This document shows, one piece after another, positions 1-64,000 of a stretch of 64,000 bases of DNA (position 1 is its first letter; the number at the start of each line of letters is the position of its first letter). The translations under genes were made by a program, and so were the position numbers. The DNA lies in NCBI GenBank assembly GCA_017404785.1, contig JAFRBQ010000008.1, positions 1 through 64,000 on the forward strand, read 5' to 3'. Source of the DNA: Erysipelotrichaceae bacterium (lineage in GTDB: Bacteria > Bacillota_I > Bacilli_A > Erysipelotrichales > Erysipelotrichaceae). Under the pieces are notes generated by a model. The model worked only from the letters and a program-made list of their open reading frames with translations, searched no databases and was not told where the DNA came from.

Positions 1-184
1 CGCCTTTGACCAAAGAGACGCTGGATTCCGATTTCTTCCAGCAGAATGCGAAGACCATGATCTCGGATGAGAGATATGGGAATGAGGGAGAGCTGGATCG
101 GCAGCGATCTTCCTGGCCTCCCCGGCTTCATCTTATGTTACAGGTGTAAATCTGCCGGTCGATGGTGGATACACAGCGATGTAA
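1..184 (+). pseudogene. 3' end of a short-chain dehydrogenase (SDR), frame broken
   Basis: The window opens inside a gene. Codons from base 3 read PLTKETLDSDFF and then GNEGELDR. At about 99-101 the frame shifts: codons from 101 onward read AIFLASPASSYVTG and end in VDGGYTAM before a TAA at 182-184. That ending is the hallmark C terminus of SDR oxidoreductases (FLASxxSSYVTG, then VDGG). Restoring one G at 99-101 joins the halves. The 5' part, including the cofactor motif, lies outside the window, so the substrate cannot be named. It is either a decayed gene or a one-base sequence error. Confidence 0.75.
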
Positions 185-411
185 TTATATATCTGTCACA
201 GGAACATACTTAGGTGGATATCCTAAAAAAATTCGTAAAGACATTTAAGAATGCTTTACAAGATAAGAGAAGAGATCCTTAGGGATATTGCAAATACAGT
301 CATTTATGCTATTATGAAGTTGAACAAGCGATTCTTCTTTTTGAGTCGTATATAACAGGCATAAAAGGGCGGGTGCTACGCTTTCATCCCCCTAAGGCAC
401 CAGATTAAAAC
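185..411. other. Intergenic stretch, no gene seen
   Basis: This AT-rich stretch follows the broken SDR end. I see no convincing open frame and no RNA gene. A weak GGTGC/GCACC dyad lies near 372-400, just before a clear terminator, but its spacing is too wide to call a structure. Confidence 0.4.
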
Positions 412-448
412 AAAGAATCTATTTCAAGTGAATAGGTTCTTTTCTTTA
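412..448 (+). terminator. Rho-independent terminator
   Basis: AAAGAATCTATT (412-423) pairs with AATAGGTTCTTT (432-443, one G-T pair) around a short loop and runs into a T-rich tail. It probably ends transcripts from the SDR side. An ATG at 448 lies in the tail and is therefore an unlikely start codon. Confidence 0.6.
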
Positions 449-510
449 TGGTTGAACTTGTTTTGTATAATGAAAGAGATAGATTAATCGGGATTTGCTT
501 GGGAGTCTCT

Positions 511-1410
511 ATGAAAAGAACGTTGATTTTTTATAATCCAGAATATGTTGATCTGGCAATAAAACTGCGCGATAACTATCGCGCGCATGGTCATGAGGAG
601 ACAGATATAGTTTCTGTAGAGGAACATGACGATATTGAATACGCTGAAAAGATGATGTACGACGAAGCTGTTTTTATAGAGGATAGAGATACCGTTACTT
701 TCCATGATACTGAATCGGGATATACAGACAGACGTCCTGTCTCAGATGTACTTTATAACGATTCAAAGCCCGATTCCCATGAAGCTATCAAAAGCAGAGA
801 CACGCTCAACATACTGGCGGACGCCATATCTGATGTGGGGTCGTGGTGGTGCTGGCATGTGGGTGACGATATGCTTCAGCTGGAGTTCCGTGATGTACAG
901 CTTTATGATGAAACAAAAGCCAAAGAAGAAACGCACACTACTGATGTTTTGGCTGTGCGCTTCTATGGCCATGTCTTTGCGGTCTTTCTGGATGATCTGA
1001 ATGATGATAACTGGCATGAACGTTTCCGTGATGACGATTCGATCCTTTATCAAGTCGATACATATGAAATGGTATTCGACGATAAAACAGCGGCTGAGTC
1101 ATTACTGAATGATTACAGAAATCATGTCCCCGTCAAAGACTTCAAAGGTGCAGAAAAGCTGGTAAGCGCAAAACACATTCTCTGTGCCCGATGTGGTGAA
1201 GTCGGCTTCATCGTTGGCGGTGATGAAATAGAAATCGCAGGGAAAATAGGAAAATATACGGAAGAAGAAATAGAGCCGTTGTCAAGAAAGTGGTGGGAAT
1301 ACTGGAAAAACTACTGGCGTTTAAGAGGAACACGTGACGCCTTGACAAAAGACTATGCCTGCGAAGTGACAATTCCTGTGGATAAAGAGGATCCGCAGGG
1401 TAATTGGTAG
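511..1410 (+). CDS. Unrecognised cytosolic protein, 299 aa
   Basis: I do not recognise this family. ATG 511 is preferred over the in-frame ATG at 448 because GGGAG at 501-505 gives a properly spaced ribosome binding site, while 448 sits in a terminator tail. The protein starts MKRTLIFYNPEYVDLAIKL, is acidic, and has no signal peptide or membrane segment. The middle is rich in Asp/Glu and Trp (GSWWCWHVGDD). Near the C terminus CARCGEVGFIVGG holds a single CxxC pair, too little to call a zinc ribbon. The last third is tryptophan-rich (KWWEYWKNYWRLRG). It stands alone, about 260 bases from the Fic gene. Confidence 0.6.
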   Translation: MKRTLIFYNPEYVDLAIKLRDNYRAHGHEETDIVSVEEHDDIEYAEKMMYDEAVFIEDRDTVTFHDTESGYTDRRPVSDVLYNDSKPDSHEAIKSRDTLNILADAISDVGSWWCWHVGDDMLQLEFRDVQLYDETKAKEETHTTDVLAVRFYGHVFAVFLDDLNDDNWHERFRDDDSILYQVDTYEMVFDDKTAAESLLNDYRNHVPVKDFKGAEKLVSAKHILCARCGEVGFIVGGDEIEIAGKIGKYTEEEIEPLSRKWWEYWKNYWRLRGTRDALTKDYACEVTIPVDKEDPQGNW

Positions 1411-1670
1411 TACAGGATGACAAATTCTTTTTTTATCTAGATGTTTATTCATCTTTTGCATCAGCTTGTTACAGATGGACTGTGAAATTAAAGAGCTCGC
1501 AAAAAAGATGTTTGCATAGAACCGAAGAAACTTTTGGAAGATGCATAATGAATAAGACCTTTATTGAGATGAAAATGCATTAATAAAGAGTAGTATAAAT
1601 CGGAGTATAAATGTTAGTTTTTATAATGAAGATAATTAAATTATGTTTTTATATTGTCCAATGAGTTCCT

Positions 1671-2753
1671 ATGAGATCGTTTGATTACAACAAATTCGCT
1701 TATAAAACATGGGATACAGATATACTAAATCTTATTGCCAAGATACATGAATGCAAAGGCAGACAGGATCTTTATATCCGTCAGAAACCAATAGAACTGG
1801 ACCGTCTTGTTGAAATTGCCAGGGTACAGAGTACGGAGGCATCCAACAGAATAGAAGGAATCGTTACGACAAGCAGCAGAATGAAGCAGCTCTTTAAAGA
1901 GAAGACGATGCCTCGCAACCGGGATGAAGACGAAATCATGGGATACAGGGATGTCCTGAACACGATTCACGGGAGTTACGAATACATTCCGATAAGATCA
2001 TCCAATATCCAGCAACTTCATCGTGATCTGTTGAAAAGATCTGGATCCTCTTTCGGTGGAAATTTCAAGAATGTTCAGAACTATATAAGTGAAACAAGAG
2101 AAGATGGAAGTACTGTTACAAGACTCGTACCGGTTGGACCTTCTGATACGCCTCAGGCAGTCGACGATCTGTGTAATGCCTATGAATCAGCGATCGGCAA
2201 CGAGAAAGTGGATGCGCTGATTTTGATTCCGGCTTTTATCTCTGATTTTTTGTGCATCCATCCGTTCAATGACGCCAACGGAAGGATGAGCAGATTGCTG
2301 ACATTGCTGCTTCTTTATCAGAATGGATACAAGGTAGGAAAGTACATCAGCATCGAAAAGCAGATCGAAAAAACGAAAGATCGTTACTATGATGCCTTGG
2401 AAGAATCAGATCAGGGATGGCATGAAAATACAAACGATTCAACCCCGTTTATCCGATACATGCTTCAGGTTATCCTTGCCTGCTATACAGAATTTGAAGA
2501 AAGAGTTGGAATGATGTCTGAGACAGGAGAAAGAAACACATCATATGACATCGTAAAAAGATACGTGGAAAGAAAGATCGGCATGTTTACTGGAGCAGAA
2601 GCAGTCGCCAGTTGTCCTAGCCTTGGAAGATCGTCGGTGTTATCCGCGTTGAAGAAACTTACTGCAGAAGGTTATATCATCAGGAAAGGATCAGGTAGGA
2701 ACTCTTATTATGTTCGTTCTGATGATGGTAAAAATAGTCGAGAATTATTGTAA
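1671..2753 (+). CDS. Fic family protein (predicted AMP/NMP transferase) with N-terminal inhibitory motif and C-terminal winged helix
   Basis: Fic proteins usually transfer AMP from ATP to hydroxyl side chains of target proteins. The full active-site motif HPFNDANGRMSR is at residues 197-208, with catalytic His197. SNRIEG at residues 58-63 fits the [S/T]xxxE[G/N] inhibitory helix, here carried on the same chain N-terminal to the Fic domain (class II). The last ~70 residues look like a winged helix (LGRSSVLSALKKLTAEGYIIRKG), a common tail in Fic_N/DUF4172-type proteins, suggesting DNA binding or autoregulation. No separate antitoxin is adjacent. The ribosome binding site is weak. An AraC-type regulator starts 38 bases downstream. 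Confidence 0.9.
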   Translation: MRSFDYNKFAYKTWDTDILNLIAKIHECKGRQDLYIRQKPIELDRLVEIARVQSTEASNRIEGIVTTSSRMKQLFKEKTMPRNRDEDEIMGYRDVLNTIHGSYEYIPIRSSNIQQLHRDLLKRSGSSFGGNFKNVQNYISETREDGSTVTRLVPVGPSDTPQAVDDLCNAYESAIGNEKVDALILIPAFISDFLCIHPFNDANGRMSRLLTLLLLYQNGYKVGKYISIEKQIEKTKDRYYDALEESDQGWHENTNDSTPFIRYMLQVILACYTEFEERVGMMSETGERNTSYDIVKRYVERKIGMFTGAEAVASCPSLGRSSVLSALKKLTAEGYIIRKGSGRNSYYVRSDDGKNSRELL

Positions 2754-2791
2754 GTATCTAGAATATTATTCATTCACAAGGAGTCAAGCCG

Positions 2792-3664
2792 ATGGATGAT
2801 CAGATTCAAGCTGTACGAGTTATGCAGGAATATATCAAGGATCATATCCAAGAGGATATTTCAATTGATACTATCGCTGCAGCAGCATCATATTCAGCGC
2901 CATACGCAAGGAAAATCTTTATAAAGCATCTGGGTATGACGCCGGCAGTTTATATAAGACGTCTTAAACTGTCGAAGTCTGCACTTAAGCTGCGGGATGA
3001 ACACTGTCAGATTCTGGATGTGGCGATGGAAATGGGCTTTGGAAGTGTGGATGGATATCAGAGGGCGTTCAGACGTGAGTTTGGCTGTAATCCCAAGGAG
3101 TATTCAAACAGTCCTGTACCGATCTGGCTTTTCACTCCTTATCTTCTGAGAAACAAAGAAAGGAAAACAATCGTTATGAACGAAACAAGGAATATCTTTA
3201 TCCAGGTGATCGAAAAGCCTGATAGAAAAGTAATCATCAAACGCGGAATAAAGGCCACCGATTACTGGACGTATTGTGAAGAAGTAGGATGTGATGTCTG
3301 GGGACTATTGAAAAGCATAAAATCGATCAGTGGAGAACCGGTATGCCTGTGGCTTCCAAAGCATTTAAGAAAGCCGAAAGAGAACGAATATGTTCAGGGA
3401 GTGGAAGTGAGTCCTGATTATTCCGGCATAGTTCCTGAAGGGTTTGAAATTATTGAATTGCCAGCTTCTACATATCTTCTTTTCAGAGGAGAACCTTTTG
3501 AAGAAGATTATTATGGCGAAGCAATAAGCGAGATATGGGATGCCGAGAAAAAATATGATCCGGAGTTTATTGGCTATCAATGGGATGAATCTAATCCCAG
3601 AATCCAGCTTGAACCTGTTGGAGAACGAGGATATATAGAACTTGTGCCTGTGAAGAAATTATAA
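2792..3664 (+). CDS. AraC family regulator with C-terminal GyrI-like effector domain
   Basis: The first ~105 residues carry the two helix-turn-helix units of AraC/XylS proteins; the second reads ILDVAMEMGFGSVDGYQRAFRREFG, followed by the usual NPKEY. Residues from about 130 to the end form a GyrI-like/SoxS-Rob effector-binding domain (FIQVIEKPDRKVIIKRG, ending YIELVPV). This DNA-binding-first order is that of Rob-like regulators that sense small hydrophobic compounds. AGGAG just upstream fixes the start. The gene follows fic by 38 bases. The regulated genes cannot be named. Confidence 0.88.
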   Translation: MDDQIQAVRVMQEYIKDHIQEDISIDTIAAAASYSAPYARKIFIKHLGMTPAVYIRRLKLSKSALKLRDEHCQILDVAMEMGFGSVDGYQRAFRREFGCNPKEYSNSPVPIWLFTPYLLRNKERKTIVMNETRNIFIQVIEKPDRKVIIKRGIKATDYWTYCEEVGCDVWGLLKSIKSISGEPVCLWLPKHLRKPKENEYVQGVEVSPDYSGIVPEGFEIIELPASTYLLFRGEPFEEDYYGEAISEIWDAEKKYDPEFIGYQWDESNPRIQLEPVGERGYIELVPVKKL

Positions 3665-3713
3665 TAATGTCATATGCAGATAAACAAAAGGTGACAAGAT
3701 AAAGCGAGGAAAA

Positions 3714-4869
3714 ATGATCACAAGTGAAAGAAGAAAAAAGTGTTATGAAGTATTCCTGAAGACAGGCCTGGATGGCATCCTGTTTGCGACAGGCGCCAAT
3801 TTCCAGTATCTGGCCGAGTGTACATCATATTTCTGGCAGAGAAACTCTTTCAATCATGAAGCGACGATTGCCGGAGCACACATTATTCCGGAAGCCATGA
3901 TCTACATGAACAAAGAAGGCAAGACCACGATATTGACTATTCCTTCAAAAAAAAGATCATTTCGATACGACTAAGAACGATGTCATCGTCAGCTACATGG
4001 ACCAGTTTGAAGATGAACTGTGTCATATCATTGATGGAAGGAAGATCGGCATCGGTAAAGACTGCGACGACTGGTTCAGAAGGACACTGAAGGAAGTTGA
4101 CCCTGAAATAGAGACCGTAAATGTTGAGACGATCTTTGATGATATCAGAAGGATCAAGGATGAAACAGAGATCGATAAACTGCGTAAGCTTGGAAAGTTT
4201 ACCGATGATGCGGTCATGTATGTGGTCAGACATATGCGCGAAGGCATGACCATGTTCGAATGTGAAAGAATGATCATCGATTACGGTCTTACCCATGGCA
4301 TCCAGGACCTCTCCTTTGCGCCGACCTGCGGTTTCAAGACCAGAAATACAAAGAATGCGGAGAATATCGAACCGTTTGAACCGGAAAGAAAACTGGTTCC
4401 AGGCACGATGGTTGCTTTCGACATCGGCTATATGGACCAGGGCTACTGTTCCGACTGGGGTCGCACAGTCTACTATGGCAAGGCACCGGAATTTGTCAGA
4501 AAGGGCTATGGAGTATTACATGCTGCCCAGTGCCATATGCTCTCACAGATAAAACCCGGTGTCACAAGATTCGGCGATCTCTATGATCTGATCTGTGACA
4601 AGGCTGAAGAGCTTGGCTACTATGATTACCTGCGTTTCAGAAGAGATGAACCCGGTGGAAATGGTCACCATATTGGGTCAGAAGTCCATGAAGTACCTTT
4701 CCTGATCCCGGGGACAGGACTGGTGTTACAGCCAGGCATGGTCTTCTGCAGTGAACCGAAGATGTTCTTCCCGAATGAAGGCTATATGAGAGTCGAAGAT
4801 ATGATCCTGATAACGGAAAACGGTGCAGAGTTTCTGACCAACTTCCCAAGAGATCTGTTTGAGATCTGA
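3714..4869 (+). pseudogene. M24 family Xaa-Pro peptidase, frame broken in an A8 run
   Basis: Two overlapping frames make one M24 metallopeptidase of about 384 residues. The first (3714-3974) is the N-terminal creatinase-like domain. The second, from about 3955, has the catalytic pita-bread domain with all five metal-ligand motifs: FDIGYMDQGYCSDWGRT (two Asp), GHHIGSEVHEVP (His), CSEPKMF (Glu) and RVEDMILITENG (Glu). The break is at 3947-3954, eight A residues; seven would give IPSKKDHFDTTKND without a stop. Metal ligands and downstream frame are intact, so the lesion is recent, an assembly error, or tolerated through slippage. The family releases N-terminal residues before proline in the cytosol. 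Confidence 0.85.
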
Positions 4870-4948
4870 ACTGATGAGCTAACCGGGATTGTAATAAATA
4901 CAACTCATACTGGAAGTCTGACACAAAAGAAAACCATGGTACATTTAT

Positions 4949-4984
4949 GAACGCTTTTACAATAAGCGTTCTTTCTTTTATTGT
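4949..4984 (+). terminator. Rho-independent terminator after the M24 gene
   Basis: GAACGCTT (4949-4956) pairs perfectly with AAGCGTTC (4964-4971) around a 7-base loop and is followed by TTTCTTTTATTG. Confidence 0.8.
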
Positions 4985-5039
4985 TATTCATGTTTTATAT
5001 AATAGATTTAAGAGATAAAAACAGAATTGAATCAAAAAA

Positions 5040-5468
5040 ATGACAGAAGATAATAGAAGCAGAAAAAACATCGCACATCGTGAAGACTGGAAAAGTGAAC
5101 CCATGCCGGATAAACATGAGACTTTTGTGCTGAAGCGATCTTTCAGTGATGAAGAAATGAAGGCTCTAAGGCGTGGCAATATTCCTGAGGCTATGGAGGA
5201 TAAGTGGTTCTGGTATATGGAAGGGCTAACTCTTTTTGCCCACCGCAGCTGGACAGGATACTGCATCTATCAGATCGATTTTAAAGAGGATGATAATCAT
5301 CTCGTAACAGTCAATCGTGATCCTGAACAGTATAAATGCACCAGTATCGAAGAAGACATTGAAACCTTGAACAAACTTCTGGACTGGTGGAGTGAACTTC
5401 CTTATGATCACTATAATGAATGGCTTTCAGAAACATACGATACATTGAAGAAAGCCGACAAGAGATAG
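5040..5468 (+). CDS. Small conserved-looking cytosolic protein, function unknown
   Basis: 142 residues, charged, no signal or membrane segment. The core EDKWFWYMEGLTLFAHRSW followed by TGYCIYQIDF looks like a compact beta-rich module. I recall similar segments in uncharacterised Gram-positive proteins and as attachments to ADP-ribosylglycohydrolase-type proteins, but I cannot confirm this here. The start has no strong ribosome binding site. It lies between the M24 terminator and a gene for a double-glycine peptide. A function should not be assigned. Confidence 0.6.
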   Translation: MTEDNRSRKNIAHREDWKSEPMPDKHETFVLKRSFSDEEMKALRRGNIPEAMEDKWFWYMEGLTLFAHRSWTGYCIYQIDFKEDDNHLVTVNRDPEQYKCTSIEEDIETLNKLLDWWSELPYDHYNEWLSETYDTLKKADKR

Positions 5469-5535
5469 TACAGAAGAAAACTCCATGCTTCAGGAGTTAA
5501 TAAATTACATAAAGATATTTAAGAAGGGTAAAGAA

Positions 5536-5811
5536 ATGAACAACATTAATGAAAAAGATCTGGAACAGGTAAGTGGCGGAGAATTCAGCGAGATCGTCAA
5601 TACAGAAGATGTGCTCAGCTTTATCAAGGTCTTATCGGAGCGCCCTGGTATCGTTGAGCGTCTAAGAGCCAGTATATTGAGTGAGGAGGATGAACAGACG
5701 ATCCTGACTTATTTTCTTTCCGTAAACAGGTTCATCATGGTTGCCCGTTTAGCGCACAATAAGACGATCGTAGAGCTTATGGCGATCGCTTCTGCCAATG
5801 ACAACAGATAA
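5536..5811 (+). CDS. Small protein with double-glycine (VSGG) leader
   Basis: ATG 5536 is chosen because AAGAAGGG at 5521-5528 is well spaced; an in-frame ATG at 5485 lies in the loop of a small hairpin. The N terminus MNNINEKDLEQVSGG fits the leader of double-glycine-processed peptides (bacteriocins, pheromones), where ABC peptidase-exporters cut after GG. The remaining ~76 residues are charged and mostly helical, without Cys or Gly richness, so this is not a typical class II bacteriocin. No exporter or immunity gene is visible nearby. It may be a secreted peptide handled by a distant exporter, or a RiPP-like precursor. Confidence 0.6.
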   Translation: MNNINEKDLEQVSGGEFSEIVNTEDVLSFIKVLSERPGIVERLRASILSEEDEQTILTYFLSVNRFIMVARLAHNKTIVELMAIASANDNR

Positions 5812-5857
5812 TTAAAAGAACTTTTATATACATAACAGGAGATCATACGGTCAAAAA

Positions 5858-6958
5858 ATGAGAATATTTGCATTGGAACTCGATAACGATATAAAAGGGG
5901 TCGAAGAAAGAAAAGCCTACATTAAGGGTCTCATCAAACAGCTCCCTGATCCGGATCTGGTTGTTTTGCCGGAGATGGCTTTATGCAGCTACATGGCTTC
6001 TCAGGATGCCTGGAAGTATGCGGATGACAAGGGCCATGATACAGCAAAGTGGGCTGTGGAAATGGCCAGGATCTTTGACACATATATCGGTGTCGGATAT
6101 CTGGATAGAGAGGGCTACGATTATTACAACCGTTATCTGATCGCTTCAAAAGATGGTGTTTTAGGGATAGTATCCAAATCGGAAGGTGAATCGGCAGTAT
6201 TCAGACAGGGTGATTTCCCAAACATCATCGAAACTCCTTTTGGCAAGGTGGGAGTCGCCATCTGTTATGATTCCAGACGAAAGCACTTCTATGACAATGT
6301 CAAAGATGAAGAGCTCTCACTGATCCTTTTCCCTCATGGTGCACCGGCCGATCCGAAGAAACCGGAAACGGAACGGCAGGAAAATGATCGACGCTGCATG
6401 TTATATGTTGATGCCTTTGATGTACCGGTCGTTTATGTCAACAGCAAGGGAAGCCTCGAATACATGCCGGGAATGATGGGGGCAATGATGAAAAGACACG
6501 GTTTTCGTATAAATGGCATGTCGAAGATCTATGGTCATGATTGCCTGCCGATAGTTACTGACATACCGGAAGTGATCGGTGTAGAAGTTACATTAAAACC
6601 ACATAAACTGATCAAGGAAATAAGATTTTATGGACAGGATATTCTGCCTGGAAACTTCATCTTCAAACATGTGATCCTTAAGCCGGATACTAAAGCCGGT
6701 ATAGCCATGTATGAAGCCAATAATATCAGGACTTCGTTAAGTGAGGCAGAAGGATATACGGATCTCAAGGAAGTTCTAACGCCTAAGCAGCTCATGGATA
6801 AAAGAGCACTCCTTAAATATGCCAAGCAGCATTTTCGCTGGCCTAAAGAGAGATTTATTTCCGATATCGAATCAGGTTATTACAACGAGGTGAAGGACCA
6901 GGAAGCATATAAGAAAGCTTATATAAGATACATCAATGAAGAGTGGGATAAACTTTAA
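5858..6958 (+). CDS. Nitrilase superfamily amidohydrolase (C-N hydrolase)
   Basis: 366 residues. The Glu-Lys-Cys triad can be placed: Glu39 in VVLPEMALCSY, Lys107 in SKSEGESAVF (by position, least certain) and Cys136 in VGVAICYDSRR. The catalytic domain spans about 1-260. A further ~100 residues with no domain I recognise end in a Lys/Tyr-rich helix, making the protein longer than the usual 260-300. The family hydrolyses amides or nitriles with ammonia release. It sits 26 bases upstream of glutaminase, likely in one operon, suggesting amide nitrogen scavenging. AGGAG lies 16 bases before the ATG, further than usual. Confidence 0.85.
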   Translation: MRIFALELDNDIKGVEERKAYIKGLIKQLPDPDLVVLPEMALCSYMASQDAWKYADDKGHDTAKWAVEMARIFDTYIGVGYLDREGYDYYNRYLIASKDGVLGIVSKSEGESAVFRQGDFPNIIETPFGKVGVAICYDSRRKHFYDNVKDEELSLILFPHGAPADPKKPETERQENDRRCMLYVDAFDVPVVYVNSKGSLEYMPGMMGAMMKRHGFRINGMSKIYGHDCLPIVTDIPEVIGVEVTLKPHKLIKEIRFYGQDILPGNFIFKHVILKPDTKAGIAMYEANNIRTSLSEAEGYTDLKEVLTPKQLMDKRALLKYAKQHFRWPKERFISDIESGYYNEVKDQEAYKKAYIRYINEEWDKL

Positions 6959-6984
6959 GATAAAAAGGAAAGTTGACAATCGAT

Positions 6985-7944
6985 ATGTATTTTACTTATG
7001 AACAGCCGGAATTCGATCGTAAAGATCCTGCAGAAATAAGAAGAGTGATCAAAGAAGCCTACCTTGTCGGCAAGGATGCCGCCAGGGAAGGCAAAGTCGC
7101 GGATTATATTCCGGAACTGGCCAAGGCTGATGGAAATGATTTCGGGATCTGCGTGAAGACACTTGATGGTGAGGCTATCGAATTTGGCGATGTGGAAAAA
7201 CGTTTTTCGATCCAGAGTATCTCCAAAGTGATCAATCTGGCAGTATCTTTGAAGTTTATGGGTTTTCAGGAAACATTCGCACATGTAAGGATGGAACCAA
7301 CCGGCGATTCCTTCAATTCCATCCTCAAGCTTGATACCGTCGATGATCATCCTTTCAATCCAATGATCAATGCTGGAGCGATTCAGGTCATGAGCGTGCT
7401 TTCCAATGTGTTTGAATTTGAGGAACTTCTGGAATTTGCCAGGAACTTCTGCATGGACAATGATATCGAACTAAACGAGAAGGTGTACAGATCGGAATCT
7501 GAGACCGGTGATCGAAACAGAGCTATTACCTACCTGTTAAAATCCAAGGGCGTTCTTCAGGGCGATCCCGATAAAACTCTGGACATGTATTTCAGGATGT
7601 GCTCACTCAATGTCAATGCCCGATCACTTGCCAACATGGGGCTGATCCTGGCCAATGGCGGACAGAATCCGTATAATGGAAAACACATCATCCACCCTGC
7701 TTACATCCGCGTGATCAAGTCGCTGATGTATACCTGCGGTTTGTATGACGAATCAGGTGAGTATGGTGTTCTGGTTGGGATACCGTCGAAGAGTGGAGTC
7801 GGTGGAGGGATCATTGGTGCAGTCGATAATCTCTACGGTATCGGCACATATGGCCCGGCTCTCAATCAGAAAGGCAACAGTGTCGGAGGCATAAGCGCCA
7901 TGCAGCACATGTCACATCTTCTGCATCTGAACGTATTTTATTGA
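6985..7944 (+). CDS. glsA: Glutaminase (GlsA family)
   Basis: Converts glutamine to glutamate and ammonia through a serine beta-lactamase-like active site. FSIQSISKVINLA holds the catalytic SxxK, and FNPMINAGAIQ and GVGGGIIGAV are further family signatures. Length of about 319 residues matches stand-alone bacterial glutaminases. Two starts compete: ATG 6985 gives MYFTYEQPEF, and TTG 6973 would add four residues; the AAGGAAAG at 6965-6972 fits the ATG somewhat better. It follows the amidase gene closely and probably shares its transcript. Confidence 0.93.
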   Translation: MYFTYEQPEFDRKDPAEIRRVIKEAYLVGKDAAREGKVADYIPELAKADGNDFGICVKTLDGEAIEFGDVEKRFSIQSISKVINLAVSLKFMGFQETFAHVRMEPTGDSFNSILKLDTVDDHPFNPMINAGAIQVMSVLSNVFEFEELLEFARNFCMDNDIELNEKVYRSESETGDRNRAITYLLKSKGVLQGDPDKTLDMYFRMCSLNVNARSLANMGLILANGGQNPYNGKHIIHPAYIRVIKSLMYTCGLYDESGEYGVLVGIPSKSGVGGGIIGAVDNLYGIGTYGPALNQKGNSVGGISAMQHMSHLLHLNVFY

Positions 7945-7975
7945 ATTGAAACTATATATTTAAGGAGAACATGAT

Positions 7976-8896
7976 ATGGAATGGGAAATCAGGATCATCG
8001 AACTGATACAGAAAGATCTGAATGATATAAGCAGAATTCTGAATTACATCTTTTCTTTTATCGGTGGTGAGATGGGTCTTATGGTTCTGATCGTTGTGAC
8101 GCTGTTCTGTTACAAAAAAGAAGTCGGACAAAGACTTGCGCTGATCGTCGCATCATTGCATGTGTGGTTTTCTTCGATCAAAGCTGTCGTGAAACGTCCT
8201 AGACCATATATCGAATATCCGGACAGAGTTGTTGCCCTGGCACCTGTAGATCCTGAAGCATCACCGACAGATGTTGTGGCTCAGGGTTATTCTTTTCCAA
8301 GCATGCACAGCGGAGCTGTTCCTGCAACATACTTTACTCTGGCCAGCAATATTGGGAAGAAATGGGCTTTCATAGCTGCGGCTTTGTTGACATTATTTGT
8401 CGGCTTCTGCCGCGTCGCAACAGCCAATCATTATCCGACCGATGTTCTGGCAGGATGGATCATGGGTTTTATGGCGTTCGGTATCTTTGAACTCCTTGAC
8501 CGCTATGTCAGAAAAGAATGGGTCCGCCATCTGATCCTGTTTCTGTCGGCTTTGCCGGGAATCTTCTTTGTCAGGACTCAGGAATACTACACCTCTCTTG
8601 GCCTGCTTATAGGTGCGATAGCTGCGATCCCATATGAACGCAAGTATGTAAATTACCAGGAAACAAAGAGTATCATAGCCATGGTTCTTCGTACCTTGGG
8701 TGGTTTTGCGATCTACTTTGGTCTCAATACCCTGCTTAAACTTCCTTTCAGCAAGGAATTCCTTGAAAGCGAACTACTGGCAGCCTTCCTTGTAAGAGCT
8801 GTCCGTTACGCCATCATAATCTTTGCGATCATGGGCGTCTATCCAAAGATCTTCCCATTATTTGAAAAGATCGGAAAAAAGACAAGTAATAAATAA
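7976..8896 (+). CDS. PAP2 superfamily membrane phosphatase
   Basis: An integral membrane protein of 306 residues with the three PAP2 signatures: KAVVKRPRPY, FPSMHSG and RVATANHYPTDVLAGW (catalytic His and supporting Asp). The family removes phosphate from lipid phosphates such as undecaprenyl diphosphate or phosphatidic acid at the outer membrane face. The C-terminal ~130 residues add further hydrophobic helices, as in PAP2 proteins of Gram-positive gut bacteria. AAGGAG precedes the start. The stop overlaps the next start by one base, so the two are translationally coupled. Confidence 0.88.
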   Translation: MEWEIRIIELIQKDLNDISRILNYIFSFIGGEMGLMVLIVVTLFCYKKEVGQRLALIVASLHVWFSSIKAVVKRPRPYIEYPDRVVALAPVDPEASPTDVVAQGYSFPSMHSGAVPATYFTLASNIGKKWAFIAAALLTLFVGFCRVATANHYPTDVLAGWIMGFMAFGIFELLDRYVRKEWVRHLILFLSALPGIFFVRTQEYYTSLGLLIGAIAAIPYERKYVNYQETKSIIAMVLRTLGGFAIYFGLNTLLKLPFSKEFLESELLAAFLVRAVRYAIIIFAIMGVYPKIFPLFEKIGKKTSNK

Positions 8897-9495
8897 TGAG
8901 AAGGCGACTCGAGCTGATATTGAAGAAACATCCTCTGCTCATTACCTGGATAAGTGCGATCTGGAATATTTCCTATGGCGCCTTTCATCTTTATCTGGGT
9001 ATAAAACAGAGTTCCTACTGGTGCATCACTCTGGCCGCTTTTTTTCTTACTCTGGGTCTGGGAAGACTGATGATCCTTTCCGGAAACAGAAATACAGATT
9101 CCAAGATGAAACTGCTGGCTTATATGCTGCTGTTTCTGGCTGTGGTGATCTGTGGAACGACCTATCTGACGATCACTGAAAAAATAAATCCGCTTAGAAA
9201 CGATATCCTGGTCATTGCCCAGGCAGTCTATACCTTTGGACTTCTTTCTGCAGCTATATATAATTCGGTTGTTTCCTACAGAAAAAAAGACAGGACAGCG
9301 ATCATGATCAGGAATATTTCTCTGGCCTCGGCTTTAGGTTCTATGCTTTCTCTTGAAAGGACGATGCTGGGAACATTCGGGGCAAAAGAGGAAGTGATAA
9401 TTAATACATGGCTTGAAGCTGGTGGCGGTCTGCTGGTATTTACAATACTGATCATCCTTACACATAATATGATGAAGGTGGCGAAAGAGAAATGA
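8896..9495 (+). CDS. Multi-pass membrane protein, function unknown
   Basis: 199 residues with about six hydrophobic segments and few charged loops. I do not recognise the family; the pattern recalls small DUF308-like membrane proteins but no motif proves it. It starts on the last base of the PAP2 stop codon and overlaps the next gene by ATGA, so it sits in the middle of a three-gene coupled operon (PAP2 phosphatase, this protein, kinase-pyrophosphatase fusion). That setting suggests a role at the membrane together with phosphate metabolism, which is inference only. Confidence 0.7.
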   Translation: MRRRLELILKKHPLLITWISAIWNISYGAFHLYLGIKQSSYWCITLAAFFLTLGLGRLMILSGNRNTDSKMKLLAYMLLFLAVVICGTTYLTITEKINPLRNDILVIAQAVYTFGLLSAAIYNSVVSYRKKDRTAIMIRNISLASALGSMLSLERTMLGTFGAKEEVIINTWLEAGGGLLVFTILIILTHNMMKVAKEK

Positions 9496-10301
9496 AGAAG
9501 ATACTTGTCTTAGGATGTTCAGGAAGTGGTAAGAGTACTTTCTCTGAGAAACTTCACAGTCTGGTGGACCTTCCTCTTTATCATCTGGATAATATCTGGT
9601 GGAAGGAAGATAAAACGCATATCAGCAGAGATGAGTTTGATGAAAAACTTGATGTCCTCATTAATAAAGACAGCTGGATAATCGATGGCGATTACAGCAG
9701 AACTTATGAGGTACGCATTCAAGCCTGTGACACGATATTCTTTCTGGATTATGGTGAAGAAGTATGCAAGAAAGGGATCAACGAAAGACTGGGCAGAAAA
9801 CGCAAAGATATCCCCTGGGTCGAATACGATATCGATCCGGTATTGATGAAACAGATCGAGGAATATGAAACAGATAATAAGCCGGTCCTTCTATCGCTGT
9901 TTGCGAAATATCCTGACAAGAAAGTAATTGTTTTAAGAAGCAGAGAAGAAGCGGACAACTGGCTGATCAGAAATCTTGTGATCGGTCTGAATGTCAAAGG
10001 GAAGATCGATCGTCCGATCGGATCGGCACATCCTGATTATCCTGAACTGATCTATCCGATAAATTATGGCTATGTTGAAGGAATGATGGGCGGAGATGGC
10101 GAAGAACAGGATGTCTATGTATTTGGTCTTGCCGAACCTGTAGATCGCTTTGAAGGAAAAGTGATAGCCGTCTATCATCGCACTGACGACAATGAGGACA
10201 AATGGATCGTCTCGATCGATGGAAAAGACTATTCTGATGAAGAAATACTGAAGACAATAGAATTTCAGGAAAAATACTTCAAAGGAGAACTGATAAGATA
10301 G
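9492..10301 (+). CDS. Fusion: P-loop NTPase (FlaR/adenylate-kinase-like) + pyrophosphatase-like domain
   Basis: Residues 1 to ~155 are a small P-loop kinase-like domain: GCSGSGKST is the Walker A, followed by LPLYHLDNIWWK and WIIDGDYSRT, typical of proteins annotated as DNA topology modulation protein FlaR. Residues ~160-269 match the short inorganic-pyrophosphatase-like family (IDRPIGSAHPDYPELIYPIN, then GYVEGMMGGDGEEQDVYVFG and DDNEDKWIV). These are normally separate proteins. There is no stop or frame change at the junction near residue 158. The ATGA overlap with the upstream gene shows coupling. Joining a pyrophosphate- or nucleotide-cleaving domain to a kinase could drive its reaction, but substrates are unknown. 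Confidence 0.85.
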   Translation: MKKILVLGCSGSGKSTFSEKLHSLVDLPLYHLDNIWWKEDKTHISRDEFDEKLDVLINKDSWIIDGDYSRTYEVRIQACDTIFFLDYGEEVCKKGINERLGRKRKDIPWVEYDIDPVLMKQIEEYETDNKPVLLSLFAKYPDKKVIVLRSREEADNWLIRNLVIGLNVKGKIDRPIGSAHPDYPELIYPINYGYVEGMMGGDGEEQDVYVFGLAEPVDRFEGKVIAVYHRTDDNEDKWIVSIDGKDYSDEEILKTIEFQEKYFKGELIR

Positions 10302-10356
10302 ATCATAAATGAAATGCGTTCTTTAAATCTGTTAAAATCTAATTGAGGAAAAACAT

Positions 10357-10572
10357 ATGAGAAATTTTGGAATCTTCATGCTTATATTTGCAATATGTCT
10401 GCTGCTTACAGGTTTTTATATGTATAAAGGAAATGAGATCGGTATCCTGACCGGAAGAGCTGCCTTCAGCAATCTTGATGAAGAAGGCTGGTCCAACATA
10501 GGCAGATGGACGATGATCGTAAGCCTATTTATTTTCCTGATCGCGTTTCTGGCTATCCTGTTTGGAAAATAA
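10357..10572 (+). CDS. Small membrane protein, 71 aa
   Basis: Two hydrophobic helices (residues ~3-20 and ~50-68) flank a soluble stretch containing NLDEEGWSNIGRWT. GAGG upstream is a usable ribosome binding site. No family is recognised. It sits just before tRNA-Val, whose likely -10 element TATAAT (10578-10583) begins right after this gene. Confidence 0.65.
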   Translation: MRNFGIFMLIFAICLLLTGFYMYKGNEIGILTGRAAFSNLDEEGWSNIGRWTMIVSLFIFLIAFLAILFGK

Positions 10573-10593
10573 GTTCCTATAATATAGATAAAG

Positions 10594-10669
10594 GGAGGAT
10601 TAGCTCAGTTGGGAGAGCGCACCCTTCACAGGGGTGATGTCGTGGGTTCGAGCCCCGCATCTTCCACCA
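10594..10669 (+). tRNA. tRNA-Val (anticodon CAC)
   Basis: A 76-base cloverleaf: acceptor GGAGGAT pairs with ATCTTCC (one G-T), D-arm GCTC/GAGC, anticodon stem CACCC/GGGTG around loop TTCACAG (anticodon CAC), T-arm GTGGG/CCCGC around TTCGAGC, and an encoded CCA. A TATAAT at 10578-10583 fits a promoter about 10 bases upstream. Confidence 0.95.
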
Positions 10670-10680
10670 TCTGTATTCAG

Positions 10681-10708
10681 ACTGCTGCTTTGATGGTGGC
10701 AGTTTTTA
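10681..10708 (+). terminator. Terminator after tRNA-Val
   Basis: ACTGC (10681-10685) pairs with GCAGT (10699-10703), extended by G-T pairs, and leads into TTTTATA. Confidence 0.6.
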
Positions 10709-10716
10709 TATGTGTT

Positions 10717-10746
10717 TTGGTAGAGACGGATATTTTAAAATATAAT
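10717..10746 (+). promoter_or_regulatory. Predicted sigma-A promoter of mupG
   Basis: TTGGTA (10717-10722), an 18-base spacer and a perfect TATAAT (10741-10746), 30 bases before the mupG ATG. Confidence 0.5.
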
Positions 10747-10776
10747 TAAATTACAGTAAACAGAAAATATAAGAAT

Positions 10777-11823
10777 ATGAATAACAGTTTGGGAAGATCA
10801 GTCTATCTGAGTCTGGTGAAGGAAAACAGCTTCATACTCGATGAGATACCGGATGGTACATCTGTTTTCATTTCGCTGCATATGGAAGAAGAAGCAGATG
10901 AACACTACAGTGAAGACATCCTTGAACTGTGCGACAGGCTTCATGACAAGAACTGTCAGATAACTGCAGATATCTCGAAACGTACTCTGGACATCCTGAA
11001 AACGGATATCGGAAGTCTTGTCAGAAAATTCCATCTGTGGGCGATCAGGATCGATTATGGTTTTTCCCCGGATGAGATGATTTCCATAGCCAGAGAAAAC
11101 AATGTCGTGCTGAATGCTTCAACGATGCCTGTTCAGGAGATACTCAAAGTAAAAAAGTATGGAAATGTATCAGCCATGCATAACTTCTATCCCAGAAAAG
11201 AGACGGGACTTGATGAAGATCACTTCCAGAAGATTAACAGCACTCTGAAAGATAACGGTATTAAAGTCATGGCTTTTATACCGGGTATGATCAAAAGAGG
11301 GCCTCTTTTTGATGGACTGCCAAGTATAGAAAAACAGCGTTATCAGAATACCTATATCAGTTATGTGGAAATGATAAGAAGATTGGGTGTCGATCAGGCG
11401 TATCTCAGTGAACCGGGGACCGATAAAGATGATCTAAGAAGGATAGAACTTTTTGAAAAACAGGATGTCATAAGTCTGCCTGTAACTATAGACAGTGATT
11501 ACAGGCATCTGTTAAACAGTGTGTTCACCAACCGTATTGATTCGCCTTCTTCTCTGATCAGGATCGTGGAATCAAGAGAATACAGCCGCAGTAATGGCTC
11601 AGATATAGGACCGTGCAACAATATTGAAAGAAAAGCCGGATCGATAACGATCGATAACAGTCTGTATAAGCGTTATTGCGGTGAACTGCAGATATGCGTT
11701 AAAGATCATCCTCAAGATGAAAAAGTCAATGTGATAGGCAAGGTCAAGGAAGGATATCTTGACCTGTTAAAGATGATCGAAAGAGGAAACAGATTCCTGA
11801 TGGAAGATGAGGGAAATATCTGA
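10777..11823 (+). CDS. mupG: MupG-like protein (DUF871), predicted 6-phospho-N-acetylmuramidase
   Basis: 348 residues with the two-part layout of DUF871/MupG: a TIM barrel opening LGRSVYLSLVKE, with TADISKRTLDIL and IRIDYGF, then a C-terminal beta domain with GPCNNIERKAGSI. MupG enzymes of Bacillus and Staphylococcus split MurNAc-6-phosphate-GlcNAc inside the cell during cell-wall recycling. No murQ or PTS gene is adjacent, so this role rests on family knowledge. A promoter and an independent terminator flank the gene, so it is probably monocistronic. There is no strong ribosome binding site. Confidence 0.78.
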   Translation: MNNSLGRSVYLSLVKENSFILDEIPDGTSVFISLHMEEEADEHYSEDILELCDRLHDKNCQITADISKRTLDILKTDIGSLVRKFHLWAIRIDYGFSPDEMISIARENNVVLNASTMPVQEILKVKKYGNVSAMHNFYPRKETGLDEDHFQKINSTLKDNGIKVMAFIPGMIKRGPLFDGLPSIEKQRYQNTYISYVEMIRRLGVDQAYLSEPGTDKDDLRRIELFEKQDVISLPVTIDSDYRHLLNSVFTNRIDSPSSLIRIVESREYSRSNGSDIGPCNNIERKAGSITIDNSLYKRYCGELQICVKDHPQDEKVNVIGKVKEGYLDLLKMIERGNRFLMEDEGNI

Positions 11824-11867
11824 TTTATGGGATCTAAGATCAGACCAGAAAATATATCAATAAACAG

Positions 11868-11892
11868 AAAGTGACTATTGTCGCTTTTTGTT
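11868..11892 (+). terminator. Terminator after mupG
   Basis: AAAGTGAC (11868-11875) pairs with GTCGCTTT (11880-11887, one G-T) around a TATT loop, then TTGTTTTG. Confidence 0.7.
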
Positions 11893-11904
11893 TTGAGAGT
11901 CTTA

Positions 11905-11954
11905 TTGACAAAGTTTAATTAAAGTATAATCATAGTTATATAACATATGTTATA
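11905..11954 (+). promoter_or_regulatory. Promoter-like elements and palindromic operator of the TetR gene
   Basis: TTGACA (11905-11910) and TATAAT (11925-11930) are both perfect consensus hexamers but only 14 bases apart. A perfect 16-base palindrome TATAACATATGTTATA (11939-11954) sits over the expected transcription start, 15 bases before the TetR ATG. This is a classic arrangement for TetR self-repression. Confidence 0.6.
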
Positions 11955-11968
11955 AATAGGAAAATAAA

Positions 11969-12517
11969 ATGCCACCAAAAGTTAAAGTCACTAAAGAGAT
12001 GATCCTGAAAGCTGCGTTTGTCATCATCAGAGAATATGGTCATGAACATCTGAGTGTCAGAAGTATTGCGGAAAGACTTGGCTGTTCAACCCAACCGGTA
12101 CTCTACAGTTTCAGAAGTATTGATGAGATACGTGAAGCTGTATATGAACTGACTGATAACTATCATACGAAGTTCATTCTGTCTGAAGGGAAAGAAGACA
12201 ATCCTTTACTGGTACTGGGACTCAACTATGTGCGATTCGGCCATGATGAAAGAAATCTTTTCCGCTTTCTTTTCCAGAGCGACAAGTTTGCCGGGAAAGA
12301 TATGAATTCGCTTCTTAGTGATCCACAGTTATCCGAAGTTATGAAGGTCGTCTCAGATGAACTTAAGGTAAATAAGGCCAAGGCAAGATCTATCTTTCTG
12401 TCACTGTTTGTTGCAGCGCATGGTCTGGCGAGCCTGCTGGCCAATAATGCCATGGCGTATGACAGGCAACAGTGCAAGAAGATCCTTGAAAGTGTTTTTA
12501 CAGGGGCAATGATCTAG
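11969..12517 (+). CDS. TetR family transcriptional regulator
   Basis: 182 residues. The N terminus has the TetR DNA-binding domain (ILKAAFVIIREYGHEHLSVR, then SIAERLGCSTQPVLYSFRSI). The C-terminal helical domain, which in the family binds a ligand and dimerises, includes LLVLGLNYVRFGHDERNLFRF, a layout common in TetR proteins with the TetR_C_33-type tail. A perfect palindrome just upstream suggests autoregulation. The CPBP protease gene starts 11 bases downstream and is the likely regulated partner. Confidence 0.85.
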   Translation: MPPKVKVTKEMILKAAFVIIREYGHEHLSVRSIAERLGCSTQPVLYSFRSIDEIREAVYELTDNYHTKFILSEGKEDNPLLVLGLNYVRFGHDERNLFRFLFQSDKFAGKDMNSLLSDPQLSEVMKVVSDELKVNKAKARSIFLSLFVAAHGLASLLANNAMAYDRQQCKKILESVFTGAMI

Positions 12518-12528
12518 GAGATTAGTAT

Positions 12529-13236
12529 ATGTACAGTTTATTTAAGAAAAATGAAGTATTGTTTGCGGTTGCCTGGATACTGGTATACTGCCTGCTGATA
12601 GCTCCGATAAGGGGCGAGTATGGTGATGACAGTATCATCCTTGTGTTGGCTATGACAGCACTTGCGGTAGGGATCTATCTATTTGTTAGAAAGTATCATC
12701 TTGAAAACAGATACGGTCTTGACAGATGGCCAAGCAACACAAAGAGGTTTCTGTATTTTATTCCGATGTGGATCGCTGCAACGTTCAATATCTGGGATGG
12801 AATATCCTTGTCTTATACCGGTATCAATCTGGTCTATGCCTGTTTGAGTATGGCCCTGGTCGGCTTTGTTGAAGAGATGCTTTTCAGAGGTTTTCTTTTC
12901 AATGCCATGCTCAAGGATGATGGACCATTACCATCGATTATCGTATGTTCCTTGACCTTTGGGATCGGTCATATCGTCAATCTGTTTTCCGGACAGGCAA
13001 GTTTTGATACTTTTGTTCAGATCATCTTTGCGATCAGCTGGGGCTTCATGTTTACAATGGTCTACTATAAAGGCAAGAGTATTCTGCCATGCATCATCGC
13101 CCATTCATTGATCGATGTTCTGTCTTTGTTTGGTGCAGATAATCGGGCTACCGATATGATCTTTGTTTATGCGACCATCATCATTTCCATCCTTTACTGT
13201 ATCTATCTGTCCAGAATAAAGGATAAACAGGAATAA
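12529..13236 (+). CDS. CPBP family intramembrane metalloprotease
   Basis: 235 residues with about seven membrane helices. The diagnostic EExxxR motif is in FVEEMLFRGFLFN, the second motif in FGIGHIVNLF, and the third His in IIAHSLIDVL. The family (formerly CAAX protease/Abi) cleaves peptides in the membrane and in Gram-positives includes bacteriocin-immunity and pheromone-processing enzymes. AGGAG lies 8-12 bases before the ATG. It is co-transcribed with the upstream TetR gene by position. Substrate unknown. Confidence 0.88.
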   Translation: MYSLFKKNEVLFAVAWILVYCLLIAPIRGEYGDDSIILVLAMTALAVGIYLFVRKYHLENRYGLDRWPSNTKRFLYFIPMWIAATFNIWDGISLSYTGINLVYACLSMALVGFVEEMLFRGFLFNAMLKDDGPLPSIIVCSLTFGIGHIVNLFSGQASFDTFVQIIFAISWGFMFTMVYYKGKSILPCIIAHSLIDVLSLFGADNRATDMIFVYATIIISILYCIYLSRIKDKQE

Positions 13237-13282
13237 AACTGTACATTTCAGAGAATTTGTTTTATTTTATTGTTATGGAAGT

Positions 13283-13358
13283 GGGGCGTTAGCGCAGCTG
13301 GGAGCGCGTATCGCTGGCAGCGATGAGGTCACGGGTTCGAATCCCGTACGCTCCACCA
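13283..13358 (+). tRNA. tRNA-Ala (anticodon GGC)
   Basis: A 76-base cloverleaf: acceptor GGGGCGT with ACGCTCC (one G-T), D-arm GCGC/GCGC, anticodon stem TATCG/CGATG around CTGGCAG (anticodon GGC), T-arm ACGGG/CCCGT around TTCGAAT, and an encoded CCA. Confidence 0.95.
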
Positions 13359-13370
13359 GATAACTATCAG

Positions 13371-13400
13371 GATCTATTTTCATGAAATAGATCTTTTTTT
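13371..13400 (+). terminator. Terminator after tRNA-Ala
   Basis: GATCTATTT (13371-13379) pairs perfectly with AAATAGATC (13385-13393), followed by seven T. Confidence 0.85.
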
Positions 13401-13468
13401 GAGAAGAGAAACCTGTTGGATCAATGTGAACTGAGGCTTAATGTATAATGATAATAGAGAATGTATAA

Positions 13469-14958
<1,490 letters not shown>

Positions 14959-14991
14959 GAAATAAGGAAACGATTATTAAATAATATAGAT

Positions 14992-15474
14992 ATGCCTTTA
15001 CACAATATCGAGCCATTGTTTAATGAAGATTCAAGGATCCTGATCCTGGGCAGTTTTCCTTCGGTGAAATCCAGAGAGACAAAGTTCTTCTATGGTTACC
15101 CGCAGAACCGCTTCTGGAAGATCATCGCCACGATCTATGGCGAAGAAGTTCCCCAGACTATAGCTGCCAAGAAAGAACTCATTTTAAATAATCATCTGGC
15201 ATTATGGGATGTGATCGAATCCTGTGAGATCGAGGGATCAAGTGATTCAAGTATCAGAAACGTCAAAGTCAACGATATAGATAAAATACTGAAAAAGAGC
15301 AGGATCGAAAAGATCTGCGTCAATGGCAAGACAGCAGAAAAACTCTACTGCCGCTATCTTGAAAAGAAACTGGACAGAAAAGCCATCTATCTTCCGTCCA
15401 GTTCACCAGCCAATGCCGCGTACAGTCTTGATGACCTTGTGAAGATCTGGAAAGAGGTATTAAGGACAATCTGA
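14992..15474 (+). CDS. DNA-deoxyinosine glycosylase (uracil-DNA glycosylase superfamily)
   Basis: About 160 residues. ILILGSFPSVKSRE and FYGYPQNRFWKII are the N-terminal signatures of the family that removes hypoxanthine or uracil bases from DNA, and LPSSSPANAAYS near the C terminus is the conserved SP(S)-AN motif. ATG 14992 gives the usual family start (MPLHNIEPLF); an upstream TTG would place the start inside the preceding terminator. The ribosome binding site (AAGGA about 23 bases upstream) is poorly spaced. It probably needs its own promoter, because a strong terminator separates it from bglA. Confidence 0.88.
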   Translation: MPLHNIEPLFNEDSRILILGSFPSVKSRETKFFYGYPQNRFWKIIATIYGEEVPQTIAAKKELILNNHLALWDVIESCEIEGSSDSSIRNVKVNDIDKILKKSRIEKICVNGKTAEKLYCRYLEKKLDRKAIYLPSSSPANAAYSLDDLVKIWKEVLRTI

Positions 15475-15515
15475 TTCATAAGTGATAGAATTATAATTGT
15501 TTATCGAGGTATTGC

Positions 15516-16679
15516 ATGAAATTCTTTAAACAGTTTTATGATGAAAGATATTCAAAATTATCCGTATATATAATCAAGACCACTCTGGTGATCTTTGTCA
15601 TGGGTCTGATCATTTTCCATTTCTGGGGTGAGACCAGAAATATCCTGAAACTGATCACCGCCATTCTGGGGCCGTTGGTCCTGGGCCTGGCTCTGGCATA
15701 CCTTTTTACTCCACTGGTAGAATTCTTTGAAAACAGAGTATTCTATTCTGTTAAAAATGAAAAGAAGGCCAGAAATCTCAGTGTTCTATTGACCTTCGGT
15801 CTGATCGCGGTCTTCATCATTCTGATCCTGCTGGCATTGATCATGACTGTGACCAGAAGTATCGATAAGATCGAGATAAAGGATCTGACCGCTTTCATCG
15901 AAACGGAAATGGCTGATTTCGCCAATTTCTGGTCATCGGTAGAAGAACAGCTGGCCAAATTCAATATCGATCTTGGCAATCTCGGATCAGTTCTTTCCAA
16001 CATCTTCAACAATGTCAGTTCGGTTGCGTCCAACCTGCTGTTCGCGAATATCTTTGCGATCTATTTCCTTCTGGATTCACATATCGCCGAATACTGGAAT
16101 GATGTGCTCAACGTCTTCACGAAACCTGAGACCAGAGAAAAGATGGCTGAATTCATGAAAGATGCCGATCGGGTCTTCTCCGGATATATCCGCGGTCAGT
16201 CGATCGATGCTTTCCTGGTAGGCTGTCTAGTCACGGTAGCACTGCTGATACTGAGGATTCCATATGCCATGGTCATCGGCTTACTTACAGGTATCGGCAA
16301 TCTGATCCCTTATGTCGGACCGATCATCGGTTTTGCCTCACTGGCCATTGTAGCGATCTCTGAAGGTTCAATGATGCATCTGATTCTGGGTGCGGCAGTA
16401 CTGGGCCTTGTCATGGCGATCGATGGCAACATCATCAATCCAAAACTGCTCAGTGACAATGTCGAGATCCATCCGGTCCTGGTCATCGTGGCGCTGATCG
16501 CCGGTGGCGAGATCGGTGGCGTGCTGGGCATGTTGCTGGCTGTACCGTGTGCCGCTTTACTGAAACTGCAGTTTGACAAGTTCGTTGTAAGAAGAAAAGC
16601 ACAGAACGAGCTGGAACTTAAGGCGGAAAAGAAAGTCGCAAAAAAGAAAACAACAACTAAAACCAGAAAACAAGCTTAA
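15516..16679 (+). CDS. AI-2E family transporter
   Basis: 387 residues with about eight membrane helices in the AI-2E layout: an N-terminal pair, a soluble central part (FIETEMADFANFWSSVEEQL), and a C-terminal block with AMVIGLLTGIGNLIPYVGPI and VLGMLLAVPCAALLKL. Members export small molecules or ions (quorum signal, Na+/H+ exchange); the substrate here is unknown. The protein ends in a Lys/Thr-rich tail (KKVAKKKTTTKTRKQA). GAGG upstream is the ribosome binding site. Its TAA stop lies in the loop of the terminator hairpin. Confidence 0.88.
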   Translation: MKFFKQFYDERYSKLSVYIIKTTLVIFVMGLIIFHFWGETRNILKLITAILGPLVLGLALAYLFTPLVEFFENRVFYSVKNEKKARNLSVLLTFGLIAVFIILILLALIMTVTRSIDKIEIKDLTAFIETEMADFANFWSSVEEQLAKFNIDLGNLGSVLSNIFNNVSSVASNLLFANIFAIYFLLDSHIAEYWNDVLNVFTKPETREKMAEFMKDADRVFSGYIRGQSIDAFLVGCLVTVALLILRIPYAMVIGLLTGIGNLIPYVGPIIGFASLAIVAISEGSMMHLILGAAVLGLVMAIDGNIINPKLLSDNVEIHPVLVIVALIAGGEIGGVLGMLLAVPCAALLKLQFDKFVVRRKAQNELELKAEKKVAKKKTTTKTRKQA

Positions 16680-16694
16680 TCGCTTGTTTTTGTT
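16668..16694 (+). terminator. Terminator overlapping the end of the AI-2E gene, stop codon in the loop
   Basis: AAACAAGC (16668-16675) pairs with GCTTGTTT (16682-16689), followed by TTGTT. The loop TTAATC contains the TAA stop (16677-16679). It may also serve the convergent gene on the other strand. Confidence 0.75.
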
Positions 16695-16708
16695 AGGTCT
16701 GAATTATA

Positions 16709-18091
16709 TCAGAATTCGATCCGATATTTGCCACAACAGTTGATGATCTTTGTGTCCTTATGTTCGATGACTCTTTGCAGTCTGTGCTGATAAGACAGAT
16801 GCACATGGCCAAAGAGCCAGTAGCGCGGATGCAGATCAAGGAGCAGTTTTTCAAAACACTCAAAGCCCTGATGGGCATAGTCTGCAAGATCGCCATAGCC
16901 TTTGATTGGCGCATGAGTCACGACGATATCGATGTTGCCGGCTTGTCTTATCTTGCGTCTTAGTTTTCTGATCCTTCTTTCCATCTGCAGTTCCGTATAC
17001 TGATACTTGGCCTGTGAATATCTGATCGAACCTCCAAGCCCCAGGATCTTGAGACCCTGATGTTCAACTATATCATCGTCGATACAAATACAGCCCTCAG
17101 GCGGATTGGTTTCATAACGGTCATCGTGATTGCCTTTGACGTAATAGAGCGGTTTATTGGACACCGTGACCAGGAATTCCAGATACTCCGCTTTAAGGTC
17201 GCCGCAGGAGATGATGAAATCGATATCCTTTAGTTCTTTCTGAGCATGTTCCGAATACAGTGCCATATCTTCCTCGTCGGCTATGCAGATGATCTTGTAT
17301 AGACCATGGCCATAGATGAGCCTGTATCTGTTTATGGAGATCACCTTGTCAAGTTCCTTATCGGTCATCTTGACAAGATTCTCATAGCCGAAGATCTCCA
17401 TCAGAGCGACCAGGCAGTCGCTGTGATTATAGGTGATCTTGTATTTCTGAAGATGGGATTCAAGTCGGCCGAAGAAACCGGCCAGGTTGATCCTTTCCAA
17501 TCTTGTCCAGACGTGATCCTCTTCAAAGCCCATCAGTTTCTGGAATTTCTGATACTGATTATTCCTGGAGAACTGAACCGTATAGAGTCTGGAAAGCTTA
17601 TAGAAATCCAGGAATTCGTAGTATCTGATGATCGCCGATTTATTCGATCTAGGCGGTAGCAGCCTGATGACATCGAGCGTTATCTGATAGGCGCCATAGG
17701 ATTTCAGGACCGATACGCGTTTGTTTCCTTCTTCGACGTAGAATTTACCCAGATATTCGTAGGCTGTAGGTGCTTCCGTGATGCCGGTATCGGACAGATG
17801 GTAGCGGCAGACTTCACGCCACTTGGATGCAAATTCAGTTGAATCTTTTAAAATCGGCATGAAATCGGATGAAAAAGCCAGGGTTCGGGCTGCGGTCTTG
17901 GTTCCCACGATTAAAGATGCCGGAACGTCGATCTGACCGAGCCTTTCCTGTGAGCAGTCATAGACATTGACGATGTTATCAAGAACTTCCGGATGGATAT
18001 TCCTGTTTTCGCGCTTTCTTCTTCTGACATTTTTCTTGCCTGCTCTTAAGGCGTAGTGATATTGTTCATAGGTTTCAACTGATACATCCAT
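16709..18091 (-). CDS. ParB-like N-terminal domain fused to calcineurin-type metallophosphoesterase
   Basis: 460 residues. Residues 1 to ~130 start MDVSVETYEQYHYALRAGKK and include FYVEEGNKRVSVLKSYGA, which resembles the NTP-binding part of ParB/Srx domains. From about residue 265 a metallophosphoesterase carries its motifs in order: a weak first block (KIICIADEEDM), SCGDLKAEY, VKGNHDD, VVTHAPIKG and LFGHVHLSY. The N-terminal part is also seen in Gram-positive BMP-type binding proteins. The joint architecture suggests a nucleotide-controlled phosphodiesterase or nuclease; substrate unknown. It is convergent with the AI-2E gene. No signal peptide. Confidence 0.75.
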   Translation of the reverse strand: MDVSVETYEQYHYALRAGKKNVRRRKRENRNIHPEVLDNIVNVYDCSQERLGQIDVPASLIVGTKTAARTLAFSSDFMPILKDSTEFASKWREVCRYHLSDTGITEAPTAYEYLGKFYVEEGNKRVSVLKSYGAYQITLDVIRLLPPRSNKSAIIRYYEFLDFYKLSRLYTVQFSRNNQYQKFQKLMGFEEDHVWTRLERINLAGFFGRLESHLQKYKITYNHSDCLVALMEIFGYENLVKMTDKELDKVISINRYRLIYGHGLYKIICIADEEDMALYSEHAQKELKDIDFIISCGDLKAEYLEFLVTVSNKPLYYVKGNHDDRYETNPPEGCICIDDDIVEHQGLKILGLGGSIRYSQAKYQYTELQMERRIRKLRRKIRQAGNIDIVVTHAPIKGYGDLADYAHQGFECFEKLLLDLHPRYWLFGHVHLSYQHRLQRVIEHKDTKIINCCGKYRIEF

Positions 18092-18127
18092 AAACCTATT
18101 ATGCCCTAAAAATATAATTATAGAAAT

Positions 18128-18274
18128 GTGAAAGATAATGATAAGATATTGTTTAGAAGAGAAGATTTTATCAAGCTGGTGCCGACAAACAGGATGATCG
18201 CTGGTTACGAAGGTATCGTTACAGCCGATGACAAGGCATACACCTTGAAATTAAAGGACAGCTTGATGCGATGA
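18128..18274 (+). CDS. Possible 48-aa small protein
   Basis: An open frame from GTG 18128 to TGA 18272-18274 reads VKDNDKILFRREDFIKLVPT and continues to YTLKLKDSLMR. Its composition is protein-like and it stops four bases before the AEC transporter start, as expected of an upstream operon member. There is no ATG and no ribosome binding site, and a TATAAT (18112-18117) lies only 10 bases before the GTG, so it would be near-leaderless. It could instead be the 3' remnant of a lost gene. Confidence 0.35.
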   Translation: MKDNDKILFRREDFIKLVPTNRMIAGYEGIVTADDKAYTLKLKDSLMR

Positions 18275-18277
18275 CTG

Positions 18278-19270
18278 ATGAGTGATTTACTTTTTTCACT
18301 GAACATAATACTGCCCATGGCTATACTGATGGCTATGGGCTACATCTTTAAACAGATCGGCTTCTTCAGCGATGCTTTTGTGCGTGGCGGCATGAAACTC
18401 TGTTTCTATGTGCTGCTTTCCAGTTCGCTGTTCAAGAATCTCTACGATTCTTCGCTGGCCGATCTGCCTGTCAGACTGATTGTTTTTGCCCTGATCTTTA
18501 TATTTATCGATTTTGGGGTCGGTGTTCTTGCGGCCAGATTGCTGGCCGACAACAGAAAGCAGAAAGGCGTCATCATTCAGGGCATCTTCCGCAGTAACTT
18601 TGCCTATATCGGAATACCTTTGGCTTCGATGATGTTTACCAACAGTGAACTTGTTTCCGCTACGGCTTCAAGGATCTCTTTGCTGTCGATGTTTGTCATA
18701 CCGGCCTTCAATGTGCTTTCAGTCGTGTCCCTGGTCGTTTTCAACGATAATAAAGATGGCGAAAAACTGATCACCAAGACGATCAGAAACATCGCCAAGA
18801 ATCCGTGTATCATATCCATTGTTTTAGGTATCATAGTGCTGCTTTTCAGAAGTACCGTTCCATCGGCTGCCTTTTTAATCAAAGATCATCTGAATCCGAT
18901 CTATAAGGTCATCGGCTATTTTGCGTCGATGTCTACACCACTGTCACTGATGCTGGTGGGGGCAAGTCTTGATTTCTCTCACAGTGTCGCCAACATCGAC
19001 AAGCTGTCCAAGATCGTACTGATCAAGAATCTGCTTTATCCGGCTCTGGTGCTGGTCATTGCCTACCTGTTCATGGATTTTGACGGTCCTGATTATGCTT
19101 CGCTGGTATCGACCTTTGCGACATCTACAGCTGTCGCCAGTGCAGTCATGGCGAGTGAACTTGATGGCGATTCCGATCTGGCCAGTGAGATCGTCATCTA
19201 TACGACACTGTTTTCGATATTCAGTTTACTGATCATTATATATGGCTTGAAAGCCGCGGGATGTTTATGA
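18278..19270 (+). CDS. AEC (auxin efflux carrier) family transporter
   Basis: 330 residues with ten hydrophobic segments in two inverted halves. The opening FSLNIILPMAILMAMGYIFK and the middle FRSNFAYIGIPLASMMF are typical of the AEC family, and the second half ends in the STATAVASAVMA-type stretch. Bacterial members export or import organic acids such as malate or malonate. It lies directly upstream of the uronate genes, about 100 bases before uxaC, so an organic-acid or sugar-acid substrate is plausible but not shown. Confidence 0.85.
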   Translation: MSDLLFSLNIILPMAILMAMGYIFKQIGFFSDAFVRGGMKLCFYVLLSSSLFKNLYDSSLADLPVRLIVFALIFIFIDFGVGVLAARLLADNRKQKGVIIQGIFRSNFAYIGIPLASMMFTNSELVSATASRISLLSMFVIPAFNVLSVVSLVVFNDNKDGEKLITKTIRNIAKNPCIISIVLGIIVLLFRSTVPSAAFLIKDHLNPIYKVIGYFASMSTPLSLMLVGASLDFSHSVANIDKLSKIVLIKNLLYPALVLVIAYLFMDFDGPDYASLVSTFATSTAVASAVMASELDGDSDLASEIVIYTTLFSIFSLLIIIYGLKAAGCL

Positions 19271-19370
19271 ACATACATTATATAAAGATGCATCATAACT
19301 TTCTGAATAGAAAGTATTGGAATTCATAAAAACAGACGGCAATAAAGCCGTACAAAGACAGGAGAATCAT

Positions 19371-20771
19371 ATGAAAGAATTCATGGGTAAAGACTTTTTA
19401 TTAAGCAACGAGACTGCCAGACATCTGTATCACGATTATGCAGCCAAGATGCCGATCATCGACTACCACTGTCATATTTCGCAGGCTGAGATCTATGAAA
19501 ACAAACAGTTCAAGACGATCACTGAAGTATGGCTTGGCGGTGACCACTACAAGTGGAGACAAATGAGAGCCAACGGCATTGATGAAAAATACATTACTGG
19601 TGATGCTTCCGATCTGGAGAAGTTCAAGGCCTGGGCCAAGACTTTATCTCACCTGATCGGCAATCCGCTCTATCACTGGTCACATCTGGAACTGCAGAGA
19701 TACTTCAATATCTATGAACCGCTTACCGAAGACAATGCTGAAGATATCTTCAACAGATGCAACGAAGTGCTCAAGACTCTGACAGTCAGAAAGATCCTTG
19801 AGGATTCAAATGTAACCATCATCTGTACAACTGATGATCCATGCGATGGTCTTCATTACCATCAGCTGATCAAAGAGGATAAGACACTCAAGACAAAGAT
19901 CGTTCCATGTTTCAGACCTGATAAGGCCAACAACATTGAAAAGTTCGATTATCTTGATTATATAAAGAGACTTGAAGATGTTTCTGGCAAACAGATAAAA
20001 TCGTTCAAGGATCTGTGTGATGTGATCGATGAAAGAATAGATTTCTTTGAGTCCATGGGCTGCAAAGCTTCTGATCATGCGCTTGAATATGTCATGTTCA
20101 ATCCGGCTGTCGATGAAGTCATTGAAAGGATCTTCGCCAAAAGATTATCCGGACAGATGGTCTCCAGAGAAGAAGAACTCAAATTCAAGACGGCATTCAT
20201 GAGGCATCTGGCAGCTGTCTATCATAAGAAAAACTGGGTCATGCAGCTGCATTATGGCTGCAAGCGAGACAACAACAAGGCCATGTTTGACAAACTGGGA
20301 CCGGATACCGGTTTTGATACGATAAACAACTATGCACCAAGTTCAGAAATGGCCGATTTCCTCAACTGTCTCAATGTAGAAGGAAACCTGCCTAAGACGG
20401 TCATCTATTCACTAAACCCGGCTGACAATGCGGCGATCGTTACGACGATGAACTGCTTCCAGGGTGAAGGGATAAAAGGCAAGCTGCAGCACGGTTCGGC
20501 TTGGTGGTTCAATGATCACAAGGTCGGCATGCAGCAGCAGATGGAAACTCTGGCCAATGACGGCATGCTGGCAAACTTCATCGGTATGCTGACGGATTCA
20601 AGAAGTTTCCTGTCCTACACGAGACACGAATACTTCAGAAGGATCCTTTGCGATTTCATCGGTACTCTGGTTGAAAACGGTGAATATCCAAATGATGAAA
20701 AACTGCTCAAGGAGATCGTTGAAGATATTTCCTACAACAACGCTGTAAGATATCTTGGTTTTAACGATTAA
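19371..20771 (+). CDS. uxaC: Glucuronate/galacturonate isomerase
   Basis: 466 residues, the normal UxaC length. IIDYHCHISQAEIYENKQF is the conserved N-terminal metal-site region, and WVMQLHYGCKRDNNK with LTDSRSFLSYTRHEYFRR are strong C-terminal family signatures. The enzyme converts glucuronate to fructuronate and galacturonate to tagaturonate in the cytosol. ATG 19371 is used because AGGAG lies just before it; an in-frame upstream start at 19317 has no such site. It opens the hexuronate to KDG route continued by the kinase and aldolase genes downstream, though uxuA/uxuB are not in the window. Confidence 0.95.
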   Translation: MKEFMGKDFLLSNETARHLYHDYAAKMPIIDYHCHISQAEIYENKQFKTITEVWLGGDHYKWRQMRANGIDEKYITGDASDLEKFKAWAKTLSHLIGNPLYHWSHLELQRYFNIYEPLTEDNAEDIFNRCNEVLKTLTVRKILEDSNVTIICTTDDPCDGLHYHQLIKEDKTLKTKIVPCFRPDKANNIEKFDYLDYIKRLEDVSGKQIKSFKDLCDVIDERIDFFESMGCKASDHALEYVMFNPAVDEVIERIFAKRLSGQMVSREEELKFKTAFMRHLAAVYHKKNWVMQLHYGCKRDNNKAMFDKLGPDTGFDTINNYAPSSEMADFLNCLNVEGNLPKTVIYSLNPADNAAIVTTMNCFQGEGIKGKLQHGSAWWFNDHKVGMQQQMETLANDGMLANFIGMLTDSRSFLSYTRHEYFRRILCDFIGTLVENGEYPNDEKLLKEIVEDISYNNAVRYLGFND

Positions 20772-20849
20772 GGTTAAAGATAAATATTAAATAGATGGTT
20801 TCATCTTCAATGAGTGTGAATTCACCAGCGAAGAGAATATGAAGTTTTC

Positions 20850-20867
20850 TGTCTGTTTGGTCAGACA
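20850..20867. promoter_or_regulatory. Inverted repeat upstream of the KDPG aldolase gene
   Basis: TGTCTG, a six-base spacer and CAGACA lie in the 193-base gap between uxaC and the aldolase gene, close to a TTGACG at 20871. A dyad in this position may be a regulator site for the uronate genes. I see no clear matching -10 element. Confidence 0.35.
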
Positions 20868-20964
20868 ATATTGACGCGGCTGAATCTGATACAGTCACGT
20901 GTATGATAGAAACAGTAAGAAAAGATTGAGAATATGCTGATTCATTAATGCAGGAGGAGAAAAG

Positions 20965-21924
20965 ATGAACGATATTTGCAAGAAGATCCATGATATCGGT
21001 ATTGTACCGGTAATTGCCCTGGATTCAGTAGAAGATGCTGCTCCACTGGCAAGAGCATTATGCAAGGGCGGTCTGCCTGTTGCGGAAGTAACATACAGAA
21101 CAGCTGCTGCCCATGATGCAATGATCGAAATGAGAAAGGCCTGCCCGGATATGATCATCGGTGCCGGTACAGTCCTCAACAGGGAACAGGTCGATTCCGC
21201 AATCGATGCCGGTGCTGAATTCATAGTTTCACCTGGCACCAATCCGGATACGATCGCTTATTGCCAGGAAAAAGGCATTCCAATCCTTCCTGGTACGGCA
21301 AATGCTGCCGACCTGGAGATCGCTATGCAGTTTGGTCTTGAAGTTGTAAAATTCTTCCCGGCTGAGCCATTAGGCGGTCTAAAGATGATCAAGGCTTTAT
21401 CTGCTCCATATAATAAACTTAAATTCATGCCTACCGGCGGTATCAAGGAATCCAATGTCAACGACTACCTCAACGATCCGGTGATCCTGGCCTGCGGCGG
21501 TACCTGGATGATCGACAAGGAAGCCATCAAGAACAAGGATTTCGACAGGATCGAAGCATTGACCAGAGGCGCTGTCAATGCGATGCTTGGCATCAGGATC
21601 AAGCATATCGGTGTCAACGAAGAAAACGGCAATGGCCTGGCTCTGGCTAAACAGTTTGCAGCTTTCTTTGGTGGCAATGTCAGAGAGACTTCCAAAGGCT
21701 GGTTTGGTTCAGAGCTCGTAGAAGTAATGTCAGAAGCCAAGAAGAAGGGCACTCATGGTCATATAGGAGTTCAGACCAACAACGTCGACAGAGCAAAGCG
21801 TTACTATGAATCATTGGGTTATAAATTCGATGAATCTTCAGCTGATTATGATGATAAAGGCAATCTGAAGTTAATCTATTTCGCAGATGAGATTGGTGGA
21901 TTCGCTATCCATCTGGTTAAATAA
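20965..21924 (+). CDS. Fusion: KHG/KDPG aldolase + VOC (glyoxalase-fold) domain
   Basis: Residues 1 to ~205 are a complete class I KDPG aldolase: Glu in PVAEVTYRT, the Schiff-base Lys129 in EVVKFFPAEPLGG, and phosphate-binding PTGGI. It splits 2-keto-3-deoxy-6-phosphogluconate into pyruvate and glyceraldehyde-3-phosphate. Residues ~210-319 (IKHIGVNEENGNGLALAKQF to GGFAIHLVK) have the beta-alpha-beta-beta-beta layout of a VOC domain, with the tell-tale VDRAKRYYESLGYKF. Aldolase length is normal on its own, so this is an added domain, perhaps metal- or ligand-binding. AGGAGG precedes the start; kdgK follows within 18 bases. Confidence 0.9.
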   Translation: MNDICKKIHDIGIVPVIALDSVEDAAPLARALCKGGLPVAEVTYRTAAAHDAMIEMRKACPDMIIGAGTVLNREQVDSAIDAGAEFIVSPGTNPDTIAYCQEKGIPILPGTANAADLEIAMQFGLEVVKFFPAEPLGGLKMIKALSAPYNKLKFMPTGGIKESNVNDYLNDPVILACGGTWMIDKEAIKNKDFDRIEALTRGAVNAMLGIRIKHIGVNEENGNGLALAKQFAAFFGGNVRETSKGWFGSELVEVMSEAKKKGTHGHIGVQTNNVDRAKRYYESLGYKFDESSADYDDKGNLKLIYFADEIGGFAIHLVK

Positions 21925-21942
21925 TCAAAGGGGGAAAATGAA

Positions 21943-22962
21943 ATGAAAGTTGTAACGATGGGCGAGATCATGCTCAGATTATCTACACCGGGAAATTCAC
22001 GTTTTGTTCAGGTCGATAATTTCGATGCATGTTATGGAGGTGGCGAAGCCAATGTTGCCGTATCGCTGGCAAACTATGGACATGAAGCATACTTTGTTTC
22101 CAAGGTTCCTGCTCATGAGATTGGACAGTGTGCAGTCAATGCCTTGAGAAGATATGGCGTTCATACTGAATATGTTGCCAGAGGCGGAGACAGATTGGGT
22201 ATCTATTATCTGGAGACTGGTGCCAGCATGAGACCTTCCAAGGTCATCTATGACAGAGCCAACTCTTCGATCGCGGAAGCTACACCTGAAGACTTCGATT
22301 TTGACAAGATCTTCGAAGGTGCTGACTGGTTCCACTGGTCAGGCATCACACCGGCTATTTCCGATCAGTCAGCCAAGAACCTTGAACTGGCGCTGATCGC
22401 AGCCAAGAAGGCCGGCGCTACTGTTTCCGTAGACCTCAACTTCCGTAAGAAACTCTGGTCTTCTGAAAAGGCCATCTCGATCATGAGACCTCTGATGAAA
22501 TATGTCGATGTCTGCATCGGCAACGAAGAAGATGCGGAACTCTGTCTGGGCTTCAAACCTAAATCAAATGTTGAAGCAGGAAAGACTGATGCTGAAGGAT
22601 ACAAAGAGATCTTCAGACAGATGGCTGAAGAATTCGGTTTCAAATATGTCATCTCAACTTTAAGAGAATCCTACAGTGCAACTCATAACGGCTGGAAAGC
22701 TCTTATCTATAACGGCAAGGAATTCTATGAGTCAAAGCACTATGATATTTTCCCGATCATCGACAGAGTCGGTGGTGGTGACTCATTCTCCGGTGGTATC
22801 ATCCATGGTTTACTGACGATGGACAACCAGGGTGAGGCATTGGAATTTGCCGTTGCGGCAAGTGCTTTGAAGCATACGATCCCTACAGACTTCAACCTCG
22901 TCAGTGAAGCTGAAGTCAAGGCTCTGGCTGGTGGCGATGCTTCTGGCAGAGTACAGAGGTAG
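21943..22962 (+). CDS. kdgK: 2-keto-3-deoxygluconate kinase (PfkB family)
   Basis: 339 residues. GGGEANVAVSLANYG is the N-terminal PfkB signature and DRVGGGDSFSGGIIHGL the C-terminal one, with the catalytic Asp in GGDSF. Phosphorylates KDG to KDPG, the substrate of the aldolase gene just upstream, which makes the assignment strong over other sugar kinases. GGGGG before the ATG is the ribosome binding site. Three bases separate it from the next SDR gene. Confidence 0.9.
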   Translation: MKVVTMGEIMLRLSTPGNSRFVQVDNFDACYGGGEANVAVSLANYGHEAYFVSKVPAHEIGQCAVNALRRYGVHTEYVARGGDRLGIYYLETGASMRPSKVIYDRANSSIAEATPEDFDFDKIFEGADWFHWSGITPAISDQSAKNLELALIAAKKAGATVSVDLNFRKKLWSSEKAISIMRPLMKYVDVCIGNEEDAELCLGFKPKSNVEAGKTDAEGYKEIFRQMAEEFGFKYVISTLRESYSATHNGWKALIYNGKEFYESKHYDIFPIIDRVGGGDSFSGGIIHGLLTMDNQGEALEFAVAASALKHTIPTDFNLVSEAEVKALAGGDASGRVQR

Positions 22963-22965
22963 AAT

Positions 22966-23772
22966 ATGGCACAGTTTGATATGAATGATTTCCGTCTCGA
23001 TGGCAAGGTAGCTTTAGTTACCGGGGCCAGTGACGGTATTGGCTTTGCGATCGCCTGCGGTCTGGCGAAGGCAGGCGCAAAGATCGTCTTCAATGGCCGC
23101 TCACAGGAAAAGAATGATGCTGCTGTTGTCAGATACAAGGAAAATGGTGTTGAGGCAATAGGCTTCGTCTGTGATGTAACTGATGAAAAAGCTGTACAGG
23201 ATTTGGTCGCAAAGATCGAAAAGGAAATCGGTGTAATCGATATCCTGGTCAACAATGCAGCGATCATCAAACGTGTGCCGATGATCGAAATGTCTGTGGA
23301 AGATTTCCGCAAGATCATCGATACCGACCTCAATTCAGCATTCATCTGCTCGAAGGCTGTTCTTCCTTCAATGATCAAGAAAGGCCATGGCAAGATCATC
23401 AACATCTGTTCCATGATGTCCGAACTTGGACGTGAGACAGTTTCGGCCTATGCGGCAGCCAAGGGTGGCTTGAAGATGCTGACGAGAAACATCTGTTCGG
23501 AATATGGCCATGCGAACATTCAGTGCAACGGTATCGGTCCTGGTTATATTGCCACCAAGCAGACGGCACCATTAAGGGAACCTCAGGCTGATGGTTCAAG
23601 ACATCCGTTCGATCAGTTCATCGTTTCCAAGACTCCTGCTGAAAGATGGGGCGTTGTTGAAGACCTGATGGGTCCGGCTGTCTTCCTGGCTTCCGATGCC
23701 TCCAACTTCGTAAACGGACACATCCTTTACGTCGATGGCGGTATCCTGGCCTACATCGGCAAACAGCCATAA
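22966..23772 (+). CDS. SDR oxidoreductase, gluconate 5-dehydrogenase / KduD-like
   Basis: 268 residues. TGASDGIGFAIA is the NAD(P)-binding glycine motif, NNAAI the next block, and the catalytic set reads ICSMM then YAAAKGG (Tyr and Lys). It ends LYVDGGILAYIGKQP as in gluconate 5-dehydrogenase and 2-deoxy-gluconate 3-dehydrogenase proteins. In this operon it may reduce a keto-uronate or keto-deoxy-gluconate, supplying KDG to the kinase. Because a UxuB-type mannonate oxidoreductase is not present, it could also replace that step; this is inference. Confidence 0.8.
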   Translation: MAQFDMNDFRLDGKVALVTGASDGIGFAIACGLAKAGAKIVFNGRSQEKNDAAVVRYKENGVEAIGFVCDVTDEKAVQDLVAKIEKEIGVIDILVNNAAIIKRVPMIEMSVEDFRKIIDTDLNSAFICSKAVLPSMIKKGHGKIINICSMMSELGRETVSAYAAAKGGLKMLTRNICSEYGHANIQCNGIGPGYIATKQTAPLREPQADGSRHPFDQFIVSKTPAERWGVVEDLMGPAVFLASDASNFVNGHILYVDGGILAYIGKQP

Positions 23773-23794
23773 AAAAACAGTAAATAACACAAGC

Positions 23795-23824
23795 AAAAGG
23801 ACAGAAGCTTCTGCCCTTTTTGTT
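23795..23824 (+). terminator. Terminator of the uronate operon
   Basis: AAAAGG-A-CAGAAG (23795-23807) pairs with CTTCTG-C-CCTTTT (23808-23820) with one mismatch, followed by a T-rich end. A TATAAT (23824-23829) follows directly and may serve mgtE. Confidence 0.65.
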
Positions 23825-23873
23825 ATAATGAGAAAAGTAAGGTAAGATCTAAAGATCGATAACGGTGGCTACT

Positions 23874-25265
23874 ATGGACTTGGAAAGTATGCAGAACAAC
23901 AATATCAACGAGATAGTCAGACTTATCAAGGAGATGGAGTTTGACGATACACTTAAACAGGCTCTAAGAGATTATCACGATTCCGATATCGCAGATGCCC
24001 TGTCTTTTCTGAGTGTTGAAGAAAGAAAACTGCTCTATAAGGCCATAGGTCCGGAAAGAACCGGTGAAGTTTTCTCTTATCTTAAGGATGATGTCGATCA
24101 ATATATCAACGAGATCAATATCGATGATGCCGCCAAGATCGTTGAAGAGATGGATACCGACGATGCGGTAGACCTCCTTGAACAGATCGATGATTCTCTG
24201 GAAGACAAGATCCTTGATAAGATGGATGATTCGGTTGAGGAAGAGATCAGACTGATCCAGTCTTATGATGATGATGAACTGGGATCTCTGATGACGACCA
24301 ACTTCATCAAGTTAAGCATATATTACACTGTCAAGCAGGCGATGCGAGAACTGATAAAGCAGTCCGAAGACAACGACAATATCGATACTCTTTATGTGGT
24401 AGATTCAAACAACCGCTATTGCGGTGTCGTTGACCTGAGAGATCTGATCAAGGCCAGAGATACCGACAAGTTCAATGAATTGGTTATCACTTCCTATCCA
24501 TTCCTTTATGATCATGAAAAGATCGCTGATACCCTGGAAGAGATCAAGGATTATTCCGAGAACTCTCTGCCGGTACTTGATGAAGGTGAGCACCTTCTTG
24601 GTGTCATCACCGCGACTGATATCATTGAAACAGTCGAAGATGAAGCTGATGATGATTACGCAAAACTCGGCGGTCTTTCTTCCAAGGAAGATCTCGATGA
24701 ACCGCTCATCGAAAGCATGAAGAAACGTCTGCCGTGGCTGGCATGTCTCTTGGTGCTCGGAATTGGTGTTTCAGCTGTCGTCGGCATCTTTGAAGGTGTC
24801 ATTTCCGAAATAGCCATTATCGTCTGTTTCCAGTCACTGGTCCTGGATATGGCCGGCAATGTCGGTACACAGTCATTGGCCGTTACGATCAGAGTACTGA
24901 TGGATGAAGAGGTATCGTTCAAGGAAAAACTTGGACTGATCTTCAAGGAAGTCAAAGTCGGTTTCTCAAACGGTTTATTACTAGGCTGTATCTCGTTCCT
25001 GTTTATCGGTTTGTATGTGCACTTCCTGAAAGGCTATCCGCTGGGCTTCTCGTTTGCGGTATCGGCATGCGTAGGCATTGCACTGTTGACGGCGATGCTG
25101 ATATCGAGCCTTGTAGGCACAGTTGTCCCGATCATCTTCGATCGTCTCAATATCGACCCGGCTGTTGCATCCGGTCCATTCATCACTACGATCAATGACC
25201 TGGTAGCTGTTGTGTCGTATTACGGTCTATCATGGATACTGTTGTTGAAGGTATTGCATTTATAA
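23874..25265 (+). CDS. mgtE: Magnesium transporter MgtE
   Basis: About 463 residues with all three MgtE parts: an N-terminal superhelical domain (~1-130, acidic), a CBS pair (~130-255, DNIDTLYVVDSNNRYCGVVD and HLLGVITATDI) and a five-helix channel domain (~280-463; DMAGNVGTQSLAVTIR and FITTINDLVAV). It takes up Mg2+, gated by Mg2+ binding to the N and CBS domains. ATG 23874 with GGTGG upstream is preferred over GTG 23865. The ~50-base leader is too short for an M-box riboswitch. Confidence 0.93.
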   Translation: MDLESMQNNNINEIVRLIKEMEFDDTLKQALRDYHDSDIADALSFLSVEERKLLYKAIGPERTGEVFSYLKDDVDQYINEINIDDAAKIVEEMDTDDAVDLLEQIDDSLEDKILDKMDDSVEEEIRLIQSYDDDELGSLMTTNFIKLSIYYTVKQAMRELIKQSEDNDNIDTLYVVDSNNRYCGVVDLRDLIKARDTDKFNELVITSYPFLYDHEKIADTLEEIKDYSENSLPVLDEGEHLLGVITATDIIETVEDEADDDYAKLGGLSSKEDLDEPLIESMKKRLPWLACLLVLGIGVSAVVGIFEGVISEIAIIVCFQSLVLDMAGNVGTQSLAVTIRVLMDEEVSFKEKLGLIFKEVKVGFSNGLLLGCISFLFIGLYVHFLKGYPLGFSFAVSACVGIALLTAMLISSLVGTVVPIIFDRLNIDPAVASGPFITTINDLVAVVSYYGLSWILLLKVLHL

Positions 25266-25301
25266 AAAATTGAATACAAATCATAAATAATTGAACTTCA
25301 T

Positions 25302-25326
25302 ACCTATCTGAATGATAGGTTTTTTA
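25302..25326 (+). terminator. Terminator after mgtE
   Basis: ACCTATC (25302-25308) pairs with GATAGGT (25314-25320) around TGAAT, followed by TTTTT. Confidence 0.8.
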
Positions 25327-25622
25327 TTGTTTTAAAGTAAATTTTTTTAAATTTTAAAATTTTTTAAAAATTCTGGTAGGAATTTCATGTATTTCTGGAC
25401 ATAATGATTAGAAGGATTTTTTCTTTATGAAATGTTTGATCTTTCTATGTTTAAATTGATTGGCCGTATTGATAAAGGATTTGTCTTTTGAACAAGTAAT
25501 TTACACTAGTCTAAGATTTTGAGTTTCATTTTCATACAAAAACAACTTGAAGTCAAAAAAATTGACTTCAAGTTAAAAAGAAGATAGTAATAAAGATTTA
25601 TTAAAGGAAAGGAGATCAAAAA
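25327..25622. other. AT-rich intergenic region before the ORF6N gene
   Basis: Nearly 300 bases of very AT-rich DNA, clearly different in composition from mgtE. It contains no gene I can support. Its main structure is a 13-base inverted repeat near the 3' end and AAAGGAGAT before the next gene. Confidence 0.5.
25544..25574. repeat. 13-bp inverted repeat (AACTTGAAGTCAA dyad)
   Basis: AACTTGAAGTCAA (25544-25556) and its exact complement (25562-25574) are separated by five A. No T-run follows on the plus strand, while the minus strand shows a T-rich end, so it is either an operator for the ORF6N gene or a minus-strand terminator. The same AACTTGAAGT arm recurs at 25839-25869. Confidence 0.7.
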
Positions 25623-26573
25623 GTGTCTAAAAAAGATATCGCAAGTATTCCGGAGATAAGTGAAGAATGGTTCAAAAAACATATTTATTTAATCAGGGGC
25701 CAGAAAGTTATGCTGGATTCTGATCTGGCTGAAATATACGGATATGATACAAGGGGTTTTAATAAACAGATAAACAATAATTCGGAACGTTTTGAAGGCG
25801 ATGAATTCATGTTTCAGTTAACGAAAGATGAGTTTACAAACTTGAAGTGGAAAAATTACACTTCAAGTTGGGGAGGACGTAGAAAACTTCCGTATGTTTT
25901 TACCGAACAGGGTATCTATATGCTTATGACTGTATTACGTGGTGATTTGGCTATTAAACAAAGTAAAGCGCTGATTAGACTTTTCAAATTGATGAAGGAT
26001 TATTTGATTGAAACCAATCAACATAATCAATTTCTCGAATATAGCGGTTCGGGAATTCTTGATTCAGCTCATGGCAGAATAAATAAATTAGAAGATAGAG
26101 TAATAAAAATTGAAAACAAAATGCTGACAAAAGAGGATTATAAAAGATTGCTTCTTGATTTTAATGATAAAGTTGAATTGAAGAACATGATAATCTGGAA
26201 AGGCAATTGGTTTGAAGCCAGTGTTGCTTTCAATGAAATATATTCTATGGCAAAGCACACTATCGATATAATTGACTATTATATTGATATAAAGACACTT
26301 GAAGGCCTGGTTAATACAAAGACCAATATTGAGATTACGATATATACCAACAATATAAAACAGCTTCCAAAAACTGCTTTTAACGATTTTGTAAAAGAAT
26401 ACAACAAGAAAATCAGGATAATCAAGATTGAAAAGAATGAAGATCATGACAGATTCATTTTTATTGATAGAGATTATGATAAGAAAACAGTGTATACAAT
26501 TGGAACATCTTTGAAAGACGCTGGAAACAGTATTTCTCTTATCAGTATGTCCAGCAAAGAAAATTTTATATAA
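25623..26573 (+). CDS. ORF6N-domain protein with C-terminal PLD-like region
   Basis: 316 residues, GTG start supported by AAAGGAGAT. Residues ~14-120 are an ORF6N domain, a DNA-binding module related to phage antirepressors: QKVMLDSDLAEIYGYDTRGF, FMFQLTKDEF and SSWGGRRKLPYVFTEQGIYM. A coiled stretch (~150-175) follows, and the C terminus has HDRFIFIDRDYDKKTVYTIG and SLKDAG, a reduced phospholipase D-like site. Such proteins sit in mobile or defence-type regions, with unclear function. Base composition is far more AT-rich than the neighbours, supporting acquisition. A TnpB element starts right after its stop. Confidence 0.82.
   Translation: MSKKDIASIPEISEEWFKKHIYLIRGQKVMLDSDLAEIYGYDTRGFNKQINNNSERFEGDEFMFQLTKDEFTNLKWKNYTSSWGGRRKLPYVFTEQGIYMLMTVLRGDLAIKQSKALIRLFKLMKDYLIETNQHNQFLEYSGSGILDSAHGRINKLEDRVIKIENKMLTKEDYKRLLLDFNDKVELKNMIIWKGNWFEASVAFNEIYSMAKHTIDIIDYYIDIKTLEGLVNTKTNIEITIYTNNIKQLPKTAFNDFVKEYNKKIRIIKIEKNEDHDRFIFIDRDYDKKTVYTIGTSLKDAGNSISLISMSSKENFI
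25839..25869. repeat. Second AACTTGAAGTG dyad, inside the ORF6N coding region
   Basis: AACTTGAAGTG (25839-25849) and CACTTCAAGTT (25859-25869) are perfect complements separated by nine bases. The bases encode the conserved NLKWKNYTSSWGG part of the protein, so coding constraint may explain it, but ten bases of the arm equal those of the upstream dyad. Confidence 0.6.
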
Positions 26574-26587
26574 TCCCAGGCAGAAAA

Positions 26588-26610
26588 CCCATTGATCTTC
26601 AGTCAATGGG
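26588..26610 (+). repeat. Left-end hairpin of the TnpB element
   Basis: Perfect 8-base stem (26588-26595 with 26603-26610) and loop TCTTCAG, nearly the loop of the right end. Confidence 0.75.
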
Positions 26611-26701
26611 ATGAATGCCATCAGCCTTGGTTTTCAATATATTTTCGGATTGTCTTTTGGATTAGCATAGATTCGTTTCAGTACTCTATTAACATTAAAT
26701 T

Positions 26702-26740
26702 AATTCAAGTATTATGTTATAATTGAATTGAACTTGAATT
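26702..26740 (+). promoter_or_regulatory. Likely tnpB promoter inside an AATTCAAGT dyad
   Basis: AATTCAAGT (26702-26710) and ACTTGAATT (26732-26740) are exact complements flanking a TATAAT (26718-26723). This third ACTTGAA-type dyad covers the likely transcription start of tnpB. Confidence 0.45.
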
Positions 26741-26774
26741 ATATTCAATACAGAAAGGAGGTGAAATAAAGGAT

Positions 26775-28019
26775 ATGTATCTTACGATAAGACAGCAGCC
26801 TAAACTCGGCAGATATGAATACGATACTCTGCTTGAACTGTGCAGATATGCCAAGAACCTTTACAATGAAGGACTCTATAACTGCAGACAGTATTATTTC
26901 AGTGAATCAGGGTATCTCAACTATGAGAGGAACTATCGTCTTCTGAAGGATTCTGATAACTACAGGATGCTTAACTCCAATATGGCTCAGCAGATCTTAA
27001 AGGAAGTTGACGGAGCTCTCAGAAGCTTTCTTTCGTTATTGAAACTGAAAAAGGAAGGCGAATACAATGACAGGGTAAAGATCCCCCAATATCTCAAGAA
27101 GGACAGTTACTTTGCATTGGTAATCGGATTTGTAAGGCTGAACGGCAACAGGCTGATCATTCCCATGAGCAATTCATTCAGAAAGACACATAGAAAGATC
27201 GAGATAAGGATCCCTCCGATACTCCTTGATAAGACAGTTAAAGAGATCCGCATCATTCCTAAATCCGATGGAAGGTTCTTTGAATTACAGTATACCTATG
27301 AAGCAGGTTTTCATATCAAAGAAACGTTAGATCTTAACAAAGCATTATCCATCGATGCGGGAATAAACAATCTGGCAACATGTGTTACGAATGAAGGAAA
27401 ATCATTCATATTGGATGGTAAAAGGCTTAAAAGTATCAATCAGTGGTACAACAAGAATAATTCAAGGTTACAGTCTATTAAGGATAAGCAGCATCTTTCC
27501 TTTAAGACAAGACAACAGTCATCTTTGGAAAGAAAGCGAAACAATAGGATCAATGACTATATCTCCAAATGTGTCCGGCATATTATCAATTACTGCTTAG
27601 ACAATGATATCGGCAATATCGTCATCGGCTATGATCCTGCACTGCAGAAAGAAAGTAGTTTAGGTAATAGAAACAACCAGAACTTTGTGAACATTCCTTA
27701 TGGAAGATTAAAGGACAAGTTATCTTACTTATCTCAATACTATGGCATATGTCTTATAAAACAGGAAGAATCCTATACAAGCAAAGCATCCTTCTTTGAC
27801 AAAGATGATATGCCATCATATAACGATGATCATACAAAGAATTATGTGTTCTCAGGTACAAGAATAAAAAGAGGTCTCTATCAGACCTCAAAAGGAATGT
27901 ATCTCAATGCGGATGTCAACGGTGCATTAAATATCCTAAAGAAAAGTAACGTTGTGAGCTTAACAGCTCTATACGCTAGAGGGCATGTGGACAGCCCGTT
28001 AAGAATAAGGATAGCCTGA
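26775..28019 (+). CDS. tnpB: TnpB, IS605 OrfB-type RNA-guided nuclease homologue
   Basis: 414 residues. N-terminal TnpB/OrfB fold (ELCRYAKNLYNEGLYNCRQYY), then the RuvC nuclease: Asp194 in LSIDAGINNLATCV, Asp380 in NADVNGALNIL. RuvC-II reads IVIGYDPALQKESSLGNRNN; no Glu stands at the usual place, but Glu293 in QKESS is a candidate as in TnpBs with a shifted catalytic site. The CxxC zinc-finger cysteines normally found in TSxxCSxCG are absent (YTSKASFF). In the family, TnpB cuts DNA guided by an RNA from the element's right end. A strong AGGAGG lies upstream. Activity is uncertain given these changes. Confidence 0.9.
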   Translation: MYLTIRQQPKLGRYEYDTLLELCRYAKNLYNEGLYNCRQYYFSESGYLNYERNYRLLKDSDNYRMLNSNMAQQILKEVDGALRSFLSLLKLKKEGEYNDRVKIPQYLKKDSYFALVIGFVRLNGNRLIIPMSNSFRKTHRKIEIRIPPILLDKTVKEIRIIPKSDGRFFELQYTYEAGFHIKETLDLNKALSIDAGINNLATCVTNEGKSFILDGKRLKSINQWYNKNNSRLQSIKDKQHLSFKTRQQSSLERKRNNRINDYISKCVRHIINYCLDNDIGNIVIGYDPALQKESSLGNRNNQNFVNIPYGRLKDKLSYLSQYYGICLIKQEESYTSKASFFDKDDMPSYNDDHTKNYVFSGTRIKRGLYQTSKGMYLNADVNGALNILKKSNVVSLTALYARGHVDSPLRIRIA

Positions 28020-28167
28020 ATACAAATACTGCATACAGGAACAGGAATACACACACATACATAGACCAAGTATTCAGAAACATACTGTATTGCATAATTC
28101 AGGTGAACAAAGCTTAAATATCAGACTTCTTAAGAAGCCCATAAGTCTTTAGCTTATGGGAGGTTCA
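28020..28167 (+). ncRNA. Probable omega/re-RNA region at the TnpB right end
   Basis: In this family the guide RNA is made from the 3' end of tnpB through the right end, with the guide taken from the flanking DNA. Here the non-coding 3' part holds the end hairpin (28138-28160) and the closing GAGGTTCAC. Guide bases would start at about 28168 (AATTCTAAAAC). The true 5' end lies inside tnpB and cannot be set. Confidence 0.55.
28138..28160 (+). repeat. Right-end hairpin of the TnpB element
   Basis: Perfect 8-base stem (28138-28145 with 28153-28160) around TCTTTAG. Confidence 0.75.
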
Positions 28168-28254
28168 CAATTCTAAAACATATTACAGGCAAATATAAGA
28201 ATTCCATTCCTATATATCAGAATAGAATGTAAACTTGCGCTTAATTATCAGTTT

Positions 28255-28284
28255 ATTCAAAAACGACTTTTTCAAGTCGTTTTA
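28255..28284 (-). terminator. Terminator of the minus-strand ABC/carboxypeptidase operon
   Basis: On the minus strand AAAACGACTT (28283-28274) pairs with AAGTCGTTTT (28269-28260), followed by T and GAAT. The stop codon of the carboxypeptidase (28284-28282) overlaps the 5' arm. Confidence 0.75.
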
Positions 28285-29964
28285 GAGTGTGATTTCTGTC
28301 TTAACTTTTCCGGCTTTATCATGAGAAGCTGTGATCGATATTCGGGAATCATTATCAGCTCTTACTACCCAGGTCAGTTTCTTTCTGGCTTTGGCATTTT
28401 CCTCTGTGGAGATATTGCCATAGAAGTATACACCGGTCAGAGTCTTTGAATATCCGGATAGTTCATCGATCTTTGTTTCTTTTAGACCGCTAATGATCTC
28501 ACAGCCGTCAATATTTACAGTTACCGGTTTTGCTGCCTTGATGTTGATGGCAGCTTCCGTAAGAACGGTTGAGAGATAACCGAGATTGCCGATCGTGGCA
28601 GAGATCTTGTAGATGTTTTCGGAAAGTTTTTCTTTCTTAACATCTTCGATCACCAGTCTAGGCAGAGTTTTAAGGAAACGGATATTGAATCTGGTATCAG
28701 CTTCAAGTTCGTTTATGAGCAGATTCTCTGGTGGATTCTGATGAGTGAACTTGTAGTTGAAGCCGCCGATCTCTACTTTACCGAAAGTCGGATGATCGTA
28801 CTCCTTGAAACTGCTGTAATACTGAGGGGCATTTTCTTTTGTCCATTTCAGGATCGCCGCGAATCTCTTGAGTTCCTTTTCTTCATCCTCGTTTTTCTTG
28901 TTTTCCCAGTCATAAGGCATACCGGCTTTGGATGAGACATCCCAGAATTCCATTGTATAGGCAGGAATACCCTGAGTCTCATACATCCAGTCATCGAGTG
29001 CACCCGAATCATAGAATTCTTGGGAACTCAAGAAGGTATCGAAGATGCTTAAGGCTTTATAACCGAGTTCTTCTTCGCCCATCCTGGCAATGGCTTTGAT
29101 GATCTTGTTGTCATATTGGGGAGCCTTGCTTGAAGGTTTGGTTCCCGGTGGACAAAGGATCATGCCGCCGCTGGTATGGCCGATTGCAGCACCCGCAATA
29201 TTGGGATGAGCAAGGACAAAGTCGACGATGGCTTTGGTCTCAATATTGCTCAGCGGATAATCGCCTGCACCGCTCTGTCTTCCTTCAGGGAACCAGCCGT
29301 AAGGGAAGTTGCGGTTGAAGTCGAGACCCCACTCCGTCTCCTTTGTTTTCAGGTTTTCGTCGCCATCATATTTTTCCAGAAGACCTTCCGGATAGATGTC
29401 ATAGAAATCTCCGCAGTTATCTGATGGATCTCTGAGGATCATGAGTTCCGGATCTTTGGGATCTTTCTTCCAGGCACCGTATGGTGTCTTGATCCTCATC
29501 ATTCTGATGACACCGTCATCATCAAGATCCTGTTCCTTTATGCCGCCTTCTTTCTTTATATATTCACGATTGACACTTCTTAAAGTGTAAGGTGTACTCA
29601 GATAAGTTTCGGCGCCATCCGGGCTGACTCTAGGAATGACGTAGACCGTATAGTCATCGAGCAGTTTTCTGATATCTTCATCTGTATCATAATTGCTCAG
29701 AAGATAATCGATCGTATGCATTGCACACATTGAAGATGTTACTTCGCCGGCATGGATATTGCCATCGATATACAGGGCCGGTTTCTTTAACGGATCACCG
29801 GTCCTGGTGTTGCTTAAGGTCGCAACATACTGATTTCTGTTTTCCTTGGTGACACAGTTTACATCAAGCTGCATCAGATCAGGATTTTTCTTGTTTAGAG
29901 TTTCCAGAACGTTTTTCAGTTCTTCATATCTGTAATAGTGATCATAGGTAAATGCAGTTTTCAT
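28282..29964 (-). CDS. M14 family zinc carboxypeptidase
   Basis: 560 residues, no signal peptide, so probably cytosolic. Zinc ligands His71 and Glu74 (GNIHAGEV) and His263 (IGHTSGG), substrate-carboxylate motif DFNRNFP (215-221) and catalytic Glu339 (YTMEFWD) are all present. The first ~400 residues form the peptidase; the C-terminal ~150 are a beta-rich domain. M14 enzymes remove C-terminal residues from peptides. It is the last gene of the T-box operon, eight bases after the ABC ATPase, with AGGAG before its ATG, so peptide trimming and import of the same amino acid may be co-controlled. Confidence 0.9.
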   Translation of the reverse strand: MKTAFTYDHYYRYEELKNVLETLNKKNPDLMQLDVNCVTKENRNQYVATLSNTRTGDPLKKPALYIDGNIHAGEVTSSMCAMHTIDYLLSNYDTDEDIRKLLDDYTVYVIPRVSPDGAETYLSTPYTLRSVNREYIKKEGGIKEQDLDDDGVIRMMRIKTPYGAWKKDPKDPELMILRDPSDNCGDFYDIYPEGLLEKYDGDENLKTKETEWGLDFNRNFPYGWFPEGRQSGAGDYPLSNIETKAIVDFVLAHPNIAGAAIGHTSGGMILCPPGTKPSSKAPQYDNKIIKAIARMGEEELGYKALSIFDTFLSSQEFYDSGALDDWMYETQGIPAYTMEFWDVSSKAGMPYDWENKKNEDEEKELKRFAAILKWTKENAPQYYSSFKEYDHPTFGKVEIGGFNYKFTHQNPPENLLINELEADTRFNIRFLKTLPRLVIEDVKKEKLSENIYKISATIGNLGYLSTVLTEAAINIKAAKPVTVNIDGCEIISGLKETKIDELSGYSKTLTGVYFYGNISTEENAKARKKLTWVVRADNDSRISITASHDKAGKVKTEITL

Positions 29965-29972
29965 CGTGACTC

Positions 29973-30716
29973 CTATAATACCTGTGAGAGGAATTCCTTG
30001 GTTCTTTCATTCTTTGGGTTTTCAAAGAGTTCCTTTGGTGTTCCTTCTTCCATGACGATACCTTCATCAATGAACAGGACTCTATCCGCAACTTCTCTCG
30101 CGAAGCCCATTTCATGTGTGACGATGACACAGGTCATTCCTGAGTCGGTAAGCTTTCTGATGACTTCCAGTACACCCTTGACCATTTCCGGGTCCAGAGC
30201 TGATGTAGGTTCGTCAAACAGCATGACATCAGGCTCCATGGCCATGGCTCTGATGATCGCCAGACGCTGTTTCTGACCACCGGAGAGCTTGCGCGGATAT
30301 TCGTTGGCCTTGTCTTCAAGTCCGACCTGTTTAAGCAGTTCCATGGCTTTCTTCCTGGCATCTTCTAACGGCACCTTCTTTTCCAGGGTTGGTGCCAGAG
30401 TGATGTTTTCCATAACGGTTAAATGTGGGAAAACATTGAACTGCTGGAAGACCATGCCGATCTTCTGACGGTGTATATCGATATTGGTGCTCTTTGGATC
30501 GAGCTTTTCTCCTTCGAAATAGACTTCGCCGGATGTCGGTTCTTCTAACATATTGAGACATCTGAGGAATGTTGATTTGCCACCGCCTGATGGGCCGATG
30601 ATGCAGACAACTTCACCTTTATAGATCTTTTCGTTTATTCCTTTAAGGACCTGCAGATCATTGAAATTCTTTTTGAGATCGATCGTTTCAATTAATGGAG
30701 ATAGTTTATCAGTCAC
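29973..30716 (-). CDS. Polar amino-acid ABC transporter, ATPase
   Basis: 247 residues of the GlnQ/HisP type. Walker [10 protein letters not shown], signature LSGGQKQR, Walker [15 protein letters not shown] and the switch His in [10 protein letters not shown] are intact. It energises uptake through the permease encoded just upstream, whose stop it overlaps by eight bases. Nothing unusual in the chain. Confidence 0.95.
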
Positions 30717-31374
30717 TTACGCTCAACCTCCTTTCCAGCAGTTTGACTAATGATGTAAGGATCACAGTCAAAATCAGATAGATGGCAGCAATGATGAATA
30801 ATGGCTGCCATGAAAGATACTTGTTGGCCAGGATCGTTCTGGTATACATCAGTTCATAAAGCATGAAGGTACCGGCTAAAGATGTTTCCTTGATCATGGC
30901 GATATACTCATTGGCTAAAGCCGGCAGGATATTCTTGATGGCCTGCGGCAGGATGATCTTGGTCATGGTGTGGGAAGCAGACATGCCTAATGATCTGGCC
31001 GCTTCACTCTGACCGATATCGACCGATTTTATACCGCCTCTGATTATTTCGGAAACATAGGCTGATGAGTTCAGTGTCAAAGCTATCAGAACATAGACTT
31101 CCTTGTCGACATTATTGAGAAACGGAACGACCAGTGGCAAGAAGAAGTAAGCGATATACATCTGTACCAGCAGTGGTGTTCCTCTGAGGATATTGGCGTA
31201 GCCTGAACTAATTGCCGAGATGATCTTATTTTTAGAAAGGTGCGCAAAAGCTACAAACGCACCTAATATCGAACCACCTGCTACGGCAATAAAGGCATAT
31301 CTCAAAGTACCGATGGTACCTTTAAGAAAGATCGGCCAGTATTCCTTGAATACATCCGTTATACTTGGTCCCAT
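30709..31374 (-). CDS. Polar amino-acid ABC transporter, permease
   Basis: 221 residues with about five membrane helices. The His/Glu/Gln/Arg-type permease signatures are visible: [20 protein letters not shown] near the start, [15 protein letters not shown], and the EAA loop [20 protein letters not shown]. One permease gene suggests a homodimer. It follows the binding-protein gene by nine bases and overlaps the ATPase gene. Confidence 0.93.
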
Positions 31375-31383
31375 GATTTTCTC

Positions 31384-32352
31384 TTAGTTTTCTTCCAGAG
31401 CAACGATCTGGTCTTCAACATACATCTGCTGTAATGAACCGGCCTGAGCAAGGATGTGCTTGCCTACAAAGTCAGCCAGGCTCTTGTATTTATCAGCATC
31501 AGCAGCCGGAACGATCAATGTGTGGTAAGTTACACTATCATCACCGATATAGCCAACTGAGAGTTCAAAAGCTTCAGCTCTGTCTGCCTTCCAGCCAAAG
31601 CCGGAGAAGGCCATATCAACTTTACCGGTATCAACAGCTGTAAGAACGGCGTTGAAGTCCATTGTTTCGATCTTTAGTTTAACACCCAGACAGTCAGCGA
31701 CGTATTTTGCCAGCATCATCTCACTGCCATATACAGCACCATCTTCTGTGATGAATTCAGCAGCAGGGTAGTCTGGTGAAGTAGCGATAGAAAGTTCACC
31801 TTTGCTTAAGACGTTTGCCAGAACACCGCTTGCATTGCTTAAATCAAGCTCAGGCTTTTCAAGATTGGCGGTATCAAGCAGATACAGATAAGTATCATCG
31901 ACGATCGCATTGTTGTAGATCGGGGTATCACCAACGATATTCAAAGCGTCTTCATCTTCAGTTCCGGACTGGATCTTGGCGATAGCTGTCCAGAGTCTGT
32001 AATAACCATTGTTCATGGCGGTATTGATGCAGGCATTTACCGCATCCATCAGAGATGTTTCACCCTTCTTGGCAGCTGCAACGTTACCTTCAAAATCGCC
32101 ATAGATGCTTAAGTCAAAGTTGATTCCGCTCATCGCGAACTGACCATTTGACTGCGCAACGTAGTTTTCGGCAGTCGTGCCATCTAAAGCGATCGCATCA
32201 GCTTTGCCTGTAGATAAAGCCAGGATAGCCTGGTCAAGAGTCGTGACCAGTTCCAGTTCGGTTTTGCCTGGTCCTTCATCCTTCTTTCCGGAACAGCCGC
32301 ATAAACCAAACAACATAACAGCACTGATAAGTAATACTAATAATTTCTTCAT
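31384..32352 (-). CDS. Amino-acid binding lipoprotein with apparently circularly permuted domains
   Basis: 322 residues from ATG 32352, with GGAAG upstream; a longer frame to 32514 only reads through the T-box. The signal peptide ends in LFGLCGC (lipid at Cys20 likely). Canonical family order is first lobe (KGELSIATSPDYPAAEF) then second-lobe part (LDQAILALSTGKADAIALDG). Here the order is swapped: residues ~31-130 carry the normally C-terminal block, including AAAKKGETSLMDAVNACIN, and ~176-318 the normally N-terminal block, ending at AGSLQQMYVEDQ. A ~45-residue linker joins them. Both ends lie at one natural hinge point, suggesting circular permutation. The substrate is probably a polar amino acid. 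Confidence 0.85.
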   Translation of the reverse strand: MKKLLVLLISAVMLFGLCGCSGKKDEGPGKTELELVTTLDQAILALSTGKADAIALDGTTAENYVAQSNGQFAMSGINFDLSIYGDFEGNVAAAKKGETSLMDAVNACINTAMNNGYYRLWTAIAKIQSGTEDEDALNIVGDTPIYNNAIVDDTYLYLLDTANLEKPELDLSNASGVLANVLSKGELSIATSPDYPAAEFITEDGAVYGSEMMLAKYVADCLGVKLKIETMDFNAVLTAVDTGKVDMAFSGFGWKADRAEAFELSVGYIGDDSVTYHTLIVPAADADKYKSLADFVGKHILAQAGSLQQMYVEDQIVALEEN

Positions 32353-32370
32353 GTTTTTTCTTCCTTTCTT

Positions 32371-32600
32371 AAATAAAAACGTCCTTGTATAAATACAAGG
32401 ACGATCAATTCCGCGGTACCACCTTAATTCCCGATCAGTTACGATCGGACACTCTACAGTCTTAACGGGACAGGCGTGGCTGTTTTGTTCAGCCAGACTC
32501 CAAGGCACGTTCATCGATCGTATCCTGCTGTACTTTCACCAGCCGACAGCTCTCTAAGAAGACCGTAAAGACTACTACTCCTTTTCTTTGTGATGCTTAA
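32371..32600 (-). promoter_or_regulatory. T-box riboswitch controlling the ABC transporter operon
   Basis: On the minus strand the leader has the T-box core AAGGTGGTACCGCGGAA (32425-32409), a Stem I with AGTA and AGAGAG elements (32580-32545), and a terminator CGTCCTTGTAT/ATACAAGGACG followed by T (32403-32375). Uncharged tRNA pairing with the core would open the terminator. By pairing AAGG with CCTT at the base of Stem I, the specifier reads CGT (32509-32507), an arginine codon, which is tentative. The binding-protein gene starts 19 bases after the terminator region. Confidence 0.9.
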
Positions 32601-32702
32601 ATTAAAACACGGTTTTTCATAAAAAACAATGTTTTTTAAGCAATAAATATATAAAAATGACAGTTTTTTACATAATTTATGAAAAGTTTTACATAAATTG
32701 GA

Positions 32703-33452
32703 TCACGGATGTTCCTCTATGAATTCAAGGACCATCTCGATCACTGCGCCTCTTTCCGGACCATGGAAGCCATGTTTGGCGTCTTTTAGCACGACAAGTT
32801 TGCTGTGAGGAAAGTTCCTGCTTGCTTTTTCAACACTTTCTAGAGTCACGATCTCATCCTTGTCACCATGTATCAGCAGAACATCGCCATCATAGTCTTT
32901 CATCATGTCATAGATCGGGGTCTTCAAGAGATCCTTTATATAAATGCTTCCGACTTTCAGCCATAGCAGTTCATAAGTTTGAGGTATTTCATCAAACTTC
33001 TTCATCTCTTCTTCAACTGCTTCGGAGAGTATATAGCCGGGATAAAGGCCGATAAGTCCTGCGATCTGCTCAGGCCTTCTGGAGGCGACGATCGCTGAGA
33101 CGAAAGCACCCTGGCTCTTGCCGGCCAGGAATACCTTGTTTATCCGTGTATCTTTTGCGAGCTCATCGATCACGGCTTCGAGGTCTGATGCTTCCGTAAG
33201 TACGGACATTTCTGTGGTCTGGCCATCGGACTTGCTTTCATAGCTTCCGCCCATGAAATCAAAGATATAGGTCGCGATGTTGTTGGAGGCCAGAACTTCC
33301 GCAAAGTCCCTTGATCCTTCATGAACACCGCCCAGGCCATGACAGAAGATGGCCAGAGCAAACCTATCAGAATCCGGAACATAGAGTTCACCATAGATCT
33401 TCCGATTATTGCGATAGATATCCCTTTGTACGATATTGTATGTTGTTTTCAT
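32703..33452 (-). CDS. Alpha/beta hydrolase, esterase-like
   Basis: 249 residues, cytosolic. The nucleophile Ser is in FLAGKSQGAFVS, the acid in LLIHGDKDEIV and the His in DAKHGF, with the oxyanion motif FCHGLGG. It resembles the small carboxylesterases (cinnamoyl-esterase-like) of gut Bacillota that start with a beta-strand RDIYRNNRKIYGELYVP. It is upstream of, and on the same strand as, the T-box operon, but about 100 bases and the leader separate them, so it is probably a separate unit. Natural substrate unknown. Confidence 0.85.
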   Translation of the reverse strand: MKTTYNIVQRDIYRNNRKIYGELYVPDSDRFALAIFCHGLGGVHEGSRDFAEVLASNNIATYIFDFMGGSYESKSDGQTTEMSVLTEASDLEAVIDELAKDTRINKVFLAGKSQGAFVSAIVASRRPEQIAGLIGLYPGYILSEAVEEEMKKFDEIPQTYELLWLKVGSIYIKDLLKTPIYDMMKDYDGDVLLIHGDKDEIVTLESVEKASRNFPHSKLVVLKDAKHGFHGPERGAVIEMVLEFIEEHP

Positions 33453-33575
33453 TATCTTTATCTTACTATACTGTGCAAGCCTTCAAGGTATTTATTATTG
33501 ACTTTTTTTGGTAGAATAAAAGTATAGAAAGCATTTTCTGTTTTGGGTAACATAAAAGCAATAAAACGTTTTCTG

Positions 33576-33606
33576 CACTGATCATCAAAACTTAATCAGT
33601 GTTTTT
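33576..33606 (+). terminator. Terminator-like hairpin in the leader of the EAL-protein gene
   Basis: CACTGAT (33576-33582) pairs with ATCAGTG (33595-33601), followed by five T. It stands 60 bases before the EAL gene. It could end a short upstream transcript or act as an attenuator. Confidence 0.45.
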
Positions 33607-33667
33607 GTGGATAGTGTACTGCAATCTGAAGAAGATTAAATCGATCTTATAGTATGAAGGAGAGCCT

Positions 33668-36583
33668 ATGAATAAGCTTGACCTGCTGAAATTTCTTGAT
33701 GATTACAATACCAGCGAAGACAACTTCGATTTTTATCGCATACTCGATAAGACGGATTTTGATGAGCTCATCTGCATCGATCTGAAAAACGAAAAATATC
33801 ATTATATCCATCACACCTCGAATAAGTATTATTCAAATCTCTATCAGGGCGATTTTTCCAATCTGAAGAGTTTTGCGCAAGGCGGTTATCTTCATCCGGA
33901 GGATGCGGAAAGATATCTGAGGGACTTTGATCTTTCAACGATCAAAGAAAGACTTAAGAATGCCAGCCCTAAAGGCATGCTCAAGGGGTTTTATCGGGTC
34001 AAAGGCATCGACGGTTCCTTTATTGAGACCAAGCAACTGATCATCTCCGGCGAGCTGCTGGGCAGTGATGATTCTTTGCTTTATATCTATGTCTATGACA
34101 ATGCGACAAGACAGGAAAGAGCCGATAAACAGAAACACGAGCGCAGTGAGATAACCGGTCTTTATGAAGGCCTGAGTTTCTTCAAGGAAGTCAGAAAGAA
34201 GTTCAAGGAACTAGATGAGAAATGGTGCGTCATTGATATCATGATCAGAAAGCACTCTCTTTTCTCCGACTGGTATGGTGTTGATCGCGGAAACTATCTG
34301 CTGACGATGGAAGCTGAACTGCTCAAGCAGTATGCGATCGATAATAACGGTATGGCCGGTTTCATGGGCCAGAATGAGTTCTGTCTGATCGTTCCTTATG
34401 ACAAGGAAAAGATCAAAGAGCTCTATGCAGCAGTCAAGAATCTGGTCGAGACGATCAGTTCGGTCGAGACTTTCATTCCGGTCTTTGGTGTTGCGATCTA
34501 TGACGGCACATGCGGCGATATCAGAGAATACTACAACAGGGCAGCTCTGATCTGTGAAGTCATTGATTACAGCGAAGATGATTATATAAGGGAATACGAC
34601 TACAGGATCCATGAGAAGAATCAGGAAGAGTATCAGCTGATCTATGATTTTGAACAGGCTCTTGATGCCGGTCAGATCGAATTCTTCATTCAGCCGCAGA
34701 TCAGGCTTCCGGACAGGAAGATCGTCGGTGGCGAAGCTCTGGCCCGCTGGAAGAGAAAAGGTGAATTTGTTTCACCGGCCTATTTTGTACCGATCCTGGA
34801 AAAATACAACCTGATCACCAAGCTCGACAAGAGCCTGTGGCACAGTGTGTGTTCCAATATAAGACAGATGATCGACGACGGCATCACACCGGTGCCTGTT
34901 TCGGTCAATGTCTCCCGTATCGATATCCTGACGATCGATGTTCTTTCATATCTAAACAATCTTCTGAAGGAATTTGATCTGAGTCCAAAGTATCTGCACG
35001 TAGAGATCACCGAGTCAGCCTATGCAGAGAACTCGACCTATATCTCGGAGACGATCAGAAAGATCAGAGAGAGCGGTTTTGTGGTACTGATGGATGACTT
35101 CGGTTCCGGCTATTCATCCTTGAACATGTTGAAGAACATGACAGTAGACGTAATAAAACTTGATGCACAGTTCCTCAATATCTCTGAAGATAATATCCAG
35201 AAGGGCATAAACATCATCGAATCAGTCGTCAATATGACCAAGACGCTCAGCATTCCGATCATCGTCGAAGGCGTCGAACAGCCATTGCAGGCAGAGTATC
35301 TTTCCGATCTTGGTTGCCAGTACATGCAGGGCTTCTACTTCTACAGACCGATGTCGATCGATGAATTCAAGAAACTGATCTCTGATCCGGAGAAAATCGA
35401 TCTCAATGGTTTTATCATGAAGGCCAACCAGCAGTTACATATCAGAGAATTTCTTGATGAAAACATCTATTCCGATGCGATGCTCAACAACATCATCGGT
35501 CCGGTCGCTTTCTATCTGTGGAAAGATGAAAATATCGATATCATCAGATACAACCAGCAGTTCTTTGAACTGGTCGGCATCGATTCCAAGGATTTCTCTC
35601 AGCGCATCAACAGTATTCAGGAGTTCATTCATCCTCATGATGTCGACAAGCTTTTTGAGATGCTCAAATACGCCAAGATCCATCATGTCCTGGGTTCTAA
35701 AGGCGTAGTAAGAGCCTTCAGACCGAATGGTGAGACTGTCATGATGTCGCTGCAGGTCTATCTGTTTGAAGAAAGAAGCGACGGAACGGTATTCTATGTC
35801 TCTGCTCATGATATCTCACAGCTCGATTTCGACTCCAGCAGTTTCCCTGGCGGTTATTTCCGCTGCAGTTATGATGATGGATTTGAACTGCTGTTTGTCT
35901 CACCGAACTTTGAAAAACTCACCGGCTACAATCAGTCCGAGATCGTCGAGCTTTTTGACAACAGGCTCATCAATATGATCCATCCTGATGACCGCCAGCG
36001 AGTGCTTGATGAATGTCGTGATTCCAGAGGTGGAAAGACCGCTGATATTTCGCCATACCGTCTTAAGAATAAGGACAATGATTACATCTATGTTGCGGAA
36101 CAGAACATGATCTCCAACATGTATGGAACACTGTGCTATCAGGTCGTTGCGATTGATATCAATGATTCCATGAAACTGCGCAATCAGATGGACTTACTTT
36201 CCATCTACCTTAACGATACGATCATGATGGCCCATCGTGTCAACGGTGTTCTTAAATATGAAGTCGTCATCTATGACAGCTTTATGAAGGAAAAGATGGA
36301 ACTCGATTCCAGACAGTTTGAGGAAGCTCTTAATAACGGAGAGTTCTGTAAACTTGTAAGGGGTTATGACAGCAGGATAAGTCACACCGAATATACCGAA
36401 CGCTTTTTAAGCGAGATCGTCGACAGCTACAAGAGCATCAGTGTAAAGTCTCCGGATGGTGATGATATCGATATTCTCGTACATGCCGACAAGGTCGAGA
36501 ACAACACGATGACCGAATATGTCGTCATGATGCATGTTGTAAGAAACAAGAGTCTCATCAATATCGATAGTATGAATATTTAG
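33668..36583 (+). CDS. GGDEF-like / EAL / PAS signalling protein, predicted c-di-GMP phosphodiesterase
   Basis: 971 residues, no membrane helix. Order: an N-terminal PAS-like sensor (~20-165), a degenerate GGDEF domain (~180-310; GQNEF at 234-238 replaces GGDEF), an EAL domain (~325-565) and two PAS modules (~605-835) with a further C-terminal part. The EAL domain keeps its catalytic set: EALARWK (Glu356), NVSRIDI, EITESAY, DDFGSGYSS, IKLDAQF and EGVEQ, so c-di-GMP hydrolysis is plausible and synthesis is not. C-terminal PAS modules are unusual, as PAS normally precedes EAL. AAGGAGAG precedes the ATG. c-di-GMP often controls type IV pili, encoded 15 kb away. Confidence 0.9.
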   Translation: MNKLDLLKFLDDYNTSEDNFDFYRILDKTDFDELICIDLKNEKYHYIHHTSNKYYSNLYQGDFSNLKSFAQGGYLHPEDAERYLRDFDLSTIKERLKNASPKGMLKGFYRVKGIDGSFIETKQLIISGELLGSDDSLLYIYVYDNATRQERADKQKHERSEITGLYEGLSFFKEVRKKFKELDEKWCVIDIMIRKHSLFSDWYGVDRGNYLLTMEAELLKQYAIDNNGMAGFMGQNEFCLIVPYDKEKIKELYAAVKNLVETISSVETFIPVFGVAIYDGTCGDIREYYNRAALICEVIDYSEDDYIREYDYRIHEKNQEEYQLIYDFEQALDAGQIEFFIQPQIRLPDRKIVGGEALARWKRKGEFVSPAYFVPILEKYNLITKLDKSLWHSVCSNIRQMIDDGITPVPVSVNVSRIDILTIDVLSYLNNLLKEFDLSPKYLHVEITESAYAENSTYISETIRKIRESGFVVLMDDFGSGYSSLNMLKNMTVDVIKLDAQFLNISEDNIQKGINIIESVVNMTKTLSIPIIVEGVEQPLQAEYLSDLGCQYMQGFYFYRPMSIDEFKKLISDPEKIDLNGFIMKANQQLHIREFLDENIYSDAMLNNIIGPVAFYLWKDENIDIIRYNQQFFELVGIDSKDFSQRINSIQEFIHPHDVDKLFEMLKYAKIHHVLGSKGVVRAFRPNGETVMMSLQVYLFEERSDGTVFYVSAHDISQLDFDSSSFPGGYFRCSYDDGFELLFVSPNFEKLTGYNQSEIVELFDNRLINMIHPDDRQRVLDECRDSRGGKTADISPYRLKNKDNDYIYVAEQNMISNMYGTLCYQVVAIDINDSMKLRNQMDLLSIYLNDTIMMAHRVNGVLKYEVVIYDSFMKEKMELDSRQFEEALNNGEFCKLVRGYDSRISHTEYTERFLSEIVDSYKSISVKSPDGDDIDILVHADKVENNTMTEYVVMMHVVRNKSLINIDSMNI

Positions 36584-36591
36584 GAATATTA

Positions 36592-37713
36592 ATGTCAGTG
36601 GAAAATACAAATCTTTCAAGAAACGATCTGATCATCAGATATAACGTCATAGGCATCGTAACAAATACGGTGCTTTCTGTATTCAAGATAATTATCGGTA
36701 CGCTGTCTTTTGCCCATGCGATGATCCTGGATGGCATCAACGGTTTTTCGGATGTCATGTCCTATGTTCTGGCGATCGTATCATCAGCGCTTAATAAAAG
36801 AGGCGGCAGCAAGAATCTGCCGATGGGCTATGGAAGGCTGGAATATCTTTTCTCTCTGGCGACAACGATCCTGGTCATGTATGTGGGCTTCCGCTCCATC
36901 TTTGATGCGATCAACGCGATCCGCCATCCTCACGAAGCACCTGAATACAATATGGCGATCGTCATCGTAGCTTTGGCTTCTTTTCTGCTCAAATCCGTTT
37001 ATGGCTTTTTCTTGAGAAAGAAAGGAAAGGAGTTGAAATCCATCGCCATGGTGATGTCGGGTACCGACAGTATCTGTGACTCCTTTGTCTCCATTGCCAT
37101 CCTTTTGGCCATGTTCATCTACAAGACGACCGGTGCCGATATCGAACACTATCTGTGTATCGTGATCGCCCTGCTGATCATCCTGACCGGTATCAAGATG
37201 CTCAGGGAATGCATGAACAAGATCCTGGGTACCAGAGTCGATTCGGAGTTCAAGAAGCAGATCACCAATATGATCATTGCCGAAAAGGAAGTACTCAATG
37301 TGGCCAACCTGGTAATTCACAACTATGGGGAAAACGTCTATGTCGGTTCCGTCGATATCGAAGTCGATCCGAAAATGAGAGCGATCAGGATAACTGAACT
37401 TTCCCGCCGTATCATCGGCAAGGCGGAAGAACTTGGCTTGAAACTTACCAGTGTCGGTATCAATGCCTCCGACTACGACAACAAACAGGCGGACCAGATC
37501 TACGATCAGATCATAGACAAGGTCATCCATTTTGAAGGGATCGAACGCATCAATTCCTTCTCGATCGATTTCCGGAAGAAACTGATCTCCTTCTATATTG
37601 TGATGGATTATGCCGTCAAAGATAAGGAAGAAAAAAAGGCCGAATTTCTGAAACAGATACAGGAGATGTATCCCGATTTTTCGATCGAGATCTATACGGC
37701 AGTTGATCTCTAA
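36592..37713 (+). CDS. Cation diffusion facilitator (CDF) metal exporter
   Basis: 373 residues. Six membrane helices in the first ~215 residues with LDGINGFSDVMSYVLAI (metal-site Asp residues) in helix 2 and GTDSICDSFVSIAILLA in helix 5. A cytosolic ferredoxin-like domain follows (~220-300; VLNVANLVIHNYGENVYVGS) and a longer-than-usual tail of ~70 residues that looks like a second small alpha-beta domain. CDF proteins export Zn2+, Mn2+, Fe2+ or Co2+ in exchange for protons; the metal cannot be read reliably. It begins eight bases after the EAL gene. Confidence 0.88.
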   Translation: MSVENTNLSRNDLIIRYNVIGIVTNTVLSVFKIIIGTLSFAHAMILDGINGFSDVMSYVLAIVSSALNKRGGSKNLPMGYGRLEYLFSLATTILVMYVGFRSIFDAINAIRHPHEAPEYNMAIVIVALASFLLKSVYGFFLRKKGKELKSIAMVMSGTDSICDSFVSIAILLAMFIYKTTGADIEHYLCIVIALLIILTGIKMLRECMNKILGTRVDSEFKKQITNMIIAEKEVLNVANLVIHNYGENVYVGSVDIEVDPKMRAIRITELSRRIIGKAEELGLKLTSVGINASDYDNKQADQIYDQIIDKVIHFEGIERINSFSIDFRKKLISFYIVMDYAVKDKEEKKAEFLKQIQEMYPDFSIEIYTAVDL

Positions 37714-37742
37714 AAAAAGTTAATAACAGACATATCTTCACA

Positions 37743-37772
37743 AGATGGCTGAATATGGTCATCTTTTTTTTT
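37743..37772 (+). terminator. Terminator after the CDF gene
   Basis: AGATGGCT (37743-37750) pairs with GGTCATCT (37757-37764, G-T pairs included), followed by eight T. Confidence 0.8.
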
Positions 37773-37906
37773 GTAATAATTTTTCATTTATTGAAAGATG
37801 CGACATTTTTGGAAGAAAAAAGCTGTTTATTTTAATAGGATGGGTGAAGAAATAGTGATACAATTGATTAGAATTCGGTTTTTTGAATAGAAAGAAGGAT
37901 TATGAT

Positions 37907-39511
37907 ATGGAAAATATCAATTTGGAAGAATATGGAATAACTGGTACAAAGCAGATAGTATACAATCCAAGCTATGAACTCTTATTTGAAGAAGAGATGA
38001 AGCCTGAACTGGAAGGCTATGAAAAAGGACAGCTGACTGAGCTTGATGCCGTCAATGTCATGACAGGTATCTATACAGGACGTTCTCCTAAGGATAAGTA
38101 TCTGGTCGTCGATGAAAACTCCAAGGATACTGTCTGGTGGACTACACCGGAATATCCTAACGATAATCACCCGATGTCCATGGAGGCCTGGGAAAAAGTC
38201 AAGAGGATCGCCAAGGATGAGTTATGCAACAAGCGTCTGTTTGTGGTCGATGCCTATTGCGGTGCCAACAAGGATACCAGAATGGCTGTCCGTTTCATCA
38301 TGGAAGTCGCCTGGCAGGCTCACTTTGTCAGAAACATGTTCATCAAGCCGACGGAAGAAGAACTCAAGACTTTCAAGCCTGACTTCAAGGTCTATTGCGC
38401 TTCCAAGGCTAAAGTTGATGACTACAGGGAATTAGGTCTTAACTCCGAGACCTGCATCGCTTTCAACATCACTTCCAGGGAACAGGTCATCATCAATACC
38501 TGGTATGGCGGTGAAATGAAGAAGGGTATGTTCTCAATGATGAACTACTATCTGCCTTTAAAGGGCATTGCTTCAATGCACTGCTCTGCCAATACCGATA
38601 TGGAAGGCAAGAATACCGCCATCTTCTTTGGTTTATCAGGAACAGGAAAGACTACGCTTTCTACCGATCCTAAGAGACTTCTGGTTGGTGATGATGAACA
38701 CGGTTGGGATGACAATGGTGTCTTCAACCTTGAAGGCGGCTGCTATGCCAAGGTCATCGATCTTGACAAGGAATCTGAACCTGATATCTACAACGCGATC
38801 AGAAGAGATGCACTGTTAGAAAACGTTACTGTTGATGAAAACGGTAAGATCGATTTCCATGACAAGTCCGTCACGGAAAATACCCGTGTATCTTATCCGA
38901 TCGATCATATAAACAATATCGTAAAACCGATCTCTAGTGCACCGGCTGCCAACAACGTCATCTTCTTATCAGCTGATGCCTTTGGTGTGCTTCCTCCTGT
39001 TTCGATCCTTACACCGGAACAGACCAAGTATTACTTCCTTTCTGGCTTTACGGCTAAACTGGCCGGAACCGAAAGAGGGATCACTGAACCTACACCGACA
39101 TTCTCAGCCTGCTTTGGTCAGGCGTTCCTGGAACTGCATCCGACCAAGTATGCAACAGAACTGGTAAAGAAGATGGAAAAATCAGGAGCCAAGGCATACC
39201 TTGTCAATACCGGCTGGAATGGCACAGGAAAGAGAATCTCCATCAAGGATACCCGTGGTATCATCGATGCGATCTTGAATGGTGCGATCAATAAGTCTGA
39301 GACCAAGAAGATCCCATACTTTGATCTTGAAGTACCGACTGCTCTTGAAGGTGTCGACAGCAATATCCTCGATCCTAGAGACACATATGCTGATAGGAAT
39401 CAGTGGGAAGAAAAGGCCAAGGATCTTGCCTCAAGGTTCATCAAGAACTTCAAGAAATATGAAACAAACGCTGAAGGAAAGGCTTTAGTTGAAGCTGGAC
39501 CTAAACTGTAG
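37907..39511 (+). CDS. pckA: Phosphoenolpyruvate carboxykinase (ATP)
   Basis: 534 residues. P-loop [11 protein letters not shown], metal-binding [19 protein letters not shown] and the substrate motif [11 protein letters not shown] mark the ATP-using family. Interconverts oxaloacetate + ATP and PEP + CO2 + ADP; in rumen and gut anaerobes it often runs towards oxaloacetate. ATG 37907 with AAGAAGGA upstream is preferred over an upstream in-frame TTG. It is followed eight bases later by oadA, linking PEP, oxaloacetate and pyruvate in one operon. Confidence 0.95.
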
Positions 39512-39519
39512 GAGATAAA

Positions 39520-40887
39520 ATGGTAAAGATTGTTGAGACTTCGCTCCGTGACGGTCATCAGTCGCTGTTTGCGACCAGAATGACAACGGAGGAAGTAGTA
39601 AAACTCGCCAGGATCTATGACAACGCCGGCTACCGTGCTTTAGAGGTATGGGGTGGGGCAACTTTTGATGCCTGCCTGCGTTTCCTAAATGAGGATCCCT
39701 GGGAGAGACTAAGAGAAGTAAGAAAAGTCGTCAAGAAGACCAAACTGCAGATGCTGTTCAGGGGACAGAACATCCTGGGCTATCGTCACTATTCCGATGA
39801 TGTCGTTGACATGTTCTGCAAGAAGTCGATTGAAAACGGCATCGATATCATCAGAGTCTTCGATGCTTTGAATGATTTAAGAAACCTCAAACAGGCGGTG
39901 GCTTCCACCAAGAAATACGGCAGTGAATGTCAGATCGCCTTGTCCTATACGACTTCACCGGTCCACACGATCGATTATTATGTGGAACTGGCCAAGGAAG
40001 TTGAAGCGCTTGGTGCCGATTCCATCTGCATCAAGGATATGGCCGGCGTGCTTTTACCGGAAGATGCCAAGAAACTGGTCAAGGCCATCAAGAAGGAAAG
40101 CAAGCTGCCTCTGGAACTTCACTCCCATGCTACGGCCGGGGTATGTGAAATGGCCTATAAGGCAGCCATTGAAGCCGGTGTGGATATCGTCGATACGAGC
40201 CTGTCACCACTTTCAAACGGTACAGCTCAGCCTTCAACACAGGCTCTGGCCATTTCATTAAAAGGAACCAAATACGATCCAAAACTCAATATGGATGTCC
40301 TGCACGAAGCAGAACCTATCGTTACGGAGATCGTCGATAAGTATGTCGTCAACGGCTTGCTCAACACCAAGTCTTTGCAGGTCAATCCGAATCTGTTGAC
40401 CTATCAGGTACCTGGTGGCATGCTGTCAAACATGATCAAACAGCTTAGTGATCAGGGTGCCATGGACAAGTATGAAGAAGTTCTTAGGGAGATCCCGAAG
40501 GTCAGAAAGGACCTCGGTTATCCACCACTTGTCACCCCGATGTCCCAGATGGTCGGAACCCAATCCGTACTCAATATCCTGAATGGTGAAAGATACAAGA
40601 TCTGCATCAAGGAAGTCAAGGACTACCTGCAGGGCAAGTATGGCAAGGCTCCTTCCAAGGTCGATCCGAAGATCAGAAAGAAGATCATCGGTGATCAGAA
40701 GGTCATCAGATGCCGTCCGGCTGATCTGCTTGAACCGGAATTTGAAAAACTCAAGAAGAAATATAAAGGCATTGCCAGATGCGATGAAGATGTACTGTCA
40801 CTGGCACTGTTTGAAAATGTCGCTGCTGAATTCCTGAAGAAGAAATACAGTGACAGCGAAACAGAAGAATTTGAAATGTTCATATAG
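39520..40887 (+). CDS. oadA: Oxaloacetate decarboxylase alpha subunit (carboxyltransferase)
   Basis: 455 residues: the TIM-barrel carboxyltransferase with ETSLRDGHQS (metal Asp11), the Lys that becomes carbamylated in SICIKDMAG and the His pair in LELHSHATAG, then the PYC_OADA tail. The C-terminal biotin domain often fused to OadA is missing here; it is supplied as a separate gene (41145-41495). Transfers CO2 from oxaloacetate to biotin. Could also be named pyruvate carboxylase subunit B, but the oadB gene nearby favours the decarboxylase. Confidence 0.93.
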   Translation: MVKIVETSLRDGHQSLFATRMTTEEVVKLARIYDNAGYRALEVWGGATFDACLRFLNEDPWERLREVRKVVKKTKLQMLFRGQNILGYRHYSDDVVDMFCKKSIENGIDIIRVFDALNDLRNLKQAVASTKKYGSECQIALSYTTSPVHTIDYYVELAKEVEALGADSICIKDMAGVLLPEDAKKLVKAIKKESKLPLELHSHATAGVCEMAYKAAIEAGVDIVDTSLSPLSNGTAQPSTQALAISLKGTKYDPKLNMDVLHEAEPIVTEIVDKYVVNGLLNTKSLQVNPNLLTYQVPGGMLSNMIKQLSDQGAMDKYEEVLREIPKVRKDLGYPPLVTPMSQMVGTQSVLNILNGERYKICIKEVKDYLQGKYGKAPSKVDPKIRKKIIGDQKVIRCRPADLLEPEFEKLKKKYKGIARCDEDVLSLALFENVAAEFLKKKYSDSETEEFEMFI

Positions 40888-40899
40888 GAGGACATATAG

Positions 40900-41145
40900 A
40901 TGAAATATTCAGGCTTGATTGCGATCGCTGTCTACAGTGTCATCCTGTATCTGATCCTGAAGCTTCCAAAAAAGAAAAAGGGAGCAGCTGAAACAGAAAC
41001 TATCAAAGAAACTGAAAGAGTTGAAGTTGAAAGACTTGACCCTGAAGATGAAGACGCAACAGTGGCGTGTCTGGTGGCAGCTATCGATTGCCGTCAGCAG
41101 TATCACAAGAATGTACAGATCATAGGCGTGAGGAGGATCTCATAA
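40900..41145 (+). CDS. oadG: OadG-like gamma subunit
   Basis: 81 residues. A single N-terminal membrane helix (YSGLIAIAVYSVILYLILKL), a Lys-rich stretch, a charged linker and a short conserved end (EDATVACLVAAIDCRQQYHK). This is the shape of OadG-type small subunits that anchor the carboxyltransferase to the membrane part. Position between oadA and the biotin carrier supports it. AGGAGG precedes the start, and its TAA overlaps the next ATG by one base. Confidence 0.75.
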   Translation: MKYSGLIAIAVYSVILYLILKLPKKKKGAAETETIKETERVEVERLDPEDEDATVACLVAAIDCRQQYHKNVQIIGVRRIS

Positions 41146-41495
41146 TGAAAGTATATAAAGTAAAAGTCAATGGCAAGGTCTACGAAGTAGAACTTGAAGC
41201 AGTAGATGAAGTTGACAGTTCGATTGAAACTGTCAAGACAGAAGTCAAAAAAGAAACAAAGAAGGAAGAAGTGAGTGAAGGTTCCAACCAGATCCTGGCT
41301 CCGATCGCCGGCAAGATCCTGGAAATAAAGGTCAAAGTTGGTGACAGCGTCAAGAAAGGCGAAACTGTGGCTGTTATTGAAGCCATGAAACTCGAAAACG
41401 AGATCCAGTCCGCTTTTTCCGGCAAGGTCAAACAGATCGTTGTTTCCAAAGGCGATGATGTCCGCAACAAGGATGTCCTGATCGTACTGGAATAA
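41145..41495 (+). CDS. Biotin carboxyl carrier protein of oxaloacetate decarboxylase
   Basis: 116 residues. The biotinyl domain (~50-116) has EAMKLENEI with the biotinylated Lys82 and the closing VRNKDVLIVLE. The N-terminal ~28 residues (VYKVKVNGKVYEVELEAVDE) are the usual lead-in strands, then an acidic/Lys linker. ATG 41145, with AGGAGG 8-14 bases upstream, is used instead of a longer frame start at 41067 that overlaps oadG. The stop overlaps the birA ATG by one base, so the ligase that charges it is translationally coupled. Confidence 0.92.
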   Translation: MKVYKVKVNGKVYEVELEAVDEVDSSIETVKTEVKKETKKEEVSEGSNQILAPIAGKILEIKVKVGDSVKKGETVAVIEAMKLENEIQSAFSGKVKQIVVSKGDDVRNKDVLIVLE

Positions 41496-42205
41496 TGAAG
41501 GAACTGTTTTTTGAATCCATCGATTCAACAAACACCTATCTCAAGGATCACTATGAAGAACTTGAAGATTTCACTTTTGTAAGAGCCGATCTGCAGACTG
41601 CCGGCAAAGGCCGAAGCGGTCGAAAATGGCTCTCCAACAAGGGAGAAAACCTGATGTTTTCTCTGCTTATCAAAGATAAAAATCTGATCGAGAAATTCAG
41701 ACAGCTCTCGGTGGAATCAGCCTATCTTGTCCTGAAGACACTGGAAAAATATGGCCTTCAAGATCTCAGTATCAAGTGGCCCAATGATGTCTATGTCAAA
41801 GGCAAGAAGATCTGTGGGATCCTGCTAGAAGCAATAAGCAGGGAGAAGATCGAATGTCTGATCATCGGGATCGGCATCAATGTCAATCAGAGTGAATTCA
41901 ATGGCGAATATCTGATCGAACCTACTTCCATGAAAAGGGAACTTAATAGACAGATCGATCTTATTGAACTCAAAGACATTCTGTTTGAAAGTTTAAGCAG
42001 TGAACTTGTAAGTGATCATTACGATAAGATAAAGAAATATGATTATCTCAAAGGAAAAACAGTCTCCTGTGAGATAAACAAGGAAATCAAAACTATCACC
42101 GTCATCGGGATCGATGAAGACTACTCTTTAAAGGTCATCGCTGGCGGAAAGGAAACAAAGCTCCAGTCCGGAGAGATCAGTTTCCATATACAAGGGGGAT
42201 TATAA
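41495..42205 (+). CDS. birA: Biotin-protein ligase (BirA without HTH)
   Basis: 236 residues. Starts directly with the catalytic domain (FESIDSTNTYLKDH), has the biotin-binding GKGRSGRKWLS and IKWPNDVYVKGKKICGILLE, and a short C-terminal beta domain (YDYLKGKTVSC). The DNA-binding helix-turn-helix of regulatory BirA is absent, so it only attaches biotin. Lying inside the oad operon, right after the carrier protein, it is probably devoted to that substrate. Confidence 0.93.
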   Translation: MKELFFESIDSTNTYLKDHYEELEDFTFVRADLQTAGKGRSGRKWLSNKGENLMFSLLIKDKNLIEKFRQLSVESAYLVLKTLEKYGLQDLSIKWPNDVYVKGKKICGILLEAISREKIECLIIGIGINVNQSEFNGEYLIEPTSMKRELNRQIDLIELKDILFESLSSELVSDHYDKIKKYDYLKGKTVSCEINKEIKTITVIGIDEDYSLKVIAGGKETKLQSGEISFHIQGGL

Positions 42206-43324
42206 ATGAGCTTTCTTTATGAAAATATCTTCGCTCTTACCTGGCAACAGGTCACGATGTGGGTAATAGGAGGCATCCTTATCTATCTGGCGATCGTCAA
42301 GGATATGGAACCATCGCTCCTGCTTCCTATCGGTTTTGGAGCGATCCTGGTAAACCTGCCGTTTTCCGGCGCGGTTAATCAGTATGTCAATGGTGTCTTC
42401 CAGGAAGGACCGTTATCGACACTGTATGAAATGGGTATCTCAAACGAGTTGTTCCCACTATTGCTGTTTATCGGTATTGGTGCGATGTGCGATTTTGGAC
42501 CATTGCTTTCCAATCCGATGCTGATGATGTTTGGTGCAGCAGCCCAGTTTGGTATCTTCTTTACCTTCGTACTGGCTTCAATGTTCTTCCCGGTCAATGA
42601 CGCTGCATCTATCGCCACGATCGGTGCTGCCGATGGACCGACAGCGATCGTCGTTGCCCAGAAGCTTCATTCAACATATCTGAGCCCGATCATGGTCGCA
42701 GCTTATTCATATATGGCTCTGGTTCCGATCATTCAGCCTCCTGTCATCAGGCTTCTTACCAGTAAGAAGGAGAGAATGATCAGAATGGACTATGAACCGA
42801 AGGATGTCTCAAGACTTACAAGGATCCTGTTCCCGATCATCATCACGATCATTGCAGGCTTTGTCTCACCAGCTTCCGTATCACTGGTCGGTTTCCTGAT
42901 GTTTGGCAACCTCTTAAAGGAATGCGGTGTTCTTGGATCTTTGTCCGATACGGCACAGGGTGCTCTGGCTAATCTGATTACTCTGATCCTTGGCCTTACC
43001 ATTGCCTCCCAGATGCAGGCTGAACAGTTCCTTTCCATGGATACACTGCTGATCCTGGCCTTAGGCTTATTTGCCTTCGTCTTTGATACGGCAGGTGGCG
43101 TTCTGTTCGCCAAATTCCTGAACCTCTTCCTCAAGAAGAAGGTCAATCCGATGATCGGTGCCGCTGGTATTTCAGCCTTCCCGATGTCCGGAAGGATCAT
43201 CCATAAGATGGGTCTTCAGGAAGACAACCAGAACTTCTTACTCATGCATTCAATGGGTGTCAACGTTTCCGGCCAGATCGCTTCCGTTGTTGCGGGTGGT
43301 CTGATGCTGAGTTTCTTCCTTTAG
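42206..43324 (+). CDS. oadB: Oxaloacetate decarboxylase beta subunit (Na+ pump)
   Basis: 372 residues, about nine to eleven membrane helices. GIGAMCDFGPLLSNP, GAADGPTAIVVAQKL (with the Asp implicated in Na+ binding) and the C-terminal SGQIASVVAGG are family signatures. Decarboxylates carboxybiotin and exports Na+ with the energy released. Starts immediately after the birA stop, with AAGGGGG before the ATG. Same family as methylmalonyl-CoA and glutaconyl-CoA decarboxylase beta subunits; the oadA and pckA context supports oxaloacetate. Confidence 0.94.
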   Translation: MSFLYENIFALTWQQVTMWVIGGILIYLAIVKDMEPSLLLPIGFGAILVNLPFSGAVNQYVNGVFQEGPLSTLYEMGISNELFPLLLFIGIGAMCDFGPLLSNPMLMMFGAAAQFGIFFTFVLASMFFPVNDAASIATIGAADGPTAIVVAQKLHSTYLSPIMVAAYSYMALVPIIQPPVIRLLTSKKERMIRMDYEPKDVSRLTRILFPIIITIIAGFVSPASVSLVGFLMFGNLLKECGVLGSLSDTAQGALANLITLILGLTIASQMQAEQFLSMDTLLILALGLFAFVFDTAGGVLFAKFLNLFLKKKVNPMIGAAGISAFPMSGRIIHKMGLQEDNQNFLLMHSMGVNVSGQIASVVAGGLMLSFFL

Positions 43325-43337
43325 GAGGTAAATGAAG

Positions 43338-43472
43338 ATGAATTTTGAACCGATGAACTTCTTTATCAATCTGCCTTACATCCTTAAAGGCTGGTTAGGA
43401 ACATTTGCAGCATTGGGAACGATCGCCTTATCGGTGATCATCATGAACTATTTCACCGAAAAGAAGAAATAA
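43338..43472 (+). CDS. 44-aa membrane peptide at the end of the oad operon
   Basis: MNFEPMNFFINLPYILKGWL is followed by a hydrophobic helix (TFAALGTIALSVIIMNYF) and the basic end TEKKK. AGGAGG at 43323-43328, nine bases before ATG 43338, is an excellent ribosome binding site, and the operon terminator starts six bases after its stop, so it is very likely translated. Its size and single helix suggest an accessory subunit of the Na+ pump. I know no family name for it. The ATG at 43332, in frame, is too close to the ribosome binding site. Confidence 0.8.
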   Translation: MNFEPMNFFINLPYILKGWLGTFAALGTIALSVIIMNYFTEKKK

Positions 43473-43477
43473 TGATC

Positions 43478-43506
43478 AAAGTACAGTTAATTCTGTACTT
43501 TTTATT
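43478..43506 (+). terminator. Terminator of the pckA-oad operon
   Basis: AAAGTACAG (43478-43486) pairs perfectly with CTGTACTTT (43493-43501), followed by TTATTTG. Confidence 0.85.
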
Positions 43507-43582
43507 TGACTTTTTTGAAGACTTCGAGATTTTACTAAAATAAGAAAAATCTCAGAATGCAGCATTCTATTCTCTCCGTGTA

Positions 43583-43912
43583 TTGAACAGCAGATATGAT
43601 CTTTCCCACAATCTTGAAAACATTGTTTTTAACAAGCTTATATACAAAGGATATTATATTTTGGTATACATCAATCAAGGCAAAGAGATAGACTTTCTGA
43701 CAGAAAAACAAGGAAAGAAATACTTCATACAGGTTGCGTTGAGTGCAGCGGAGGATAAAGCTTATAACAGAGAAATGAGAGCTTTTTCAGGAATGAATCA
43801 GCTTGATAAGAAACCGCTTATAACTACAGATAATATTGACTATTCCTCAAGCAATATAACTCATGTTGCTTTGAAAAAGTTTTTAATGAGCAAATCTCTT
43901 GAAGAATTGTAA
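43583..43912 (+). pseudogene. C-terminal remnant of a DUF4143-type AAA ATPase
   Basis: The readable part, starting NSRYDLSHNLENIVFNKLIY, with GKEIDFLTEKQGKKYFIQV, matches the C-terminal nuclease-like end of AAA/DUF4143 proteins (compare EIDLVILRDGKLTLIECKSG in the intact gene at 54429-55667). The AAA domain and DUF4143 start are missing, and there is no ribosome binding site. It is a truncated leftover next to a toxin-antitoxin pair, consistent with a decaying accessory island. Confidence 0.75.
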
Positions 43913-43946
43913 GCTTATTTAAAATAATTCTGAACGATTATTTGGC

Positions 43947-43974
43947 ATTAAAAAACCATGGTGATACCATGGTT
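43947..43974 (-). terminator. Terminator of higBA
   Basis: On the minus strand AACCATGGT (43974-43966) pairs with ACCATGGTT (43962-43954), followed by TTTTAATG. Confidence 0.7.
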
Positions 43975-44003
43975 CAAAAACAATGCTTAGGGAAAACTTT
44001 TTC

Positions 44004-44306
44004 TTATTCATATACAATATGCAAAGGAAATTGTTTTACGTTTTTAGGTTCATTCTTTTTAGCAAAGTAAAGAGTGTATTTCTGCTGCATGTTAAGCCAG
44101 CTTTCAGGTGAAGTATTAGTAGCTTTAGCTATCCTTAAAGCCATCTGAGGGCTTAGCGAAGCTTTTTCATTTACAAATTCAGAGAGAGTTTTTCTGCTTA
44201 CTCCAAGTAAATCCGCAGCTTCTGTGACACTCAAATTTAAAGGTTTCATCACATCCTCACGGAATACTGTTCCAGGATGAGTAGGTTTTCTGTTCATATC
44301 TTTCAT
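44004..44306 (-). CDS. higA: HigA family antitoxin
   Basis: 100 residues. Starts with the family hallmark HPGTVFREDVMKPLNLSVTE and contains an XRE-type helix-turn-helix (EAADLLGVSRKTLSEFVNEK), then the usual SPQMALRIAKATNTSPESWL. It binds and neutralises HigB and represses the shared promoter. Located nine bases after higB on the minus strand, in the toxin-first order typical of higBA. The C-terminal ~25 residues are longer than the minimal HigA. Confidence 0.93.
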   Translation of the reverse strand: MKDMNRKPTHPGTVFREDVMKPLNLSVTEAADLLGVSRKTLSEFVNEKASLSPQMALRIAKATNTSPESWLNMQQKYTLYFAKKNEPKNVKQFPLHIVYE

Positions 44307-44315
44307 TCTCCTTGT

Positions 44316-44594
44316 TTAATGGTAGTCTAAATAATCTACAAGATAAGCATCTTGACCTTCAAAATAGAAAGTAATCCTCCAATTGCCGCTGACACTTGCC
44401 TCCCACATATTTTGTTTATCACCTTTCAATTGATGAAGCCTATATCCGGGAAGATTCATATCCTGAGGACTCACACTTGCATCCAATCTATCCAACATTC
44501 TGGCAAGTTTAGGTGCATGGTCAGGTTTAATTCCTTTCCTTGATCCTGTTTCATAAAAATCTCTTAAACCTTTATGTGCGAATGATTTGATCAT
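44316..44594 (-). CDS. higB: HigB toxin (RelE/ParE superfamily mRNA interferase)
   Basis: 92 residues, beginning MIKSFAHKGLRDFYETGSRK and ending GNWRITFYFEGQDAYLVDYLDYH, both classic for the HigB/YoeB-like ribosome-dependent endoribonucleases. The conserved NWRITF strand carries the catalytic Arg. Length is complete, so the module is probably functional. Transcribed from the palindrome-containing promoter just upstream. Confidence 0.93.
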   Translation of the reverse strand: MIKSFAHKGLRDFYETGSRKGIKPDHAPKLARMLDRLDASVSPQDMNLPGYRLHQLKGDKQNMWEASVSGNWRITFYFEGQDAYLVDYLDYH

Positions 44595-44602
44595 GCAGCA
44601 TT

Positions 44603-44631
44603 ATTATAACCTGTAACGTTATAGGTGTCAA
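44603..44631 (-). promoter_or_regulatory. higBA promoter with operator between -35 and -10
   Basis: On the minus strand TTGACA (44631-44626) and TATAAT (44608-44603) are perfect hexamers 17 bases apart. The spacer region holds ACCTGTAACGTTATAGGT (44609-44626, plus-strand reading), a palindrome with one mismatched pair. Binding of the HigA-HigB complex here would block RNA polymerase directly. Confidence 0.8.
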
Positions 44632-44866
44632 AAATAATGATGCGCGACCTTTTTATATGATGAAATAATCAAATGAATTAAAACATTTTCGTTTGGAGTA
44701 TCGATGAGTATAAGAAATAAAATGATAGAATGATGTTAGCCTCGGTTGAACAGATCGTTTTAATCTGCTATATTAAAGCTGTTTAGAGAAACACAAATAA
44801 AAGATCATGTTATATTATATAAACTTATTTTTATCATGAAATATGATCTTGAAAGGTATTTTAAAG

Positions 44867-45577
44867 ATGAAGAATAAAAAGGGATTTACATTAGCAGAAT
44901 TACTGATTGCAGTTGCGATAATAGCTGTTTTGGTAGCTGTATCTATTCCTATCTTCTCTTCACAGCTGGAAAAAAGCCGCGAGGCTACAGATGCTGCCAA
45001 TATCCGTTCACAGTATTCCGAAATCATGGTCGAAGCATTGTCGGAAGGAAAAGATGTTAATACAGATGGCAGCAGGAAAATTCCTCTGGAACAGAAACAG
45101 GATGACTGGCAAAACGATACATTTAAAAACAGTCTGGAAGGAATAGCTACAGTAGAAGGAACACCAAAAACCGGCGGAAATGCCTGGGTTTCTTTTGAAG
45201 CTGAAAGCAGCAAAGTTACGATTCATTTTGACGGAACTGGAGGCGAACCGTCAGGCGGAGGCGGAACAGATACTGATTCCGAAACTGTCCAAACAAATGT
45301 TGAAAATCGTATAGGCACTCTTTCTTTAGAAACCGGAGATCACAAAATCATGTTAGAATCCCCTGTAACAACAACCATCAAAATATTAATTCGTCATGGC
45401 CAGGGTCATGGCCAGGGCAGTGCTAAAACGATCGAGATCCAAATAAATCCTAGTCAGACAGAATATGATTTCCATCTGGATACAAAAATAAATAATGGTG
45501 CTTATTCCGTAGTATTTACAGAAGGAATAAGTCAACAGGCTGCAAACGATATTATGAACAGCCTTCAGATATCGTAA
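44867..45577 (+). CDS. Type IV pilin-like protein with Gly/Ser spacer
   Basis: 236 residues. MKNKKGFTLAELLIAVAIIA is a class III (prepilin) signal: cleavage after Gly, Glu at +5 and a hydrophobic helix. A head domain follows, a GGEPSGGGGTD spacer near residue 125, and a second beta-rich domain whose odd GQGHGQGS stretch sits near 180. ATG 44867 with GAAAGG upstream is used; an in-frame ATG at 44843 would put eight residues before the signal. It shares its first ~45 residues closely with the pilin at 58359, so it is probably a minor or tip pilin, 4 kb away from the main pilus genes. Confidence 0.85.
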   Translation: MKNKKGFTLAELLIAVAIIAVLVAVSIPIFSSQLEKSREATDAANIRSQYSEIMVEALSEGKDVNTDGSRKIPLEQKQDDWQNDTFKNSLEGIATVEGTPKTGGNAWVSFEAESSKVTIHFDGTGGEPSGGGGTDTDSETVQTNVENRIGTLSLETGDHKIMLESPVTTTIKILIRHGQGHGQGSAKTIEIQINPSQTEYDFHLDTKINNGAYSVVFTEGISQQAANDIMNSLQIS

Positions 45578-45636
45578 TAAAAAACCGAATTATAGTTATT
45601 GAATTACCATAATAATCAGATAAACATTTCAGTTAG

Positions 45637-45669
45637 AGCATCTCCCGAGAATATTGAGATGCTTTTTTG
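45637..45669 (+). terminator. Terminator after the pilin-like gene
   Basis: AGCATCTC (45637-45644) pairs with GAGATGCT (45656-45663) and is followed by TTTTTT. Confidence 0.75.
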
Positions 45670-45719
45670 GTTTTCCTGCAGGTGTTATACTATTTTTAAA
45701 GGAAGAGTATAAGAATAAT

Positions 45720-47339
45720 ATGAAATGTCCAAGCTGTAACGGCGTATTGTATTACGACATTAAGAATAAGAATCTTAAATGCCGATATTGTAAATCGGTT
45801 TTTGAGATCGATGATTATGAAGTAAATAATACAGCCGAAGAAAATGATTTTGCCGATGGCAAGCTCTATACCTGCAAGAACTGCGGAGCCGAGCTCATTA
45901 GTGCCAATGATGAAGCGGTCAGCTATTGCAGTTATTGCGGAAGTGAAGCGATCCTGGAAGGACAGATTTCAGGAATAAAGAGGCCTAAACTGATCATTCC
46001 GTTCAGAATCTCCAAAACCGAATGCAAGAATATCTATAAGAAGGCTTTGGAAAAGAAAGCCTATGTACCTAGTGAATTCAAGGATCCGGACTTTATCGAC
46101 CGTTTCCGTCCTTTCTATATTCCTTACTGGATGTATCGGATCAGTTTCAGAAAAGATGATTTTGATATGGATGGATACAAATCCTATACGGTCGGAAATT
46201 ATGATTACTATGAGGAATACAAGATAAGAGCACATGTAGCCAATGATGGCCTGTATGGTGTTCCATATGATGCTTCCAGAAACTTCGATGATACGATCGC
46301 TGAAAGGATCGCACCATTCAACAGCAAAGATATCGTTGAATATAAACCTGGCTATCTGGCTGGAATGTATGCCGATTCGCCAAATGTTGATGCGGATACC
46401 TATAAGGAAGAAGTTATGGAAAAAGCTACCGATCTGGCTTTTGAAGATATCTCCAAGAGTTTTGGCAGCATTACTCTTGATCTTCCTAAAAAGAATGAAC
46501 GCCAGGAATTTCTGGGAACCAGTTATGAATCACAGGATGCGATCTTCTTACCTGTATGGTTTTTGACCTGGAAGAAAAATGACAGAGTGGCTTATGCAGT
46601 CGTCAATGGTCAGACCGGCAAGATCCATATCGATCTGCCTGCTGATATAAACAATTTCCTGAAATACACTCTGTGTGCAGCAGTGATCCTGTTTGTGATC
46701 CTTTCGCTGTTTTTCTCCGTGACTTCAAGATTTGTCATCTGGTTTTCATCTTTACTGGCGTATCTTGTTTCGGTGAGATATCGCAAGGAATTAAAGGAGA
46801 TCAGAAACAGAGAGAACCATGTCTTTGACAAGGGTTATCTGATCAATGACAAGGATGACCTTTCCATGTCGGAAAAGGCCAGAACCAAAGCCAGAAGATC
46901 GAAGATCATGTCCAAATTTACATCGGTTGTCATAGGCTTTATAGGCATGACTATCGGTATGATGCTTGTGTCGATGATCCTAATGGGTGAAATGTATGAT
47001 CTGCTGGTTTCGCAGGATGCGGCAATAGGCCTGACTTTCGTCATCCTGGTCTTAGGAACATTCACTTTCTTCAAGACTTTGAATATTTCAAGACATCTTA
47101 AGAATAAGAGTTCGATACTGATCTCGCTGATCACCTATGGCTCTTTGTTATACAGCTTCATTGTAGCGGTAACAGAGCCGGTCCAGGACTGGTGGTATTA
47201 CCTGGGTTCACTGATCTGTCTTTTTGCGACTTCGATCATGGCGTTTGATCTGATCGGAAGATTCAACGAGACATCCACCAGACCACTTCCGTCATTCTAT
47301 ACAAGAAAAGGAGGTAACGACAGTGTCAAGGAAAGCTAG
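45720..47339 (+). CDS. Zinc-ribbon membrane protein
   Basis: About 539 residues. Two zinc ribbons lie at the N terminus: CPSCNGVLYYDIKNKNLKC with CRYC, then CKNCGAEL with CSYCG. A soluble domain of ~230 residues follows (HVANDGLYGVPYDASRNF), then about six membrane helices from residue ~310. Proteins of this build often pair with TPM/YgcG-type partners, and such a gene overlaps it by 17 bases here. ATG 45720 is preferred over an upstream in-frame start that would lie in the preceding terminator. Function unknown; a membrane stress or quality-control role is only a guess. Confidence 0.75.
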   Translation: MKCPSCNGVLYYDIKNKNLKCRYCKSVFEIDDYEVNNTAEENDFADGKLYTCKNCGAELISANDEAVSYCSYCGSEAILEGQISGIKRPKLIIPFRISKTECKNIYKKALEKKAYVPSEFKDPDFIDRFRPFYIPYWMYRISFRKDDFDMDGYKSYTVGNYDYYEEYKIRAHVANDGLYGVPYDASRNFDDTIAERIAPFNSKDIVEYKPGYLAGMYADSPNVDADTYKEEVMEKATDLAFEDISKSFGSITLDLPKKNERQEFLGTSYESQDAIFLPVWFLTWKKNDRVAYAVVNGQTGKIHIDLPADINNFLKYTLCAAVILFVILSLFFSVTSRFVIWFSSLLAYLVSVRYRKELKEIRNRENHVFDKGYLINDKDDLSMSEKARTKARRSKIMSKFTSVVIGFIGMTIGMMLVSMILMGEMYDLLVSQDAAIGLTFVILVLGTFTFFKTLNISRHLKNKSSILISLITYGSLLYSFIVAVTEPVQDWWYYLGSLICLFATSIMAFDLIGRFNETSTRPLPSFYTRKGGNDSVKES

Positions 47340-48075
47340 AATACTGATCATTATTTCTTTTATCTGTCTCTTGCTGGCACCATTAAGAATTAGTGCTGCC
47401 AGTAATTACCGTCTGGTCATAGATGACAGAGAAGATCTTCTTACCGCAAGTGAAGAGAACATGCTGCAGATCAAGATGGAAAAGATCAGACAGTATGGCA
47501 ATGTCGGTTTTGTAACTGTATCCCAATTCAGTTCGACCGATACCTATACCAAGAATCTTTACCGTGATCTTTTCGGCAGGGAAAGCGGTATGCTGTTTGT
47601 GATCGATATGGGCAGAAGAAATATATGGATCTTCTGTGATGGAGCGATCTATCGGATAATCAATAAATCCTATGCCAATACGATAACCGACAATGTCTAC
47701 AGGTATGCTACCAAGGGACAGTACTATGACTGTGCCTACAATGTCTTTGATCAGGCAGAGACTCTGCTTGAAGGTGGCAGGATATCGCAACCTATGAAAT
47801 ACATTTCCAACGCTTTGATAGCTCTGGTTCTGGCAATACTTGGAAATTTCATTTTCCTGGTCATTCAAAGAGGGGAATCGATCGCCAATCCTGATACGAT
47901 AGCCAAAGCCATGAGTAGTGGCGTAGCTGTCGGTATCGTCTCCAAGGTCATGACCAAATCCAAGAAGTCCCGCCATGTTGAATCATCCGGTGGCGGTGGT
48001 GGTTCCTCCGGTGGTGGCGGTGGCGGAGGAGGCGGTGGTGGTTCCTCCGGTGGCGGTGGTGGCCACAGCTTCTAG
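47323..48075 (+). CDS. TPM-domain protein (YgcG-like) with Gly/Ser-rich tail
   Basis: 250 residues from GTG 47323 (AAAGGAGG upstream). A signal peptide (ILIIISFICLLLAPLRISAA), then a TPM domain (~30-150; LVIDDREDLLTASEENMLQ, SGMLFVIDMGRRNIWIFCDG), a membrane helix (~165-185) and a tail of about 30 residues made of GGGG and SS ending in HSF. The tail is the usual mark of YgcG/Psb32 proteins. It overlaps the zinc-ribbon gene, so the two products probably form a membrane complex. Biochemical role is not established. Confidence 0.85.
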   Translation: MSRKARILIIISFICLLLAPLRISAASNYRLVIDDREDLLTASEENMLQIKMEKIRQYGNVGFVTVSQFSSTDTYTKNLYRDLFGRESGMLFVIDMGRRNIWIFCDGAIYRIINKSYANTITDNVYRYATKGQYYDCAYNVFDQAETLLEGGRISQPMKYISNALIALVLAILGNFIFLVIQRGESIANPDTIAKAMSSGVAVGIVSKVMTKSKKSRHVESSGGGGGSSGGGGGGGGGGGSSGGGGGHSF

Positions 48076-48081
48076 TTATAA

Positions 48082-49227
48082 ATGAAACTTGTAATACATG
48101 ATTTAAGTGCAGATAAATGGCGTGAAATAGCTGACCAGTATCCTGATTGCACAGTCATATCGGATAACGGTACCATCAGACCCTGTATCGGTTGCTTTGG
48201 CTGCTGGAACAAGGATCTGGGTAAATGTGTCTTAAAAGATGGCTATGAGAATATGGGCTATCTGATCCATCATGCCGATGAAGTAGTTGTGATAAGCCGC
48301 TATACCTATGGCGGCTTTTCCGGTTTCGTCAAAAACGTCTTTGACCGCTCTTTAGCCTATGTTTTGCCTCACTTTGAGCTTGTGAATGGTGAGTCTCATC
48401 ATAAAAAGCGCTATGAAGAAGAAAAACCTTATACATATATCTTCTATGGCCATGACATAAGTGATGAGGATAAAGATAATGCCATCCGTTATGTTCATGC
48501 AGTTTCGACCAATATGCGAACTTTTGTAAAGGATGTGAAGTTCATTGAAACTGAAGAAGATAAAAAAGAAAGAAAAATATTTTACGATAATAGTTCTGAT
48601 AAGATTATCCTTTTGAATGCCAGTATGCGTTTCAAGGATGGAAACAGCGCTAAACTGGCTTTAGAACTGCAAAAACTTTTAAAATCAGAAAATGAGATAA
48701 TCAATCTGTCACAATATCTGAATAATCATGAAGAACTGATCGGTATATTGTCTGATGCCTCCAGGATCGTACTATGCATGCCTTTATATGTGGATGGCCT
48801 TCCTTCACAGATGATAAGACTGATGGAAGAAATGGAAAGAAACTATCGTGGTTCTTCAAAGAAGATCTATGTCCTTTCCAATATGGGTCTTTATGAAAGT
48901 AAACAACTGGTAAATCTTTTAAGTGCTGTTAAAAAATGGTGCCAGATAATGGAATTTGAATATGGTGGCGCTTTAGGTGTAGCGGCAGGTGAGCTTGTGG
49001 GAGGCTTTCTGGAATTCTCTGCTATAGACAGATGGCCGCTGAGACAGATTCATAAAGGCTTAATAAAACTTGCCGAGGCAATAGACAATGATAAGTCTAT
49101 TGAGGATATCTATACAGGAACGAACAGTTTCCCGCGTTGGCTTTATATTGCGATCGCCAATTCCGGCTGGGCCAGGATGGGCAAGAAGAACGGCATAAGA
49201 AAAAAAGATCTCTTTCGCCAGTTATAA
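48082..49227 (+). CDS. Tandem flavodoxin-like NAD(P)H-dependent oxidoreductase
   Basis: 381 residues. The first half (~1-165) is a flavodoxin-fold domain with the CIGCFGCWNKDLGKCVLKD pattern of iron-sulfur-flavoprotein relatives and the FMN loop SRYTYGGFSGFVKNVFDR. The second half (~170-381) repeats the fold (KIILLNASMRFKDGNSAKLA, MPLYVDGLPSQMIRLME). The family usually has a single domain of ~170-200 residues. Probably reduces quinones or other small compounds using FMN. It starts six bases after the TPM gene without a strong ribosome binding site. Confidence 0.8.
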   Translation: MKLVIHDLSADKWREIADQYPDCTVISDNGTIRPCIGCFGCWNKDLGKCVLKDGYENMGYLIHHADEVVVISRYTYGGFSGFVKNVFDRSLAYVLPHFELVNGESHHKKRYEEEKPYTYIFYGHDISDEDKDNAIRYVHAVSTNMRTFVKDVKFIETEEDKKERKIFYDNSSDKIILLNASMRFKDGNSAKLALELQKLLKSENEIINLSQYLNNHEELIGILSDASRIVLCMPLYVDGLPSQMIRLMEEMERNYRGSSKKIYVLSNMGLYESKQLVNLLSAVKKWCQIMEFEYGGALGVAAGELVGGFLEFSAIDRWPLRQIHKGLIKLAEAIDNDKSIEDIYTGTNSFPRWLYIAIANSGWARMGKKNGIRKKDLFRQL

Positions 49228-49240
49228 ATATGTTCTGTTA

Positions 49241-49271
49241 AGATTGAGCCTAAAGGTCTCAATCTTTTTTT
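49241..49271 (+). terminator. Terminator before the pilus operon
   Basis: AGATTGAG (49241-49248) pairs with CTCAATCT (49258-49265), followed by six T. Confidence 0.8.
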
Positions 49272-49292
49272 CTGTGCTAAAATTATGTTTGT

Positions 49293-49724
49293 ATGTATAT
49301 GCTTAAAGAAAATAAAGGAAGAATCTCACTGATCGAAATGGTCGCCTTGATCGTTATAATCCCGACGCTGCTGTTTTTAGGATATAAAGGCATCTACTGG
49401 TATTATGACAATATCGTTAACGGCAATGATGCACATTTTGTCAATACTGCCGAATCCATAGCCAGAGTCAATTCGCTCAACGGCATGCAATGCCCAGTTG
49501 ACAGCTGTGGCGGAACCAACTGCCGGCATTATTTCGGAGACCATTACATCGGTTATTATGATTCCATCTCCCACAAGATCGTTGGCGAAAAGATGGAAGG
49601 ATATAATCAGGCTTCAAGAATGAAGGCTGGCAAGACCTACTACTATGGCGATGAAGGTACGATGATCATTGAGATCGATTGCAAAGACGGCGTTATAGAA
49701 CTCAAGTGGGTCAAGGGAAAATGA
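49293..49724 (+). CDS. Short pseudopilin-like protein with variant signal
   Basis: 143 residues. The N terminus reads KENKGRISLIEMVALIVIIP, close to the pilin signal G-F-T-L-I-E plus hydrophobic helix, but one extra residue puts Glu at +6 instead of +5 if the cut is after Gly. A single helix is followed by a small soluble domain with three Cys (MQCPVDSCGGTNCRHYF). It overlaps pilD by ATGA, which ties it to the pilus operon. It is probably a minor pseudopilin or a membrane-anchored accessory. Confidence 0.65.
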   Translation: MYMLKENKGRISLIEMVALIVIIPTLLFLGYKGIYWYYDNIVNGNDAHFVNTAESIARVNSLNGMQCPVDSCGGTNCRHYFGDHYIGYYDSISHKIVGEKMEGYNQASRMKAGKTYYYGDEGTMIIEIDCKDGVIELKWVKGK

Positions 49725-50506
49725 ATTTGAGTGGAAATAATGTCCTGATCATTTACGTTTCCTTTTTCCTTTTTATACTGGGCACGATCTTTGGCAGCTT
49801 CATCAACTGTGTTGCCGACAGAATCGTAGCCGGAAGAGACTGGATCAGCGGCAAAAGCATCTGTGAGACCTGTAAACATGAACTGGGTCCTCTGGATCTG
49901 ATTCCTGTTTTTTCTTATATCTTCCTTAAAGGAAAGTGCCGCTATTGCGGGACAAAGCTTTCATCCAGATACATGCTTACGGAACTGTTTTTGGGCACGA
50001 GTTTTGTTTTGTACTTTCTGAATCGGAAAACGCTTGATTACATACTGATAAGAGATCTTATCCTGATCGTGATCCTTTTAGGCCTGTCACTGGTCGATCT
50101 TGTTTCCTATATCATCCCTGACGGCTTCATAATTGCCGGCATCGTCAACTGGCTTGTCAGCATCTTTTTTGTCTCTGACAAGCTCGATTATGTAAAAGGC
50201 GGATTGATCGGAGCTTTCGTCATTTCAGGATTGATCCTTTGCGTTTCATTGATCATGGATAAGGCGCTGGGCAAAGAGAGCCTTGGCGGGGGCGATGTAA
50301 AACTGCTGTTCATGGTCTGCCTCTATACCGGTGTGTTTAAAGGCTTTTTCCTGTTGTTTCTTTCGTGTGTTATCGGTCTGCTCTTTGTGCTATTATTAAA
50401 GAAAGAAAAGATTCCTTTCGGTCCTTCCATCAGCATGGCAACTTTTGTTGTGATGCTTTATGGCGATTTGGTACTGAAATGGTATCTATCATTGTTTTTA
50501 GGGTAA
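49721..50506 (+). CDS. pilD: Prepilin peptidase (PilD/GspO/ComC type)
   Basis: 261 residues, about seven helices. The N-terminal domain has FGSFINCVADRI and two CxxC pairs (Cys48/51, Cys73/76). The aspartic protease residues are Asp126 in SLVDLVSYIIPD and Asp192 in GGGDVKLL, so it should both cut and N-methylate prepilins. ATG 49721 overlaps the preceding stop. It would process the pilin at 58359, the one at 44867 and the variant at 49293. Confidence 0.93.
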   Translation: MNLSGNNVLIIYVSFFLFILGTIFGSFINCVADRIVAGRDWISGKSICETCKHELGPLDLIPVFSYIFLKGKCRYCGTKLSSRYMLTELFLGTSFVLYFLNRKTLDYILIRDLILIVILLGLSLVDLVSYIIPDGFIIAGIVNWLVSIFFVSDKLDYVKGGLIGAFVISGLILCVSLIMDKALGKESLGGGDVKLLFMVCLYTGVFKGFFLLFLSCVIGLLFVLLLKKEKIPFGPSISMATFVVMLYGDLVLKWYLSLFLG

Positions 50507-50510
50507 ACGT

Positions 50511-51491
50511 ATGGCAAATATTTTGGGGATTGAAATCGGAAATAAGACGGTAAAAGTCGTCGAAATCAAAGGTAATACTTTGAGAAATTTCGCAGCGGTC
50601 AACCTGCCTGACAACATCGTTGTAAATAACGAACTTGTTGCTTTTGAAGCGATGGGCGACCTTTTGAAGGACATTGTCAAAGAACACAGGATGAAGACCA
50701 AAAAAGCTGCGCTGGTTCTGCCTGATTCGGCAGTTTATTTAAGAAGAATGGTTTTGCCGGCCATGAGTGAAAAACAGCTGATGGTAAACATGCCTTACGA
50801 ATTCAAGGATGTTCTCTCAGAAGACAAAGACAAGTACATGTACGACTACTCCATGATCGGTTATCGCGAAGATGAAGAGGGAAAAGTAACGGAAATGGAG
50901 CTTTTAGGCGCGGTCGTAAACAAGTCTCTGCTGGAAAAGTATCAGGAAATGTTCAAAAGAGCCGGTTTAAAACTGGTGAAAGCCGGTCCAAGAGAAACAG
51001 CATTAAGCTGTCTGGTAACCATCCTTAATGAAGGAAACAAGGAAAAAGACTTTGCGATCCTTGACCTTGGCTACAAGACGACCAAAGTCGAAATCTTCAA
51101 GGATGGCGTATATGAAGTTACAAGAACCATAGAATCGGGTGCCGAAGATATCGTCAATGTCATCGCGGAAATATTCGATGTCGATCCGCATATCGCTTCA
51201 GCTTATCTGGAAACGAATAAAGACAACGTTCAGGAAAATGAAAGATGCGTCGATATCTATTCAAGTATTGCAACAGAAGTAATGCGTGTCATGAATTACT
51301 ATAATTTTGAAAATCCGGATTCAACTCTGGATACTTTATATTACTGTGGCGGTGCCAGCTATATTCCTAGATTCATAGCTGAAATTGCCGATATGGTTTC
51401 ACTGGATCTGAAACCTTTATCTTCACTCTCCGATGTTGATAAGGATGCAATCGGCAAATGTGCCCCGGCTGTCGGAGCCTGTTATGAGTAG
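50511..51491 (+). CDS. pilM: Type IV pilus assembly protein PilM
   Basis: 326 residues, actin-like fold. ILGIEIGNKTVKVVEIKG is the first phosphate-binding block and FAILDLGYKTTKVEIFKDG the second; YYCGGASYIPRF is the adenosine motif. PilM sits on the cytosolic side and links PilN to the motor ATPases. It starts four bases after pilD. Confidence 0.88.
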   Translation: MANILGIEIGNKTVKVVEIKGNTLRNFAAVNLPDNIVVNNELVAFEAMGDLLKDIVKEHRMKTKKAALVLPDSAVYLRRMVLPAMSEKQLMVNMPYEFKDVLSEDKDKYMYDYSMIGYREDEEGKVTEMELLGAVVNKSLLEKYQEMFKRAGLKLVKAGPRETALSCLVTILNEGNKEKDFAILDLGYKTTKVEIFKDGVYEVTRTIESGAEDIVNVIAEIFDVDPHIASAYLETNKDNVQENERCVDIYSSIATEVMRVMNYYNFENPDSTLDTLYYCGGASYIPRFIAEIADMVSLDLKPLSSLSDVDKDAIGKCAPAVGACYE

Positions 51492-51500
51492 AGGTGGATT

Positions 51501-52088
51501 ATGAATCTGAATAAGGAAATTTCATTCAACAAGAAGAAAAACGCTCTTCCAACCAAAACCTCTATCAATTTTATCGTTGATGAACAGTCAAAGATAAATA
51601 AGATCTCGATTATCCTGTTTGTTGTTTTCATGGTGCTGCTGGGCTTCTTTACCAAGTTTGCGATCATTGATCCATTGGCCAGAGTTGCCAAAGCCGAAAG
51701 GGAATATCGCGAAGCGGAAAGACAGCTTGATGTTTACCGCAACCAGCTGACAGATTACGCACAGATTGAAGCCGAATATAACGAAAAGATCGGTACCTTC
51801 CTGACGGACAACGAAAGATCATATCTTGATCGTACAGAGATTCTGGCTATGATCAGGGAGGATATCTTCAATTACGTCAATGTCAATAATATTGCTATTT
51901 CCGGCAATACCGTCAGAGTTTCAACGGCTACAACGACCATGGACAATATCTCGCAGATCGTCCAGGTTCTGCTCAATGACTCCAAGATCGCTTATGTCAC
52001 TCCTAAGACGACCAGAGTCGGAAATGAATCAAGTAATAATGTTACTGCCGATCTTGAGATTGGCTACAGAGGAAAGACAGGAGAATAA
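51501..52088 (+). CDS. pilN: PilN-like inner-membrane protein
   Basis: 195 residues: a cytosolic N terminus (NLNKEISFNKKKN) of the kind PilM binds, one membrane helix (~32-52), a coiled coil (EREYREAERQLDVYRNQL) and a small beta domain. Sequence identity to Gram-negative PilN is not visible, so the name rests on build and gene order pilM-N-O. GAGGTGG precedes the start. Confidence 0.7.
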   Translation: MNLNKEISFNKKKNALPTKTSINFIVDEQSKINKISIILFVVFMVLLGFFTKFAIIDPLARVAKAEREYREAERQLDVYRNQLTDYAQIEAEYNEKIGTFLTDNERSYLDRTEILAMIREDIFNYVNVNNIAISGNTVRVSTATTTMDNISQIVQVLLNDSKIAYVTPKTTRVGNESSNNVTADLEIGYRGKTGE

Positions 52089-52090
52089 TT

Positions 52091-52669
52091 ATGCTGAAAC
52101 GTGGATTGACACTCAGAGAAAAGATCCTGTTACTGGTTTGCATTTTAATTGGTTTAGGTATCTTCTATTATCAGGTTATTTATAAGTCTTTTCAGAATTC
52201 GATGGAGGCTTATGACATCAGCAATATTCAGAATCAGACTGTGATTCTGCAGGCTCAGGTTGCACGCAAGAAAACGATGCAGCAGTATCTGGTTGACCAT
52301 AAGGATGATACTTATGGCGAACTGGCCATGTACAACAATCTGTCTAAGGAAATAGGCGAACTAGCACGTATTTTTGAAGGCATTGACAACTTGTCCATCT
52401 CCTGGTCGGATCCGACACTGTTAAACAAGACAGTCAGAAGAAACGCCAACGTTTCCTTCAGTGTTGTCGGTTATCAGAAGGTCGTAGACCTAGTTAAAGC
52501 TATAAAGAACTGCAAGTATCGTTGCCTGATTTCGGATTTGAGTATTTCGACAAACAGAGACAGAGTACTGGATGATAACAGTACTGTTTCGGTCAGGATC
52601 GTCATCACCTTCTTTGAAATGGTCGATGACAACACCAACCTAGAAGGTCTGATAATTTTAAACAATTAA
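52091..52669 (+). CDS. pilO: PilO-like inner-membrane protein
   Basis: 192 residues: short basic cytosolic start, membrane helix (~11-28), coiled segment (~40-62) and a ferredoxin-like end with RIVITFFEMVDD. It lies two bases after the PilN-like gene. As in other systems, PilN and PilO should form the alignment complex. Named by position and build. Confidence 0.65.
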   Translation: MLKRGLTLREKILLLVCILIGLGIFYYQVIYKSFQNSMEAYDISNIQNQTVILQAQVARKKTMQQYLVDHKDDTYGELAMYNNLSKEIGELARIFEGIDNLSISWSDPTLLNKTVRRNANVSFSVVGYQKVVDLVKAIKNCKYRCLISDLSISTNRDRVLDDNSTVSVRIVITFFEMVDDNTNLEGLIILNN

Positions 52670-52681
52670 CAGGAGGTCGCA

Positions 52682-54358
52682 ATGAAAGCTAAAAGATTAG
52701 GTGACATACTGGTCGAAAGCGGTGTGCTGACCAATGAAGATATTGAAAAGGCCCTGGAACTTCAAAAGGGTACAAATAAGCGTTTGGGTGAGATTCTGAT
52801 TGATGAGAAATTCATCACAGAGACGCAGTTTATCGATTCTTTGAGAATGCAGCTGGGTATTGATTTTATCGATTTAGGTAAAGCTCAGATCGACCCGTCT
52901 TTAACTGCACTAGTTCCAAAGAACATTGCCAAACAATATAGAGTAGTACCGGTCAAACTGGTTGGTGACAGATTATATATCGCCATGGAAGACCCGATGA
53001 ACTTCCGTGCTGTCGAGGCTGTCAAAGAAGTTTCACATAAACGTGTTGTCGTCATGATCGCTTATCGTGAAGCGATCGAAAGAGCTCTGGCTGTTCTTTA
53101 TGAGAACGAAGGCGCCAATGCCGCCATTCAGGAGATGAAAGAGGAACAGGGGCTTGTTTCAATTGAAGAAAGAAGCGCCGAAACCGAAAATTCCAATGCT
53201 CCTACTGTCAAACTTGTCAATTCGATCCTTGAAAGAGGCATTGTCGAAAAGGCATCCGACGTTCATATCGAACCTAGAGAAAACGATATGCGCGTGCGTA
53301 TAAGAGTTGATGGACGCCTGACAGAAATACTTACTATACCAAGGAACCTGCAGGGTGCAGTTATCTCAAGACTGAAAGTCATGGCTGGCATGAATGTGAC
53401 CGAAAGAAGAGTGCCGCAGGATGGCCGTGCCGTTGTCAGATCGACAAACGGAAAAGATATCGACCTGCGTGTCAATACCTTACCGACTATATTCGGTGAG
53501 AAAGTCGTTATCCGTTATCTCTGGAGAGACTCAACTACCTTAACAAGAAAAGGCATCGGTATTACCGACAAGGATTCGGAAAAGTTTGACCGTATCATTA
53601 AGAACTCTTCCGGTCTGATCCTGATTGTCGGTCCTACCGGTTCGGGCAAGACTTCGACGCTGTATACGATAATTCAGGAGCTCAATAAACCGGATGTCAA
53701 TATGATCTCGCTAGAAGATCCAGTCGAATATCAGATCGAAGGTGTAACTCAGGTATCGATAAACGAAAAAGTCGGACTGACATTCGCCGAATGCTTAAGA
53801 GCCTGCTTAAGACAGGACCCGGATATTATCTGTGTCGGTGAGATCCGTGATGGTGAGACAGCAGAAATCGCCATGAGAGCCGCTATGACCGGTCACCTTG
53901 TTTTGTCAACGATTCATACCGAAGATGCGATCAGTGCTGTCGACAGACTGAAAGACATGGGAGTTGAGCCGTTCCTCATCTCCGGATCAATCAGAGGTGT
54001 CATCTCGCAGCGTCTGGTCAGAAAGATCTGTCCGGAATGTCGTCAGGAAGTGCAAGCTGATCCGTTAACTGCTGATCTTGTCGGCATCAAGGATGTGGGC
54101 AGTTTCCACTTCTACAAAGGCATGGGTTGCCACAAATGCTTTGATTCAGGATATCGCGGACGTACAGGTGTCTTTGAAATACTGACCCTGAATTCAGCAC
54201 TTCGCGATGCAATCAACTCAGGTGTTCCTTCAAGTGAACTGCGTAAGATGATCTATGCTTCCGACTTCACACCAATGATTGTCAATGCAAGACAGCTGAT
54301 CATGGATGGTGTCACAACAGTCGAGGAAGTACTTTCAGAAGTCGCGACGATCGAATAA
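52682..54358 (+). CDS. pilB: Type IV pilus assembly ATPase PilB
   Basis: 558 residues. The N-terminal MshEN domain (KRLGDILVESGVLTNEDIEK) is known in other PilB proteins to bind c-di-GMP. The motor has GPTGSGKTSTL (Walker A), the Asp box, DPDIICVGEIRDGETAEIAM (Walker B) and TGHLVLSTIHTEDA, followed by the zinc site CPECRQEV with CHKCFDSG. It powers pilus extension. AGGAGG upstream. A terminator follows, so pilT and pilC need their own promoter. Confidence 0.94.
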   Translation: MKAKRLGDILVESGVLTNEDIEKALELQKGTNKRLGEILIDEKFITETQFIDSLRMQLGIDFIDLGKAQIDPSLTALVPKNIAKQYRVVPVKLVGDRLYIAMEDPMNFRAVEAVKEVSHKRVVVMIAYREAIERALAVLYENEGANAAIQEMKEEQGLVSIEERSAETENSNAPTVKLVNSILERGIVEKASDVHIEPRENDMRVRIRVDGRLTEILTIPRNLQGAVISRLKVMAGMNVTERRVPQDGRAVVRSTNGKDIDLRVNTLPTIFGEKVVIRYLWRDSTTLTRKGIGITDKDSEKFDRIIKNSSGLILIVGPTGSGKTSTLYTIIQELNKPDVNMISLEDPVEYQIEGVTQVSINEKVGLTFAECLRACLRQDPDIICVGEIRDGETAEIAMRAAMTGHLVLSTIHTEDAISAVDRLKDMGVEPFLISGSIRGVISQRLVRKICPECRQEVQADPLTADLVGIKDVGSFHFYKGMGCHKCFDSGYRGRTGVFEILTLNSALRDAINSGVPSSELRKMIYASDFTPMIVNARQLIMDGVTTVEEVLSEVATIE

Positions 54359-54380
54359 CAATAGAAACGACCATTTACTA

Positions 54381-54409
54381 AAAGCCACAGACTTAACTGT
54401 GGCTTTTTA
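54381..54409 (+). terminator. Terminator after pilB
   Basis: AAAGCCACAG (54381-54390) pairs perfectly with CTGTGGCTTT (54397-54406), followed by TTAA. Confidence 0.85.
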
Positions 54410-54428
54410 ACAGCAGAAGATCTTTCTT

Positions 54429-55667
54429 TTATATCGCACTTACAGGCAAAGCTATAACATTTTCACTGATACTGTAAGGTTCTTTTGTTGTACAGATGAT
54501 CGCGTTCGTTCCTTTTTTATATCTTGTATCTTTCAGTCTTTCAAAACACTTTACATTTGAACTGCTGTAGTTTGCTCCGGATTTGCATTCTATCAGTGTC
54601 AGTTTTCCGTCTCTCAATATTACAAGATCGATCTCATTCTGGCTGTTGTCTCTGTAGTATCCCAATGGCTGTTCATGACCGAAATTTATGTATGATTTAC
54701 GTATCTCGTTTGCGATCCATGTTTCCACAAACCGTCCCTTCAAGAAACTCGTGTCAAGCGTTTTGCTGTCGCGTATTCCTGCAAGATAACAGGCAAATCC
54801 GGTATCGAAGAAATAGAGTTTTGGCCTTTTGGTGATCTGTTTTACTATCGATCCATCGTTGTATGGCCTGGCGATCCAGATTATGCCGGTCTTTTCCAGA
54901 GCTGAGATCCATTGTTTGATGGTCGGAGCTTTAACTCCAGTATTTTTCGCGTAATTATCATAAACAAGTTCTTCTCCGGTGTTCGACGCCAGAAGGGTAA
55001 GAAAGTTGTTGAATTGCGTTTCATTTCTGACTTCCAGCACTTCCGGAAGATCTTTACTCATGTATGTTTCGATATATGATGAAAAGAACTGTTCTCTTGA
55101 TGTATTGGGATCATCATATAACTGAGGCATATACCCTTTGACGATATATTCAAGAAGTTCATCTTCGCTTAACTGATAATCTTTTGCTCTGTTCCTGGAT
55201 TCGAGCTTATCGACTGCAAAAGGACTTTCTTTAAGTCCCAATGCTTCTCTCATGGATAATGGATTCATTTTCAGGATATTGCACCTTCCAGCCATAGATT
55301 CCTTTGCGTTTTCCAGCAATGCCTTTGAGCTTGAGCCGGAAAGAATAAACAGACCATTTGCTGTTTTACTTCCTTTTTCAAGCTTAATTCTGTTGACGGT
55401 CTCCTCTATCTCTTCAAAGAGCTCCTTGGCTCTTTGACATTCATCGATTATTACAGGAAGCTTCAATCTTTCCAGAAAAGACTTTGGGTCATTGATGGCA
55501 TCCATTCTGTCTGCTCTGCTGTCAAGAGTAACATACGAATATCCTTTCTTGATCATGCTGTTATATAGAAGAGTTGATTTACCGACCTGTCGTGGACCGC
55601 TTACTATCGTTACAGGAAAATGTCTTGTCGATTCTTCTATCTGATCAAGTATTGTTCTGCTTAACAT
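54429..55667 (-). CDS. AAA ATPase with DUF4143 / nuclease-like C terminus
   Basis: 412 residues. Walker A GPRQVGKSTLL, Walker B LPVIIDECQR and sensor FILSGSSS give an AAA domain; DUF4143 follows (~200-300) and a PD-(D/E)XK-like end with NEIDLVI and LIECKSG. These orphan ATPases are frequent and often mobile; their role is unclear. It stands on the opposite strand between pilB and pilT, splitting the pilus operon, and is flanked by AT-rich DNA, so it was probably inserted. A truncated relative lies at 43583-43912. Confidence 0.85.
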   Translation of the reverse strand: MLSRTILDQIEESTRHFPVTIVSGPRQVGKSTLLYNSMIKKGYSYVTLDSRADRMDAINDPKSFLERLKLPVIIDECQRAKELFEEIEETVNRIKLEKGSKTANGLFILSGSSSKALLENAKESMAGRCNILKMNPLSMREALGLKESPFAVDKLESRNRAKDYQLSEDELLEYIVKGYMPQLYDDPNTSREQFFSSYIETYMSKDLPEVLEVRNETQFNNFLTLLASNTGEELVYDNYAKNTGVKAPTIKQWISALEKTGIIWIARPYNDGSIVKQITKRPKLYFFDTGFACYLAGIRDSKTLDTSFLKGRFVETWIANEIRKSYINFGHEQPLGYYRDNSQNEIDLVILRDGKLTLIECKSGANYSSSNVKCFERLKDTRYKKGTNAIICTTKEPYSISENVIALPVSAI

Positions 55668-55908
55668 GATTTATTTCCTCCTGATATTATTATAACAGAT
55701 AAAAATAAAATAGAACTTTAGAAAATCCAAATTACAATTATATTTTTATATAGTAAAAAAATATTCAATTTTATAGGCTCTAATAAAAATGGATCTAATA
55801 ATGTGCTTGGTATTCACAAAGAATAAATAGTCTTTAGCAGTTATTATGACGATATGCTTAATAAATGTTAGAATTTAAGATGTAAGAAATAGACGGGAAA
55901 AAGAATTT

Positions 55909-57000
55909 ATGAAGACAATTGAAGAGATCGTAAAAACAGGCGAAGAAAACAAGGCAAGTGATATTCACTTTTCTTGCGGTTCCCCTGTAAAGTATCGTAT
56001 TGACGGAGAAGTTCAAAGCCTTGACGATGAAGTGCTTTCTTTTGATGACTGTGAGAATCTGGGCAAAAGACTGGCTCAGGAACACTTTGATGAAATAAAA
56101 GAGACCGGAGAACTGGATCTGGCCGAAACGATAGCCGGATCACGTGTACGTATTAACCTGTATAGAACAAAAGGTTCCATTTCCGGTGCTCTGCGAATCC
56201 TGCATGACCATATTCCAGAACTGAGCACTTTAGGATTACCGCCGGTCGTGTCGGAATTCCCTACATATCAGAAAGGCATCATCCTGGTAACAGGTGAGAC
56301 CGGTTCAGGTAAATCAACGACCATGGCTTCGATCCTGAATGAGATAAATCATACCAGAAGAGAACATATCATCACGCTGGAAGATCCGATCGAATATATC
56401 TATAAAGATGACAAATGTCTGATCTCTCAAAGAGAAGTCGGCAAGGATACCGAATCATATGCGATGGGTCTAAGAGCTATCTTGAGAGAAGACCCGGATG
56501 TCATCCTGATCGGTGAAATGAGAGATGACGCAACTATTTCTACTGCGCTGACAGCTGCCGAAACAGGCCATCTGGTTTTTGCGACTCTGCATACCAATTC
56601 TGCTGTAGATTCAGTAGACAGAATCGTCGGAACTTTCCCGGCTGAAAAGCAGGGTCAGATCAGAAATCAGCTGGCTTCTACCTTAAAGGCCGTTCTTTCA
56701 CAACAATTGCTGGTCAGAAAAGGCGGAAAGGGCCGTGCGGCAGCGTGCGAATGCATGATTGTAACCCCGGCCATCAGAAATCAGATCAGAGAAGGCAATA
56801 CTGCGCAGATGCAGTCTTCGCTTCTTTCTTCCGCCAATATCGGCGCTATTACGATGGATAATTGTCTGATCAACATGGTCAGAAACGGTATTATCGAATC
56901 CGACACAGCTGTTGAAGCGGCAAACAATCAGGAATATGTCAAACAGAATGTCGGCATCGCAAGAAGCACATCATTTAATGCCGGAGGAAGGAAGATATGA
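55909..57000 (+). CDS. pilT: Type IV pilus retraction ATPase PilT
   Basis: 363 residues. TGETGSGKSTTM (Walker A), EDPDVILIGEMRDDATISTA (Walker B and the PilT-type AIRNLIRE-like end region NQIREGNTAQM) and GHLVFATLHTNSA are present. The N-terminal PAS-like domain (ASDIHFSCGSPVKYRIDGEV) is complete. A second, retraction-type motor implies twitching or DNA-uptake-like dynamics. The upstream 240 bases are AT-rich and must hold its promoter. It overlaps pilC by ATGA. Confidence 0.92.
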   Translation: MKTIEEIVKTGEENKASDIHFSCGSPVKYRIDGEVQSLDDEVLSFDDCENLGKRLAQEHFDEIKETGELDLAETIAGSRVRINLYRTKGSISGALRILHDHIPELSTLGLPPVVSEFPTYQKGIILVTGETGSGKSTTMASILNEINHTRREHIITLEDPIEYIYKDDKCLISQREVGKDTESYAMGLRAILREDPDVILIGEMRDDATISTALTAAETGHLVFATLHTNSAVDSVDRIVGTFPAEKQGQIRNQLASTLKAVLSQQLLVRKGGKGRAAACECMIVTPAIRNQIREGNTAQMQSSLLSSANIGAITMDNCLINMVRNGIIESDTAVEAANNQEYVKQNVGIARSTSFNAGGRKI

Positions 57001-58208
57001 TCACATATAAATATTCGGCTGTTTCCAAAGACGGTGCCAAAGTTAGTGGAGTAATCAAAGCTGTTGATGAATATCAGGCAATCGACAGAATAAGAGCTCA
57101 GTATCCGATCGTTGTCAAGATTGAAGAAGTAAAGGATACTGTGATGAACAGGATCCTCAATTTTGAGATCGGCAAGAAATTTGATGCTAAAGCTCTCTCG
57201 GTGATGTGCTCACAATTCGGTATTGTCTTGGAAAGCGGCATGCCGATCGACGAGTGTCTGAAAATGATCGCGGCCCAGACCAAGGACAAGAAGATTAAGA
57301 AGATGCTGGAGCTTTCGGCAGAAGATGTATCACAGGGCACACCGATCGCTACGGCATTTGAAAAGAACTATCCTGATCTTCCGGTAACCTTCCTTGAAAC
57401 GATAAGAGCCGGTGAGATATCCGGTACACTGGACAAATCCTTCTCATCTTTGGCGGATTTCTATGAAAGAAGCTATACCCTTGAACAGAAAGTAAGATCA
57501 GCCATGAGCTATCCGCTGTTCGTTCTGGGCGTAGCGGTAGTCGTACTGATCGTCGTCATGGCTTTTGTCATGCCGACCTTCACTTCAATGTTTGATGAAC
57601 TGGGAGGTGAACTTCCGGGAATAACCAAGATGTTGGTCTCCATGACCAATTTCTTCCAGAAGTGGTGGTTGCTTATAACCAGCATAATAATCCTTGTCAT
57701 TATTGCAATCATTCTCTATAAGCGTTCGGATGTTGGAAGAATGAAGTGGGCTCAGATGATGCTCAAACTGCCGATACTGGGCAATCTGAATATCCTTCAG
57801 GCATCAACGGAATTTGCCTCAACGATGACGACACTATTAAGAGCCGGTCTGACGGTAGGTGACGCACTTAATGTCACCAGCAAGGTTATTTCAAATTATG
57901 CGATAGCCACTGAAGTCAAATCCATGGAAGAAAAGATCAAGACCGGTCAGGAACTCGGTAATGTCATTCGTGCAAGTGAATACTTCCCTCAGGTCCTTAA
58001 GGAAATGACGGCAGTAGGTGAAAAAACCGGTGAACTGGAAGCCACACTAGAGACCGTCTCCACCTACTATAATAACGAGTACAATTACGCAGTAGGTCAG
58101 GCAATTTCCAAACTGGAACCGGCAATGCTGATCTTCCTGGCACTGTTTGCCGGATTTATCGTCATCGCTCTGTATCTGCCGATGTTCACGATGTACAATC
58201 TTATGTAA
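56997..58208 (+). CDS. pilC: Type IV pilus platform protein PilC
   Basis: 403 residues with the two GspF domains (~65-190 and ~270-395) and three membrane helices (~170, ~220, ~375). FCSQFGIVLESGMPIDECL-type and FASTMTTLLRAGLTVGDALN stretches are the domain signatures. It is the inner-membrane platform the motors turn or push against. Coupled to pilT by overlapping stop and start. Confidence 0.92.
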   Translation: MITYKYSAVSKDGAKVSGVIKAVDEYQAIDRIRAQYPIVVKIEEVKDTVMNRILNFEIGKKFDAKALSVMCSQFGIVLESGMPIDECLKMIAAQTKDKKIKKMLELSAEDVSQGTPIATAFEKNYPDLPVTFLETIRAGEISGTLDKSFSSLADFYERSYTLEQKVRSAMSYPLFVLGVAVVVLIVVMAFVMPTFTSMFDELGGELPGITKMLVSMTNFFQKWWLLITSIIILVIIAIILYKRSDVGRMKWAQMMLKLPILGNLNILQASTEFASTMTTLLRAGLTVGDALNVTSKVISNYAIATEVKSMEEKIKTGQELGNVIRASEYFPQVLKEMTAVGEKTGELEATLETVSTYYNNEYNYAVGQAISKLEPAMLIFLALFAGFIVIALYLPMFTMYNLM

Positions 58209-58234
58209 TTTTCATAAAAAATAACAGTCAAATA

Positions 58235-58290
58235 AACGTTCTGTAAGCGATTTCATTTTTTATCAAAAAATATTGCAGGACGTTTTTATT
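58235..58290 (+). terminator. Possible terminator after pilC
   Basis: AACGTTCTG (58235-58243) can pair with CAGGACGTT (58276-58284, one G-T), followed by TTTATT. The 32-base interior, itself able to pair, makes it less certain. Confidence 0.45.
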
Positions 58291-58301
58291 TCATGTATAC
58301 T
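58273..58301 (+). promoter_or_regulatory. Predicted promoter of the major pilin gene
   Basis: TTGCAG (58273-58278), a 17-base spacer and TATACT (58296-58301), leaving a leader of about 50 bases before the pilin. It overlaps the 3' arm of the preceding hairpin. Confidence 0.5.
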
Positions 58302-58358
58302 TTATTTAGCAAGTTTTTAGTGAATTGCTGAATTTTTTTATAAGAAAGGAATTAAAAA

Positions 58359-58799
58359 ATGAAAAAGTTAAACAAAAAGGGCTTCACATTAGCTGAACTG
58401 CTGATCGTTGTAGCTATTATCGCTGTATTAGTAGCTATCTCTATCCCAATCTTCACTGCTCAGTTAAACAAAGCAAAATATGCTGCTGATGAAGCAAATG
58501 CACGTTCTATCTATTCTGAAATGGTAGCTGATTATTTAGCTAACGGTGGATCACAGAGCTCAGGTTTCTCTCTTGATAAGGAATCTATTGCTGAAAATGC
58601 AACAGGTGATGCTGCAAAAGTTAAGGTTAGCTATCCAAATGGCTCATCAAATGTTTATAAATTCTCTGGAATCGTTCAAGTAACTTTCACACTGGGTGAT
58701 TCTTCTAAATATCCAAAAGTTGTAGTTAGTAAGTGTGATAAAGCTGGTGTTTCAGAATCTGTAACATTTGGCGAAGGAACTGCTTCAACAAACAACTAA
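58359..58799 (+). CDS. pilA: Major type IV pilin
   Basis: 146 residues. MKKLNKKGFTLAELLIVVAI is a perfect prepilin signal (cut before Phe, Glu at +5) followed by the long hydrophobic helix and a small beta-rich head ending in Thr/Asn. AAAGGAA, its own predicted promoter and terminator, and a codon choice biased to GCT/GTA/TTA unlike its neighbours suggest a highly expressed structural subunit. Its first ~45 residues nearly match the larger pilin at 44867. Confidence 0.9.
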   Translation: MKKLNKKGFTLAELLIVVAIIAVLVAISIPIFTAQLNKAKYAADEANARSIYSEMVADYLANGGSQSSGFSLDKESIAENATGDAAKVKVSYPNGSSNVYKFSGIVQVTFTLGDSSKYPKVVVSKCDKAGVSESVTFGEGTASTNN

Positions 58800-58825
58800 A
58801 CAAAACTCAATTAGATTTACTTAAT

Positions 58826-58857
58826 AACCCTCTGGTAATACTGGAGGGTTTTATTTT
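58826..58857 (+). terminator. Terminator after the pilin gene
   Basis: AACCCTC (58826-58832) pairs with GAGGGTT (58844-58850), followed by TTATTTT. Confidence 0.75.
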
Positions 58858-58899
58858 GGATTTTAACTATTTACAGTTTGTTATAATTAGAACGTTAAA

Positions 58900-60645
58900 A
58901 TGAAAGAATTATTCAACAAAAACGAGAAACCTCTAAATAGAATACTATTTTGTGTATTTTGTTTTTTCTTGATATTTGTTTCTGTATTTCATGAACCGTG
59001 GTTTGATGAAGCGCAGGTATGGATGATTGCCAGAGATGCATCATTATATGAACTGCTTTTTGTGATACCACATTATGAGGGTCATCCTGCTTTATGGAGT
59101 TTGTTATTGGCTGTTCCCGCAAAACTTGGCGTTCCTTTTGAAATTGGATTAAAAATCATAGGCTTTATCATAACTTCTGCTTCTGCGTTTTTGATCATCT
59201 TCAGATCTCCTTTTCCAAAATACATAAAGTATAGTCTTCCATTCTCCTTCTTTTTCTTTTATCAGGGAGGAGTGGTGGTAAGGCCATATGCTTTGATGAT
59301 ACTTCTTTTATCATTGTTAGGTTACTTCTTTAACAAAAGAAATGAAAGACCGTTTTTATATGTTTTGCTGTTGTTTTTATTGTGTTGTACATCGGCATAC
59401 GGAATTGTTTTTGCCTGTGGAATAGCTTTATGTATTGTTGCAGAAATAATCAATGAAAAGGGATTAAAATGTGCTGTATCAGAGATCTTTAAAGATAAAC
59501 GAACTCTCTCTTTAATATTTTTGCTGATTGGGGCGGTTTTACTTATCTTACAGATAATGCCGTTTGAAGACACATTTGTAGCATCCATATACAGGAAAAA
59601 CTCATATATAGTCATCCTTTTGTGTTCCCTTTTTACTATGATAGGCGATTGTTTCTTTACCAGAAGCCTGTGGTTTTATTTTGACAGGACCTTGCTTCAA
59701 ACTGCAGATATTCCATGGTACAGTTTATTATCGTGCATAGTAATTGGTATCATAATCTGGATATGTATTTATTGCGTATCCGGAAGAAAAAGTTTTTATT
59801 ATTTTCTGATCCCGTATCTGTTGTTTGCGGTTTTTTCAGCTGTTGTTTATTTTAACGGGCATCATCTAATTTGCACATTTGCGTTATTCATATACTGGCT
59901 GTGGATCGCTTTCGATGATAAGGATAAGTATCATGGCTGGAAATTGATTTCATCAAGATTGTTTAATAATGATAAAGATAGAGTACTTCTGACAAAATTC
60001 TTGAAGTATTTTGTTGCAGTTTGTTTAGGTTTCTCAATATATTGGACTGTCTCTTCATCTATTATGGATATTGTAAAAGAATACAGTTATGGAAGAAGTA
60101 CATCATCTTTCTTAAAAAACAATAATCTATCTGATGCATATATTATTGGGGCTTGGGAAGTGAAAGGTTCTGATAATGAAGAAATGGATTATACGAACAT
60201 GGTGGCTATAGCAGTTCCGATAAATGCTTATTTTGATAGAAACATAGCTTTTAATTTAAACAATGGTAATCATGATAAGGGCTTCATGTATTACCGTGTT
60301 CCTTCAAAACAAGAGAATGAAAATAATTATTCACTGATCAAAGAAAAAGGATTGCCTGATCTTATGTTAGGCAAACCTGATCTGAAAAAGATTTTTGAAG
60401 ATGAAACGGATATTGACTGTTATACAACCGTCTTTTATATGCCGATAAACTATATCTGGAAAGGTGATAAATACAGTGCGTATCTGCCTTTGATGATAAG
60501 AAACGATTTATTAGATAAATACAATCTCAGTGAAGCTCCTATTCCGGATGATGCCAATATCAGCAGCTTTGAGTTGACTGAAGAACAGATCCAGCTTTAT
60601 AGCGAAGGAAAGATCACCATAGAAGATATCGTTGGAAGCAATTAG
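58900..60645 (+). CDS. GT-C type membrane glycosyltransferase-like protein
   Basis: 581 residues with about ten to twelve helices in the first ~410 and a soluble C-terminal part. HEPWFDEAQVWMIARD (31-46) contains the Asp-Glu pair of the first outer loop typical of GT-C enzymes that use lipid-linked sugars, followed by EGHPALWSLLL. Its place right after the major pilin makes pilin glycosylation a reasonable idea, but not a proven one. A TATAAT (58882-58887) only 12 bases before the ATG and no ribosome binding site suggest a nearly leaderless message. Composition is more AT-rich than the pilus genes. Confidence 0.65.
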   Translation: MKELFNKNEKPLNRILFCVFCFFLIFVSVFHEPWFDEAQVWMIARDASLYELLFVIPHYEGHPALWSLLLAVPAKLGVPFEIGLKIIGFIITSASAFLIIFRSPFPKYIKYSLPFSFFFFYQGGVVVRPYALMILLLSLLGYFFNKRNERPFLYVLLLFLLCCTSAYGIVFACGIALCIVAEIINEKGLKCAVSEIFKDKRTLSLIFLLIGAVLLILQIMPFEDTFVASIYRKNSYIVILLCSLFTMIGDCFFTRSLWFYFDRTLLQTADIPWYSLLSCIVIGIIIWICIYCVSGRKSFYYFLIPYLLFAVFSAVVYFNGHHLICTFALFIYWLWIAFDDKDKYHGWKLISSRLFNNDKDRVLLTKFLKYFVAVCLGFSIYWTVSSSIMDIVKEYSYGRSTSSFLKNNNLSDAYIIGAWEVKGSDNEEMDYTNMVAIAVPINAYFDRNIAFNLNNGNHDKGFMYYRVPSKQENENNYSLIKEKGLPDLMLGKPDLKKIFEDETDIDCYTTVFYMPINYIWKGDKYSAYLPLMIRNDLLDKYNLSEAPIPDDANISSFELTEEQIQLYSEGKITIEDIVGSN

Positions 60646-60654
60646 TTACTGACT

Positions 60655-63600
60655 ATGAAATTACTGGATATATTGAATAACGAGAAGATCAAAGAGAATG
60701 TCCTGAAGTATTCGGAGCAGGTCGTTCTTTTTTCTTCTGCTTTTATTCTGGCTTCTATGACAATGGATATAACCATGCTTTCGGTAAGAATGCCGGAGTG
60801 GATTGTCACATCAGCACAGATAGTTCTTACGATTACCGTAATGATCAGAATAGTTTTTCAGACCAAAGAAAAAATACTGTGGATGGCGGTTCTTGCCGGA
60901 GCAGTATACTATCTCAGCTGGAATTTCTATTACTTTCAATTAATTGCCTTATTAAGCGTTGCCTGTGTAGGTATATCATATCGAAAAATACTGAAAGCCT
61001 ATCTGATCGGTGTCGGTACAATGGTTGCGGGCACTGTTATACTTGCACTTAGCGGGGGAGCAGAAAATCTTGTCTATATGAAGGACGGTTTTCTGCGCAG
61101 CTCAATGGGAATCATCTTCCCAACGGATTTTGCGACAATTGTACTTTTCCTTGCGATGAGCTTGTGGGTCTATTGGGAAGAACTCTCTGATGAAGCATCC
61201 TGTCTTATTTCAGCTTTTTCGATCTGGGTCTCCTGGTACATCGCCAGAAGCTATACAAGCACTCTTTGCAGCCTGATTTTTCTGGCAGCAGTGTTATATC
61301 GTACTTTTGAAAAACGAATTGTAGAGTCAAACAACAGCCTGCTCTGGATAAAGAAAACAGTCAACGTTATAGTTGGCTGTATGTTTCCGGCAATGCTGTT
61401 ACTGATGCTTGTCCTGATGATTGGCTATGCCAAAGGATATTCTTTTGCCTATGTTGCCAACAACCTGATGTCGGGACGTGTAAGATTATCTCTTGATGCA
61501 TACTATGAAAACGGTGTTTCTTTGTTTGGCCACCCGTTCAGACAGGAAGGAGCAGGTGGCAGTACCTATGGTACTTTCAATTACGAATTTGTAGATAGCA
61601 GCTATCCAAGGATCCTGCTTTTCTATGGTGTGGTGATTTTGACACTTGTATGTATACTGTGGGTATTTCTCACTGCACGGGCAATCAGGGCTGACAGACG
61701 GAGGATGGTTTTTGTTATGGCGATAATCGCTTTTCATTCGCTTTCCGAACATCATTTTATCGAACCTGTCTACAACATTTTTCTGATCCTTCCTTTTTCA
61801 TCAATGGAATTGAGGATAGTAAGGAAACAGGAAAACAGACAAGCAGTTTTGACTCTATGTGCTGTCTGCATTGGCGGTCTTGCATTAAGTGTTTTGTTAT
61901 TTCCAAAGATGCTTTCGATGTTTAGAATAACAGTCATGGAAAGCGATTCCCAGGGGCTGATGCTGGGGATGGCTATAGTGATGCTGACAGCTGTTTTTAT
62001 ACTGATCAATGCATGTTCCAATTGGACAGTCAGTGTTTTTTCTAAAGAAAGAGTTAAGAGATCCGACATCATTGCAACAGTCTGTTCGTGTCTTGTTATT
62101 GCTTTTCTAACTGGCTTGAATATCAGGATGACGGTGTCTTCCATGTCAAAGTATGATGATCTGATCAAAAATGATGAAGTAGCTTTAAAAACAATTCTCA
62201 ATGCAAAAACAGGGAAGGTATATGCCGATAAACTTGGAGAACTGTATCAAAGAAAATTTGAGGGAGTAAGCATATCTGCATTTGATGGCGAAGATCTTGC
62301 ACGTTTTGATAACATAACGATCGTCATTGATGAGAAGAAGGATTCACAGATCTTCTTAAGAAGCGGTTTTCTTTATACCAGGATCTCAGACGCGCATGCC
62401 ATATACACCAATGATGAAGAAGTCATAAATGCTTTGAAAAACAAAGGGTATCAGCTTACGGCTTTCTGCAGCGCGGAATATAAACTGGATCTTGCTGACA
62501 TGGCAAGGATCAATGGTCTTAAAGTAAATGAAGATGGAAGTGTAGATCTTGGGGGAGAAGCGCATTCTCTGATCTTCGGTGAAGGGTCAAATCCTTTTGA
62601 ATACGATTCAAAAAAAGTAATAAATCTCTATGCGGGTGAATATACGGCAAACTATCAGCTAAAGATCGATCCTGTCCCTTATGAGAGGGATTATCCGGTA
62701 TGTAGGATCATAATCGATGCCTATGCGGGTGAGAATAATCTTCGCACTCTAACTATCTACAGAAGCTGGTTTGATGAAAATGGGCAACTGGATGCAAAAG
62801 TTTCATTTAATTCCGGCAACAATACCGGCGTTATCTTCCGCTGCATCATGGAAGAAGGGCAAACCGCAATTCTTAAAGGTATTACCTGGCAAAGAACACC
62901 TGATTACGATATAAGACCTGTCTATAACAACGATCATGACAAGATACGCGATGAATACTATGACAAAACAGGAAAACCAGTTATGAACAAGGATGGTTTT
63001 GCTTCGTGTTCATATCACTATTGGGACAAAGTTACGATTGATGAAATTCATTATTATGATCTTCAGGGACAGCTGGTCAATACGAAAAAAGGTTATGCGA
63101 CTGTTTTGCGAACCTATAATGTCAAGCGGCAGCTGATTAAAGAAGAATATTTGGATACATTGAATAATCCGGTTATGAATAGTTACGGTTACGCAATACA
63201 GGAATGGGAATATGATCAGAATGGTAATGCCGTTCTTACGCGTTTTCTAGATATAGAAGGAAAACCGGTCCTTAACAGATCCGGATATGCGCAAATTCAT
63301 TATGGATATGATAACAGGCGCAGGATCATCGAAGAAACATACTTTGGAATAAATAATGAACCAATAAAAATGCAGGAAGGCTATTTCGGGATCGGGAAAG
63401 TATACGAAGAGGAAGATTCGATTCCAAGTGAATTGGTATATAAAGATGAAATTGGTCAGATAATCATAACTGATAAAGGCTGCTCTGTTGTCAAACTGGC
63501 GTACGAGGGAACAAACACAGTTAAAGAAAAACTGTTCTGTGATAAAAACGGAAACCCGGTCATGAGAAATGACGGCTATTCTTTAGAAAAAAGAATCTTT

Positions 63601-63888
63601 GATCTTGACGGGAATATATGGATTTACCAATATTGCGGTCTCGATGGCGAGCCCGTAATGAGCGAATACGGTTATGCCGAGGTTCATCGTACTTATGATG
63701 AAAACGGATTTATCAAGACCGAGACTTATTACGATAAAGACGGCAGACAGATCGAACTTGAGGATGGATTTGCTATGATTGAATGTGAAAATGACAATGT
63801 AGGTAATCTCATCCGTCAGCGTTTCTATACTTTAAACGGGGATTTGAAAAAAGAAATAGACTCCGATTTCTGGCTTGCTGTAGAATAG
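60655..63888 (+). CDS. Large polymerase-like membrane protein with tandem 33-residue repeats
   Basis: 1077 residues. Roughly twelve helices (~15-500) in an O-antigen-ligase/polymerase-like layout, then a soluble domain (~505-760), then from about residue 766 to the end nine to ten repeats of about 33 residues. The repeat consensus is YYDxxGxPVMNxxGYA followed by YDxxGN; examples are YYDKTGKPVMNKDGFA and GLDGEPVMSEYGYAEVHRTY. They resemble YD-type beta-hairpin repeats that bind carbohydrate or stack into a fibre. It begins nine bases after the GT-C gene, so both probably build a surface glycan. Confidence 0.7.
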   Translation: MKLLDILNNEKIKENVLKYSEQVVLFSSAFILASMTMDITMLSVRMPEWIVTSAQIVLTITVMIRIVFQTKEKILWMAVLAGAVYYLSWNFYYFQLIALLSVACVGISYRKILKAYLIGVGTMVAGTVILALSGGAENLVYMKDGFLRSSMGIIFPTDFATIVLFLAMSLWVYWEELSDEASCLISAFSIWVSWYIARSYTSTLCSLIFLAAVLYRTFEKRIVESNNSLLWIKKTVNVIVGCMFPAMLLLMLVLMIGYAKGYSFAYVANNLMSGRVRLSLDAYYENGVSLFGHPFRQEGAGGSTYGTFNYEFVDSSYPRILLFYGVVILTLVCILWVFLTARAIRADRRRMVFVMAIIAFHSLSEHHFIEPVYNIFLILPFSSMELRIVRKQENRQAVLTLCAVCIGGLALSVLLFPKMLSMFRITVMESDSQGLMLGMAIVMLTAVFILINACSNWTVSVFSKERVKRSDIIATVCSCLVIAFLTGLNIRMTVSSMSKYDDLIKNDEVALKTILNAKTGKVYADKLGELYQRKFEGVSISAFDGEDLARFDNITIVIDEKKDSQIFLRSGFLYTRISDAHAIYTNDEEVINALKNKGYQLTAFCSAEYKLDLADMARINGLKVNEDGSVDLGGEAHSLIFGEGSNPFEYDSKKVINLYAGEYTANYQLKIDPVPYERDYPVCRIIIDAYAGENNLRTLTIYRSWFDENGQLDAKVSFNSGNNTGVIFRCIMEEGQTAILKGITWQRTPDYDIRPVYNNDHDKIRDEYYDKTGKPVMNKDGFASCSYHYWDKVTIDEIHYYDLQGQLVNTKKGYATVLRTYNVKRQLIKEEYLDTLNNPVMNSYGYAIQEWEYDQNGNAVLTRFLDIEGKPVLNRSGYAQIHYGYDNRRRIIEETYFGINNEPIKMQEGYFGIGKVYEEEDSIPSELVYKDEIGQIIITDKGCSVVKLAYEGTNTVKEKLFCDKNGNPVMRNDGYSLEKRIFDLDGNIWIYQYCGLDGEPVMSEYGYAEVHRTYDENGFIKTETYYDKDGRQIELEDGFAMIECENDNVGNLIRQRFYTLNGDLKKEIDSDFWLAVE

Positions 63889-63965
63889 CAAATAAACCAG
63901 ACAGATAATATTCGATGTGAGTTATATGCTTTATTAACAGGAAAGTGTGATATAGACTGATAAGA

Positions 63966-64000
63966 ATGAAAACCGTAATTATAATTGGTGCCGGTCCTGC
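63966..64000 (+). CDS. Start of a flavoprotein / NAD(P)-binding gene, cut by the window end
   Basis: Twelve codons read MKTVIIIGAGPA, the first strand and glycine loop of a Rossmann FAD-binding fold (GxGxxA). Enzymes such as amine oxidases, phytoene desaturase-like proteins or UDP-galactopyranose mutase begin this way; the last would fit the glycan genes before it. The rest lies outside. Confidence 0.6.
   Translation, partial: MKTVIIIGAGP

Follow-up and report, generated by a model that had tools for sequence, protein, structure and literature searches.

The 322-residue protein encoded on the minus strand at positions 31384–32352 of the window (i.e. of the whole 64,000-nucleotide stretch of DNA analysed here) is a true circular permutation of an SBP_bac_3 binding protein (SBP), and very probably the lipoprotein that binds arginine for an ABC importer under T-box control. 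Naturally permuted ABC binding proteins have been described before, and the present case is of value because its two block orders are so close to each other. No report of a natural permutation in polar amino-acid SBPs was found in the open-access literature, and the present case would seem, with somewhat more confidence than doubt, to be the first to be described in these proteins, a recent one (both orders being orthologous in one genus and in one operon), in which lobe 2 has taken over the membrane tether from lobe 1, and in a lineage with an independent second permutation, cut at the hinge and fused to a permease.

Most natural circular permutations are ancient and seen by structure comparison only, and how they start and persist is hard to test. 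Here, the unswapped version survives in the gene cluster of close relatives, giving a near before-and-after view of a rare rearrangement; with close orthologues, one operon, one arginine T-box and a readable cut and linker, the effects of the two orders on stability, binding, docking and anchoring become comparable. The pair also offers a natural template for the design of permuted binding-protein sensors.

Operon and reversed order of the two blocks

The open reading frame is intact, begins with MKKLL and carries an LCGC lipobox with Cys20; its assignment rests on profile and PDB matches, and over 30 species have it conserved along its whole length. It is followed, on the same strand, by the genes of a BPD_transp_1 permease of the HEQRo_perm_3TM subfamily (30709–31374) and of a GlnQ/TcyN-like ABC ATPase, of the type that serves polar amino acids (29973–30716). 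A T-box leader lies upstream (32394–32597, minus strand; RF00230, 115.4 bits, E 8.4e-25), the specifier of which is CGU (Arg), at 32507–32509; CGC or CGU is found at the corresponding place in every readable leader of the relatives, with either block order, so that the system bears the mark of arginine-responsive control. Specifiers were called from Rfam alignments and a position-bound scan, their register being the one usual for T-box leaders in general. The layout of arginine T-box, binding protein, permease and ATPase is common to both orders, and the permease orthologue is found after permuted and unpermuted SBPs alike.

The Pfam profile PF00497 (SBP_bac_3) matches residues 187–271 with 72.9 bits against a cut-off of 26.4. 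In a phmmer search of the PDB, residues 181–316 align with 4h5f_A 8–142 (i-E 6.7e-21) and residues 30–127 with 4h5f_A 144–235 (i-E 1.1e-3), i.e. in swapped order. With an HMM built from 26 unpermuted orthologues, the native protein is likewise matched in two exchanged pieces, model positions 207–311 falling at residues 30–134 (domain E 7.7e-43) and 36–207 at residues 148–318 (domain E 2.1e-90), while the protein rejoined end to start gives one match over model positions 3–311 (434 bits, E 4.8e-134); in a control with the cut at an arbitrary site the match remains in two pieces. Thus, all segments of the two-lobed SBP_bac_3 domain are present, as shown by the end-to-end match of the rejoined protein, but the canonical order of N-terminal part of lobe 1, lobe 2 and C-terminal part of lobe 1 is not, and the protein is a permuted member of the family. 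The swapped order goes well past anything that chance would produce, and over 30 species share it. The first-pass annotation had read the two blocks of a polar amino-acid binding protein as reversed, had expected that joining the end back to the start would restore a canonical protein, and had proposed comparing native and rejoined orders on a family profile: the reading is borne out on each of these points, also by the existence of real unpermuted orthologues in the same operon.

The anatomy of the protein can be followed from its start. The signal peptide and lipobox (residues 1–20, 32293–32352, minus strand, as for all segments below) are homologous to those of unpermuted orthologues; the lipidated Cys20 is invariant and comparison of permuted L054 (LMKITAAAAMAVSLAACSSG) with unpermuted L063 (MMKITAAAAMALSLTACSSG) identifies the signal peptide as the ancestral one (L numbers designate loci). 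The normally C-terminal half comes next (residues 30–134, 31951–32265; HMM 207–311, 4h5f 144–235) and comprises what remains of lobe 2 together with the C-terminal portion of lobe 1. Residues 135–147 (31912–31950) have no counterpart in unpermuted orthologues and form the core of a new junction, which amounts to about 20 residues once its ragged edges are counted. The former N-terminal extension, the motif TYLYLLDTANLEKPELDLSNASG found at the N-terminus of unpermuted orthologues, now forms a strap between the blocks (residues 148–176, 31825–31911), and the normally N-terminal half follows (residues 177–318, 31399–31824; HMM 36–207 with the strap included, 4h5f 8–142, TmArgBP 20–156), with the N-terminal part of lobe 1 and the strand and helix that open lobe 2. 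Most of the linker between the blocks (135–175, roughly 40 residues) corresponds to the extension that unpermuted proteins have at their N-terminus, and the run leads from the old C-tail (EAKAAAGIED, in permuted proteins AIAKIQSGTED) through the approximately 20 new residues to the old extension TYAYLLDTTDLEKPELDLSNADG. When the linker was searched against the unpermuted loci for the source of the new junction, weak matches only were obtained (best E 0.09), among them a collinear one with the stretch that follows the lipobox in unpermuted L039 (GTEDDTQEEISEDTW; E 0.17, not significant).

The site of the cut can be read to the residue. Unpermuted L060 has ...MYVTDQILTLEGGD|KTELEKVATLDQ at this point (in its wider context, ...MYVTDQILTLEGGDKTELEKVATLDQ...), and the permuted form has ...GKTELELVTTLDQ at its start and MYVEDQILALEGE followed by the stop codon at its end, with no residue lost; across the permuted proteins, ...KTELELVTTLDQ is found after the lipobox and MYVEDQILALEGE or a similar sequence at the C-terminal end. 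The cut falls in the loop that leads from the first lobe-2 helix (196–208 in the unpermuted model) to the strand after it (215–219). The earlier placement of the end of the protein at the inter-lobe hinge was, therefore, mistaken, as was the reading of AGSLQQMYVEDQ as that hinge, this segment being the strand and helix with which lobe 2 begins. In the sister unpermuted clade the loop at the cut site exceeds in length that of most other unpermuted relatives, so that the loop of this lineage was probably tolerant already when the cut was made.

Selection, predicted structure and function

Median dN/dS is 0.13 in the N-half, 0.14 in the C-half and 0.24 in the linker, so that all three parts of the permuted gene evolve under purifying selection. 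The Ser/Arg/Ser-Thr/Asp positions of SBP_bac_3 ligand contact are kept in permuted sequences: S250, G251, R258, S306 and D57, the counterparts of the residues with which LAO-type proteins bind the amino-acid backbone, are invariant in 31 of 31.

The AF2 model of the permuted protein has a pLDDT of 84, with a pTM of only 0.75. Its helices and strands are those of the unpermuted model at constant offsets, of 183 for the C-half and of 111 in the opposite direction for the N-half. In a sequential fold comparison the unpermuted model aligns with 4h5f end to end (Z 26.6, 235 residues) and the permuted one over its second block only (Z 9–10, about 140 residues), as is expected of a permutation when alignments are sequential; the N-half of the permuted model matches TmArgBP 20–156 with Z 10.4. 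In native order the permuted model also gives a loose alignment with OpuAC (213 residues, rmsd 5.0, Z 9.7). Sequence and fold comparisons both lead to SBP_bac_3/Type II proteins and not to the Type I (Cluster B) sugar-binding fold.

The protein is, then, probably an ordinary two-lobed arginine receptor of the T-box-controlled importer. The permuted chain would still close into a two-lobed Venus flytrap, the old termini being joined by the strap made of the former N-terminal extension and the roughly 20 new residues; the receptor would bind arginine and hand it to the downstream permease and ATPase. The new termini would lie in a surface loop of lobe 2 and, therefore, the lipid anchor would hold lobe 2 and no longer lobe 1.

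Distribution and origin of the permuted form

In the window's genus the permuted form is present in 14 of 36 genomes (74–95% identity) and the unpermuted orthologue, in the same operon, in three of the 36. At the level of the family (273 genomes), three genera contain the permuted form, and many species contain unpermuted orthologues accompanied by that same permease and ATPase. A scan of 84,980 species returned 50 loci, 39 permuted, two of which are truncated at a contig end, and 11 unpermuted; the permuted form is carried by more than 30 species of ruminant-gut Erysipelotrichaceae, the relatives being mostly named Erysipelotrichaceae bacterium and Solobacterium sp., with many from ruminant gut.

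The permuted proteins are monophyletic in the tree of the N-half (support 97), in that of the C-half (85) and in the joint tree (82/93), and their clade is sister to one unpermuted clade: the permuted form has a single origin. The best unpermuted match of the window protein is L063/G055, with 71% identity over the N-half (residues 152–322) and 62% over the C-half (residues 29–133). The permease and ATPase tree is incongruent with that of the SBP, which indicates that the SBP gene has probably moved between operons, an exchange that blurs the history.

The likeliest origin is a tandem duplication followed by fusion and trimming, the way in which circular permutants are classically held to arise (PMC3320104). 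The binding-protein gene would have been duplicated in tandem, the end of copy 1 fused in frame to the N-terminal extension of copy 2, the extension and N-half of copy 1 deleted behind its signal peptide, and a new stop placed ahead of the C-half of copy 2. This course is favoured by a cut without residue loss, by the retention of the signal peptide, by the single origin recovered with both halves and by the tandem SBPs of sister operons; as for permutants made by duplication, there is an unpermuted homologue whose residues are the same but rotated. The proposal of the first-pass annotation, a duplication with loss of both outer halves, consequently stands as the best explanation while falling short of proof: fused two-copy or half-trimmed intermediates were found neither in the 273 genomes of the family nor in the 50 loci from 84,980 species, and its suggestion to look for two-copy intermediates in relatives yielded adjacent, unfused copies only (L075, L077). 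Since the partner copies in L075, L076 and L077 fall outside the immediate sister clade of the permuted form and fused intermediates were not found, the duplication route is one that we infer.

That every genome concerned is metagenome-assembled could point to an assembly or binning artefact, or else to a decaying pseudogene; however, over 30 species drawn from the MAG sets of independent projects (RUG, RGIG, UBA and others) have the same junctions, operon and T-box are conserved, and selection acts on halves and linker alike, so that both notions were rejected on recurrence across MAG projects and on dN/dS, and their probability is negligible. Halves of two different paralogues might have been fused, rather than one gene permuted, as several SBP paralogues are present in these genomes and permuted and unpermuted copies stand side by side in L076 and L077 (in the latter the two genes adjoin). 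Yet each half is closest to one and the same unpermuted clade (L063 being the best row for both, at 71% for the N-half and 68% for the C-half), which argues against such a fusion, and each half taken alone yields one permuted clade; this very improbable course was also rejected.

A gene split into separate N-half and C-half genes, later rejoined in reverse, is another recognised way to a circular permutation (PMC3320104), but free-standing half genes were seen in no retrieved operon, the old signal peptide has stayed on the C-half and the former extension on the N-half, and the adjacent whole SBP copies of L075 and L077 suit duplication better, making fission and refusion improbable. As to the product, the length of the linker could allow a domain-swapped dimer, in which each binding site is built from halves of two molecules and the chain does not close on itself, and a designed half of the ribose-binding protein does dimerise via segment swapping (PMC9815098); against this, the strap is predicted to be ordered (pLDDT 87–96) and the monomer model is confident, and such a dimer is quite improbable.

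Two arrangements in relatives may be recorded. L075 has two tandem unpermuted SBP genes before one permease and ATPase (3474–5817, plus strand), an actual instance of binding-protein duplication within this operon. In L076 (genome G065; 4846–5053 and 3808–4818, both minus strand), a solitary permuted SBP with its own arginine T-box lies beside a complete unpermuted operon, and may be an orphan binding protein that shares the permease of its neighbour.

Known permutations and a second event in the same genome

The closest comparison is with the unpermuted orthologues themselves (for example, L063/L143 of Erysipelotrichaceae SIG229 and L037 of the window's genus), which share the T-box/SBP/permease/ATPase operon, the residues and the N-terminal extension, but have the N-half before the C-half, the lipid anchor on lobe 1 and no junction of about 20 residues. 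The best solved relatives by sequence and fold, the Streptococcus pneumoniae amino-acid SBP 4h5f and Thermotoga maritima ArgBP, are SBP_bac_3 proteins with, unlike the window protein, the canonical block order.

Natural permutation is documented for TpMglB-2 (Tp0684), a 'Cluster Bc' glucose-binding lipoprotein that is similarly lipid-anchored and serves an ABC system; it belongs, however, to the Type I sugar-binding family, has the first strands of the N-lobe moved to the end, and represents an old divergence, with a poorly similar permuted part and no close unpermuted sister reported (PMC4990184). An effect of shifting the anchor from lobe 1 to lobe 2 is what we infer for the window protein; a comparable idea on anchor relocation was put forward for TpMglB-2 by those who studied it (PMC4990184). 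A circular-permutation relation also links glycine betaine-binding OpuAC with ProX and the molybdate-binding proteins, but it is structural and ancient, visible by structure only (less than 24% identity) and in another ligand family (PMC2395249).

The source assembly is a MAG of 1.31 Mb, 76% complete. In the same genome, four SBP-permease fusions have their SBP_bac_3 blocks likewise reversed: L015 (2521–4155, minus strand), L016 (3012–4529, minus), L017 (4478–6004, plus) and L018 (3168–5480, plus). Their order is lobe 2 with the C-terminal part of lobe 1, the N-terminal part of lobe 1 and then the permease, in proteins of 500–545 residues, or of 770 residues in a form with two units; L018 contains two permuted SBP-permease units. 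In L017, residues 28–151 align with AncQR 106–231 and residues 169–271 with AncQR 9–111, with the permease at 291–486. In contrast to the window protein, with which they share about 30% identity, the fusions are cut at the hinge and have the N-terminal part of lobe 1 fused directly to the permease, and their permutation is an event independent of that of the lipoprotein. At the threshold used, they occur in 17 of 268 genomes of the family and in two of its genera only.

Elsewhere in the window, a type IV pilus-like cluster (49679–58799, plus strand) comprises a prepilin peptidase, PilM, T2SSE ATPases, T2SSF and an N_methyl pilin, with a further N_methyl pilin-like open reading frame outside it at 44843–45577. 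An IS605 OrfB/TnpB-like protein (OrfB_IS605 and Cas12f1-like_TNB) is encoded at 26775–28019 (plus strand). The product of 33668–36583 (plus strand), 971 residues long, combines an EAL domain with PAS domains and is probably a phosphodiesterase acting on cyclic di-GMP.
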